NCBI RefSeq assembly: GCF_040807025.1
Contig: NC_090951.1
Coordinates: 4,278,001-4,342,000, forward strand
Length of the DNA: 64,000 bases
Direction: 5' to 3'
From: Struthio camelus
Lineage: Eukaryota; Chordata; Aves; Struthioniformes; Struthionidae
The notes below the pieces were generated by a model. The model saw nothing but the letters and a program-made list of their open reading frames with translations. It did not search any database and had not been told where the DNA came from. How positions within the stretch are numbered: position 1 is the stretch's first letter; the number at the start of each line of letters is the position of its first letter. Below are positions 1-64,000 of this stretch, one piece after another. The position numbers and the translations under genes are program-made.

Positions 1-3000
1 TTATTTATTGAGTTCAGCCAACAGACTTCTAAGTGATTTAGATGTTCCTCAAGATAAAAACAGTATAGTAGTCGGGATTTTTACGAATCTAACATTGCAT
101 CAGCAACTGAAAGAGAGCAAGCTGGAGGGCAGCGAGGGGGAAATGACTTCTGCGTTAATGGTCGCGGTTCAGTCTTCCTGCTAAGCAGCGTGAGCAAAGA
201 CCAGCAAGTTTTACCGCTATTTAGACATGTCTTTTATTTGCTTTCAATACAGCAAAAGAGACGTCTATATGAACAAAGGACTGGAGTAACACGCTAGTGG
301 AAGGGTAAACGTTCTCCCAGAAGCCAAATAAAAAGAAAAGTAACAAACGGCAAGAATCAAAAGACAGGAGGCCTTGGGGAAAGGGGAAAAAATCAATTAC
401 TAAAAGGAATAAAAATGTCACTGAAGTGACATGACCAGAGGATGACAGGAATTCCAAATGTAAGGGCTTTAACGGTGAAGGACAGATTTCTTTTTCTTGT
501 TCTTCTTTTTCTCTTCTTTTTTGACTTAAAGGCAAAATATAAGTTAACTCTGATGAGCATTTTTGAGCTTTGAACTCTCTGACCTTTCAAGCCTCCAAAA
601 TAAACCCCAGGCGAATGAGGAGAAATGGCAACGAAGAGCAGAGTCAGTGCGGGGGGTGGCTCCGTTCCTGCACCCGCCGCAGCGCTCTGCTTTAGGCAGC
701 GCGAGCGCGGAGGCGACAGCTCCTGTGCAAGCCACCGGAGGCCAAACGCGGCTCCCACGTCCCAGTCTCCAACTACAGTTACCCAGTGGCTTTTCTCAGG
801 ATTATTCCAGCGTTACGGGAGTGGCTGGAAGAATTAGACTGGGACGACAGACTGTTATTATCTTTGTTTTACAATAAATGCAAGAAAGGCCATGTTTTGC
901 CCCAGTTTGCACCCGCTTCCCTCCCCTAATTTACCCAAGTGAGGTTACAACGCAGTATTAATCTCAGAGGAAGTTATGCCAAGGTATAAAACACACAGAG
1001 CCATTTTACGTTGGAGACTTTTAAATCCAGTTCAGTTGAAAAAAGTCTGTTTTCGATCGCTCCTTAAGCAACTGTGGGCTTCAGAGGACTCAAACCGTCG
1101 CCCTTTCTAGCACGGTTTTAACAGAGTTCCTGGGAGCGACCGTCCCCTCACCAGCGGCGATGCTGGTATTCGCTGCTGACTGGGGCCAGCCTGGGGTACG
1201 ATACACAGCAGTTTGTGGCAATCCAAATATTTTCCGAGCAGAATTAGCTGGAGGCGTTTAATCAGCACATTAATGCATCTCTGTCTTCGTGTGGTAACAG
1301 TAGCTTATCATCATGAGAACCATAAATGCCAGAGCTCATGTTGACCTGTCCTTAAACCTTAACCTCTGTGAAAGACTCGGTTCAATAAGAGAGGGAAGAG
1401 GAAGCTCCACAGAACAAGAACCTCACCTCTCATGCACTGGGTTTGGTGGGGCATTTTTGCATTGAGAAAGAGGAAATCTGTGTTTACAATGTCTCCTGAG
1501 CTTTACGTGCTCCCTCCCTACCTGGGCTGTGTATTCATAAAGTATATAATAGTGCCATCTACTGACATTGCATTTGAATACTCTCCTCAGCCGGTTGAAA
1601 CAGCTGCAGCGTACATAGCATGAGGCCTCAAGAGCTGATTTTTCTGTCTCTTCATTTCTGCATGAACTCTAGCTGGGGCATGTTGCTCAGATGGTATTAA
1701 AGGAGCAGTAAACTGATATGGGAAGCAAATATGCTGATACCTGCAGGCCTATTGTAAGAGATTAAACTTATAAATATCAGTCCAGAGACCCTAACCAGGA
1801 GGCAAAGATATGGTGGCAGTCTGGATTTTCCTCTGCAAAGTATAGGAAGAAGGAACTAAGAGAAATGCGGAAGGAGAAGATGGTTGTTTGTCTTCAGTAG
1901 TGCTCAAAAGCTCCAATCTAGAAGGCACATTGTTGTGCAAGGTGTACACGAAATCCCTTGTCAAGTTATTTAAGATAAGAGGAAACACCTGAAAGGAAGG
2001 ACCAGAGAGGAGGCGATGTTGCTCGCGGCAGAAACATGATGGGGGCCATGAGCACCTTACATGTGGGGAAAATAAACGCACTTGGTAGTTGCACACCTGG
2101 GAAGGAGGATGCATCGTCTGCTGTCATCCACTGTCAGTTAAGGTACTTTGCAGAAAGTTAAGGTATTTACAGATTTACATTTCCAAGATAAGTTAAAAAA
2201 AAAAAAGGAAAGGTAGCATGATTTCCCTAATTTCCAGATCACTGGTTAGCGATGGCCAGCCAGCATCAGTATTGAACTGAACACTGGTTTCTAGTAACAC
2301 CAGTCACAGAGTAAAATTGAGATAACTACAAAGGCAGAAATACCCTGCAGACTTTCATCAGTGCTGATAAGCAGTCTATCACACAAATGCCAATCACAAT
2401 AGTAAAATAATGAACCACTTTCACAGGTAGTACTCCCGAGAAGTGTTTATTTTGAGAGAGATATATACATATATAACCCAGATTTTCAAAGCATCTGAGC
2501 TACATGGCGAAAATGTGTGCACATCCCAGGGCAACCTTGACCTGGGGCTAAATTTAGCTTGCAGCACCCAAGATAGCATGTCCCAAAGGCTGTTTTTTGG
2601 AGGAGGTGTGTATTTTTCCCAGTGCCCAACAGAATTACGGAAAACCTGGCATTTTCCACAGCTTCTCTTGCTGGGTCAGGGGTGTCCCATGCTCCCCCGT
2701 ACACAGCTTTCCCGAGGCTGGTTCGAGCAGGCAGCACCTCCAGCCACTGTGGGCACAGCTGCTGGCTCATGCTCCCACCATCTAATTACAATGGGCTTTG
2801 GCTCCTTGTGCACAAGTCCCTGAGTGACAAATGTATCTGGGTAACTTTCCATTTACCAGCATCCTCGTAAGAGGATATGCAAGCACTTGATTACAGCACG
2901 TTATCAGATACCAGCACTGGGATTTTTCCCTCTCCTGTTGATTTTACGATGAGGATAAGTTGTTACAATCTTTATTTTACAAGACAGCCATCACTGGCTG

Positions 3001-6000
3001 CACTGACTGAGCTGGGTCCCTGATTGCCATGACTTCCCTGCAGGTATAAAGGGCAGTGATTTATGGCAAGGGAAATTCATACTAACCATAAATATCTTAA
3101 TAGCTAGCCATTTGGAGGAGAGAGTGGGCTACGCATCCAACACAGACTAATTGCTCTTTAATGGGCAGGCATCGGCAGTATTTGTCGTAACAATGCTTTT
3201 GGCAGAGGGTGTTGCTGAGGTTATAGAAAGGGCTTTTAATCTGTAAGAGGAAATATGCCATACTGGGGCCGACTGTTGCTTTGCGCTCAGCCTGCTAGCC
3301 TACATCCCGCAAGAGCTGATTAGCTCATATTAGACAGGGAGACGCAGCCTCCCACTCCTGGCCAGCAACCAGAGCTGAAACACCCAGCAGCAGCGAGGGC
3401 CGGGCCTGACACCGTGTCGAGGTCACCAACAGCGCAGCTAAAAAGTGGTCTTGAATCTCCTTGCACCTCCAGATGATAGCAGCAGCATTTGGGTCCAGTG
3501 TTTCTGCACTGGGGATATTGGAGCAGGGTTCAAAACTATGTCCTCGGACTTGAGTCCTCTTGATGCCATTGCTTTGTGCAGAAGTCATCTGGGCAAAAAG
3601 CCGTGGCTGTACGTCCCAAAGAGGGAGTAAGCCTGTAAGCAGCACAGTTTTCAGCCCGGTTGAATGTGATCCTGCAATGCTCTAAGTCCACCGTGCAGCC
3701 AGAGGCTTGCCAATGTAACACTTCTCCAATACATTGGGTCTCTGCCATCCAGGAAGGCTTACAGGTCGTTTGCTGCAAAATTGAGAGAGGAAATGGAGGG
3801 TTAGCCCTGGGATACTGTGGGTTTTCTACATGAGCTTCCTGCACAGGGAGATGGGAGGGCTGGAGGCACAGCAATCGCCCTCCAGGTCCTGTTTCCCAAA
3901 GGAGCTCTTTCTTACTAGATCGCTCTTTTGGTCTTAATCCAAAAGAGACTGCTCATTGAAGCGGTGCCTTCACCCAGATATCTACCTCCCTGATCCACTC
4001 TTAGCTCAGATTTCAAAGGACCCCCATCCCTGTGGCACATTCAGTGAAGGAAGAGAGAAATGAGTTTGAGGAGAGTTCTTGCTTCGTAACATAAATCCCA
4101 TGGCTTTTGGTTCACAGGATCGCTTTCAACCCGTAGGGAGGTTTCTTCTGTATTGCATCCTCTGCAGAAGTCTAAGCCAAAGGACCTGCACAGGGTTTAT
4201 TCCTAAAATTAAGGTATTAATGAAAATAATATGACTGTGATGCGACCCACAGTTCTGCCTAGAAGCAAAATCATGTACAGTTTATTTGAGATCAGCTGAG
4301 GTCTGGCAGGAAAACCTGCTCATATATTAAACATGTCTCCTGTCTTTCTATTCAGGATTATTGTTATGAGAGAGTTGTGTACAGAGGTGAATGATGAGGA
4401 GCTGCAAAAATAGTGCAAAGGTCTAGCTGTTTCCCTGTTTAGCCACACTACTTGATGGAGTGTAGCTGAAGACATTATTAAAATCTTTCACTGTTTTAGT
4501 AAAACTCTTTGAAGTCCCCTGATTCAGGAGAATAGCTTCCCAGCAGTCTTCCCTTTTCTCACTTCTGATGAATTTAAAAGCAAGAGCCACAAAATAATTG
4601 TTCTCAAATTGTTTGGACTTCAAAATTAGTCCAAAGTTCTGGATATATTCTACAAAGGCAAGATTGACTAAATCCACAGATGAGAACAGCCACTGTGGTG
4701 TTAAATGTTAGATTTGTATGGCAATATCTGTCTTGTCATCTGGTATTTTATACGAATTACTTCGTTAGTACACTGCAGAAATAGGATCTTCATGCTTTCT
4801 TTACCTGATCTTGCATTTCTCCTTGAGAGAGGACACCAGGGTAGATGCTTCAGGCAGGGCATGAATTGTCATGTCCCTGGGAGTTCATGTGCTCCCCAGC
4901 TGCCTTGTCCATAGGAAATCCCAGCATCCCAGTGAGAGGAGAAATATTTATGGTATTATTAAAGATTATTTGGATTACCAATGGCAAACGAACAGTAGGA
5001 GTGGATGAAATAACGACATTCTAAGGTGACTAGAAAAGTCCCTATCTAGGAAAAAGAGAGCAGAGAGCCAGTGCACACTGGGAGAGCAGAGCAGGCCCTT
5101 TGAGATATTCATAAGGCACCAATTGCTCTTTAACCTGAAGGTCGAAATAAGATGTCACCAAGGAGCACAGCTGTCAGCAAAGTACTGGTGGAGGGTGACA
5201 GACCCTGCATCGTGCTGTGCTCATTTTCCAGCCCTCTGGCCCGTCTGTGTGCTCTGCCAGCACAGAGGCATCTTGGAGCCAGCAGGCTCCTTGAGCGCAC
5301 ATCCTTGAGCACACCAGGGCCGTAAATGTGGGTCACAGATGCTGGTTCATGGGACACTCACATAGGCACAAGAAAAGCCTTTCTGACAACTGCTGAAAGT
5401 GTGGAGCTGTTGCTCCTCCTTCTCTACATGTCTTTTTTTCCTGACTGCTCCTTGTAACTCAGTTCTCACTCAACACTTTCCCTTTGAGCATCAGTATCAG
5501 CAGGCCAGCACGTTGCTTGCAGATAATTGTAATTGTTTAGGTGTTTAAATCCTCTCTCAGTCTCCTCAGTATCGCCCTGAAGAGTTTAACATGTCAGAAC
5601 CTGATAGGAAAGCTGCCGTGCCACATTCACCACCACACCGTGCAAAACTAGCCTCTTCCTTCCAGCACCAAACCACCTGGAAAAATAAAGCCCAGACCAA
5701 ATCTGCCCAGCAGAAACACGCATTTCCTGCAGAGATACCGAGGCCTCCAGCCAAGCTCTGTAACTTGGCACAAGGCGATGGCAGATGCTGCCACCTCTCA
5801 GTGCTGGTTTTCCTGGGCTGAAAAACAGCTTTTTCAAATCTTCTGGAATTGAACTGCAGTGAAAAACCTCATCAGGCTATAAGTTCTCAAAGTGAAGACA
5901 CTTGTCTGTGCTGAAAGCCAGTTAAACCACCATACTACCCACATGAGCAAATCCTATTTGGTATTCTCCAGATTTTGGTGAGAGGTGAGCACTTCAGCCC

Positions 6001-9000
6001 TGGTACTGAATTTCTTTCTGCCGGGGTTGCACTTGTTTACACCAGGGATTAACATTGCCCAGTCCTTTCCTTCAAAGTCATTTATTGTAACTGAACACAT
6101 CTCTTCACCATCCCTATTTAGATGATCAAAATGGAGATGGCTGCACCACAGTTGCACTTTGGCCTTTTGGAAGTCACTGTGAAAATACGGAGAATTAAAG
6201 TCACCCGGCGTCCCAGATGAAACATGCTCCTGGACTGTGCCACACCACAGTCCTGTACTAGGAAACCTGAGGCCCGTGACTAGTGGGTGATGGTATCATA
6301 TTCCATTTTCATGTCATTTTTTTTGGCTCAGAGCTCCTACACGTCAGAGGGGGAGTATGGTCTCATCCTGCTATTAAGCTCCTACCGTACCCCTGGTGAA
6401 CGCTGCGACTAATGTCATGTCCTGCCCCAGCATATAGCTGAAAGCAGGGGTGGACTGCACAGAAGAGTTGCATCTTGGATCCACCTTCCACTTCTTACTT
6501 CCGTGAGAGGCCAGCTGTGCCGTAGCCACCTCTTCCAGACCAAGGGCTGTAGGAGACTTGATTTGCTCTGCTCTGGGGACAGCTGAGGGCCCGATGGAGC
6601 TGGGCCAGCTTATGTTCACTGGGACATTGGCCTTTACTACGTTTCTGACAACCAGCAAAAGGGCTGATTCCAAAGCACAAATATTCACAGCAAACATCCC
6701 CCAAAGTGCTGAGGCTGAGCCTTACTCCCTTCCAGGAGATATCAAGTTTGACTAAAGGGTAGATTTTAAATTCCCCCTCCCTCCACAAACCAGAAGTGAA
6801 CACTTAATGCTCATCACGTCATTAGTTAGCTAGCATCAGCTCTGTCTAATCACTTTTTTATGGCCCCTGCCCACTACTTTCTGGGGTGGACACTGTGCGA
6901 TGCTCTTTGCCCAGGGAGCAGGCCAGCCAACAGGGCCAGCCAATTGCAGGGAGATTGCAGACGTCCTCCTCTGGGCTTGGCCATCCCCAGAAGTCCTAGG
7001 ATGTCCCCAGAAGCCCTGGAACAACGCTGGTCCTCCATGGACATCAAGGTGCCTGGAGGGGTTTGCTTGTTCTGTTTTATTTGTAAACACTGAGATAGCA
7101 AATGCATTATCACGCTGTAAAATCTGAAATAGAGGTGAAGGAGACAGGGTTTGCAGGGAGAAGTAATGACTTTTACAAGATGGAGGGAAGCAAGGTAAGG
7201 CATTAGCCATGGTGATCATAAGGTCACCTAGAAGGACCAAACTGCACCATAGCTGAGCTCGCTAAGGTTGCTCCACAGAAACACTGAGTTTTCTCTTCTC
7301 CACTGTATTTTGTCACTGGAACAGATAATGTTGAACCCAGGGGATTAGAAAGCCAATCCCAACATTTTCACTTGCAAAGACCAAGACAGAGAAATCTGTT
7401 TATCAAGCTGCTTTGTTGAGATACCCTCCCAAATATATGTGTCAGCAGATCTCATTTTACCAACTCGTGGAATTGCTGCAGCCTTTGAGGGAGATCCCAC
7501 AGGGACTGGCAGCACCGAAGAGGTCCAGACTAGAGGTGAAGGAAGTTTGCCAAAGGCTCCCCTGCGTAGATTTGGGGCTTCACTCTAGAAGACTCATCAG
7601 AACAAATATTCCTAGTACTGGTTTCCATGGGCTAAAAAGCATCTTCCTTGCAGTCCTTGCCAGTGAGACTGATTTAACATCCCTCCAACTTGATTGCCTT
7701 GTCCTGGTGTCCCATGCAGACTGAAAAATGCAGCCTGGAGTCTACTTTTCAGCACATTGCAGTTACAGCACATCCCTCTGATAGCTTTAGGCACAAGACA
7801 CTCCAGTTGATTAGCTAGCCACAGCTTGCTTCATCAGCTTTTCCTCTACTCCTTGGTAAATGCACAGCAAACGCAAGAGGCAATTGCGTGCCCGCTCCGT
7901 GTGTGTGCCATGGTGTGCCTGACCTCCTCTGAAAATCTGGCCTGCGTTGCAAGTGACTTTATAGCCCATGACTTGTTTTTTTTTTTTTAAATAAATCTAA
8001 CTTTAAGAATTGCTGTGATAAATGCATGAGCAAATTCATGGCATAGAGGGTAATCTGTAAGAAGGATGGAAAGAATACAGTTTGGCAATAAAACACTGGG
8101 CAGTTGGTACATAAATTTCTCACAAGCATGAAGACAACTGGCAGGCAATGTCAAAGGCATTAACACCTACCATTGAGTGTAATTATTTCAGTCTGTTACC
8201 AGTCTCAGGGTTAATATGCATTTCAAAAACTCTGCAAGAAATCAAAGCCTGGGAGGTCTGTGCAAGCCATTTCAGAAGGCTGTAAATTTTATTTAAAAAG
8301 GAAGAATTTAGAGTTGCATAAACAGTGAACCTTTTTCTACCAAAGAGCAGAGCCTTTTACAGCATCAGCTTTAGCCAATAATGGAGTCTTCTTTTGCATT
8401 AAAACAATCTTGAAATTCACAGTTATATGTACATTTCAGAGCAAAATACCTACAGTAAGACTAAAGTATTAAAGGAGAAATCCTCAGTAAAATGTCTCCT
8501 CCCACATACATGCTTTTCTCATTAAATATAGAGTGCGAGTTGTGATAAAACCCATTTGTAGATGCTTTACTTATGCAAATCTCTCCTACTCCTGAGAATT
8601 GGGATCCTCAGCTATAGCCATCTTGGCTACATATGAGCACTAGAGACTTCACACAAGCTGGATCATGAAAAAGCCTTCTTTCAAATAACTGCTGATATTA
8701 TAGTTCAGCAACAGAGGCAACAGCAATAGGAAAAACTCAGTTGACTGCTGCAGGGGAATTATCTACACTGACTTCGTATGCCACAGGGAATAGCTACACT
8801 ACTCAGTGTTTTACACTAGTTTCAGCTAGTTTTACATCTGGAGCTCAGTTATACTTAGCAATGGCTTGGTTTTAGTGAAATCCTGAGATTTTAAAAACTG
8901 GCGATATTTTCTGCAAGATTATAGTCCACCTTGTCTGAGCGTGCTGCCATTGCAGCAGGTAGGCAGGAAAGAGCTGATAGACTCACATCTGGTTCAGAGG

Positions 9001-12000
9001 GCAATGGAAACCCTCCTTTTTTTTTCTTTTTTCTAGAAAACCGGGAAATGGAAACTATCCTTTGCTCTGAAGGATGACCCAGGGTCATTTCCAGAGAAGT
9101 TTCTAGTCAGTAAAAATGACAGAAGCCCTATTAGGGATGGCCTATGACAACTGAAGTACAGGAACTCCAAGTATCAATTATGAAGTCTCTTTAATAAACT
9201 TACGCATACCAGAAGTGGCCAGAGGAGACTCGAGCAGGATTTTAAAAAATCTTTTATAATTTCTCCTCTGTGAATTTATAAAAACACCCTAACACCCCTC
9301 TTGTGGGACTGAGCCTGACACACTGTTCTTTCCCTCTTGCTAAAGAGAAATTTTTTGTATGTATGAGAGAAAATCTATAATTCCTATAGCAGTCTTCCAG
9401 TTCTTTCTTCTTCTGGACTAAAGGAATCAGAGAAAGGAAAAGGAGAAACTTTTGTCATTCCTTCTGCAAGGCTCTTATCTGGGTTTCTCCGATACATTTC
9501 TGACATGGGCTGAAGCAGGAGATATTTTCTCTTCAGCATCCGGGAGTCCCAAGGAGTTTAAGGCTGCAGCGTCATCACTTGCAAAAAGTTATGTTTATTA
9601 CTCTCCACATAACTTAATTTCTGAATTCTAAGCACATTTTTACCTGGTTCAGAGACCACTTTTTCTGAATACCATAGTTTAACCTCTTTTTCATTTCTTT
9701 TTTTTTTTCTTCCCAGCCTAGGACAGCAATCTGGCTGCACTTAAAACACTTCACTTCCCATCTTTTATCCCTTGGAATGGGACTTTGGGGGTTTATTGCC
9801 TACTACGATCTTATCACCGGCTACTCCAACACAGACTTTGGCAGTAATTCGGGAGGGCGTCCGAGGCTGCCGCGCTCACAGCATCCTGCAGCAGCTGCAA
9901 TAGCACAGTGGCACCAGGGCAGGGGGACCTCGCTCCCCACAAGCTACTGCAGAGCATCTCAGCACCTATGTATATCCCACCATTTTCAATGTTGCCGACT
10001 CGTTTCAGGACCAGGGCTCTGAATAGTCACCGAAAGAAAGTTTTGACAGTTTATTTATGAGTGTTTTAAACTACCTTGTCATAGTAATGGTCATGTTGAG
10101 CTGCATGCTGAAAGCCCCTCCGGCCAACGACCGTTCAATGCTTGTAGCGCCTAAGACAGCTGCAGCAAAAAGAAATTCGTCTGCTTATAAATTATCTATG
10201 TCATGAATTGGCAGCATAGCCAATGGGTTGTCTGTGGGTTAGCCTTTACCTATCAGTCACCCGTAAAACAGATTTATCTCTGAGGAAAAAAGCTGAATAA
10301 GGTAATAAAGTGCACGGAAAAATATCTTCATGCCATGTGTTGAACTCCTACCCAGGATTTGTTTACGTGGGAGAGGATGTAATTCCTTGTTTTCCAGAGT
10401 ATGAATTCACCAAGATTAAACACGATGAGCCAAATTCTTGTCTGACATAAGCCAGCTTCTGTGAAATAATGCTGATTTACACCAGCCAAAGGACTAATCC
10501 TCTGCATCTGACCAGAAAGGTTTTTCAGACCTTTGAGGAAAATAAAACCAATAATAGTGATTTGCTCTATTATATATAAAAAAAGATAGATAGATTAAAT
10601 GATGCACAGGAGGAGAAAGAACTCCCCCATCTAAAATCAAAGCTCAGTGCAATAGCCAAAAAGAAATGGTATCATTAAGGACCAGATGAAAGAACATATA
10701 AGTTCAGCATGATGTCATGGCTGTTTATACAGTTAAATCGCTCTTTATCATACACCAGACATATAATGACTTTCTAAGGCTCCCACTGGACGGATGGTCC
10801 GTCTCTGTAATAAATGTTGACAAGTTTTATATAAAACTGTATATCATTTTCAATTCCCAGTGTAGCCATTTGAACCTGTGATTAATAACCTCACAAATCT
10901 TATCTGTTTGAAAATAAGAGGAGCTGGGTTTGTTTCCTTCAGATTAGGGTTCAGGGCTTAACAACAGGAAAATAGCCTGCTGAGATCACTATGGTTTTCA
11001 TGGCACATAAAAGTAAAAACCAAGAAAATAGAATTAAAAAATATGTTAAACATTCATATCACAAAGCAAATAAGATACTTCATGAGTCGTGATAACATTG
11101 ATTCATGAAGTCTGTAACCAAACAATTGTTTTCTATCGAGCAGAATAACTGTGAACGGAGAGATAGCCACTTGTACGTTTAAATTAAAACACTAATTAAC
11201 CGATAAGATGTGCCACTAAAAATAATATCCAGACTCAAACTTCTTGGTGGTTTGTCAAACTGAAATGAGAAAGCTTCAGGCAAAGATAGAGAGCAAAAAT
11301 GGGGCGAGAACTTGGGATTCCAGATGCGTGTTGGCCAGGTCTGTGGGCAATATCCAAGGTTGCAATGAAGGGGCAAAAACAAAGAAAGTGAATCTTAAAG
11401 TTCTGTCTTAAAAATACCCATAATCCCCAGATTTTATCGTGAGGTGGCAATGGTTTACAGTCAGCATGGAGCCAGAGCAGAGTAATGTAAAAAGTGGTGC
11501 AAAAATTACATAGGTGGAGGAGCTGAGCAGAGCATCTTGCAGAAGAGAAAGTGTTCCTCCAGAATCTAAATATTTCTCAAGCAGAAAGTCAGGAGTTTGC
11601 TTCTGCAGCCTCATGTCTTCACTAACTGGAGTCTCTGGGCTGCTCCCGTGGAAAGGACAGTACTTAAGCACTGTAAACCTGGTGGGTGCTCAGCAGCACC
11701 TTTAACTCAGATAGTTTGGCTTCAGTGGTGGAAGAACATCCCATTCTCTTCCGCGGTCCCTCCTAAACTGACTGCAGTGCTAAATTTGTTTTGTTTTACA
11801 TTTGGAGTTCAGCACGGAAAGCATTCCTAGGACTACGTGGGAAAAGGCAAGCTAGCTCTGAAACTCGAAGCATTGTAACAGCTTATGTCCTGTTCTTCCA
11901 AATTCACCCGTTATCCCTTTGGACTCACAGAGCTGTGATTCACCGAGGGCCAGTTAAGAGTTGTTGCTAGGTTCTTTACCCTGCAGAAAACAGATGGAAA

Positions 12001-13000
12001 AGAATTAAAATGAAAGCATCAAATCTTTGTTTTTCCTCTGGCAAAACCATAACCTATTTAGCTGAAATACGTACTGCTACTTGGGTTTGCAGTTCTCTGG
12101 TAGATCACATTTTTTTCTAAGAAATCAGGCACTTCCTGCCAAGATTTTAATTTATTTTGAAATGCAGCCTTCTGCCCAAAATTGTCAACAGATTTTCTTT
12201 TAAAAGAGCCTACAGTTATTACAATATTAAAAGAAAAATTACCTTACTTTGGACTTCTACACAGTGGACTGCTCACAGAGTCCAGAGATAAGCACTGAGA
12301 ACTGAGTGCACTCTTTCCATATACCTCCATAGTATAAGACTTTTTGTCTGCCTATAGTTTTATGGGACAGACAAACGAATTTCATGCAAAGCTGGGGCAA
12401 TGAGGATGATAGCCATTTCTTCTTTTGGCTTTTGCTAAGTGAAAGCATCAGGTGTCACCCATAATTCACATAACTGATGCAAGGATGGAACTGGAAAATG
12501 AGGCGGATCATGGGAAAATGTAATATCCTCCCCAGAGAAAGTAGCTTATCTCCGCACCCGCAGATTGGTGAATAAATGTGCTTTTCGGAGCAAGACAGGA
12601 GGGGATGGTGGATATTGCTGGGAGCCACCTTCTAGGATCATGCAGGGCACTAACGACGACAGGGTCTTGCAACACCCTCAGGCACCGCCTGGCTACGCAT
12701 CTGCAGTTTTTCAGACGGAGCCTCGATTTTCCCATTTCATTATATATACTTAGCCATTTTGACCGCTTTTTTTTTTCTTGTTATAGGTTTTTATTTGATA
12801 GGACACATTATTACCAAGCAAACAGAGTCTAGATCTGAGTTGATGGAAAAAAAGACATGCTTTTACTTTGATTGAGTTTAGTGAAATAATTCCTTGGATC
12901 TTGGCTAGGTCACCTTCTTAGCGTTTGTATATGTAATTTCTGGGTTAGAACAACTGGTTTTACTGACTCCAAGCAAGACAGACTGTAAGAAAAAAATCAG
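1..13000. other. Intergenic region, no gene recognised
   Basis: No reading frame here has coding character or convincing paired splice sites on either strand; the longest frames are about 100-135 codons and carry no recognisable motif. The sequence is mostly AT-rich single-copy DNA with short homopolymers, for example the T-run at 7977-7988. A small GC-richer pocket lies around 620-760. AT-rich stretches such as 10680-11215, dense in homeobox-like and SOX-like words, could be conserved regulatory elements, but that is only an impression from composition. Distal enhancers or a lncRNA cannot be excluded from the sequence alone. Confidence 0.6.
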
Positions 13001-13849
13001 AGAATCACAGAACGGTTGAGGTTGGAAAGGACCTCTGGAGATCATCTAGTCCGACCCCTCTGCTCAAGCAGGGTCCTCTAGAGCACATTGCCCAGGATCA
13101 CGTCCAGGCGGGTTTTGACTATCTCCAGCGAAGGAGACTCCACCACCTCTCTGGGCAACGTGCTCCAGTGCTCAGTCACCCTCACAGCAAAGGAGTTTTT
13201 CCTCAGATTCAGATGGAACTTCCTGTGTTTCGGTTTGTGCCCGTTGCCTCTTGTCCTGTCGCTGGGCACCACGCAGAAGAGTCTGGCCCCATCCTCTTGA
13301 CACTCTCCCTTCAGCTATTTATAGACATTGATGAGATCCCCCGTCAGTCTTCTCTTCTCCAGGCTAAACAGGCCCCGCTCCCTCAGCCTTTCCTCATAAG
13401 AGAGATGCTCCAGTCTCCTCATCATCCTTGTAGCCCTCCGCTGGACTCTCTCCAGCAGTGCCATGTCTCTCTTGTCCTGGGGAGCCCACAATTGGACACA
13501 GGACTCCAGGGGAGGCCTCCCCAGGGCTGACCAGAGGGGCAGGATCACCTCCCTCGACCTGCTGGCAACATTCTGCCTAATGCACCCCAGGATCCCATTG
13601 GCCTTCTTGGCCACAAGGGCACGTTGCTGGCTCCTGCTTAACTTGTTGTCCACCAGGACTCCCAGGTCCTGCTCTGCAGAGCTGCTTTCCAGCAGGTCAG
13701 CCCCCAAGCTGTACTGGTGCCTGGGGTTATTCCTCCCTAGGAGCAAGACCCTGCCCTTGCCTTTGTTGAACCTCAGGAGGTTCCTCTCCGCCCAGCTCTC
13801 CAGCCTGTCCAGGTCCCTCTGCATGGCAGCACAGCCTTCTGTGTATTAG
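13001..13849 (-). mobile_element. CR1 LINE, 5'-truncated 3' fragment
   Basis: Read on the minus strand this is the 3' end of a chicken-repeat-1 (CR1) non-LTR retrotransposon. The frame from 13824 encodes the C-terminal part of the CR1 reverse-transcriptase ORF, including the family-typical words [15 protein letters not shown] and [11 protein letters not shown]. The frame is interrupted once, by TAG at 13315-13317. It then continues in the same frame through [12 protein letters not shown] and [16 protein letters not shown] to a natural TAG at 13078-13080. The 3'UTR ends near 13001 with the usual CR1 tail rich in TTCTGTGATTCT-like words. The 5' end is truncated near 13849, as is normal for CR1 insertions. 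Only one nonsense change over about 250 codons suggests a moderately young copy. It cannot transpose. Confidence 0.95.
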
Positions 13850-13850
13850 C

Positions 13851-16800
13851 CCACTTCTTTCATTTTGGAGTTGTGTCTAATTTCTTTTTCTTTTTTTAAG
13901 AAAAAACAAATTTCTCAGGGGAGAATTTTTAAGAGTTTTCATCACTAAACAAAAATTCAATCTTTTTTTTTTTTTTTAAGAATGTTGGCTTTCAACCATA
14001 AAGCCCCTCCTGGCAGCCTGAGAAATGCTCAGTAACCACTGGATTTCTCTCTGGCTGATGGAAATTTCCTCCTCTGTGGCAGCGGAAAAAATCTTCAATA
14101 AAAATGAGGGGAAATGATCAATAAAATCAAAGAATTTGGCTATTTTCTGGATGAGGTATAAGACAAAATAGTGCATTCTGGATAATTTCTATTCATCAAT
14201 AAGTACGTAGCAGTATCTGTTTTAATTCTTCCTCCTATAACATTTATATTTTCTAAAGATAAAGATATTAAGAAAAAATATACAGAAACTCGCAATCATA
14301 TTTTTGTAAAGGGCAGTAAGAGAGCTAGATGACTTCAAATGATTTTAACAACTACATATCATTTAAGAAAATGAACGTCAAAACATAAAAATAAATTACA
14401 GGAAAAGGCAAATGAGAAAGTCAACAAACAATATTCCAAATGGCATTTGCTAGATCAGCACTACAGGACCAGAATCAGCCTTTGTGTCAGCAGAGACCTC
14501 TCATAGAAACATCAGACTGGGTAAAGGCTTGGCACATAAATGCAGCCCATCTCTGACGCAGACATGTAGCATGGAGGAAACAAAAGTATTTGTCCACGAG
14601 AGGTCTCCAGAGCCCTATATAATCCCAGGATGTTGCCATCAGTTCCTGTCCTCCTGCTGTGGTATAAGACAGATGTATGAGATGGGGCTTCAGCTGTGGT
14701 GGTCCATGCATGTTTGGATGGAGGTGGAGATCCTCACTAGCACGGACTCACTTGCCGCTGGTTTATCTATCGATATTCCTTTGCAAACGTGCCTGTAAGA
14801 GTGACTGATGTTGCTAGAGGAGGATGGCCGAGGCATCTCGCGGTCTGTGGGCCCAGAGGTGCTCCTTCATCTCCTCCTGTTCCCAGGGAACACCCCGGGC
14901 ACCATCCATGGGCCTCTGCGGTGCCTCAGTCTGAGGGATGAATGGGTTGACCCCCTTCAATTCCTGACCAAGCTACTTTCAACCCCCTCTTTTCCTCCCT
15001 GGGAAGGCTGTAAAGTTTTATGGAGGCCAAAAGGAGCGAGCCGAATAATCTGCAGTAACAAGGGGTTGCATTCGTGCTCTCCCTAGGAAGAAAAATACAG
15101 TAGTCAGTGGCTTAAGGGATCGGCATAAGAAAGAGAGCAAGTATTGCTCAGCCTGCACTATGTGCGTCCCCAGTTAATTAGAGAGATTGCATTGCTCAGT
15201 TACACATTTTACAAGTTTTGGGGCAGATTCCTTATAGTCAGGGTTTGAGATTTGCTTTGTTTTTGTCGAGGACCAGAGCAAGCTAGCATGTTGCAAAGCC
15301 AAACCAGAACGAGCAAGTCACTAAAAGCTGTCCACGGCTTTCGTAGATAAACTGAGGGAAAAGATATTCTTCCCTGGGAAAACATCTCCTTATATACTAC
15401 CAAATAACCAGTCAATCAACATTGGCACTACTGGCAGTAGAAAGTGCGGGGAATATGGGAAAGGTGTCAAGTCCTTTTTTTAACAGTTTTAACTGGGGAC
15501 CTCTAGTATGCTGGAGGATATTTGCAAAAGATGCTGTTTCAGTAAATTAACTTTTATTTTAGCAATTTATCTGCTGAAATAATGAGAACTCCCTAGAAGC
15601 TGCTGAACTTTCAAGACAGTCAAAATTTTCAAGAGCTTGAGCAACTTTACCATTGAGACATTAATATTGATTTTGACTCTTCTTACGAACATTTGTCCTT
15701 TAGGCATCCTCCAGAAATAGTCCTAGAAAGTACATTTTAATTTGGAACATTCAGAAGCTAAATGAAAGTAGGCTTTGGTTGTGCAATTGTCAATTATCTC
15801 TGCTTTAATTAATTACTGGCCAGGAAGCAGAAGAACCACTAAATGACTTGCAGCACAAACATTTCTATTTGTAAATTCCAATCCAAGAGGTCTTTGTAGA
15901 ACAAACATGTTCCTGAAAGCATTTATAGATGATAATGGCTGCGTTTAGAAAACCTGCTCTCAAAACATCACAAGAAAAGATTATATTCCTTTCTATTTGT
16001 CTAAACTATAAGTTGCAAATTATTTGCCAGTCTCACCATTTACTTCCTGTGGGATATTATTTCTTCGATCTCAGTAACTACTTTTTTGAGTACATCAAGG
16101 AACAAAATCCCATCCACATATATCATTTCCACAAAATATATATCCTCGCTGAAGTGCTATAGCTTCCATTTTCAGCACCTAGCAATTCTTTTCACTGCTC
16201 TGTGACCAAAGACCATATAGATGACTAAAGCAGAAGAAACATATGAGCCAGACCATTTAAAAGCCAACAGAACACTTTATTTGTGGAGATCTTTCTTTTG
16301 TCTATATTAATCACGGTGACTGGGATTCACAGAGATTATGAATGGAGAGTTTGAGAGAAACACAAAAGCCCCAGTGTGCAGAATTAGTGCCGGCTTTAAC
16401 CAAGCACAGATGATCTCTTAAAAGCAATATAAGCATAACTGCAACATGGATAAATGCAAGTTGTGAGTTTGGGCTATGGTTTGAAATATGAGCTGCATGC
16501 TAACAGCCCAGAGAAAATGGGAAAGTACCTTAGCTATCTTTCACTGACAGGTCTTAGACTAACACAAAACACTTACAAAAATCCCAGAAAAAATTTTTGG
16601 CTTGGCCAGCCTTTGTAACTGTTAAGACTCATCAGAGGATGTCATAAGGATGGCAGAATTTAGCTCTAGGAGTTTTAAAGAGGAATAAAATAAGTCTTTA
16701 CCTCTTCTAACATGCATTTGACCAAATCCCCATTGGCTGTCATAAGTAGAGCATAAATCTCCATAGCTAATACCTTTAAATATTCTTCCCCGAAAATCTT

Positions 16801-19800
16801 TTTCCTTGCTTTCCTTTACCAAAAATGGAAACATATCTCTGAAAGATAAACACTGTGTCTGAGAGCGTACGCCTCAGCACACCCGCACGACTCAGAGCGC
16901 CGAGTCTCGAGAGTCGACTCGCAGCACAGACTTCCTCACCCGCTGCCCCGGGAGCCTTGCGAAGACAGAGGCCCCCAGAAGAGCTGGGCTTTGAACAATG
17001 AATGCCTTAAGTGTGGCTTTCAACTTCTTCCTGATTTGTGGACCATTAAAAACGTTCCAGCAGGGATACAGGATACCTTTTAAAATATGGAGATTTCTGT
17101 GTAGCACATGTGAACTCCTCTTTCTTACTCCCCTTTCATGCAGCCCCAGGGACCTGCTGAAGAGAGGCTGGAAACCCTGGCCCTGGGAGATCAAACACTT
17201 TCCAACTCTGTGAATCAGACAGGAGAAACAAATTTCAGAGAGAAGGCCCTACCGGAAACACCCTCCCGGGTCGCTCTAAAAGACAAATTTGAAGTGCAAG
17301 TCTCAGCAGACTAAAGGAGGAGAGACAGCAAAGCCATCTCAAGCTTATGAGAGGAGAAAGCAGCAACACGCAGCGAGCAAGCAGGCTGCGTGGGTGATGC
17401 TTTTGATGGGGAACAGCATCACTGACAGCTTTCCCAGGACTCACACACCAGGCTGTTCAAATGCAGCTCCATCTATGCTAACTTGGGAAAGTCAACGAAT
17501 GCCTTGGGGTGCTTTCCTGCTCCTGGCTCAAGTTCCTCCGTGCACTTGGGTGATAATCTCCAGGGTGCTTGTCCTTCAGTTAGCATGAACTAACAAGACG
17601 CCATGGGCTATATCTCTTCCTAGGCACCACGATAAATTATTAAACAATGATGCGCAAGGCAATGGTACACGTACAAGGCAATTATTTCCAACCCATGGCA
17701 TGCAAAGCAACAACTGAAAAGCCTTTTGTCATTCTTTACAGTCACAGAAAGTTTTAACTACTTAATAGGGGAGAATTGCACAGAATTTACATGATGCCCC
17801 ACATCCAGGGTGTCTACAGCAGGCTGTACCTTGTTTTATTCCTGGGCTTTGTTGTGCTTGGACTTTTTTTAGAGTTTCCTCCTTATTCATTTTCCCTGTT
17901 CCATCTCCCACCCTGGACTGTGTAAAGGCTGCCATAGGTCCGGGTCAGGCTCACGAGGGGCTGCTAGGGATGACAGGGGTGTAGTGACAAACGGAGAGTA
18001 AACTCTGAGTTTCACATTGAAAGACTGCTCCTACAGAACTGGCTAGACCATTTCTTCCCTGTAGTTTTCCCATGGGTAAAACACAGGCCGTAGCTCTTCC
18101 TTCCCATGAAAGGCACTTTGATCTCCCTTGATGAAATGCTTTATGTATATTGGGAGTTAGTATAATTGACTCTGATGGCTCAAGGCTCTTCCTCATCCAC
18201 AAAACTTCTCTGTGTAAAATATTTGTTCTAAAAACCTCGCATAACATGTGGCTGTTCGAAGTGCACACCATCTCAAGAGGAATGTATTTAGAGCATTGGA
18301 AAAAATCTCATTGCATATAATTTAAAATATTCCTTCCTCATCGTGAAGTGTTTTGTGTGGCTGCTTTGTCTTAACAGGAGTCCAACCACATGTAGTCACA
18401 AGGCTACTTTACATCTACAATTAGCCCATCTCTATATAAATACCTGAGTAATTTGTCATGCAAATGGAGTCTAGGCATAGCTATTAGGCATTTCTCACCT
18501 AGGGCCCTTCTTAGGTTTGGCTTCTTTACTAGGTTCTCTCATGCCTTGTAAGAAGAGCAAGGCTTGAGCCTTGCGAGGGAGTTCAGCGAAGCAGTGGGGC
18601 CCTGTCGCTCAGCAGTGCCTCTGCCTTTTGTGTCAGCCGCCTGCCTGTCACACGGGGCTCCACAGCAATTCCTCTTCCGAGTTCACACACCGTCAGCAAG
18701 TCATTAAACGACGGCAGATTTCGGTGCCTACCTCTTGGCTCATCTCATGGAACAACCGGTCCGTACAACATGGTACTACTGCATTGTCCTGTGTTTCCCT
18801 GTGGCCTCACCCACTGGTTGTGACTTCTTCAGATTTCAGCTTTAGAAAAATCACTTTCCCCTTCTCTGCCTCAATTTCTCCTGGACTGAGCTTGGCGCCA
18901 TTCACCGCTCGCTTATTTTCATTGAGCACATGCTGTAGCAAAGCACGCTGTTATTCTTCTGGACCAGCTTGCCTGACAATTGCTGCAGAAGGACTCAGAC
19001 ATGTCTCCTGGGACGCTTATTCTGTTTGTAGATAAATTGGGCTAACCATGACCTCACTCCTCTTGTCGCCGCGTGAGGGTTCCCAGGACGGCGGCGCGGG
19101 GCTCGGCACGGAGCCGGGCATGGCTGCAGCCCACCAGCAGGCTGGCCAGGACACTTCTTACCAGCGCTGAGGTGCGTAGATGCATCTTCTCTCTGCGTTT
19201 ATGCCAAGCCACTCTTATTTTCTCACCTCTCTGTGAGTTATTACACTTATTTGCAAGAGGTGTTTTGGTGTGGAGAGGATGGTAAACAGGGCTGTATCTG
19301 AAAACTCACTCATTTTGTTAATCTAATAGAGGAAAGAAAACATTCCTGGCATTATGGTTTTATCAGCTTACAAACATGTGGTAGAAGTCTACATGCCTTA
19401 GAATAACAGCAGAAACAAGACTGGGAAAGGAAATATTGAAATCTGGATGCTTTAGTAAAGACAACCAGAAGCACAGAACATTGTGTAACCTTCAGAGTTT
19501 TTCCCACTCTTCGTCTTACCAGCTCTGCAAAACATCATTAAATATTCTTAAACTTTTGGGGCCTGTAATTAATTTTTTGAATTCCTTATCAACTGATTGT
19601 CCAGTCCATGCTTTAAGGACAATAAAGAATGACAAAAAAAGCAATAAACAGTGGAATTTCCTGTCTTTCACCCAAAAGGAAGGTTTAAAAAGTTAACCAA
19701 GTTAATCAAATGAGCGTGATTTGGGTTGTTTTGCAGAAGGGAAAAAATGTGGTTTCCAGAGAAAGAGGGTGAGAAGAATTCGGTAGTTCCAGTGTTAAAA

Positions 19801-22800
19801 ACATACGGAAGAAATGACAGCTTTCTCCTTTATAGCACCCAAGATTACAACTCTCTTCTTCTGAGCTCTAGGAGAAACTGTTTTGTGCACCATTCCCTAG
19901 TGTTCTGGTCCCACAGCAGCAATTTTTTTTAATGTATTATTAAATATTTAGAATTTTGTTAGTTGTCAAAACTGTGTAGAGTTACGGTTTGTTTTGCTGA
20001 GTTTAAACTGGCTTTTTTATAAAAGATAGGATCGAGACCCTGAAAAACAACAAGGTTTGCAAGTCTCCATTTCTGATAGTTAATAATATGCCCTTAAAAG
20101 TAATGTAGTTATCCAAAAGTGTTGTGTGCTTCGCATCTGAAAATAAAAAATTCTGTTTTTTCAGGCTAGTCAGGAAAACCGTGGGCCAGAGACATTCTTG
20201 AAATCACCATTGAGATGCTGTTTTCGCCTTGTAAGTGTGTTTTTTCACCAGCAGTCGAATTTGTGCTTTGTCAGAGAATTGGCTAAGCCCTATTTTGAAG
20301 TGTTGGAGTTTACAGGGGTACAGGCAGTTATTTATACTTTCAATTTAAAAGTTCTAATTAGCCTCTTATAAAGATGGTTTTATGGGGCGAGCTCTCCACA
20401 TGCTGCAGAGGGTTCCTCCATAACAGTAAGACCACAAAAGCTACAAATCTACAATGTCCTTTTAGAAAAAGAAAAGACAAAAAGAAATAGGTTTCAAGCC
20501 AAAGGGCCAGGTGAGAAAAATGAGGTCAGCTCTCAAGCAGGAGGGAAAAATGAGGGCACAGAGCAAGTCGAGGTGATGAGGTCCTGGACCCGTCAGAGAT
20601 ACCCCTGAAAACAGGAACCCAAGTCACTCGGTCACATGCAAAAGACGTCTCCAACCAGCTCCACCTTGTGGCGTCCCTCTAGAGAACATAATAGCTGAAA
20701 ATTCACTCCGCAGAGGTAAAACTGCCATGCTCTGGCCTTTCAGGAGCAGCAGAGCCCTGGCGTACACCCAGCCCTTTTCTCCTATCAGCATCTTATTGCT
20801 CTAACTGCACCCGGGGGGCCTCCTTCTGCCGGTTGTGTTTCTAACGCTGATAGCAATTGGATATCCCTTGCCTAGGAGTCCCTCTCCCATTTCGGCTGTC
20901 CCAGGGAAGGTGGTGAAGACCACAGCCGGGGACTGTGCCCAGGTGTACCGTGCGTGGAGCAGCTTCTGAGTTACTCCCATTGAAGGGCTGGGAACTCATA
21001 CGTAGACCTGCTGCCCTCTGCACAGCTACCAAGCAATTTAGAAGGACACTCTGGAAGGTACTGCACTCCTTTCCCTGCTATATCAGTCCTGGAGGACATG
21101 ATAAATATATGAGAGAAGCTGTCGGGGCATATCAGATTTTCATCTCCTCCTCCCCCCCTCCTGTGGATTAGGAAAAAAAAAATCACTGCAGAGCGTATTT
21201 TAAAAGTCTCTTGTACACAGAGCAGACACCTTTGCTTTTGTACGTCTCCATCGGTGACGTTATTTATAAGTGGACCAAACAGCTTGTTAGGCTAATTGCT
21301 CCTAGAGGGATCTAATTCTACGGAGAAATCTTGAACAGAGCTCAAGTGTTCGGAGCACTAGCTGCCACTCCTCCCTTTGATTTACATGCCTCGTAAAATT
21401 TTATGGCCAAATTAGAATGAACTTCACTTGCACTGTGTTTTTCGTAAGGCTTTTGTGCTGAATAAAAGCTAAAATCAATGCTGTGACTAATTATAACCTC
21501 AACCAGGGAAGGAAAATACCTCCAAAAGGGTGGAAGCTCAGAAAGCTCCCCCAAAATAGATCCCCGTGGAGGCACTGGCTCAAACACCCGAGCTCGTAGT
21601 CTACGTATGTCAGGGAAGCAGCAACAATAAAAAAGCCACAATTTAAGGAAGAGCAATTTTGGACTGAGAAAGACTAATGTGGCTTTTTATGGTAAACAAG
21701 AGGGAGCATGAGGAAGCCAGGCTTCCCGTAAAGAGGAGCGGGGAGCGTATGGTTATCCGTCATTTTGTCGGGAACGTCTTGGAGTCATTTGGCTGGTGAG
21801 CTCGTTTTTATGGAGGGAAAAGTCTACTTTTGAAGCAATTGGTGGCTTTTCAGAGATAATTCAGCCATACAGTGCATTTTTTGATAAATTATGGAACTCC
21901 CTGGGCTTCAGTTAATCAGTCACTTTGCTTGACCGACTGTAAAGCCGGGACATAAATCCAAAAAGAAAAAAGATTTTTTTCTTTCTTTCCTTCTTTTTGC
22001 CAGTGAAATACAGTGTCAGTGTGAATGTCCTTTACATCAATGCTATGCATACTTGAAAGACTGCAAAAAGGAAGGAGAATAAATAAGCTTGGTAAAATAT
22101 TTATTGTATTAGATATCAGTAGCTAAGGACAGATTGATGCGAAATGCTTAGTCTGGGGCTGACAGCCTTTAAATGACCTCTTTACAAGTGCCTGAATCTT
22201 GACATTTAGCATGCATGCAAGCTCCAGGGGGACGTGCAAGCATTTTGTGCGAGTATTTTGCCATGTCAGGCCCTGGCCCATTGACAGCAACAGGAATTAC
22301 AGGTGTTCAGTTCCTCCCAGACGTGCAAAACCCAGATGCTCGAGAGCAGCTCATCCCGAGCCTCCGGCCGCCTCCCTTCGTGCCAGACGAGAGCACATCG
22401 TACGCTACATTTCACTTCTGGCCAGGACTTTCCTCCGTTTACTGCTTTTTGCTCAAAATTAATGCTTTTGGGCTGCAGAAACATTTCCCAAGATGGATTT
22501 TTTCCACTGAGAAAGGAGCCGCGAGAGAAGGACCACTTCACATGGTCAAAGCGTGGGGCTCGGTAGATTTATTTCAAATTAAATAAGTTCTTCCATGTGT
22601 CCTGGACACGAGCTCACTATAAACTAATTTGAAATCCACGGAGAAAAGCCCTGACAGTTGATTTCTCAGTCCTTCAAACTGAAATACCTTCCCAGTAGTT
22701 CATCACCTGGCAAATAAACCTGCCAGCTCAAAGCTTTGTTAATCATTTTCTGTACCCTGCGTGAACTTTCCCAAACTGAACTCGGGATTGCTCTGATCCT

Positions 22801-24640
22801 CCATCCGCTGGTACCAAAAGAAACAAGCCAAGAGCCCAAAGGGCAAAGGACGGCCACGGCGCCTGCTTCAGCCTCCCGTGCCGCAGGACTTCACAGGCTG
22901 CAATTTGGGGGAGAGACCTGCCGTTTGCACCCCAGCACTCCCAGCTATAGCCCACTTTCTGCAAGTCAGAACCAGTCAGACCAGTTCCTAGCTGGTGCGG
23001 ATTTAGTTTTTGACCTGCAAAGGGAATTTTTACAGCAACTTCTCAAACTACCACTCCAAAGTGTAATTAACAAACCTTTTTTTTTTCTCGTTTTCTACAT
23101 TCTCTGACAAACCCCAAAAGCCACGGCTAGCGTATTTTGTCTTTGCAGATACGCTTGATTGTGTCCCTGTATTTTCTTCTTCCAAATGCTAATATTTTAG
23201 CCACTGAGAAAATGCAGAAAGAGACTAGAGAGATGATAAAAATGCCACAGATGTTCCTGAAATCGTAGTAAAACAAAACACGTATTTAGTAGGAACAAAC
23301 GGTGATGTACAGCACTGTTATTTTTGTAACCTTTCTAAAATTACCTATTTGACTGATTTCTTATGTGTAAAAAGAGGCATAAGGCCTTCATTTCTGTCAA
23401 AATATCATTGTCTCGAATAATTTAAAAGCTCTTTTGTTTCAGTGCGTTGGGACTTCCAGTGCACAGACAGATTTAAGACATCTTTAAATTTGTGCAAGAC
23501 TCCCAGGAATGTGTTTCTGACTACCACTGTAACAACAGAAGGATTTATAGGAGAAGTCAGGCTAAAACCCAGAGCACTGGACCAACGCCTACCCTCGGGT
23601 GAAAATGGCCACGGGCCGCCCTCCAAGCATCTCTGCTGCGTTAGAGACAACGGAGGGTCACTTGGTTTAACGCCTGTCCTGAGAGCCGCTGAACGAGGAG
23701 CTTGGGCTTGCGGCGTTCCCGGTGTCAGCTTTCCACCCCCAGGTCAGGTCTCTGTCAAGTAACACGCATCCATCCCCAGGGAAAAGCTATTGTGATTCAT
23801 AAACAGAACAACAGGCACAATGTTAGTAATTAGAAAACGACAATTTATTTCACTGATTTGACACAACTGGCTGCTGCGACACCTTTGGAGCAAATGCTAA
23901 GGCGACAGCTTTGGGTATTGCTCAGTGGCAGGCGACTGGTGAGAAAGAAATGGAAGGAAATCAAAGCGCCCGGCAACACAAAGGGGGGAAAATCACCTCT
24001 CTGTCCTCGTGCACAGGTCGAGAGCAGACTGCTGATGACACCAGCCTGCTACCTCATACCCACCTCTGACATCATACCCGCCTCTTACATCATACCAGTG
24101 AACTCCTTCACAGCTCTCTGGGAAGAAATTACTCTGCTCCATCCGATGCTCCAGCTCGCATACCAGCAGGATCAGTATTTCTGTATTCTAGCGCTAGATA
24201 GATATGTAGTCTTTTGCATATAGCATTGCTATAGTAATAAGTTGCAGGAACTTTCTCAGAAGTGGCATTTCTCCTTTGGTGGCAACCTAAGCAGAATCGA
24301 CTGAAGTTACCTTGGGCCAGCTACTACCAGGGACTAAGAGGGACCATGTGATGAGTATGGCATCTGATTTCAAGTGAATGAGCAGAAATTCAGATCATCT
24401 TCAAACTCGGACTACCGGACCCTGGCTTCTCTGCAGTCAAGAGGAAAAAGTGCTTGTGTCACTTACTTTGCTGGCCTCAGGGTTAATGCTATTCTTAGAG
24501 GACACCTCATTCAGATGCACTTTCTCTTACTTCTCCTAGCTCAACTTCTCTCATAAGAGATTATGCCCATTTTTCAATGACTGTAACTACTGGAGAGTTC
24601 AGAAAGATAGAACTTTTATTTCAAAAACAAACCTGAAAGA
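13851..24640. other. Intergenic region, no gene recognised
   Basis: Unique, mostly AT-rich sequence without convincing exons. T-rich runs (13888-13895, 13963-13976) lie just beyond the CR1. Small GC-rich pockets occur at 18575-18680 and 19065-19150. The 154-codon open frame at 18571-19035 has no motif and weak coding character. A short imperfect tandem repeat of period 18 lies at 24049-24096. I see no tRNA, snoRNA or other structured RNA gene. Confidence 0.55.
24049..24096. repeat. Short imperfect tandem repeat, period 18
   Basis: Two near-identical copies of a 16-base word ending in ACATCATACC (24063-24078 and 24081-24096) differ at one base. They follow a partial third copy ending at 24060. 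No function is suggested. Confidence 0.6.
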
Positions 24641-24644
24641 AGCA

Positions 24645-24945
24645 AGGAACTACCAAATTGGGTCAGAGATCCATGTAGTCCAGCTTCCTGGTCTTCACTG
24701 TGGGGAGCAGTTGATACTTTAGGAAAAGTGCCAGAAGAAGACAGTGGAGAGTGATCCCTTCTCGTGCACTCTTCCTGCCATCAGCTGTTCAGAGATTGCC
24801 TTTAAATTGCCTCCAGACAAGTACAGTTAGCAGCCACTAAGAGCCGCACATCTAAAAATTTATCTAATTTCTTTCCAAATCCGTTTAGCCTCCTGGCCTC
24901 CGCAACATGCTGTGACAACGTCCAAACTGTGTTTTTTGAGGGGAA
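24645..24945 (+). mobile_element. Ancient CR1/L3-like LINE relic
   Basis: The stretch runs colinear with the 3' region of a reptilian CR1/L3-type repeat as I remember it. It opens with a word meaning 'gaactaccaaattgggtcag', followed by a 'ccatgtagtccagc' word. A 'catctaaaaatttatctaat' word follows at about 24847, and a 'ggcctccgcaacatg' word at about 24894. Spacing between these landmarks fits the consensus, but substitutions are very frequent, so the insertion is old and predates the avian radiation. The identification rests on memory of the consensus, not on an alignment. Confidence 0.55.
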
Positions 24946-25600
24946 TAAAATAGTCGGAAAGCTGCTGCCTGCTAACAGTGCTGGGATAAGCTCGACCATG
25001 TGCCTGAATTCCCAAAGCCATCAGAAAAGCAAGTCCTGCTACCCGCTAAATGTGCTGCTGCGAGAAGTGGGCTCTTCCCGAACATCCCCCACGGATGCAG
25101 TGGCTCATTCGGCTCCCGCGCCCAGAGGCGAGTGAGGAACCAGCCGGGCGACTTCATCTCTGCAAGGACAGACGGACGACAAGTTAGCATCCCGCAGCAA
25201 GGTGGGGACCAGGCACCCACCCTCCAATTTCCATCATGGTTTTGATGTGGAAGTAGATATGAGAGAGGAGCCTGTGGGAATTTTGTTGACATTACCAAAT
25301 TAAGCCTGCCTGGGGTGGATGTAGAGATTTCCAGGACTGTCCGGACTTGTGGACACCTGTTTGTGGTTTAGCTGAAGGAAACTCTCCCGGCGGGACGGCT
25401 GAGCCGGTAGGTTTCCCCGCAATGCGGCGAAGGCGACGAACCAGACGCCTGGCCAACAGCCACAGACCAAGGGTTTCACGTTCAGCCGGTGTGCATTTTG
25501 GAGTTTAGTGGCCTATTTTATGTGCTTTAGAAGGGTCTGATTTTCAGAAAAAGCTGAACATTCAATCTCCCGAGAGTTCTCTATGGCATCTCCTCTGACA
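24946..25600. other. Intergenic, with a small GC-rich pocket
   Basis: No coding potential is recognised. Positions 25385-25490 are unusually CpG-rich for this intergenic DNA and precede the inferred poly(A) region of the minus-strand gene. Confidence 0.45.
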
Positions 25601-26216
25601 GCCCAGAACCCATGTTTATTTTAAAAAGCAAACTGTATGTACACATCCATATTTGCCTTTTTTTTCCAGAAAAGACTCAAAATAGAAAAGGCTCCAGTAA
25701 AAGGCTGTGATAATCATATGACAGGAGAATTAGCAATTCACCGAGAAGCACATATTTTGTCACTAAAATCCTTTCCCCTAGAAGAGGCATTCCCATATTG
25801 ATTTGCTCAATATTTATCTGTTCTGCACTCTAGTCTGACAAATATTTGTGTGAGCAAATTTCACGCCAAAAGCGGCTCGTCTGTTGTTGGTGACAGAGGA
25901 CTCATTCTTTACATAATGCGACTACATTGCCTAAATAAGACATTCTCCAAAATGGACTGTCCACCAACTCCCAAACCTATAAAGAGAGTCCAAAAATAAA
26001 AAACAACTGAACAAGATGCCATGGCTGGTTTGTGTGTACAAAGTGCTTCTTGCACAACCATTCTTTTTCTAATAATATACTATATTTGTTAATCTAATTA
26101 ACACTTTAAACACAAAATGAATAATATTTCTTTAACTCAAATAAAAGCTGACAACCTGTGCGTTTATATTTCTAATACCTGGGGAGCTTATTCACCTCTT
26201 TTTGCCTGCCATTATT
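25600..26216 (-). other. Inferred 3'UTR of the PEP-synthase-N-domain-like gene
   Basis: This stretch follows the TAA stop on the minus strand and is AT-rich and non-coding. An AATAAA hexamer on the minus strand at 25615-25620 (TTTATT on plus) is the first canonical poly(A) signal I see downstream. It would give a 3'UTR of about 600 bases. The exact end is inferred. Confidence 0.45.
25615..25620 (-). terminator. Candidate poly(A) signal AATAAA
   Basis: Canonical AATAAA on the minus strand, about 600 bases after the stop codon of the ten-exon minus-strand gene. Its use is inferred from position only. Confidence 0.4.
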
Positions 26217-26377
26217 TTACCTGTAGTAAAACTCCACCAAGCCCCAGCCCGGTGTTAACCCGTTGAGCTGGAAATCCGCAATGCACTCGTGAAACACTCC
26301 GCTCCCGGTAAGGCCGTTGTACACCACAGGGCAAGCTTGCTTATCAAGCGTGGCAGAAACATCAAAGCACTTGCCAC
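26217..26377 (-). CDS. PEP-synthase-N-like gene, last coding exon 10
   Basis: 161 bases encoding residues 330-382, then TAA at 26219-26217. It contains GKCFDVSATLD, IADFQLNG and the terminal GWGLVEFYYR. The stop TAA overlaps a sequence that could itself be a donor (CAG/GTAAAA), so a read-on splice form is conceivable. Confidence 0.8.
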
Positions 26378-29300
26378 CTTCGTTAAGAGAAAAAAAGGGA
26401 AGAATGTCTCTGACTTCCAGCAGTATTCAGTCCCCCAAATGCACTAGATCTACTGTTTTTACATATGGCTCCCTTAAACTTTTCTAAAGAGTACTAGTTT
26501 TCCTGACTGCTTTGTAAACGAAATACAATCTTTGATCAACCAGTGTTTTCAAAGCAGCTCACTCTAACTCCTAACATACATTTTGACCCCCTAAAAGTGA
26601 AAATCACACCATTCATCTGGATTAAAAGCAAGAGGCACCACAAAACAAAACCGTAACCCTCCCTCCGATACAGCTGCCTATGGCCAGATCCTGCAACGAA
26701 CAGCGCATGCCCTTGTACTTATTCGCACAAATAGTTTCCCTGATGATAGACACATATGACTGAAATTAAGCACAGGAGGAGAAGATGCATTTAGCCTAAG
26801 AGTCACATGGGAGGATGGAGAAGAAAGAAACAACATAAAGGTGGAAGAACGTAATAGCTGGGATATAAGATACAGTCAAGTGAAATAAATACCAACAAAA
26901 TCACAGTTTGGAAGTACTGCTCATACTCATGACAAAACGCATGATCATGCCTTTCTTAGTTTCACTGAACAGTCTTTCCCCCAGTCTGTAGAAAGCAGCT
27001 GCATGCCGAAAAGCTGAAGGCAGACGTACACAGGCTACCTTCAACTTACCGGCGGTAAAACAGACTCTGTATTCATCTTCGATAACCCCGTTATCAGCCA
27101 TCTGGGCCAGCAAGGCATTGGACCACTCAATCCCAGCCTTCCTCCCATCGGGGAAAAAGACGTAGCCTACAGTGAGGCTGAAGGGGAGAGAAACGGAGCA
27201 CAGCTAAAGTTCAACCTACACTCAGATGGAGCAGCACTCCGGCCTTCCAGAAGAGCTCAGAGTTGAGCACAGGCTTCAGCCGTGGCTGGCAGCAGGAATA
27301 AGAAGAAACGGTTACGCAGGATGCCGTGAGCTCCAGGCAGGGGAAGCCATGCATGCAGGGGAGAGGATGAGGTTTGCAGGAAGGAGGATTGTGAAATGGG
27401 CAGAAGACGGGCAGGACAGAAAAGGAAACTTCCCTTGAAGTTTGCAAGACAACCAAGTAGCTGTGTCCCTGGGGGACTCTTTGGGTTCAGCTTTTCCACC
27501 AAAACACGGTATTAGGCCTGGCAACCATCTGAATGCGCTTTGCAATCTTCTGATTTAAGATATGAGGCACTGCGGCAGTAATCTGCTGATTTCGGTCTTT
27601 AACGCCTTTTTCCAGCTTCTCACATGCATGTTTGGAAAGGCAAAAATACATCACAAAGCATGCTCCCACTGCACAGGGGGGCATCCTGCAGAGAAACCCC
27701 GAAGCACTCATATAACAGCGCCACACTGAGATTTCAGCTGCAGCCACACTCACATGGCTGAGTCTTATCCCGCTTCCTCCACTATGGAGGGAGACACATT
27801 CTCAAAGAGTTGCAAGTGTCCAGTTTGTACCTCTAAATCATATGGACTCTCAGCCATGCAGCTGTACCAGCCAAATAGTAATGGCACGTAAATGCAGTAA
27901 TTGAAAGTAAAAGCTGGCCCTGTGACCAACTGCAAATGGAAAACTGGGCAGAGGGAGTGGAGAGCATGAGAAAGAGCGGTGTGGACGGACACCGGGCTAT
28001 GCAGGTCTAAGCAAGAATGCACGTACAGTTGTCCTGCAGAGCAACTTCTCTCATCTTTAAGACGTGTGTAAACAGCAGTGCAGACTTCCTTGGTTACTTA
28101 CTTGGTTGCGGTTGCTGGCATATTAATAACTGTTAAATGTGCAGCAGTCCCGTCCTGTAAGAGAGCAATAGAGAAAGAACTAAGTCTAGTTTGTGCAGAC
28201 GAATACTACTGGTTGTATACTGACTTCAAGAGGACACTAGGTACACCTCAGATTATGTCACCTGTTATTAATTTATACTTTGAAACCTTCTCTATACATC
28301 TTACATGAAGATCTGGCTGTAAATGCGGATCCAAGAATTTAAACTAGGCACATTAAATATAAATTAAGGACATTAAGGACAATAGAAAGACCACAGCAAG
28401 CATATGTAAGAGGAGAAGGGAACTAATAAATGCAGAGACTTCAGCTAGTCATGTTCAAAACCGCCAGAAAAGGCCTGAGCAAGCCGATCAAAGTTGGCCC
28501 TGCTTTGACTAGAGGTGTCTTCTAACCTGTATTACATGATGTCTGAGAGCAGCCCACAGGAAAAATGTTAAATAAGAAGTAACTGGAATCCATGCGTTTG
28601 TTCATTACTCCTCCACCCTTAAGCCTGAATACCTTCATGCTCCATTTATTTGAGCTGCTTTGAGGCAAATATAAGTCTACGTTGTGACATTATACATGTA
28701 AAGACACTCAGGGTGTGAGGACTCCAAACTTCAGTCAGTGATTATCTTTAATTCCTCCTTAACAAACACTCAAATGGCTTTTAATTAGGGAGGGGGGGAG
28801 ACATAGCATTCTGAGCAGCAGGCATTCTGAGTCCTGAGTCCTGAGTAACTACAAAGAAAGGGGAGAAGTTATTATCTGATGATACACGCCACAGTGCACA
28901 AGCACCGTCTTATTAAAAGCTAGCCTGCGTATGTTAAATCACAGCAGCTCCTGGATTTAGGCGTACGTGGGATTTTCCAAGGTGTGTTTTTATGTTGACC
29001 CATATATACCCGGGAAAGCTTTTTTATTCTGCCTTAATTCCTGAAATGCTGCCTTTAACAAACAGTTTAGACTTCCTTATGCCTTTTCATAAGCATCTGC
29101 CAGGTTGTGTGCTGGCAGGTAAGGCCGGGATTCAGGATGTCCCCAGGCTACGAGCAGCCACAGAGCAGATGCTCCTCCAGCACAGCCACCGCAGCAAAGC
29201 AAGAGAATTAAAGCTGAGTACAGGCAGGCGTATTTGCAGACTGCTGTCATGAGGGCTTAGGATGCTGTCGGGAATATCAGACTCCCGGCTACCAGGAATC

Positions 29301-32300
29301 AGCACTGCATCAACTCCGTTGAGCTCTGAGTATCTGCAGCAGCTGAGAATCTGTCCTGTAAAGCTACTGATCTAATTTTTCTAAAAAAGCAAAAATAAAT
29401 GGTTTCAAGTTAATCAGCACAATTTTTTGGTTCAACCAATGTAACAAAATTCTCAGCTACTATTCACATGGCTCTACGCTATTGCAAATTGCTTCCAGCA
29501 TTTATGTGCACTACTGGTGGCACCAGTGAGCACCTCTGATTGCACACCGTGGTTCCCCTCAGTGCACTATTGCTGGATATTCAAGTATGACTGACAAGTT
29601 TAGACATGCTTGCAATTTCATCGTTAAGTGGCGTAATGGCATGTTAATACCTACGTCAAAGCGTGCCAAAATCATGACATAACGGTAAATCTCAGACCAG
29701 TTCCGGATACCTGCAAAAGACAAGAACAAAATCGCCAAATTTGAAGGTCACCATTGCTGGACAATAGGAAATAATGGTAACAGACATTAACTCTGGCTAA
29801 AGAAATTCTCTAGTAGTTGATAACGTGCTAAGCATATACCTGCCCCAAACAACAGTAATGGAACTGTTTTTATCAGCAGAAGGAAATAAGATAGACGTGA
29901 ATAAGATGGATCGTTCCCCTTTTTCCAGTAGTTTAGGGCCTAACGGAAAGGGAAGGAGAGCAGCTCATCAAGTCAGACTGACGGCAGGTTTATATGCTTG
30001 CCCAAACTACGGAAATGTCACGAAACATTTTAACAGCTACAAGTGTATCAGTGCCTTTGTAGCAGCTCATGAGACACGAGCGGACCAAATGCTCTCCATC
30101 ACGAACCCACAGTCCTATCACTAACAGCAACGGTGTCACTATGTAGTTTGCCAGGTGAGTGAACAGTTTCTAGCGCTGTTACCGTAAGAGTGGCTCCGAA
30201 CACCTTTGAGGGAAAGTTTTGTTTTCTCATGATTTTCTATTTCAATTTCTCCAACAGACTGGCCCCACTGCTCATGACGAAAATGTTCCCTTAGTCTGGA
30301 GGAAAGAAAAAAGAAAGAGTTGATCAACCCGGGCAAAATCAACGAGGCTGCTGTTCATACTGTCCCCAGTGCCAACTTGACGGACTTAAATCCCCAAATG
30401 AAGCAAAGATTTCAGAGCATCTGGATCATGGTTATACTAGAGTCTACAGATTATCAAACACATTTCTAAATTTCCAAATTATTGCTGCATAATGCTTATA
30501 AGACATCTAGGAAGAAAACAACAGCAAGTTCCCACCTTGAGAGACTACAGAAAATGCCCTCTGTTTCACAGAAATGAAATACCACCCAACAGTTGCTGCT
30601 CTACATCAACAAAGACAACACACTATCTGATGTACACGTTTTTTTTCCCTGTGTTTACAGTTCTCCAAAGCCTTCGTAGTAGTTTAAACACCTACTTTTG
30701 CCCTCCCTTCACATTCAACCCTTCCCTTAGACATACCAACACCACTGACTGTAGAAGAGGCCTAAGTCAGGTTGCTAAACAGTGAAGAGAGACTGAAAAT
30801 GAAATATTCCTAATCCTCAAGGTTTTACAGCCCAAGACTGCAGCCTTTGAGTGGGGATGTCCCTCCACCCCAGTGGTAGGAAGACCCCGCTCATGCTCAG
30901 GAGCCTCCTTAGAGGTCGCCAAGAGTGTTGTGGTGACCTAACGCAGGAGATACCTGAAAGGAGCCTTGTCCTTTATTTGCTCACTTTAAATTAAACTCAA
31001 TCTTCTAAAATCACCTGTAACAACACAGGACAGATCCTGAAGAGGTCTGTAGAAAAATTACTTTTACCCCCAGCAGAGTTTAATGTTGTCTCTCACTTTT
31101 TGACCCTTCGGAAGAACTCGATGTTCCATGGTTCCTCGGCAAGAGCACGTACAAATGTGCGGGGGTGACTGTCGACGCTAAAGTTAAAGACTTCCGTGAA
31201 GTTCTCCCAACTAGCAAAAGAGGGGTAAAAATAAAAGCCGTTATCAGCTTCCGGTTTGTACCAGGCCAAGTCATGCACTTGTTACACTTACAACAGCAAC
31301 CATCGCATTTTATCACGCTTGGAAACGTGTGATTTTTGTCATTTTTTAAAATGTTACCAGTTTTCAAGAAATCAATCAAAAGGAAACAGAGAACAGCAAC
31401 AACACCTGCATAACAGCACAGCGAGGGTCAACAGACTGCTTAGGAAGGGAAGTTGGATAGGCAGAGCCGTGAGCCAAAGCAGCGCTGCTTTCTCTCGGGT
31501 AGTCTGCTTGGAGGTACATAGGCAGCATCACACCAGAAGCACTCTGCTACTTGGACAGCAAATCATTTTTTATGAGACAAATAGAGACCATAAAGCAGGT
31601 AGTGTTTGCACTGCAGGGAAACAACAGCAGAAAGTGGAGGCAGAGGAAAGGTCTGCGTTTGTGCATTTTAGTGCAAAGTATCTTTGTGCACATGACCCTT
31701 TGAAAGCAGTAACTGTGTGGATAAATGTAGTAAAACTGCAAATATATATTCTGAACAGAGAACGTGTCTTTATGTGTGTTAGCTAAAGCTACTAAAAAGC
31801 TACCAAAAGCTTGTGTGCTTTTGCCTAGTCAGATGAGCAGAGCTCCTGCACAAGTATACGCCAGAATCATTCCTAACCTATATTTGTTTGTTACTTGGGC
31901 TTTATTTCTACTCCTAAAGATGAAATGTAGGAAACAGGCCAGACAGCGGCACCACTGTATATGGAGACCACAGCATTTTCTTACAGAAGCTCTAAAATAC
32001 TTTTAAAGCAGCTTGCCCCCCACCAAAATATACCAGAAACTGCGATCTCAGCTGTGACGACTTCCTAAATAACAAACACTGAGGTCCTGATTATGTCACA
32101 AGTTTGGTTTCATCTACACATTCTTCAACAAATGAACCAAATCTTTAACTAGGAACTTACTACACATCCCAGAACAAAGTGAAAAAGCTCTTACAGGAGA
32201 GAGAATTTAACTGGTACAAGTTCGCCTTCCTCTTTGCTCCACTGCTGCCGATAGGGTCCTTTTCTGTAAGACAAAGCACCGTAATTTTGCATTATTCCTA

Positions 32301-35300
32301 AACCAATAGCAAAAAGCATCTTGCACATTTGGAAGTGGATATAACAGGAGACACCGCAGAAGAATGAAGCTGCTATGTGCTAAGGTAGAATAATAACACA
32401 ATCACAGCCCCACACTGGCTGCAGGAATTACCAGCTGTGACTGTTACCTTATAGCTTTTGCTTCACGTTGGTGAGATGCATTTCCAGGTAGGGTTCAAAA
32501 AGCCATAGTCTGAAGTCTAAGTTAGACTGCTGAGCTTAAACACAGATAAATGAAACTACAGAGTGCTGCAGTACCTGAGCAGTCCCTCGAAGCTTATTTT
32601 CCAGTGGTTCTGGGGCTCTAAGTATTCAATGGTGAGCCCTCCACCATGCCAAAGCTCTTCAGATTCATCGCGCACCATCATATTTGGATGCTGCGGGTGC
32701 TACGGAGACATTTCAGGAAAACATTTGTTTAATGCAGCTGTAGGGAGGAAATGAGGGTGAATTCCCACTCCGACGGCCTGTTGGAGGAGGAACGTTTGAT
32801 TCAGTTGGCTCTTAGGTTCTACCAGCTTTAGGGAAACCACAGAATAGAGAGGAAAAATTGCATCTAAAACACCTGAGTTCTTGGACAACATGTTTCAGAT
32901 CGTACAGCCGAATTATTTGTGTGAAAGGCTGCAGCCTTTAAGAGGTTAGCCCAGCCAAGCAGATGCAGGGCTCTAGGGGTTTAAAGTTATTTTTAGATTG
33001 AATTTGATGAAACTCTAAAATGAACTAAATTTCTAGTGGCCACAAGCTCCCCAGAGTCTTCAGCTACGCTTTGGAAATAAGTCTTGTTTGCTAAACTTTC
33101 TGAAAGAGAGCTTATACCTGCTGCTGTAAGTAAGTATCTAAGAAGGTCCTGACCTTGACTGGCAGTTCTTAAATAACTCAGCCAAACAGAAACATTGCTG
33201 TACTACTAAATATGAATAGAAAACCAAACAGTGCACCTCAGTCTTCTGTTTTCTGGCTTTCTACAAATAGGATGCCTCCTGCTTTTTTGTGGTCATGGCT
33301 ACTTAGCAAACTAATCTGCTAATGTAAAGGTAGTTAGTTGAATGCAAAGAGATTTATGCCAGATCTTTCTTCCTCCTTTACAATGTAGTCACCTATTGAC
33401 AAAAAGAAAATCCACAGGCAAAGCATATTATTAATATTCCTCTTTTTTTAGTAAGAATGAAGTGGATGAATATATAACTCCATAAAGCTTTCTTTTCTCT
33501 TAGAAAAGAAACCCACAATGACTTTCACACAATGACAATTCCACAATGACTTTTATAGCATCCATTAATGAAAAAAAAAAAAAAGAAAAATCAACCCTAA
33601 CGATACAACATAACTTATTAACCCCATGCTGTATGTTAACACAAAGACTATAAGCTCAGATTCTTCACTGGTACTCAGAAACATTTTTCTTGCCTTCATG
33701 TCTATTGCTCCTTGGTTTAATGAATCTTTTTAGATGAGAACAGGTCTCACGGCATATTTGGCTTCCAGCGATCGCTGCTACTATCACTGGAAGAGAGCTA
33801 CAGAGAGATGGTGGATCCAAGGATGCATTCATTATTTTAAGAAGGAAGAAGAAACCAAGCATTGCTTGTAACTGTCTTTATTCAGAGCTCTGATGTTCTA
33901 CTGTTAATGCAGTGAAGATGCAGAGCACTTCTGCTTGGGATCATAATATAAATTCAAGCTAGGTGTTGAGCACCGTCTTGAGTGTCACCCCACAGCCCCA
34001 GCCGCCTTCTAGTGCGCCACTTACTTCAAACTCTCCTATCCCAGCCACTCTCAGGAAAAGCCACATTTCGCAGATGCCACCGGGACGTCTTGCAAGACGA
34101 GCAATCACAAAAGTCTTGTTGGTCTCTGCAAACCCCGTGAAGTAAACTGAATCCAGTGCCTAGGGAGAAGGAAGCAGAGCTGAGCTCCAGCCGGAGGCAG
34201 GAAGGGAGGGGACAAGGCGAGGAGTTTCCTGTTTTCCACAGGCTCCTTCTCTAGAACCAAATTTTACCTTCACTCTGTATTTAGTACCATTCCCACCAGC
34301 CAACAGAGATATAGATATGTAGGACATACATATGTGGGAAACATAGAATTAAAAAGGAAAGAGAAAGTGAAAGAAAGATTCCTAGGAAACCTAGCACAGT
34401 ACTCTTGTGACTAGCAGCAGAGCTGGCGTTGGGACAGTTGGCTCTCAAGTCAACTCAAGTCTCAAACTATTAGGCACAGAAGTCCATAGCTGCAAATTCA
34501 GGTGTGTATCTTCACATAATTGTGCAGAACTCACTCAAAGTGAACTTTACAAGTTGGAATATGGAAATTAAGACTTATGTATCCATGTTCGGGCATGGAT
34601 AAAGTTCTGCTTCAGAAAGATTATCCATAGTGAAATGCCCCAAAACAATACTGTGAGATGACTACGGTCTGAATGCACACAGACTACTGGGCGCAGAGTG
34701 AGCCCGCTGGACTGCCAAAGCAAAAATTCAGAGATATCATTTCTGAAAGGTTTTTCTACGTCCTTTTTAGACCTTTCTTGTAAGTGGTGTTTCACTGCTC
34801 CTGCTTTGGCGAGGAGAGGGGAAACCACACATCCCTTGGCTATAACTCGAACCACCCTGGAAGTCTGATTTGGAACATGAAGCCATTTCACCCCCCTCAA
34901 ATCTGATTGAGATGGGCAAAACACTTCAAGAAGTTCCTGGGAATTTTTCTTTTTCTTTTCTTTTTTTTTTTTTTTAGGGGAAACAGAGGCCCCAACACAT
35001 TCAGTAAAAGCGAGGACTTCAGGAGTCCTAGAAGTTTATAGGAAATGTTAGTAAGTGGTTGATTTTTCACAAAAAAAAAGTGGCTTAGGACTAAAAATCT
35101 CTACTAAAAATCTACAAGCTCAGTCTTGATGAAGCAACAAAGACTGAGGGAAACCACAGCCCATCAATCAGTCTTTCTGCTTCCTGCCAAATGCACCAAA
35201 TAATATATAGCAAAGCCCACCCAAACCTCACTATTAGGGGCAGTGAGATTGTTGTATGAACAAAGGCAAAGTACAAGTTGTAGATAATGGGTTTACTATT

Positions 35301-36319
35301 TATTAAGCAGACAAGTACTCCCGGAAAACTAGATTATATTCACCAAGTGTGCTGAAATAAAAGCCTTGGGTGCCTCATAGCATGTCTTTTTTTTTTTTCC
35401 CACCACAGCCAGCTGGCCTGATTAGAGATAATCCTTCTCCCTGCAAGGGACACCCATAGTGACACCCCCACCCTGTCTCCCCAGCGGGATGCAAGGCGCT
35501 GGGGTGCTGAGGATGGGAGCCCCAAGGAGTGCTAGGCACCAGGATAACGAGGAAGCAGGTCCTTGAAGGATGTGGAGTGCTGGGATGTGGGTCCCTGGAG
35601 ATGTGTGTCCCTGCGGGGGGCTACAGGTCCCCACGGGATGTGGATTCTGGGTGGATGCAGTGTGGCACACCAGGATGAGGGTCTCAGGGATGGGGGTTCC
35701 CACGGGATGCGGATCCCCAGGGAATGCAAGTCCCTGGGGGATATAGCTCCTGGGATGGAGGTCTTGGAGGATGCACATCTGGGGGAGGGGGGTGTCTCGG
35801 GGGAATATGGGTCCTGGAGATGGGGCTCCTGGGGGCGAGGGTGGGTCCAGGAGGACTCAGAGGATTTGGTCCTGGGGGAACGGGGGTCCTGGGGATCGGG
35901 GCCCTGGGAGGGAGACCGTCCTGGACGAAATGTGGGTCCTGGGGATGGGGAGTGCGAGCCTGTGGGTCCTGGGGGGATGAGGGCTGTGGGTTGGGGGGGA
36001 CAGGGGTGGCAGGGGATGGGTCCCTAGGGTAGTGGGGTCTGGGGGATCGGGGTTATGGGGATGGGGGTGCCTGGGGAGGGGTCCCTGGGGGAGTGGGGTC
36101 CGGTAGCACGGGGGGGCCACTCACGTGGGGGTCGGAGCGGAGCGTGCGCGGCCGCCGGGGCTCCGCGGAGCCGCCGCCCGCCCGCTGCCGCCAGCCGCCG
36201 TGGCCGAGGAGCAGGAGGCAGCCCAGGGCCCAGCGCTTCAGCGGCGCCGCCGCCCACCGCGCCCCCAGCAGCGCCGCCGCCGCCGCCGCCAGCGCCGCCG
36301 CCAGCGCCAGCGCCAGCAT
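26217..36319 (-). CDS. PEP-synthase N-terminal-domain-like membrane protein (ten exons)
   Basis: Ten minus-strand exons join in phase to a complete 382-codon frame: 36125-36319, 34025-34159, 32575-32699, 32195-32263, 31097-31210, 30183-30295, 29655-29710, 28102-28154, 27050-27177 and 26217-26377. All nine introns have GT..AG ends. The first ATG in the frame (36319) was chosen. Residues 2-20 are almost pure Ala/Leu and 31-38 are hydrophobic, suggesting a signal anchor. The body contains VYFTGF (70-75), ARLARR, WKISFEGLLR (143-152), the FRHEQWGQ block (218-225) and GVRSHSYGIRNW (244-255). It ends in GWGLVEFYYR. By memory this order matches the N-terminal region of arthropod 'putative phosphoenolpyruvate synthase' proteins. 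No ATP-grasp, swivelling-histidine or PEP-utilising domain is encoded within 26 kb downstream, so PEP-synthase activity should not be assumed. Biochemical role unknown. The gene model is strong; the family name is moderate. Confidence 0.85.
27050..27177 (-). CDS. PEP-synthase-N-like gene, coding exon 9
   Basis: 128 bases encoding residues 287-329, with GYVFFPDGR and the acidic EDEYRVCF. Acceptor CTTCAG, donor GTAAGT. Confidence 0.85.
28102..28154 (-). CDS. PEP-synthase-N-like gene, coding exon 8
   Basis: 53 bases encoding residues 270-286, DGTAAHLTVINMPATAT, matching the DGT turn expected after the arginine/histidine motif. Acceptor TTACAG, donor GTAAGT. Confidence 0.85.
29655..29710 (-). 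CDS. PEP-synthase-N-like gene, coding exon 7
   Basis: 56 bases encoding residues 251-269. It completes GVRSHSYGIRNW and continues into IYRYVMILARFD. Acceptor TTTTGCAG, donor GTAGGT. Confidence 0.85.
30183..30295 (-). CDS. PEP-synthase-N-like gene, coding exon 6
   Basis: 113 bases encoding residues 213-250, with FRHEQWGQSVGEIEIE and the first half of the GVRSHSYG motif. Acceptor TCCAG follows a clear pyrimidine tract; donor GTAACA. Confidence 0.9.
31097..31210 (-). CDS. PEP-synthase-N-like gene, coding exon 5
   Basis: 114 bases encoding residues 175-212, including WENFTEVFNFS and RALAEEPWN. Acceptor GCTAG, donor GTGAGA (31091-31096). Confidence 0.85.
32195..32263 (-). CDS. PEP-synthase-N-like gene, coding exon 4
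   Basis: 69 bases, split codons at both ends. It encodes residues 152-174, with KGPYRQQW and LVPVKFS. Acceptor TTACAG, donor GTAAGA. Confidence 0.85.
32575..32699 (-). CDS. PEP-synthase-N-like gene, coding exon 3
   Basis: 125 bases, ending phase 2. It encodes residues 111-151, including GGGLTIEYLEP and WKISFEGLL. Donor GTACTG is weaker than the others but leaves the frame intact. Confidence 0.85.
33514..33550. repeat. Three copies of the word CACAATGAC
   Basis: The nine-base word occurs at 33514-33522, 33528-33536 and 33542-33550, evenly spaced at 14 bases, inside intron 2 of the minus-strand gene. Significance unknown. Confidence 0.7.
34025..34159 (-). CDS. PEP-synthase-N-like gene, coding exon 2
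   Basis: 45 codons, phase 0 to 0, acceptor TCCCTAG, donor GTAAGT (34019-34024). It encodes residues 66-110, beginning ALDSVYFTGF, with a basic ARLARR word followed by EMWLFLRV. This is the best-preserved family landmark near the N-terminus. Confidence 0.85.
34160..36124 (-). other. Intron 1 of the PEP-synthase-N-like gene
   Basis: GT..AG intron between the CpG-island exon and the first body exon. The half next to exon 1 is a G-rich minisatellite. The rest is AT-rich with pyrimidine runs at 34949-34975 and 35387-35398. Confidence 0.75.
35560..36115. repeat. Degenerate G-rich minisatellite
   Basis: About 550 bases are built from irregular variants of a GGGATG(T/G)GGGTCCTGGGG-like word on the plus strand, so the pre-mRNA of the minus-strand gene is C-rich here. 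Runs of three to six G recur every few bases, giving high G-quadruplex potential on the plus strand. The plus-strand frames stay open for up to 154 codons only because the repeat lacks stop codons; they are not genes. Purity increases toward 36115, next to the exon 1 donor. Confidence 0.85.
36125..36319 (-). CDS. PEP-synthase-N-like gene, coding exon 1
   Basis: 65 codons, phase 0, from ATG 36319-36317 to donor GTGAGT (36119-36124). It encodes the Ala/Leu-rich membrane or signal segment and an Arg/Pro-rich linker ending SDPH. It is GC-rich and lies inside the CpG island. Confidence 0.8.
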
Positions 36320-36329
36320 CGCGCCGGGC

Positions 36330-36725
36330 TGCGCGGGGCTGCGGGGCTCGGCGCTGCGCGGGGCTGCGGTGCTCGGCGCCGCGCGGAGCTCGGCGCTGCG
36401 CGGTGCTCGGCGGTGCGCGATGCTGCGGTGCTCGGCGCTGCGCGGAGCTCGGCGGTGCGCGATGCTGCGGTGCTCGGCGCTGCGCGGTGCTGCGGTGCTG
36501 CGGTGCTCGGCGCCGCGCGGAGCTCGGCGGTGCGCGATGCTGCGGTGCTCGGCGCTGCGCGGAGCTCGGCGGTGCGCGATGCGCGATGCTGCGGTGCTCG
36601 GCGCTGCGCGGTGCTGCGGTGCTCGGCGCCGCGCGGAGCTCGGCGCTGCGCGGTGCGCGATGCTGCGGTGCTCGGCGCCGCGCGGAGCTCGGCGGTGCGC
36701 GATGCTGCGGTGCTCGGCGCTGAGC
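36330..36725. repeat. GC-rich minisatellite in promoter/5'UTR
   Basis: About 400 bases of tandem copies based on GATGCTGCGGTGCTCGGCGC followed by TGCGCGGAGCTCGGCGGTGCGC (period about 42). Shorter and longer variants arise by duplication of the TGCTGCGG and GCGCGATGC sub-words. Clean units start near 36419 and 36461. The array ends about 10 bases upstream of the chosen start codon of the minus-strand gene. It lacks stop codons in essentially all six frames, which yields spurious frames of 220-300 codons. Copy number is likely variable or collapsed in assemblies. Confidence 0.9.
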
Positions 36726-36840
36726 ACCGCCGCCCACCCCTGCGTCCGCCTCCGCCCGCTCCCGTCGCCGCCAAACCCCGCCTCGAGGCCGCTTCCCAGA
36801 AGCCCGGTTTTGGCGGCTGGCTGAGCTCATTTCCGTGAGG

Positions 36841-39800
36841 GGCTTGTCCATGTTTTCTCTTGGAAGATGATTTTTTGGTGTGTGTTTGTTTTCCCCGGAG
36901 AAACTTGATCTGAGCATATGTTTCACCCATCCGGTATGAAGGAGGTCAAAGGGGGAAGGTCAACCCGTTTCTCAGGCTGCCTGGACAGGGCCAGCTGATT
37001 TTCTAGGAAACAGAGGCACGAACTGACCCTGGTTAACTGTTGCAGTGCGAGAGCAGTGGCTTTGTGGTGTGCAGCACCAGGCACCGCGAGCCACGCTGGC
37101 TGCAGCATCAGCCGCCCTTCCTTGAAGGTTGTGGCTGTTGCTCCAAGGTCCTTGGCTGGGATCTCAGTTCCTACTTCAGATGCTCCAGATGCCAGCTCCA
37201 TGGGCAGGGAAAGCCCTCGGCAGGCCCTTTTAGCCAAGCCATAAAAACATCACAGTGGAGAGCTTGATGGGAAGGTGCACCTTTAGCCTCTTCTACAGGT
37301 ACCATTCCCAGAAGCTGTATTTTTTATGGCTTTTGGCTAGCTGCAAAAGAAATATTTACATTTTTATTCCGTTTGCAGCTAGCAAGTGCTAACTTCCTGC
37401 TAAGTTCTTCCTACGCTAAGTTAAACCTAATTTCTCAGGAGTGATTTAAGCCTGGCTGATCTTGCTTTGGAAAAAGATGGGACAAAAGGACCTCTCTGAA
37501 TCTCAGCTTTCTTCAATGGCCTTATCTTTTCTGAGTGTTCTGATTGTGTGATAGCTCTGCAGACTTCTCTGCTCCTTGAAAAATGGTTTTATTGCTCATT
37601 GTTATTTCTTGTGACAATTGTTTCTTGGTTTTGTTCCACCTTTATTGTGTTTCACCTTTAAGCAATCGCAGTTTATGGCTCTTCCCATTTTCTTCACTTG
37701 AAGGTAACTTCAGCTTTTGAAAAGATGCAACTTGCTTTTAACAACCTCCTTAGCCCTGCTGTTTTGGCCAAGCCAGCTTGCTTTTTCCCTTTATCTGGTC
37801 TTTTCTGATATTGATACGCATTTACTCTATGATTATGTTTCTATCCGTCTTTCAAATGCCTTTCATGTCTTAGATGTTCCTTTCACCTTATCCTCAAAAA
37901 GTTTCCTTATTTTTACAGTTCCCTTTTTCTGAGCCTGCTTTATCATTGGCCATGGACCACATCAAATCAAAAGCAGAAGGTCAGGAACTAGAAAGCAGAA
38001 AGCAGCAGAGACTAAGACAATGCGGTTCACAAATGTATTTCTGTAAATGAGGATGCGGTCATTGCTTCCATTAAATTCAAGCAGTTCATCGGAGAGAGAA
38101 CCACGTACAGCAAGCAGACAGCTAGAGAGGCGCAAAGGGATTTTTTCTTACTTCGGCTCGTGGCCGTGGAGGGACTGAAGACACTCAAAAAATAGCTGCG
38201 TCACCGAATTATCATTCTGTGCCTGCGGGGGAGCAGATGTGGTTCAGTGCAGAGAAAGGCTGCAAGGGAATGGGCTATGAATAACCGCCTGTATTGTTAA
38301 TTAAAAACTAAATATAACGTTGTCATAAAACAATATTCACTGGGAAAAAAATCCATGCAGATGATTAATCCTTGGGGCTTTACAAGCATGCCTATAATTA
38401 AGCCCTCAGCATCAGCAGCTTCAGAGGTGAGGGCCGAGGACAAGCGACACGTTCCTGTAAACTCTTCCTTTTTTGCTAATGCAATCCAGGAGCGACTGTA
38501 TTGCCTTTTGCCAAATTGTTGGAGTCCGTATACAAATCATTTGAATTTCAGGGTCTGCATTTCGGAGGGCATGACCAATGGGGTACGAATATTTCATATG
38601 TGCCTCTGCGACAGGAAGTATTCGAAAAATCCCGTAGTCTAAACAACGCCCCGGTTCAATGCTGTGGCCTGTCTCTCTGGAGTCCGTAACAGAAATAAGC
38701 CTCATTCCTTCCTACCAGAACAGGAAGCGCGGAAACAATTTGCTTTATGCAGCGTATGTTTCACCATTTCTTAGGTAATTTGTTTGAGGACTCAAAGTTA
38801 TCTCTGCCGAGCGATTTATCTTGGCGGTGCTGTTTGTGGCGGAAAGCCATTCCAAAACGCAGGACTCTCAGCAGAATCTAAGTCCCGACATGTCTGGCAA
38901 TGGTTTTAGCATGGCAAAAACAACGCTGCGTCTATTAAAACCACTTTACCTAAGATGTGATTGACACATCTTGCAGAGGAAAACATTTGACTGATTTATT
39001 TATTTATTTATTTATTTTTAAGTTTAGGAGGAAATGAGAAACCTGCAACCGATAGTGCTAAAAATACAGCGACAAAGCAAGCTGAATTTAAGACTTTCCA
39101 GTTAGCCTAAATTTGCTGATTTGCGCTTAAGCATCTGCAATATTGACCATTAAACTTTTCACCGCTTAGGGAGCATTTTAAACAGCACTGCCTCTTGCAA
39201 ACCCATCTGCCTGGCAAACGAACGTGGTACTGATAGGACTCTCATCTGTCGGAAGAAATGGCTCTGCACCCTTGGAAATCAAGGTTACAGATCTGCAAAA
39301 TCTGAGCGTAGCTCTCAGGTCCGAGCTGGTTCTGAAGATTTTTGCCCTGCCGAGAGCGTTTACTGCATCTGCCGTGCAAAGCCAGCCCGTCTTCCCAGCA
39401 GTGTGTGAGCACCAAGTAAAGCCAGAATGAAAAAAGAAAATGCATGGCCTCTGCTCCTCAGAGATCTGCAGAGTGGGACTGGGTTTTCAGAGCAACATCC
39501 AGAAATCACGGCTGGACTCACATCCGTAGCACAACATCCAGCCCTGCCTGAACTTGCAGAAAGCTCCGATCCGGGAGAGAATTTCTTGGTTCCAGCCTAT
39601 ATTCAGGTTACCAGTCATTATGCATCACATTAAAAAAGAATAATAGTCCAAGGAACTGCTTTGTCCGTACACTTTTTCTCCGCGCATTGGCGCCCGGAGG
39701 AGCGTTCGCTGTTTGCCTGTTTTAGGAGGCTGCACAAATAAGTGATGCACCATCCAGTGGACGAATGCGCTAGTTACATGGTGGGAACAAATCCTGAAAC

Positions 39801-41150
39801 GTCGGTTCCACCCAACTGATTGTAAAACTTCCACCGAATGAGAAGCTCTTACTGCCAAAGCATGAGCGGGAACTACTGGAGCATCTGATGTCACAGCGTG
39901 GGCAACGTGCACAGTCCTGTTTGGCTGATTAAAAAACAAAAATCCACAGAACCTAATGTTTTTTTAACTTCTGAGTAACTATCATACATCAGCCAACCTG
40001 CAAAACATTTTTTAATTTTATCAAGAGTTCAGCTCATTACAATCAGCCACGACGCACCCCATGAGTATGTCTATGAGAAAATTGCTTTTCTTCACTTTTT
40101 TTTTTTTAACCTCCGGATAAATGATATGTTTTAGCTATAGTAAGGTAAAACATGCAGGGAAAGGGAAGACTTAGAAAAAGATCTGGCCTTGGGTGTGATT
40201 TTGCCTCTTTGCCACATTTATATACTCATTTGAATGAATCGCGTGACCTCCACAGACAGGTTGGTGTTAGACTAACTAATTTTGCATCGTGTGGGAAGCC
40301 CGGCTGTTGGGCTTCTAAAGTCCCCAAATATTTCAGCACAGAAACGGAAAGGTAAAATAATTCGAGAAGTGCACAAACACATAGCTGCAAGATTTTCTTG
40401 TATGGAGCAAAAGTTTTAACTGTATCTCCAGAATAGTAAGAGGAGCAACCTTTAAAACGGAGCCTTATTTCGTTGCATCAATAGAAACCTGCCAAGTTCT
40501 TGCTTCCGGGGCCCCGTCAATGGGGATTTGCGTCACCGGGTAAATCTGCCTTTGGGTTTAGGCACTAAAGGCAACGCTTAGCAGGAGCCACAACCCCTGC
40601 GGGCCCTGCTGCCCGTGTCCCGCTAGATGGTGGTCATGCGACGGGGAAAAGCATGGAGGTGCAAAGCGTGCCGCGTGGTGCCCGTCTCGGTTTCTCGTCC
40701 TTCAGCTCTTTCACCTTTGTGTGTTTTAAGCGCATCGTTAGCTGACACGCCGGCAGGTTGGCTCTTTTGCATTTCCCTTTCCTAGCTGCCGGGTATCTGT
40801 TTTTCCGAAGATGTAGTGGCACCGTGGGGCAAAGCTGCTGGAGGGGAAATTTTACCAGATGGGGAATGTGCTCATGGGAATATCGTGGAGCATTTGGGCT
40901 GCAGGCTGGAGGGTGCAGCCAGCGGCACCGTACGCGCTGGGGATGGGCAGCGGGATGGCGCCTCGGGTTTCTGCCCCTCCGAGCAGTATTGCTCCCCGCT
41001 CCCGCCGGCCCCAGACCCCATCATGCGTCCCAGCCCTAACAAGGCCGCGCTGGGCGAGCTCCGCGTCTGAACTCCGCCACCGCTCCAATCACGTTTAGAC
41101 TCAAATCGTGTTTTTTTTTTAAATAAAAAATAAAAAAACAATCCGAGAGG
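36841..41150. other. Intergenic region between two divergent promoters
   Basis: About 4.3 kb separates the two CpG islands. No gene is recognised. It contains a (TTTA)n tract at 38994-39020 and a possible isolated minus-strand exon at 38152-38222 flanked by good splice words. Two open stretches (38421-38705 and 39625-39939, minus) carry no motif. GC content rises again from about 40500 toward the ZDHHC7 promoter. Confidence 0.5.
38994..39020. repeat. Simple repeat (TTTA)n
   Basis: About six uninterrupted copies of ATTT on the plus strand. Microsatellite only. Confidence 0.9.
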
Positions 41151-41305
41151 AGGCAATGCCTCGCTCTAGCCGAGTGGCTCAGGCAGAGCCCTGACGAGGC
41201 GGCCGGCGGAGGCAGCCCGCTCGCCGCCGCGGCTCGGCCGCCGCTGCGGTGCTCGGCGCTGCACACCCCGCGGGCAGCCCTCCCCCCCCCAAGACAGCCC
41301 GCCCC

Positions 41306-41491
41306 GCGCATGCGCGCCGCCGGCCCGCACAGCCAAGGACGTCCCGCGGCGGCCCGCCCGCGCGCATGCGCACGGCCGCGAGGCGCCCCTCACCCCTCCC
41401 CTCCTCCTGGGCTGGCGGGCGCCTGCGCAGGGCTGCCGGGGGAGGGGAAGGAGAGGGGAGGGGGTGAGGCGCTCGAGCGCGGCGCCTGCGC
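41306..41491. promoter_or_regulatory. Cluster of four NRF1-type binding sites
   Basis: GCGCATGCGC occurs twice (41306-41315, 41362-41371) and GCGCCTGCGC twice (41419-41428, 41482-41491), spaced 56, 57 and 63 bases apart. The palindromes match the nuclear respiratory factor 1 consensus. Binding is inferred. Confidence 0.65.
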
Positions 41492-41549
41492 AGTGCGCGC
41501 CGCTCGGCTTCCGTCTCCCGCGGCGCTTCCGGGACTCGGAGCCCGGCGG

Positions 41550-41860
41550 AGCGGCCGGGCAGGGCAGGGAAGGGTTCGGCGGCGGCGGCAGTGGCGGCGG
41601 CCCAGCGGCATGGGCTCGGCCCCGCTCCCGGCCACGGCCCCGCCTCCGGCTCGCCCCACCGCCGAGCTAACCCCGCTCCGAGCGGTGCGCCGCCGCTGAG
41701 GTACCCCGCCGGGGCCGCCCCCCCCCCCCCCTCCGGTCGCGGCCCCCCTGAGGCAGGCCGTCCCCGAGGGGCCGGTGGGGCTCGGCCGCCGCTTAGGCCC
41801 GACCCGGCCCGGCCCTGCCAGGCCCCGCGGGGCCCGAGCGGCGCCGCCGCCGCGGGGAAG
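41550..41860 (+). other. ZDHHC7: ZDHHC7 exon 1 (5'UTR), start approximate
   Basis: The 3' boundary is a consensus donor, GGGGAAG/GTGAGTGCGG, with GT at 41861. The next acceptor in the gene is at 50868, just before the coding start, so this exon is wholly untranslated. The 5' boundary is a guess from the promoter motifs. An alternative donor, CTGAG/GTACCC near 41700, is possible. Confidence 0.55.
41610..41699 (+). CDS. Upstream ORF in ZDHHC7 5'UTR (29 residues)
   Basis: ATG in a favourable context (G at -3, G at +4) opens a 29-codon frame ending in TGA before the exon 1 donor. The peptide is Ala/Pro/Arg-rich with no motif. If transcription starts upstream of 41610, ribosomes would meet it first and it could dampen ZDHHC7 translation. 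Whether it is transcribed and translated is not shown by the sequence. Confidence 0.3.
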   Translation: MGSAPLPATAPPPARPTAELTPLRAVRRR

Positions 41861-44616
41861 GTGAGTGCGGACGAGCGGCGGCGTGTGGTGGGGTCCGGGC
41901 GGGTGTCTGCTGCGCTCCTGCCGTCTTTCAGGTTATTTAATAATAATAACGGCAAAAAAAAAAAAATCACCTGTCCGCAGTGGTGTGAACAAGCGTGCCC
42001 GGTGCTACCGTGCAAGGGCGGCCGAGCCCCGCTGGGAGGGGGGCAGCGCCCCCCCCCCCGCCCCCCTCAGCCGTATCCCGGCTCTGGGGAGTTTGGCTGA
42101 ATTACCTGGTGCCAGTTTGCCTTGTTTGCAGGGAGGGAGAAGCAGCGCTTCCAGGAAGCGGGAATGCAGATGCTTTGCCCTTTTAAAAATGAAAGGGGAG
42201 AGTTGTACGGAATAATATGCAATTTGTGCCATAAGGGGGGGGGGAAAGTGTGAGACTGCTGGCTTCTTTCTGTGCTGCATATACAGTTGTATAATGGTTT
42301 CATGCTGCTGAATTGCACTGATGTCACTTTGCTTTGAAGACATAATTAGGTTGAAGTCGCTAGGGCTGTACACAGATTTAAATTAGATCTTTTGAAATAG
42401 ATACTCCCTGACTTGCAAAATTTTCAGATAAAATAGGGTGCTATACGCATTCACTAGTAGATGAAACCAATATAAACTTTCTGAGTTTATTAAGAGTTTA
42501 ATAGCTGAAAGCTCTTTGTGGCTAAATGAAACTGATAATACTTCTCATCTCTCTGAAAACTTTCTAGCGTTTACTCTAACTTATTATATTTTGTACCATC
42601 TGTAGCTGATGAGTTTCTTGTTTATGCCTTTTATGGAGGCATAAAACTTTTAAGGGAAGCAAACTGACAGTATACTGCAGCAATCAAAAATCTGAAAATG
42701 AAGAAGGGGAAGTAACCATCAGACTTCACATGTATCTGATGTGAGGAGCCATTGAAACAAGGGTTCTAACACTCTCTTAATCAGTATTGAAAACAGAAGA
42801 ACCTGGCATGCTTGTGAAAATAGTCCAGGGTTGAGCGTTATGTTTTGGGACCTGAAAGGAAGAATCACTTCTGGGCATGGGTAGAATAACAGGTGGAAAA
42901 ACATGCTTACCAGACTGATGTTGCAGTGCAATCAGTGAGTGTGATAACCAAGCTACCTTCAAGTGAGTGTGAGGGTGTAGCATAAATTGATAAATATATA
43001 TATTAGAATAAAAAATTATACTTTGAAGTAGAACTTTAGGCATCCAACTGCTGTTGGCAAAGGAGGAAAACTTCCATTTTTCACTTAACAACACTGACGT
43101 GTATTTACTTTCCTAGTTTTCTGAAGTCTAATCTGAATATGTTTGTGGCTCTGTTTGAAAATGGCTAAGATATAAAAGCCAGCCACTAATCACATAGATT
43201 GTGCATGTGACCTCCTCTCAGTTGAAGGGTGCTCTTTAATCCAGAAGTGTCCTGTCCTTGTTGTAGCCCAGTGAACCCATCACATATTGGATAGTGGATT
43301 GTGTATATCATTAGTGGGCACTGAAGTCCCATGAAATATATCCTCCTTGACCTCAAGATCCATGAAGGGGAAAAATTCTTATCAAAAAGATGCTTTGCTG
43401 AATATCTTAGATGCTATTTGGAATTTTGGTACTTTCTGAAACCTAGCGTGGTATTGCAAACCTATTGAGTTTATTGCTGATGAGCAAAGCTCATTAATGC
43501 ATTTTATAAATGCATGTTCTGAAGAGATGCGTAATTTTTCTTTCATTTGACATAACTTATTTGTTTCACACAGGATTCTCAGTATTGTGATTTGGGATAT
43601 TTATAAGATGTTGCCAACATAAAGACATGAGTAATTAGATGACCAACTTCCCAGTAAAACATCCGTACTTAAGTACTTCTTCTTTTTCTTTGTCTTTTTT
43701 TTTTTTTTTGAGATTGTAGAGAAGAAACATATCCCCTTTTCATAGCTGAAAGAAACACTTTCAGTGTTTTCCTGTGGTGTGGTGCTTGCTGTTGGAAAGG
43801 TCTAATAAGAGACGAGCATAAGGAGAATCTTTAAAATAGCTTTTAACTTGGCCACGTTAAATATTTGCTCACTGAAAATTGTCTTTTGAATTCATAGGTA
43901 GATGTTAACGTGTAAACAGCATCACATTATCTGTGTGCTTACACTGTAAAATATCACTAATGAGGACATGTTACTGATGACGTGGGATAGACTTGAGAAT
44001 AAGTTGCTAATGACACTTTGGGATGGTGTCTCATGTTGTCAGCGTAAGCTATTTAACCTGCTCTTTTTAGGAGGTGCATACACTGGTGCACTGTATTGCT
44101 TATGTCTGAGGTTGTAGAAATTGGAGGTATATCTTTGTAATTACAGATAGCAAAAGTTGAGTGTGTCAGGGCTGATCTGGGAGTGTAACTGATGGAGTTG
44201 CTCTTCTGAATACTTGCAGCTTGAGCAGTTTTTGCACAGGCTGTGGTTGCTGAGAAAGTTCAACCTTGCAGCCCTAGCGCCTTTCCTTGTCCACAGCCAG
44301 GCTGTTGCTAGAGCCGAGCTAAACGATTTTCAGTACAGATATTGGTTGATGTAGTTATTGGAGTAGTTTGTTTGATGTTTGCAGTTTGGCTGTTTGCTAA
44401 ACCAGTCAGTCACTGAGCAGAAGTTGAAAGCAGCCACAGTTTACTTACTAAATGGCTTTACAGTTTGAATTGCATGTATCTGTAATGAAAAGTTAGTTAT
44501 CTAAATTAGACGTGATTATGTCTGGACCTTAACTGATGGATTGTTATCCGTCAGCAATGAATGGTCTGCATTGTCCGTGGAGTCGTATGCAGTACTAGGT
44601 TTATCCATTCAGTTTT

Positions 44617-44634
44617 AAAAAAAAAAAAAAAAAA
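44617..44634. repeat. Poly(A) tract, 18 bases
   Basis: Uninterrupted A18 in ZDHHC7 intron 1. There is no recognisable retroelement body next to it. Confidence 0.85.
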
Positions 44635-47600
44635 TTGCTGTTACTGAAATTGTTTACACTCTAACCTTTCGGTGAGACTACAGTTCTGTGATCTTGTTTT
44701 GCCACTGATCCTGTACTTTCTAGGTAGGATTTAAATCCATCTTATGTAAGCAGTATCTGTTGGTGTCCCTACAACTATTGACCTATCAGTACTCAATCAG
44801 AAAAGTTGAAATAAAGGCTTTTTGTTTACTGCAGTGAAACTGAAAAAGCAATCTTCAAAACTATCCCTTCCACAGTTTAAGAAAGTAAGCAACCAAAAGA
44901 GACATAGGCTTTGACAGCTAATGGATTTTTAGTCTGTATATCCATTCTTATCTGAATATTGATTCTTATCTGTATGTCAATAAAACAGTAGGAGTGGATT
45001 TTTTTTTTTTAAACAGTGTTTTTCCTTTCTTCCTCAAAAAATAGCAGGAAAGAGGACTGTACTTAACCCCCAAAGCACGTTTTTTTTTTTAGAAGGGGGA
45101 GGTTTCCTTACTGTTATGGACGATACAGAGACCTTATGAAGATCCGAGCAGGGAGAACTGCTGATGCAGTGAATCTTCTCTAGCCCCGATGGAAAAATCT
45201 AAACGTATTAGGAAAAGGCATTTTAGAAGATGATCTTTCCAGTGATCGTGAGTTTATAATAACTTATTCGATTACTGTTTTTACATTATCATATGTTTTC
45301 TAAGCAGCCTGATTATCATTTGTGAATATCATTGTTACTCCAATAATTTTTTTGCGATTTGGGCCTGCATTTCATTAACAATAAGATGCAAGTAAAATAA
45401 GGCATATTCAGCCCAAGAATTTCAAATAACACCTAAGAGTGGAAGTGTGTCAGAATTAGGTTTAAGATAATCATCTGTACGAACAGGTAACATTTTGCAT
45501 GGAATGTGTCAGAATCTGCATCTTGTGTCAGAATATAACACTGAAATATTCAGCATAAGATACAGATTTTTAAAAGGCTGATTTTAAAAAAACTGTTGCT
45601 TAGAGTAGTAGGGATTAAAGTATCATTCTTTGTCCTGAAGATCTGTACTTCAAGTGTACAAGGAAAGTGCAGTGTAAGTTTGGTTAGGACAGGCATTGCA
45701 GCAAATACATCAGTAGTGCTGAGGAAAGCCGTAAGCATCTGGATGGGGGTGCTTAGCTCTCCATAAAGTGTCAGTGCTTTTCAAGTGTTGATTGCCTTCC
45801 CCTTGAAGGGATCAGAGTGGGGGGGTACTGGAAAGGAGACCAAAATACATGAGTGGGGAAATGGAAGAGGGGAAAGGAGTCGTGTTCAAGTGACAAAGTC
45901 TATTATTATCACAATAGCTGAACTGCTGTTGCTCCTCCATGTAAACCAATAACTGTTAATGCTACGAGAAACACTGAAATATTGAACGGAATTGCACTGA
46001 GGATTAGAGAATTAACTGAACAAATCATGAGCCTGACCATTTTGTGAATGAGCTCTGCCTTAATCATTTTAAATGATTACTCTGACTTTAATATTTCAGC
46101 TGCGGAGGGTTAGTATGTCGTCTTCTGTTTCTTGTCATCATTGACTCAGAGAATGGGTGGGTAGCACTGCAAATTAATGCGATATATTCAGCCTGTCTTC
46201 TTTTTGTGAGTTGCTGCCTAGCTTCCACAGAAAGCCATGTCAATGACAGCTTAATGATTGTAGATTTCACAATATTGTGAAAACTTGTTTAACAAAAGTA
46301 TAAAAGGTTCTTTATAAAGCAAAACAAAAAGCAGTCAGTAATTTCACTCCGATACGTGTACATAATAAGCATTTGCATTATCTTTTAGGCTTGCAGTAGA
46401 ATACACAAATTTGTTTAAATAAGGTAGGAGCCTTCTCATTTTCAGGGGAAATCTGTTTTGGTATAATGAAAAGGTTGAACTTTGAAAATTTGAAAACATA
46501 TAGCGAAGAACCCCATGAAATAATATTGCTTCTTAAATAACTTTTGTAACGACTAGTTTCAGAAGCTTTCAGTTAAAAAGAAGTGACTTAGTATTTGCTG
46601 TAACTGTTAAATAGCAGAATCTTCCTATTACTATCAAAATATATGAATTTAAACTAATGTTCCAAATAAAAGAATGAAGTCAGCATGTCAGGAAGCTTGC
46701 TTAAGTAATATAAAATAACTGGGAAAATAAACCTAGATACTTTTCTAGCCTTTGTTCAGACACAAATATAAAGTTCCTTCTACAAGCTAATCATCTTGTC
46801 CTGGACTGTGTAAAGCAAAGCAAGAAAATCCTCATTGGTCACCTACTGGGGATTTAATTTGCAAGACACTTGTTATAGCAGGCACCAGCAGGACTGAGAG
46901 AGAGAGCACAGCAGTGGCATTCGGATCTTGTTGCACAGAACAGGAGTCCCCAGACTAGTTTGCCAGGAATCAGTGCTGGCAGCTGCAGTGTACTTTCTGT
47001 AGGGCACGCGGGTGCTCACCTGCTTTTTGAGTCGGGACTTCAGGCCCACACCTCTTCTGCTCTCCACCTCCAAATAGACATCCAGCTCAAGGATCTGCGT
47101 GGCATTCCTGCTCCAAATGCTGTGCGGTGACTTCTGAAATTCGACTGTTGAAATTTTCAGGCTTTGAATTACTTGACTTTCTAAATCAAATGTATTCCCC
47201 CTTCCTCTCCTTTTATAATAAAAAGGATAACCTCCTAGGCTCTTAAAATCGTGATCTCTCACTTTACACTGTGTGTGGGGTTTGGGTATTACATCCTTGT
47301 AAAAAGGGAAGAATATGATTTAAGACTCAAGCTCATGAAATATTCATATTGTAAAATTAAACATAGTTATAGCAGCTTATGCCAGCATTTCAGTCATTAT
47401 ACTAGTTTCGTATATCATAAGTAATGCTGTAATTATCACTTGCCTATGTGATGGAATTGTAGCAAGGGAGAACCTTCTAAGTGCCCATTTCCATCGGCAT
47501 AGTTTTGGGCAATTTTTTTTATATACAGATTCTGGAAAGAGTAGCTTTGTTATTTTAAATTTGCCAGAGCTCAGTGTAATTAAATTTAAAGCTATTCTAA

Positions 47601-47706
47601 TTTTTTCTAGCCTATTCTACAATTATAAAAATAGTAGTAGGTATGTTTGTACCTAATAAGATCTTACCAAACACCTCGCTCTAAGCTCTGAAGGCAGTGG
47701 AGTAAG

Positions 47707-47730
47707 TTTTTTTTTTTTTTTTTTTTTTTT
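47707..47730. repeat. Poly(T) tract, 24 bases
   Basis: Uninterrupted T run in ZDHHC7 intron 1. It could be the tail of an antisense retro-insertion, but no insert is recognised next to it. Confidence 0.85.
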
Positions 47731-50083
47731 GGATACTTTTAGTTTGTAATGCTAAAATATTCATATCTAAATTGTGCTAAAAAAAATGAACAAGACTGAG
47801 ATACAGGATTATTTGACATCCTACTATTTAAAGTTTTGTAGATTGTTCTTTATGATAGCTTGATTAATGTAAAATGTTTCTTCCCCAGTCAAAATCTTGC
47901 TTGCTGTACGTCCATGCAGTATATTTCAAAGTAGTCCTATCATAGTACACTATTTGTGCTTAACGTTAATTCCCTGAAGCAATAACACATTCCTAACCAA
48001 TTTGTTGATGATGTCTTTTCAGATTACACCAGCTATGACTATCTGCATATCCTAGTGTAGCCTAAAGGAAGGACATGATGTCAGAATAACATACAAAACA
48101 TTTGTGAGGTATGTGGATTTTTTCTGTTGTTTTACGTTTTTTTGTATTTTTTATACAATTAAACAAAACGAATATGGTGACTTTATGCCGTTTCATTTTC
48201 ATGCTGAAATAGTTGTTTGCAGAAGTGATCAAAATTTCACGTTTGTCATGACCTACGCAGACCTATTGATTTTCAGAATCTTTTTGATGCATATTCTAGT
48301 ACAACTTGTTGACCTGAGTTGCTGAAAACTTGTTTTGACTGGAGAATTGAATATTTCTTGTGCTGAAATATTACATCCTAGCTGGATGGAATTCAAAATT
48401 CATGTTCTGTGTGAAACTTCAGAATGAAGAGCTTGATATTTGGTTCATTGGTTCCTCTCAAACACTCCCAGGCATCTGAACAACAGGAAGCTGGCAGGGG
48501 GGGGAGTGATCTTTAGACAGCTCTTTGGGGGAAAACATTGAAATCTTGTTTGGAAAAATATTTCAGAATTACTTAGGTATTGACCTTTTAAACAAAAACT
48601 AAGTTTGAAAAAATTATAATATCAAAAAATTGAAAAAATCTAACACTTTTATCATTAGGAATTTAGTTGAATTTACCCTAAATTTCAGTTAAACAAACAA
48701 AACTTGCCTATGGAAAATATTTTAACAAAATACAAACTGAAAGCACTGTAATTGACTGTTTTGTGAAGTAGGGCCACTTAGCTCTTTTAAGAAAGTATGG
48801 CATTTTGGTGTGTATTTTGGGTGTGTTATAAATGTGACTGTCAACTTTCATATGCTTTAAGGCTTATTTGAAAGTTTATTATACAGCTTTTGGGGCTCTG
48901 GCGGCAGGGGAGAGAGTCAGAGAAAAACTTAAGTTTTATATGCCCTTTTTTGATGAATTGATAGCTGTTTTTACTTAGCTATCTTCATGCAGACTACATA
49001 ATTAGCAGCTGGAACATGACTTTTGACTTTCTTTTACAAGTCTTGACCGCAAGGAGTGATTGATGTCCCAGAGTGCTTTTGAAGTCAGTTGGTATACAGT
49101 GTAATATTAACTATAAACATTCATAAAGATATCTTTAAGTAGCTGAAAAGAGTTGACTGTTACTTATCCAGGTTAACTTAAGTTTGAATGGTGTATGAGG
49201 AAGGTGAAATTTATTCTAAGGCGTTTTTCTAGTATGCAACCACCTTCATCCATGGCTGCATTCTAATGAGAGAGAAGACTTTTGTGTTTAGAAACAGAAA
49301 AAAAATGTGTGAATAGAAAGCAAACACAATCTAACGACTAGAAATTGTAACATTGCATTACCTTAGTCACTAGAGTAAGTGACCAGAGCTAAGTTTTAGT
49401 TAATTTTGCTATTTTGAAACATGAGAATGTAGCCCACACTTAACCGCGTCCTGCTGGTGTCTCATCCCAGAACAAACTTTAAAATAGCTCTGCAATCTGC
49501 ATAGACTTGTTTCCATTTCTAATCTCTTGGGTTGCTCCTGCTTAATTCTAGCAGTAAGACTGCAGGATCATAAAAACTGAGTAGCTGGAATATGTTTATC
49601 TGGATTGATTCCTGGCAGTTAGAAATGAAGTTTTTAAAGTATCTAAAAATGCATAACTTCATCTGAAAGCTACCTCACACGTGGGTCTCTTTACTTAGTA
49701 ATGGTCACTTTGACCATTTTAGCCTAGCAAAATGATGCTGTGCTCGAGATCTTGGCACGTAACTTAAGAGTCATAAATCCTACCAGTCGTATAGAGGCTA
49801 CTGTTAATGCAGGAAAAAATCTGAGACTTCTGCTTTGCTGTCACCAATCAATATAATGCTTTCAAGCTTCTCTAAGGCATGGCCTTTAATAGCATGAATC
49901 AATATGATTTTTCAAACACAGTAACGTCTAAGGTAGCAAGCTATTCTTGATGCATAATGCTTAAATTATAATTTGTCTCCTATTTGTTGAGAGCGCTTCA
50001 AGTTCTGCCGTTCCATATCATTGCTTGTTAGAGATCTCTGAAAAATAATTCTGTTTTCATGAAAAGTATAAAGGTTTCAAGTC

Positions 50084-50114
50084 TTGTTGTTGTTCCACGT
50101 TGGAACAACAACAA
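50084..50114. repeat. Perfect inverted repeat, 14-bp arms, 3-base loop
   Basis: TTGTTGTTGTTCCA (50084-50097) is followed by loop CGT and then its exact reverse complement (50101-50114). In the ZDHHC7 pre-mRNA it would fold into a continuous 14-bp stem about 770 bases before the coding exon. Confidence 0.85.
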
Positions 50115-50885
50115 AGCCTTAGAAGGGTTTTCATGAAATTAATTATTTTTTTTCCTTTGAAAATCTGATTCGTGTAATCCATTGCCATGCTAATTTAGCC
50201 GCTGCCATTTGCTTCCCTTAAGTCTGGTCTGATCTGAGACCGTTTTGTCAGTTGTCCAATATATTTTTGTAACGGGCTTTTTTCCAAGACAAAAGCACTT
50301 TTGTCAACAAATTTAGCTGTTTTCTAACATGCTCTGTTTTTTTTTTGTGAACAATTAACAGGAACAGGTTTTTTTTTTTTTTTCCTCATTCTTTTTTTCT
50401 TTTGCTGTTCACTGGTTTCCTGAAGCAGTATGAAAAGACAGCAGCCTGGTGCTTTAGTTTGCTAGTTTCTGAGACATAAGCTGTAATTTAATGAAGGCTT
50501 TGCTATTTTATTTTGAGATAAAAGGAGGAGACTGGTTTTTTAACAAAAGCAGAATAATGATTTACAGGCATCGGCAAGGTGGAAGTGAAACCGCTCCTAA
50601 ATCTCTTGGTCGAACATTAAAGTCGCGTGACCAAAAATGAAGTTATGGTATCGTAATGCTCAGTAAACAGTTCACAGATTTGTTGATGAAACTTTGTAAA
50701 TGGTTATCTTTTGGTTACAGAAATATTTCAGCTTTATGTAATCATAGAGCAGCTTTTGATCAAAAAAAGTTAATTCGTTTTGAACCTGGCTATGTTTCCT
50801 CTTATTAAAATGACAGCAGCTGTATTTCAGGCTTCTTTATGCATAATAATGATATCTGATTTCTGCAGGGCAAGTCCAGAAAACC

Positions 50886-51191
50886 ATGCAGTCATCAGGG
50901 CACAGATTCCGTGATGTTGAGCACCACCCGCTTCTTGCTGAAAATGACAGCTACGATTCCTCTTCCTCAGAGGCCGACATGGCAGAAAGGGTTTGGTTCA
51001 TCCGAGATGGCTGTGGTATGGTCTGTGCTATAATGACATGGCTTCTGGTTGTCTATGCAGACTTCGTAGTGACTTTTGTCATGTTGCTGCCTTCCAAAGA
51101 CTTTTGGTACTCTGTGATCAACGGTGTTCTCTTTAACTGCTTGGCAGTGCTAGCTTTGTCATCTCATCTGAGAACTATGCTAACTGATCCA
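50886..51191 (+). CDS. ZDHHC7: ZDHHC7 coding exon 1 (gene exon 2)
   Basis: 102 codons, from ATG 50886 to donor GTAAGT. The exon itself starts at 50869 after TTCTGCAG, leaving 17 bases of 5'UTR. It encodes the cytosolic N-terminus and the first two membrane spans, ending LRTMLTDP. Confidence 0.98.
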
Positions 51192-54100
51192 GTAAGTATG
51201 CAGTTGTTCCTTGACGTTGCATTGTTCTGTCATGTAACTCAGTCAGCTGCAGAGAAATTTGAAGATGTGGTGCCTGTCCCTTCCTGATAGGACAAGTTGT
51301 ATTAGTTGTACATCCCTCAAACTGGAGGGACTGTATCTATGCTTTTCCTGTTCTGTTAATGAACCATAAATGAGCTTTCACTTGAGGAGCAGGCAGTGTA
51401 AAATGAATTATAAGGGAGAGGAAGGCTACTGAGAAACAGAGTTTTTGTTGAATATTAACCTAGGGTCTGAGGAAGCTACCAAAGTGTTAGTCCTTTCTGT
51501 CCTGTATTTTCTTGCTGCTCTTCCTGGTAACGTTTTCAAAGCTTAATAAAATTTGTAGTTTCATCCTGTTGTATTATTTGAAATACGTCTTCTATATTAT
51601 GAAATGTGAAAGAATTTTCAGAGGTAGACATGCTGGAAAGTCTCATTCACATACTGTGATACCAAGTAACAAGGACTACATCGTAAGTTATTGCGTTTAC
51701 ATATATGGAGTCAATGGGAAGTGAGACTTAAGCTGAACTAGCATGCAGTTGGAACAGGGTAGATGTGAGAGGTCTTAAACGGACTCATGTCTTTGGACTA
51801 TTACTTCTTCTGCTTAAGACTTCAAGAGATGAAATTGTTTATTTTCTACTAAAATCTATCCCCCTTTTTTAGGGAAGAAATCTGGAGAGAGAGGGAGGAG
51901 GAAAAAGTCAATTTTCTCTACTTTTGAGACAGTAACAGTATATCTAAAAGTTATGGGAGTGTTCCGAATAAACACCAGGGTGCGGTAGTTAATGGTTTGC
52001 AAGATCTTTGGTTCGCTTCTCAGGCCGCACCCGGTGATGAAACGTTATGACTTCTGCAGGCCGTGACAGTTATGAAAGTGAATAGTTTAAGGATAGATTG
52101 CTTAAAAATATGTACTGGTAAAATAGTGTGTCTTTCTAGACCCAGGTGATTGTTTATGGAAAAACATGAATTTGAGATGAATCACTACCTTTTTTCTTTG
52201 CTCCCCTCCTTCTGACTCCCTGAATGGAAGGCAAGACTATGTGTTATAAAGATTGAAGGTAAAAGGAATAAAGTGCCTCAAAGCACATGAATTATAACAT
52301 GCTATCATAAGTATAAAAACAGATTGTCCATTGAAAGGAATTGGCAGTAGTGTGAGATTATTTCCCTAAATGTTTAATAAAGCATATTTTTATCAGCAAA
52401 ATGGTAAAGGCATGGCCTGAAGGCGTGGACCTATTCCTTAGTGACAGGTGAATAGGTGAATTCATGAGTTGTGTTGTATAAGCATAAATTTATCTGGAAC
52501 TGGATAAATTTGTGCTCATAGGAGTTCTCTCTGTCTTTGAGGTAGTTCGTGATGCCTACACTAAAGCAGTTTCCTGACTTAAATGAGAACACTCATACTG
52601 CAGAAAACACTCCAGCGGTGCAGCGTGAGTGTTTGAGAAGCACTCTTTGAGCCTGTACCTATTCACAGGCCAGCTGGCTCAAGTTTGAAGCACTGCTTAG
52701 CCAGAGAGCTTTGTTTTGGTGCACAAGAGTTCATCTGGGGCAAAACTTGGACTGTGTCTCAGGCAACACGAATCCCAGGTTGTTATTCCAGGCCGTAGGC
52801 AACAAAAACTTTCCGCTTAGGTAAAGAGGTGTTTTGCAATTAAATGTGAAATGTCTGCCGGTTAGTTAATTCTGTCCCGAAAACTTCCTTAAGGTGTCTG
52901 TGTAACGTGAGGATGTTGCCATTGGCTTTTATTCGTCAAGAAGTAATTACAGAATGTTGCAGATGACTTGAGCCAACCTGGCGAAAGATATTCCTGTGTG
53001 AAATAATACCGACTCCTGCAGGAGTTAGTACAGAAAGGCCATTGCACTGTCATTTTGCATCCCAGTTTATTTCACAATGACTTGCTGTCGCAAACAAGCC
53101 TTTAGCTATATAAACAGACAGAGTGACAATGGTAGTTTCCATTATTTTCTTCTTACCATCCAAAGTTAGATTCTGATCTTGCAAGGCTATAGATTAATAT
53201 TGCTATTGGAAGAAGCAATCCTGCTTATTCCTGTCCTTTCATCACCTTCCTCCTTATATCAGCACAGCTGTTTGTGCAGCTCTGTGGTGAGCAGCTCAGA
53301 ACTAATCAGCTAAAAAATAACCTCTTTTTTTCCTGCTGAATTATTTTTCTTCTGGATCAGTTCCTTTGGCTGTTCACCATCTAGCTATACAAACTTGCAC
53401 GGTAGCAGAAGGGAACACTGGGCGTAGAACGAAGAAGCTGATGGTGAGAAAGCAGTGGTTGTTCGTGCCAACGGTGTCCGAGCTACAAACTTAAGTGTAA
53501 AGGAAAAACGGGTGACTCACGATTGTAGAAAAGTTGTGTACGTAGCAGGGGCTAAATCTTGGATTCGGAGAGTTCAAAATAAACATCCTTCAAGTAGTTT
53601 ACTCTGCTGAATTAACTTTTGTGGATGGTTTGACCTAACAGTTAATGTATGCCACTGTAAAGAAAGCATGTCTCTGTCAGCAGTGCTTGCTCAGAGTAAC
53701 CTGTAAGCAAATATTCTACCCATAGTGCTCACATCTGCATGTGAAGATGTGTATTCCTTTGTTTTATGTGTGCTGGTGACTGCAGGTCCTATCAGAATTA
53801 TGTTAATACTTGGCCATAGATGAGTCTTGCTGAAGTGAAACAATTTGAGATCAGCCAGAGGTAATTTATTCACCTGGTGGTTCTGGCTTATGGCAGACTA
53901 GCTTTAAGTAAATTAACTTATTTCAGCAATTATACTGCGATTATGTGCTTTTAAACACTCTCATATCGTTTAAAAAGCTTTCTGTCTTTTAACTGAAATG
54001 ATTTCAGGGGGCTGTGCCCAAAGGAAATGCCACTAAGGAATACATGGATAATTTGCAACTGAAACCAGGAGAAGTGATCTACAAATGTCCAAAGTGCTGT

Positions 54101-57100
54101 AGTATCAAACCTGAACGTGCACACCATTGCAGGTACGCCGTAATCGTCTTTAAAGCAATTGTGTGTATTGAATCTTGGAGTAATGTTCCTGATATTTGTG
54201 TGTTAAATTTTTTTCAACCACTTTCTTACTGTATCCAATAAACTTTCAAGTTCATGTATTGCAGGATAGTTTGTATATGTAATATACTACAGCCAAAAAT
54301 GAATGTAGGTCGGGGAAAGAAGCAAGAGAGTCAAGAGTTTTTAAAATAATCTTATTCTGGTGTGGTAATTCTTTTTTGATCTGTGACCTTTTCCGGTGCA
54401 TCATTCTAATTAGTGTGCCTCACTTCTGATAATGCAGGGCAAAGGGAAAAATCTCAAGGAACTTTCTGACAGAAGCCAGTGTAAGAAATGACTTCTGCAA
54501 TCTTAAATTTAGAAAGTAGAGATGTATTTTAAATTACCACTTTAGTTTGTAGTCTTCCTGTCTTCATCAGATTTCATTGGAAATGGTGTGTGAATTGGTT
54601 GCTTATTTTTCCCAAGCTGTATGCGTAATCAGTTAAATGCACCTCTGTTTACTGATGATTCATTTTAGTAAGGAAAGAAGTAATGTTAATTTGAACTTAG
54701 CATGTTATGTAAAAGGTAGCGAATCTATCCTTTCTTTAATTAGTTCTCGGCCTTTTGAGTTTTCAGACACTGTGGATGCGTTTGTCATGTTTATTATGTG
54801 ATAATTGAAGATAGATATGCCTGTATAATTAGAACTTACATAAATATGTTAATGATTCTGGTGGCTCTTTCTAGGTGTGAGGAGTGATATGCATTGAGAT
54901 GCATGGCAATATTAAATTGTAAGCCTCTGAGTTGGTGCCCCTTAAAAGAAGAGTGGAGGTTTTGTCAGGACTCTGAAACCATTCTGCAAATTTGTGGTTT
55001 CTAAATTAAATGTCTTGGTGTTTGTCACTAATCTGTGTGAAAATTATGACTGAGTTATTTCCATTACAATTACTCTGCCTTGGGGCTGAAGTCTTGTTTT
55101 TATCTGAGATGTGAGTGGGTTTTGTATCTGGAGTGTGAAGGGAAAAGTTCCATATATAGATAGTCAAGTATAGAATTATCTTCAGCTAGTTTATCTGGGT
55201 CGTAGATTAGCTGTTGCACAAATGCAGATAGCAGGTCTGGCTTTATGTGCAGCAAGCGTGGTTCTGGCTGGCTTTGGTAGTTCAGAGCAGGCTGTGTGAC
55301 CATGGTGTGCTTGCAGGGCAGGCTCAGGTGTGGAGCGATACAGCAGCTTTCTTGTGGCAGAATATAAGCTGTTACACTCTGGGGATTCAAGACAGCTTTG
55401 TGCAGCCTTGGCACTGTGCGCGTGGGATATGGGGAAAGGACACCCCAGAGGCTCTGCTCTGTGCGGGTTGGATCTTGCTAGTTTTCTCATCTCAGATTCA
55501 GGCTGGCTCCTGCAGAGACTTTGCAGGTATCTTTCCAAAGCGTTTCCCACATCTGAAATAAAGACATCTTATGTTGAGGTCTGCATCTGAGCAAAGAAGG
55601 TGGAGTACTGGAGAGCCTGGAGCTCCTGCAACTGTGCCGCTCTGCGTAGGCAGGGTTTACCCCTTAGACCTGGAGCTGACAACAGCCTAGGCTTCAGGCA
55701 GGCCTTGCAGAGTTACCTGTGTACATCTGGGACGTCATCCCCAGCAGGTACTGTGTTATCTAGGATGTTCCAGCAGCCTGTGATCCCAGATAGGGCAGCG
55801 TTCATCAGAAAGTTATTATTTCTTCAGGGAGGAGGGATCATCTAGTTAGGAACTTCAAATATGCTGTTTATAGCAAGAGATCACGAGACTTCCCTTGTTA
55901 AAGCAGAACAAGAAGGGTAGTGTCTGCAATGAAGGAAATCTGCAATGCTTTCAGAGGGTTTGTTTGTCGCTATCCCAGGGTTTAGGGATCTGACTTGGTA
56001 GGTAAATACTCTTCTATGCCTTGATAAAATGAACGGCCAAGTTCCACATAGGTGACAGAGATACATTCTGATGCTTAAGACAGCACGTAACTGGCTTCGC
56101 AAGATACCTAAATGGTAAGTCTGGAAGTGTGTGTGCCTAGCCTTTTGCAGCCTGCTCCCATGATGTTCTTGGCAGTAGGCTATCTGGCTTAATGGCCTTT
56201 TTTTGTAACTGTTACTCATACCATATATGCTGCTACTAGCTGCGCTTAACTTTCCTTGTGTAAAACAAAGGATGGTTTCTTTGTAATTTTTTGAATGTTG
56301 ACTCTTGAATTTACCTGCATGGACAGGAAATGGACTGGAAATCAGCTGCCAGCATCTGATTCTTTGCCATAGATTTGGCATTGCAGAAGTGTACCGAAGA
56401 GAAGAAATGTTTATTCGATTATGCTGCCAGCTTTTTAGTGGCTTACAAAGCCATTCCAAGAGCATTAAGAGGATGGTCTAGTCCCAAGCAGTCAAAGTGG
56501 CAATTTGCTGATAGAATAGGCTTGAAAATGAAAACTGAAGTTGGTTCCTGTTGTGAAATAGTTGCACTCAAAGCCACAGTGCATGTTTTGAGTAGTAAAT
56601 TATTAACAGAAGAGGCTCTTATGATGCGATTATGAAAATTGTTGTGCAACACTGCAAAAGAAGTTCTTTTGAGGAAGAAAAGTAGTTTTATAATGCACGT
56701 TAGTGGTGGGAAAAAACAACAAGAAATCTTTATTTACAGCTAAGATATCTGGCTTCAGAGAAATACATTAAATTCAGTTTTTCCTGCGAAGTTAACGTTT
56801 TCAAAACAAGGAGGAGACTTATCTTAAGTGAATGTTATATCATTTTCACGAACTGCTGTTATTTCTAACCGATCTGGAGTTGCTGTGTTTGTATATGAGA
56901 ACTGTTGTGAAGAATCACGTCACTGAGATGTTCTCGTTGGTCTGCCTGTGAATGCTGTTCTCCAAACCAATTTCTCAATTGTTTTCTTTTTTTTTAATTG
57001 TCTTTGAAATATAGTACTTAGGCCATTAGCTGTGTCTTTTGGAACATCAGCTTTGGCATTCGGAGGTGAAGCTGCACCTTTAGTTCCCTGGATATATTCA

Positions 57101-60100
57101 GCAGCAGCAGCAGCAGCAGCCCCACGTTGGAGAAGTCCTTGCTTTGCGCACAGCTGCTCACGCTCACTTGCCATCCTGCTCCTGCCTCTTGTGTAGGTGG
57201 GCGCGTTCATGTAACTGCACCGGGAAATGACCCAGGCTCCAGCTAATGGCCTGATTTCCCGAAACTGTTCTTGCACAAGCATCTGTGCTGCAGGGACAAG
57301 GGAGGGAAGAGAACACGAGTGGCTGGGGTACGGAGAAGGCAGCGCTGCTTTTTCAGCATCGTTGCCAGATTGCTGGCTGGAAGGGTTCGTGGAAGCGTGG
57401 TGTTGGATTAGAAATGGAAAAGGCAGGGTTCCAGGCAGCTCATGGCTTGGAGAGCTCCCAGTGGGCTTGCGAGAGAAAAACGATTGAGGAAAAGTGTGTC
57501 CTGCCCACCTCACGCCCTTCGGTGTTTGGCTTGATTGAATCTGATTTGACTCAGTACTTGCTTCGGTTTTCTTTATGGAGTGACAGTATGAATACCGTGT
57601 TACATTAAGAGGCATGAATATGGTGACTATAGTTAACCCACCTTTCCCACAGAGCTCAAAAGTCAGTGAGAGGCTGAACTTCTTGGCAAGCCAAGAAGGG
57701 AAAAAGTGTTTTTTGAAGAGTCTTCTGAACACCTTGTCTTGAATCGTGCTTGTCTCATCTGCACTAGAGAATGGTTACAGTGTTTGGTCATGGTGGTATT
57801 ATGTTTTTTACATGTAACTGGTGCTATTTAAAAAGTAATTTGCCTCAGAAGATGAGTCATCCTTAATATCCACAACATAAGAAGCAGTGGGAATATAGAG
57901 ACTGGGTTGTGATAGCTCAGGACAACGGAAGCTTCTAAGGAGCTGTGGGAGGTCTGGGTTCCTCTCACGCTACCCATACAGGAGTATGTTCTGCTTCTTG
58001 CTGAATTGCAGCATGCATATATAGCTGCTTCTAGGCATAACGTAGTTTTTAAGAACTGATTTTTTTTTTCTCCCCACCTTTCTTAACTCTAGAGACAGTT
58101 TTGCTTCATGCCTTGTCATTGAACCCCCCAGGAATCATATATAAATAAGCATACATTAAAGGATTTTGAATAATAGTACCTAAATATGTGAGGCTGATTT
58201 GGCTCTGTATCTGCTGAAATGAAAATGCTTAGCCGTTTGGATATTCTGCGGGAAAGTTTGAAACGCTTTGTGTGTGGCTACTTTGAGTGCAAAACTAGCA
58301 AAATGAAATATAAGCATCATTTGACCTATTCAACACAACACGTTGCAACTGCTCTGTTCCTCTTGTATAACTGTTCTTGTTTGGCTGCAGATGGACATGA
58401 ATACAAGAGAAATGAGCCTTCCAGGGCTGCACGGCCTAGCAACTGTAAAAAAGAGTTACTGAAATATTTGCCTTTTCTTTCTGGCAATTAGCTTGACTAA
58501 AATCTATGCAGAAACGAAGCCTTTAGTTTAGAACAAGCAAAGAACAGTAATGTTTAACAGCATTCACTAACAAGCAGGCAAAGAGTTTGCGCTGCTTATA
58601 GTTAGACTTTTTTTTCTTTTGGTTTGTTTTATTTTGAGGAAGTGAGGTGTGGCATTGTAAGCTATTCTCTGATTGAGATTTTGATTGCACATGTTCAGAA
58701 CATTGAGAGATGTATGGCTAGTTAAAACTGCCTCAAGAGTGAATATTTCACTCTTGATAAGACTACTTTTTCTGACTTGTAAACCAAGTTTGCCTTGAAA
58801 GTTTGTAAACATGAAATAATTACTTTGTCTTAAAAAAAAAATTTCTCCAAAAGGGAAGTTCTTATTTTTATAATCTTTCATGAGCTTCTGCTCATTCAGT
58901 GCCATAAGCGTCTAAAACAAGTTACTAGATGTACCTAATTCTGTGTTTAGTTATGCAATGATCCTCTTCCAGGAATATGTCAGTACTAACTTTCTTGTGG
59001 AGTGTCTTATCTATATGGTCAGATTTATAATAGGCAGAAGCTGGGACGTAAGTTCGTAAATGACTTCTTTAAAGAAGTGCAAATACAATGTTAGTAAAGT
59101 CACTGTTGTACGGTGCAGGAATCGGCTCTTTTCATGATGAACATTAGCTTTTGGCTACTGGGTATTCTCATTTTTACATTAAAACGTGTGCAGTATTATT
59201 TTGCTACGAAAGTCTCTCTTTTCCTTATCTTTAGTATTTGCAAGCGATGTATTCGAAAGATGGATCACCACTGCCCATGGGTGAATAATTGCGTGGGGGA
59301 GAAAAATCAGAGATTTTTCGTTCTGTTTACGGTAAGTGCAAATCAACAGCAGCTTGATCCTAGTATGAGTCTACCTTGATTACAGCAATTTTGGTCATGT
59401 TTATTAGTGAGTAATGGCTTATGGTCACAACCGCTTCCTCCCTCCCTCCCCTCATTCTACCCAAGATATTCTCCGTGCAGGAAGATATTTCTACCTGTAT
59501 TCTACCAACATACCCGTATTAATCAGTGTTTTGTAAAGGGCTGTTATCTTAATTCACCTAACTTTACTGTGTTTTGGTAACCGTTGGTGAAATTATGGTG
59601 TGATTTAGGGAGCTAATCTTTACACTTGCATAGTTGCCCAAGTTTGAATCTAAAAAGGTGATTAGAATTTATTTTTACATCGTTGTATTAAATTAAAAAT
59701 GGAAATAGGAAAATACATTCGCTGTACAGTGGTGAAGGCTGGCTGTAAGGAATGTCTGGTGTACTGCCTGGCAACGGTCAAAAGTAAGCACTCTCTCTTA
59801 TTTCCAGATGTATATAGCCCTAATTTCAGCTCATGCGCTCATACTGTGTGGGTTTCAGTTTTTCTCCTGTGTCCGAGGGCAGTGGACTGGTAAGCACATA
59901 CTTAACTTTCACTGGCATAATCAAGCAGACATTAAAGGAAAGTCAGGGCGTTCCACTTTTTTGGACCCCATGTAAGAAATACTGGACTTTGCTCTTTTTA
60001 AAGTGAGGTCTTGAAAATCTTTCTGTACCTGTTTGCCAATCAGTCCAGCTAGCTTAGATGAGTTGTGTTTTTAAGTGTTGTAAAATCTTCCGTCTCTCTC

Positions 60101-62475
60101 TCTCTCTTTCTCTTCTCCTAATCATTCACTGTAAGCGCTGTGGTTGTCACTCGCTTCCCATACAGAGAAAATTTATCACCTCTGTAATAGGATAGGAAGA
60201 AATGGGTACCTGGGCCTCAACCATCTCAGCAGCGTATTAGCTGAAGCTACCAGCTGGGTTGTGTGTCACACCACAGAGCTGTGAACAGCTGAAACTTAAG
60301 CTTGTTTCCTCCCTGATTCTGTTACAGGAGTCAACTGTGGGGCTCCTGTAGAAAAGAAATTTCCTAAACTGCCTTAGCGGTTTGTTTAGGGCTCTGACTT
60401 GCGTTCCCTGATGGACCAGTGCACCAGGGCTGACTCTGATCTTGTGCCTTTGAGAGAAGATGGTTGATCGTGTGTTCTTCCCAGTACCTAAAGCAGCAAG
60501 AGAATCCATAGGACCACTTTCACTGAATAGTCTATTAAATGGGTGGTAGCCTAGTAGCTTTTTTTAACCTGAAAAATTCCACTTGTTTTATACAGTCCCA
60601 CTTCTTCTTTGCTTAACTGATTAACAGAGTTAATTAATTGATCAGAGGATCTCCAGAGATGTAACTGAGTGCAAGTCACAAGCTTACTGCTTTGTGTGAT
60701 GCTGGAGGAAAAAAAAAAGAAATTGCAGCAAGTTGGAAAATCTGAATTAATTAGCAAGTCAGAGCTGACAGTGGTGATGGTTTTTACAACCTTTGTCATG
60801 CATGAAACGTCAAGCTGCTGTCATCTTTGTGTATGTGCAGTTCTGAGTACTGTTTTAAAAAGTCTCATGTGCAAACATTTATTTGCTATCTTGTTTGCTT
60901 TAGCCTTGATGTATTGAGGCAGGAGTGCAGTGATGCAGTACTGTATGCTGTATAGGAAGCCGGAAGTGTAACTTTCTTAAAATTCTTTTATTTCCTTGTA
61001 TAGCAAGCAAAGCTGCTACAGTGATAGAGAGTAAAGTCTGATGCAACTGTGAAATACTGTTTTAAGTGCCAAAACTATTTAGATTTTATTGCTGTTTGTT
61101 GAAGAGGGGATATACTACTCTGGACTTGCTCTTCAGATTTTGGGGTTTTTAATGAGTACACTTATCCTTTTCACAGAATGCAGTGACTTCTCCCCACCTG
61201 TAACTGTGATCCTGATGATCTTCTTGTGCCTTGAGGGTTTTCTGTTTCTCACTTTCACTGCAGTCATGTTTGGCACCCAAATCCACTCAATATGCAATGA
61301 TGAAACGGTAAAAGACCGCTATTTTCATATGCTTTGACAATTCTGCTCGAAAGATGTGATTAGATGTAGTTTTATTTGCATGAGGGGGACTCTTATGCTG
61401 GAGATTGCTGCGTTATCTGCTTTTCTGACATAAAATTTATAGTTAGGTAGTCAGCTAAACAGGTTGCACAATTTCTGACTTTATTTTGGACTTGCAGTTC
61501 TAAACAGTCACATTCTGAATGTGTGTTATAAGAAATGGCTGCTTTCCTCAGATGTATGCTTAAACCAGCTATCAGCCCTTCCTGCTGTTCTTCTGCTTTG
61601 CTGTATTTAGTAGAATATAACCATAATTTGGACATTTGCCTCTCTTGCCTGCCCCTCTCTGCAGTGTTAAGCCTTGAAAGGATGTTCTTTGTGCTGGATA
61701 ATTGACTGGAAACATAAGGAATTTGAATAATGCGACTGTTCAGAATCTTCTCATCTGATGCCGTTTAATAGTGTGCTTCTGTATTGAAGAACTTTGTGTT
61801 ACTCAGTTGAAAAACAATTGGTTAATATCCAGCCTTCATTAGTGGGAAGTCAGTAGAGAAAATGATCATCAGAATAATGCACTTGGGAAAGCAAGCTTCA
61901 ATAATTGCAGTAAAAGAACCTTCCTGGAAGCTTTATTGCCTGGTTTCATAAACTGAGTAAACATCTTTTAGCATAGGTATATTGTATGCTGATCTTCTAG
62001 CTTTCATATCAACCTTTCGTCATTTTCGTTCAGTTTGGGGTATGTGTGGGGGGGGTGGGGGGGAACGGGACCAACCTGTTTCGTATTCGTTGTATGTTCC
62101 AAGTCTTCTACTCTGTACCTGCAGGGTTGAATCAGGCGTTCTTATTTCTTCCTTGCTAAATAAATAACAATAAGAAACTAATCTACTCACTAGCTATACA
62201 TTAAAAGAATGCCAAATAGCCATAACTGTTGATAATTGCTATTACACTTTACTAGACTGTAGACTTCAGTGTTTCACTGCATGTCTGTTTCTTTGCAGGA
62301 GATTGAAAGACTGAAGAGTGAAAAGCCAACATGGGAGAGGAGACTACGTTGGGAAGGAATGAAATCTGTTTTCGGGGGCCAGCCTTCGCTCCTGTGGATC
62401 AATCCTTTTGCAGGATTTCGAATCAGGCGGCTTCTACTAAGAGCAAAGAAAGGAGGACCTGAGTTTTCTGTTTGA
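50886..62475 (+). CDS. ZDHHC7: Palmitoyltransferase ZDHHC7 (six coding exons)
   Basis: S-acyltransferase that transfers palmitate from palmitoyl-CoA to cysteines of Golgi-trafficked proteins. Known family substrates include Galpha subunits, SNAP25 and steroid receptors. Coding exons are 50886-51191, 54008-54132, 59235-59331, 59808-59889, 61177-61307 and 62299-62475; all are GT..AG and in phase, giving 305 residues (human about 308). The N-terminus [20 protein letters not shown] matches DHHC7. Membrane spans lie near residues 44-66, 76-95, 177-197 and 212-235. The cysteine-rich domain holds KCPKCC, HHC, CKRC and the catalytic DHHC at 154-157 (nucleophile C157). The C-terminal INPFAGF word and the PDZ-ligand-like end EFSV are present. 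The Ser run near residue 25 is shorter than the human run as I recall it, which accounts for the three-residue difference. No lesion is seen. ZDHHC3 is the closest paralogue, but the N-terminus argues for ZDHHC7. Confidence 0.98.
51192..54007 (+). other. ZDHHC7: ZDHHC7 intron 2
   Basis: AT-rich intron without recognised genes or repeats. Reading through the donor at 51192 keeps the frame open for another 31 codons to a stop near 51287, so intron retention would give a 133-residue truncated product lacking the DHHC domain. Confidence 0.7.
54008..54132 (+). CDS. ZDHHC7: ZDHHC7 coding exon 2
   Basis: 125 bases after TTTCAG. It begins [12 protein letters not shown] and carries the first zinc-binding cysteines (KCPKCC) and ERAHHC, ending inside the next serine codon at donor GTACGC. 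Confidence 0.97.
56920..57615 (-). CDS. Antisense open frame in ZDHHC7 intron 3, uncertain
   Basis: An ATG at 57615-57613 (minus) opens a frame of 231 codons ending at 56920; without the ATG requirement it extends to 57732 (270 codons). It is the longest open frame outside the minisatellites. The product is Ser/Pro-rich in the first half, has an Ala7 run from the (CAG)7 tract, and ends in a basic segment with a KKKK run. No domain is recognised. It may be a chance frame in GC-richer DNA, an old retrocopy or a nested gene. Confidence 0.15.
   Translation of the reverse strand: MPLNVTRYSYCHSIKKTEASTESNQIQSSQTPKGVRWAGHTFPQSFFSRKPTGSSPSHELPGTLPFPFLIQHHASTNPSSQQSGNDAEKAALPSPYPSHSCSLPSLVPAAQMLVQEQFREIRPLAGAWVISRCSYMNAPTYTRGRSRMASEREQLCAKQGLLQRGAAAAAAAEYIQGTKGAASPPNAKADVPKDTANGLSTIFQRQLKKKKTIEKLVWRTAFTGRPTRTSQ
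57099..57119. repeat. Trinucleotide repeat (CAG)7
   Basis: Seven perfect CAG units on the plus strand in ZDHHC7 intron 3, within a GC-richer segment. Confidence 0.95.
59235..59331 (+). CDS. ZDHHC7: ZDHHC7 coding exon 3 (DHHC motif)
   Basis: 97 bases after CTTTAG. It encodes [18 protein letters not shown], with the catalytic DHHC, and then [12 protein letters not shown]. Donor GTAAGT. Confidence 0.98.
59332..59807 (+). other. ZDHHC7: ZDHHC7 intron 4
   Basis: Short AT-rich intron with consensus ends. Nothing else is recognised in it. Confidence 0.85.
59808..59889 (+). CDS. ZDHHC7: ZDHHC7 coding exon 4
   Basis: 82 bases after TTTCCAG. It encodes membrane span 3 ([18 protein letters not shown]) and the loop word CVRGQWT. 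Donor GTAAGC. It is short and frame-shifted relative to the longest local open frame, so it is easy to miss. Confidence 0.96.
59890..61176 (+). other. ZDHHC7: ZDHHC7 intron 5
   Basis: AT-rich intron with a (TC)n tract at about 60093-60107 and an A-rich run near 60708-60718. No nested gene is recognised. Confidence 0.85.
61177..61307 (+). CDS. ZDHHC7: ZDHHC7 coding exon 5
   Basis: 131 bases after TTCACAG. It encodes ECSDFSPP, membrane span 4 and the conserved [12 protein letters not shown]. Donor GTAAAA. Confidence 0.97.
61308..62298 (+). other. ZDHHC7: ZDHHC7 intron 6
   Basis: AT-rich intron with a G8-T-G7 run at 62048-62063. No nested gene is recognised. Confidence 0.85.
62299..62475 (+). 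CDS. ZDHHC7: ZDHHC7 last coding exon 6
   Basis: 58 codons plus TGA after TTTGCAG. It encodes the cytosolic tail [18 protein letters not shown], the INPFAGF word and the terminal GGPEFSV. Confidence 0.98.
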
Positions 62476-62990
62476 GTTTAATTATGCTGGAACTTGCAAG
62501 AATACTATATAATATTTATTTGGGGCCAGAAAGGCTATCTACATATAATCTGTGACCAGGTGAAACTGTTACCAGACATTTGCTTGTAGCAAGCAGAGTT
62601 TCGTATGTTTGTCACAGACATCTCATTAACTTTCGGAGACACAAACTGGATCTGTAATGGTCTTAAAAACGAGATGACAAAGGAGAAGCGCGTGGTCACA
62701 CTAGAGAAGCCAAATGTTGTCATGCTACTGTAATTTATTTTATGAGATTAATTATGCATTTTTGTTAAACCCTTTTTATTTGGTAAATGTTTGGGGAGAT
62801 ACCTGTGTGTTTTTATAAAAAAAACCTATGTACTTAGGTGCAGTTGTCAATCATAAGGAAGAGCGTTATGGTGAAAGTTGATCTCAAATGAGACCCAGCC
62901 TTCTAAATCCAGTTTTCAGGGAATAGCGGTTTGTTCAGTTTTAGTTTATATTTCAACTTGTCCTAATAAACGGAGCTGTAGTCTTGTGTC
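62476..62990 (+). other. ZDHHC7: ZDHHC7 3'UTR (inferred end)
   Basis: Non-coding sequence after the TGA. AATAAA at 62965-62970 would place cleavage near 62985-62990. A longer 3'UTR using later signals cannot be excluded. Confidence 0.6.
62965..62970 (+). terminator. ZDHHC7: Candidate ZDHHC7 poly(A) signal AATAAA
   Basis: A canonical hexamer 490 bases past the stop codon on the sense strand. Its use is inferred. Confidence 0.55.
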
Positions 62991-64000
62991 CCACTTCAGA
63001 CACACATTCCTCATATGCAAGTGATTCAAGGGACTTGTGCACATGGCAACATAACACGTCAGAGGCACTGTTGCACCCCTGCCAGATGTCTTCCCAGGCT
63101 CACAATAGCATGTCTCATGTTTGGCAGTACTAATCTTGTGTGGCATTTAGGTAAGTTCTAAATGTTCAGTAAACAGTACTTTTAACTTACAACTACGGGC
63201 TGAACTCTGCCCTCAGATATGCATCTTCAGTTCTTAGTGCGTTGATTCTAAACGAACGTATGCTTAGGTGTCTGAGGATGGTATTTAGTCCTCTATGCAG
63301 GAATAAGTGGGACCAGTGACTGTGTCCTCATGTGTTGGAATTAAAACGAATGTACTGCAGACTGGAGTTAATTAACCGAAAGAAGGGTTGTTTTTGTAAG
63401 GTCTTGCTTTGCCCCTTGCAGACTTTTTATAGAAGGAAAGCTGTTAACTCAATGATCTCTTGAACAAAGACATCAGTGGAAGGAGGGAGGTTTCTTTTAG
63501 CGCTGACAGAGCTGCCTCTTTCTCAAATACAACAAATCTTAAGCACAGAAGAAAAAAATATCTGCAACAGAAAGGGACTTACTTATAATTTAGCTGTTTT
63601 CTGACCAAAACTACTTTCCAAAAAAAGAGAGCAGTATAGATCCAGAACTGCTTTATGTGGGCCTGACAAATAACAGTAGTGCTAAGATACATTTGTAAAT
63701 CTACAAGTAATGAAATTCAGCTAGAAGTGGATTATTTAAACATTACATTTAGAATATTTTATATGTTATTACTAATTTGTTCTATAAATTACTGACAATG
63801 TAAAGGATAAAAAAGGAGCCTTGATGCGTAGCTTGAAACCGTGCCTAGGAAGTAAACAGCTCCCTGTTCTGGGACTTGCCTTAAACTTGTCCAGTCTTTG
63901 CTTTTGCTTTGCCAGTAGTACTGATGATCTGTCCCACCTCAAGCAGTTCAACGTGCTCAAGAATCTTGTATTAGTAAGTTTACTTACTATAGAAGCTGTA
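62991..64000. other. Downstream flank of ZDHHC7
   Basis: AT-rich, with no coding exon recognised. It could be distal 3'UTR or intergenic DNA. Confidence 0.5.

Follow-up and report, generated by a model that had tools for sequence, protein, structure and literature searches.

What does a ten-exon gene on the minus strand of an ostrich contig encode, and what could its product do? The locus lies in a window of 64,000 nucleotides of Struthio camelus DNA, the whole stretch that was analysed. It had been read from its letters as an intact bird gene for a membrane-anchored, stand-alone domain resembling the N-terminal part of PEP synthase, possibly an undescribed vertebrate family with unknown chemistry.

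Rebuilding the gene from its splice sites gave 382 amino acids and a TAA stop from ten minus-strand exons (36319-26217), with nine introns, all GT-AG, and every exon phase joining. This is exactly the in-phase, multi-exon gene of 382 residues that the sequence-only reading had described and, judged by its sequence, the gene is intact. A nine-exon model of 362 amino acids, without the exon at 28154-28102, was replaced by this ten-exon model.

Exon 1 (36125..36319) contains the start codon, which is the first ATG in its own open frame, and encodes residues 1-65 with the hydrophobic N-terminus. It lies within a GC-rich stretch (GC 0.746 at 36-37 kb) and was placed by its GT donor, phase 0 and these surroundings only, with no homology support. 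A GC-rich tandem repeat (36266-36744; a reference copy of 170 nt matches in 17 overlapping registers) was observed around and upstream of the start codon, imperfect G-rich repeats occupy 35568-36113 in intron 1, and GC content is high again at 41-42 kb.

The other exons were compared with a family profile of 64 prokaryotic rows, which was built without the vertebrate protein. Exon 2 (34025..34159; ALDSVYFTGF...), which carries a Ser kept in 64/64 relatives, is supported by the profile and by a match of its single frame, as are exon 3 (32575..32699; ...WKISFEGLLR) and exon 7 (29655..29710; GIRNWSEIYRYVM...). Exons 4 (32195..32263; KGPYRQQWSKEE...), 5 (31097..31210; WENFTEVFNF...) and 9 (27050..27177; LTVGYVFFPDG...) fall within the profile alignment, and so does exon 8 (28102..28154; DGTAAHLTVINMPATAT), which is also defined by its splice sites. 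The signature motif is encoded in exon 6 (30183..30295; HEQWGQ...GVRSHSY), with Ser247 in place of Asp, and exon 10 (26217..26377) encodes the end of the DUF7064 region and the stop codon. All ten exons are on the minus strand, as is a candidate polyadenylation signal at 25615..25620, the first AATAAA or ATTAAA downstream of the stop.

When the family profile was run against every stop-to-stop frame of 15 or more amino acids in the window (2801 frames), the five top single-frame matches were exons 6, 3, 2, 10 and 7, all on the correct strand and following the profile in the order of the gene. Only the best of these was significant (E 0.0039; 0.74 to 2.2 for the other four exons), and the sixth match was unrelated (E 2.5). 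A search of the bird's own genome gave ten matches with E below 1, which were the ten exons themselves, and the next had E 4.46; at the sensitivity of this search the gene is single-copy.

Elsewhere in the window, frames of a DHHC palmitoyltransferase occupy 50853-59400 on the plus strand, with motifs at 54.1 and 59.3 kb. We take this gene to be ZDHHC7, and it and the ten-exon gene probably lie head to head. The domain was not reported in the one frame scanned of 50853-64000, and the DHHC exon lies in another frame. A 176-residue open frame at 13318-13845 on the minus strand is presumably the reverse-transcriptase end of a CR1 LINE.

To which family does the protein belong? The sequence-only reading had suggested that the family might be undescribed and had proposed a Pfam search. 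That search matched DUF7064 (PF23212) above the Pfam cut-off (31.6 bits against 24.7, residues 255-379), and the family is already described as Pfam DUF7065/DUF7064. For DUF7065 (PF23213), Pfam returned no row for the 382-residue protein at E up to 10. Its closest relatives in bacteria straddle the cut-off of 27 for that domain, with 24.3 bits for the Bacteroidetes protein L049, 21.7 for L133 and 27.3 for the Spirochaeta protein L090, and L049 and L133 gave no DUF7064 row at E 0.01. The NCBIfam model Rv3169_fam (NF053593) scored 22.4 bits, far below its cut-off of 150. Against the 64-row prokaryotic profile, the vertebrate protein scored 98.3 bits over residues 57-379 (E 5.8e-29 in a set of 2001), whereas the best of 2000 shuffled proteins reached 6.0 bits with the same profile. 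By these matches, the vertebrate protein is a full-length relative of the DUF7065-DUF7064 proteins.

Relatives were collected by scanning prokaryotic genomes for the motif G-x-R-[DNSG]-H-x-x-G-x-R-[DN]-W, which gave at least 119 loci with at least 122 motif-bearing open reading frames (ORFs). With the vertebrate protein, blastp matched L049 at E 6.8e-19 and L090 at E 1.8e-14, and a genome search matched L133, of the same phylum as L090, at E 1.8e-19. In a tree of 66 rows the vertebrate protein clustered with these three proteins with support of 100/99, on a tree that includes the long branches of both the vertebrate protein and L133, a kind of row against which the tree program cautions. With the vertebrate protein as query and E up to 0.001, 1 of 395 genomes matched in one phylum and 2 of 392 in a second, the centre genome being counted in each. 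Plasmids gave no match by tblastn at E up to 1, and viral contigs gave none with a pattern that required the Asp (RDHS...). The Sterolibacteriaceae genome G789 (locus L086) had 13 DUF7064 matches, the most among the 16 genomes searched; its order presumably fits a sterol degrader. Our literature searches found no paper mentioning 'DUF7064' and none joining 'putative phosphoenolpyruvate synthase' with 'vertebrate', and the titles of the 'putative phosphoenolpyruvate synthase' literature revealed no animal gene of this kind.

The structural relatives of the family were identified in the PDB with the 64-row profile, for which 25-phosphosteroid lyase was the best solved relative (9fzn and the phosphate-bound 9g2i, E 1.4e-19; also 9g4c). 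This lyase was not found with the vertebrate protein alone, for which weak single-sequence matches to acid-sensing channels (E 0.21 and worse) were rejected, and L049 alone gave no PDB match. The predicted model of L049 had a mean pLDDT of 86.3, and Foldseek placed 25-phosphosteroid lyase first among its matches (E 8.1e-12, TM 0.59, rmsd 5.1, 14% identity), followed by AttH (2ich), Phm7, CghA and Fsa2, some of these entries being titled pericyclases. With L049 as proxy, the body of the vertebrate protein is predicted to share the fold of 25-phosphosteroid lyase, AttH and the pericyclases.

To call the chemistry of the family unknown was therefore too strong, since a relative, 25-phosphosteroid lyase, has solved structures. 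Passages of PMC7411048, PMC8449060 and PMC11061730 describe cholesterol side-chain oxidation in Sterolibacterium through a 25-phospho-steroid made by a kinase, followed by elimination of the phosphate. The lyase of that step is termed unknown or putative in passages of PMC8449060 and PMC11061730, and we equate it with the solved protein on the basis of PDB entry names. The kinase also phosphorylates 25-hydroxyvitamin D3, according to a passage of PMC8449060.

How does such a protein come to be linked with PEP synthase? The sequence-only reading had likened its landmarks to the N-terminal region of the arthropod 'putative PEP synthase', in which the domain would be fused to a PEP-synthase-like part. 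This putative link gains independent support from gene adjacency in archaea and bacteria, so that the PEP-synthase label of the sequence-only reading reflects a real association and can be explained, but is not exact as a description of the domain. The same reading was correct that no PEP-synthase catalytic domain is present, as Pfam found neither PPDK_N nor PEP-utilizers in the 382-residue protein. A PEP-synthase-like ORF occurs in 7 of the at least 119 prokaryotic loci. In six (L052, L056, L073, L090, L094 and L119), from archaea, a Spirochaeta and a Nevskia, the dikinase directly adjoins the family gene, the stop-to-stop frames overlapping by up to 13 nt or being separated by at most 239 nt; five pairs are on the same strand and one (L090) is divergent. 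At the seventh locus (L066) the ORF is 1962 nt away. PPDK_N was recognised by Pfam in every one of the six neighbours. Five of them also have the mobile PEP-utilizers domain, and the remaining one, L073, is truncated where its locus ends. No neighbour gave a PEP-utilizers_C row at E 0.01. Rifampicin phosphotransferase, an alcohol-phosphorylating enzyme, likewise combines PPDK_N and PEP-utilizers without PEP-utilizers_C. A PPDK_N dikinase gene together with a DUF7065-DUF7064 gene is thus a candidate operon for ATP-dependent dehydration. A tick midgut transcript is named 'Phosphoenolpyruvate synthase' in a passage of PMC5099782.

A second type of phosphotransferase accompanies the same family. 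A kinase-like half was found in 45 of the at least 122 family ORFs (phmmer against the kinase half of L034, E up to 1e-5), many of them from close Mycobacterium relatives and so not independent. Among the matches listed, 9 further loci have the kinase match in a separate frame, in some cases overlapping the family frame, and one of these also has a kinase match 2308 nt from a second family ORF. Among the fused ORFs checked in Pfam, L034 and L102 matched APH and EcKL, and L042 and L060, which are also long, gave no kinase row. Since two unrelated phosphotransferases accompany one barrel, the kinase half and the dikinase adjacency together fit, and suggest, a pair of activities that would phosphorylate an alcohol and then eliminate the phosphate. 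In the bird, the scanned frames of the window revealed no phosphotransferase partner, and a genome search without exon joining detected neither PPDK_N nor PEP-utilizers. These genome negatives are weak, because the same kind of search with DUF7064 missed even this intron-split gene.

We then asked whether the vertebrate protein retains the residues of a lyase. The Asp of the G-x-R-D lyase motif corresponds to Ser247 (codon AGC), and the motif GVRSHSYGIRNW, already quoted in the sequence-only reading, carries Ser at the position that is Asp in the examined relatives. The DNA motif pattern permitted Asp, Asn, Ser or Gly at this site, and Asp was present in 122/122 motif ORFs among the matches listed. 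In a second set of 34 loci, found mainly by DUF7064, which starts C-terminal to the motif, or with the vertebrate protein as query, and including some loci already in the motif set, Asp was kept in 34/34. These include 15/15 off-motif relatives, some of which vary at the His, the Trp or the second Asp (for example RDKSWG, RDISAG, RDRSWG), with this Asp constant; the three closest relatives also carry it. In the stretches shown, the sole difference between 9g4c and 9fzn/9g2i is a change from Asp to Asn (GSR[D/N]RSWGVR), the pattern that a mutant of the active site would show. A role for the Asp is deduced from its constancy and from this crystallised Asn variant.

Most of the conserved signature is retained, with both motif Arg residues and the motif His present. 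The vertebrate protein keeps 8 of the 9 columns that are invariant in the 64 rows, which says less than it seems because the search pattern itself had fixed six of the nine. At the free invariant columns (L049 numbering, here and in the next sentence), the protein retains Ser65 and Gly208 but not Asp226, the Asp of the motif. Glu201 and Glu351 are also kept, and His54 is changed to Pro, Trp242 to Met and Trp240 to Tyr, at sites where the top residue occurs in 61, 61 and 55 of the 64 rows, respectively. Without the Asp, the canonical elimination has probably been lost or changed. The one acidic residue common to all examined relatives is lost, and therefore binding of a greasy molecule or an altered chemistry is probable.

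The N-terminus is hydrophobic, as had been noted (Kyte-Doolittle mean 2.32 over residues 1-19), and is probably membrane-anchoring; by eye, L090 also has a hydrophobic N-terminal stretch. Five N-glycosylation sequons are present, compared with 1.17 in shuffles, of which 75 in 20000 had as many. This excess is a hint that the domain may face the ER lumen, whereas an Arg-rich stretch behind the hydrophobic part suggests a cytosolic C-terminus and speaks against the lumen.

In prokaryotes, the relatives would most likely perform the second half of an ATP-driven dehydration. An APH/EcKL-like kinase, or a dikinase with PPDK_N and the mobile domain, would phosphorylate the alcohol of a hydrophobic molecule, and the barrel of the relatives would then expel the phosphate to leave an alkene. 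In the vertebrate protein, the hydrophobic ligand would sit in the barrel, kept near the membrane by the N-terminus, and the conserved Arg residues would be suited to a phosphate group. As Ser247 replaces an Asp that is constant elsewhere and the searches revealed no partner, we propose a non-canonical, ligand-binding role: with a probability of roughly one half, the protein acts at a membrane as a carrier, sensor or changed enzyme, with a bound ligand that resembles a sterol or isoprenoid and may be phosphorylated, and has lost the canonical elimination. Ligand class, loss of activity and membrane location are all what we infer, the ligand class from relatives whose identity over their length is about 25% or lower.

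The strongest competitor, possible and yet clearly less probable, is that the protein is still an active phosphate lyase, fed by a kinase and acting on a phosphorylated sterol or isoprenoid alcohol. Ser at position 247 may leave activity, with another residue or the leaving phosphate serving as base; the candidates are His248, Asp269, Asp270 or the phosphate. Such an enzyme would be consistent with the retained motif Arg and His residues, with Ser65, Gly208, Glu201 and Glu351, which stand in columns free of the search pattern, and with the use of the same fold by pericyclases and AttH. However, the Asp is present in every motif ORF among the matches listed and in all off-motif relatives, the three closest included, and no dikinase partner was detected in the genome, where exons were not joined in the search. 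A bolder form, which we regard as doubtful, is that a vertebrate lyase half with Ser acts on an endogenous lipid, a phosphorylated sterol, secosteroid or isoprenoid, and is the first animal enzyme of the phosphosteroid-lyase type. If so, the arthropod 'putative PEP synthases' would be one-chain ATP-dependent dehydratases and not PEP synthases.

It is improbable that the ten exons are one end of a longer gene, in which exon 10 would splice at CAG|GTAAAA to PEP-synthase-like exons downstream. The TAA does overlap this good donor (26215-26223, minus strand), and in prokaryotes the family is genuinely linked to dikinases. Against this, three minus-strand frames over 15 kb downstream contained no Pfam family at E up to 0.1, and a dikinase profile found nothing in the window (best E 3.5), in a test that recovered two of six control pieces of forty residues at E below 1e-6 and a third at E 0.03, the other three scoring 0.8 or worse. 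PPDK_N and PEP-utilizers were likewise not detected in the genome, and the stop lies 4 residues past a conserved Glu, close to the family end. The TAA inside a donor sequence may be a remnant of a longer ancestral gene. A pseudogene or untranscribed relic, to which the loss of the constant Asp might point, is less probable still, given ten open exons, nine GT-AG introns with intact phases, homology to prokaryotic proteins across residues 57-379, a single copy at the search sensitivity and a start in a GC-rich stretch.

The preferred reading of a membrane-associated binder of a hydrophobic ligand, together with its competitor of an active lyase, gives an uncharacterised vertebrate gene a testable chemistry, namely the binding of a phosphorylated hydrophobic alcohol or the removal of its phosphate by elimination, and makes Ser247 a concrete residue for testing. 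For prokaryotes, it links two unrelated phosphotransferase types to one partner with the lyase fold, and suggests that some so-called PEP synthases may be alcohol kinases paired with a phosphate lyase.

Among known systems, the vertebrate protein is like the DUF7065-DUF7064 and Rv3169_fam proteins in its DUF7064 match above cut-off and its profile match over residues 57-379, and differs from them in having no DUF7065 row and no fused kinase. PEP-synthase-like dikinases adjoin prokaryotic genes of the family in six loci, whereas none of their domains was found in the vertebrate protein or in the scanned parts of the window. AttH (2ich), Phm7, CghA and Fsa2, the next-best fold matches of the L049 model, are alike at the level of the fold only, with 6-11% identity in rows with E up to 0.001. 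The closest comparison is with 25-phosphosteroid lyase, which is homologous by the family profile and shares G-x-R-x-x-S-[WY]-G-x-R with the vertebrate protein, but has Asp and Arg where the vertebrate protein has Ser247 and His248.
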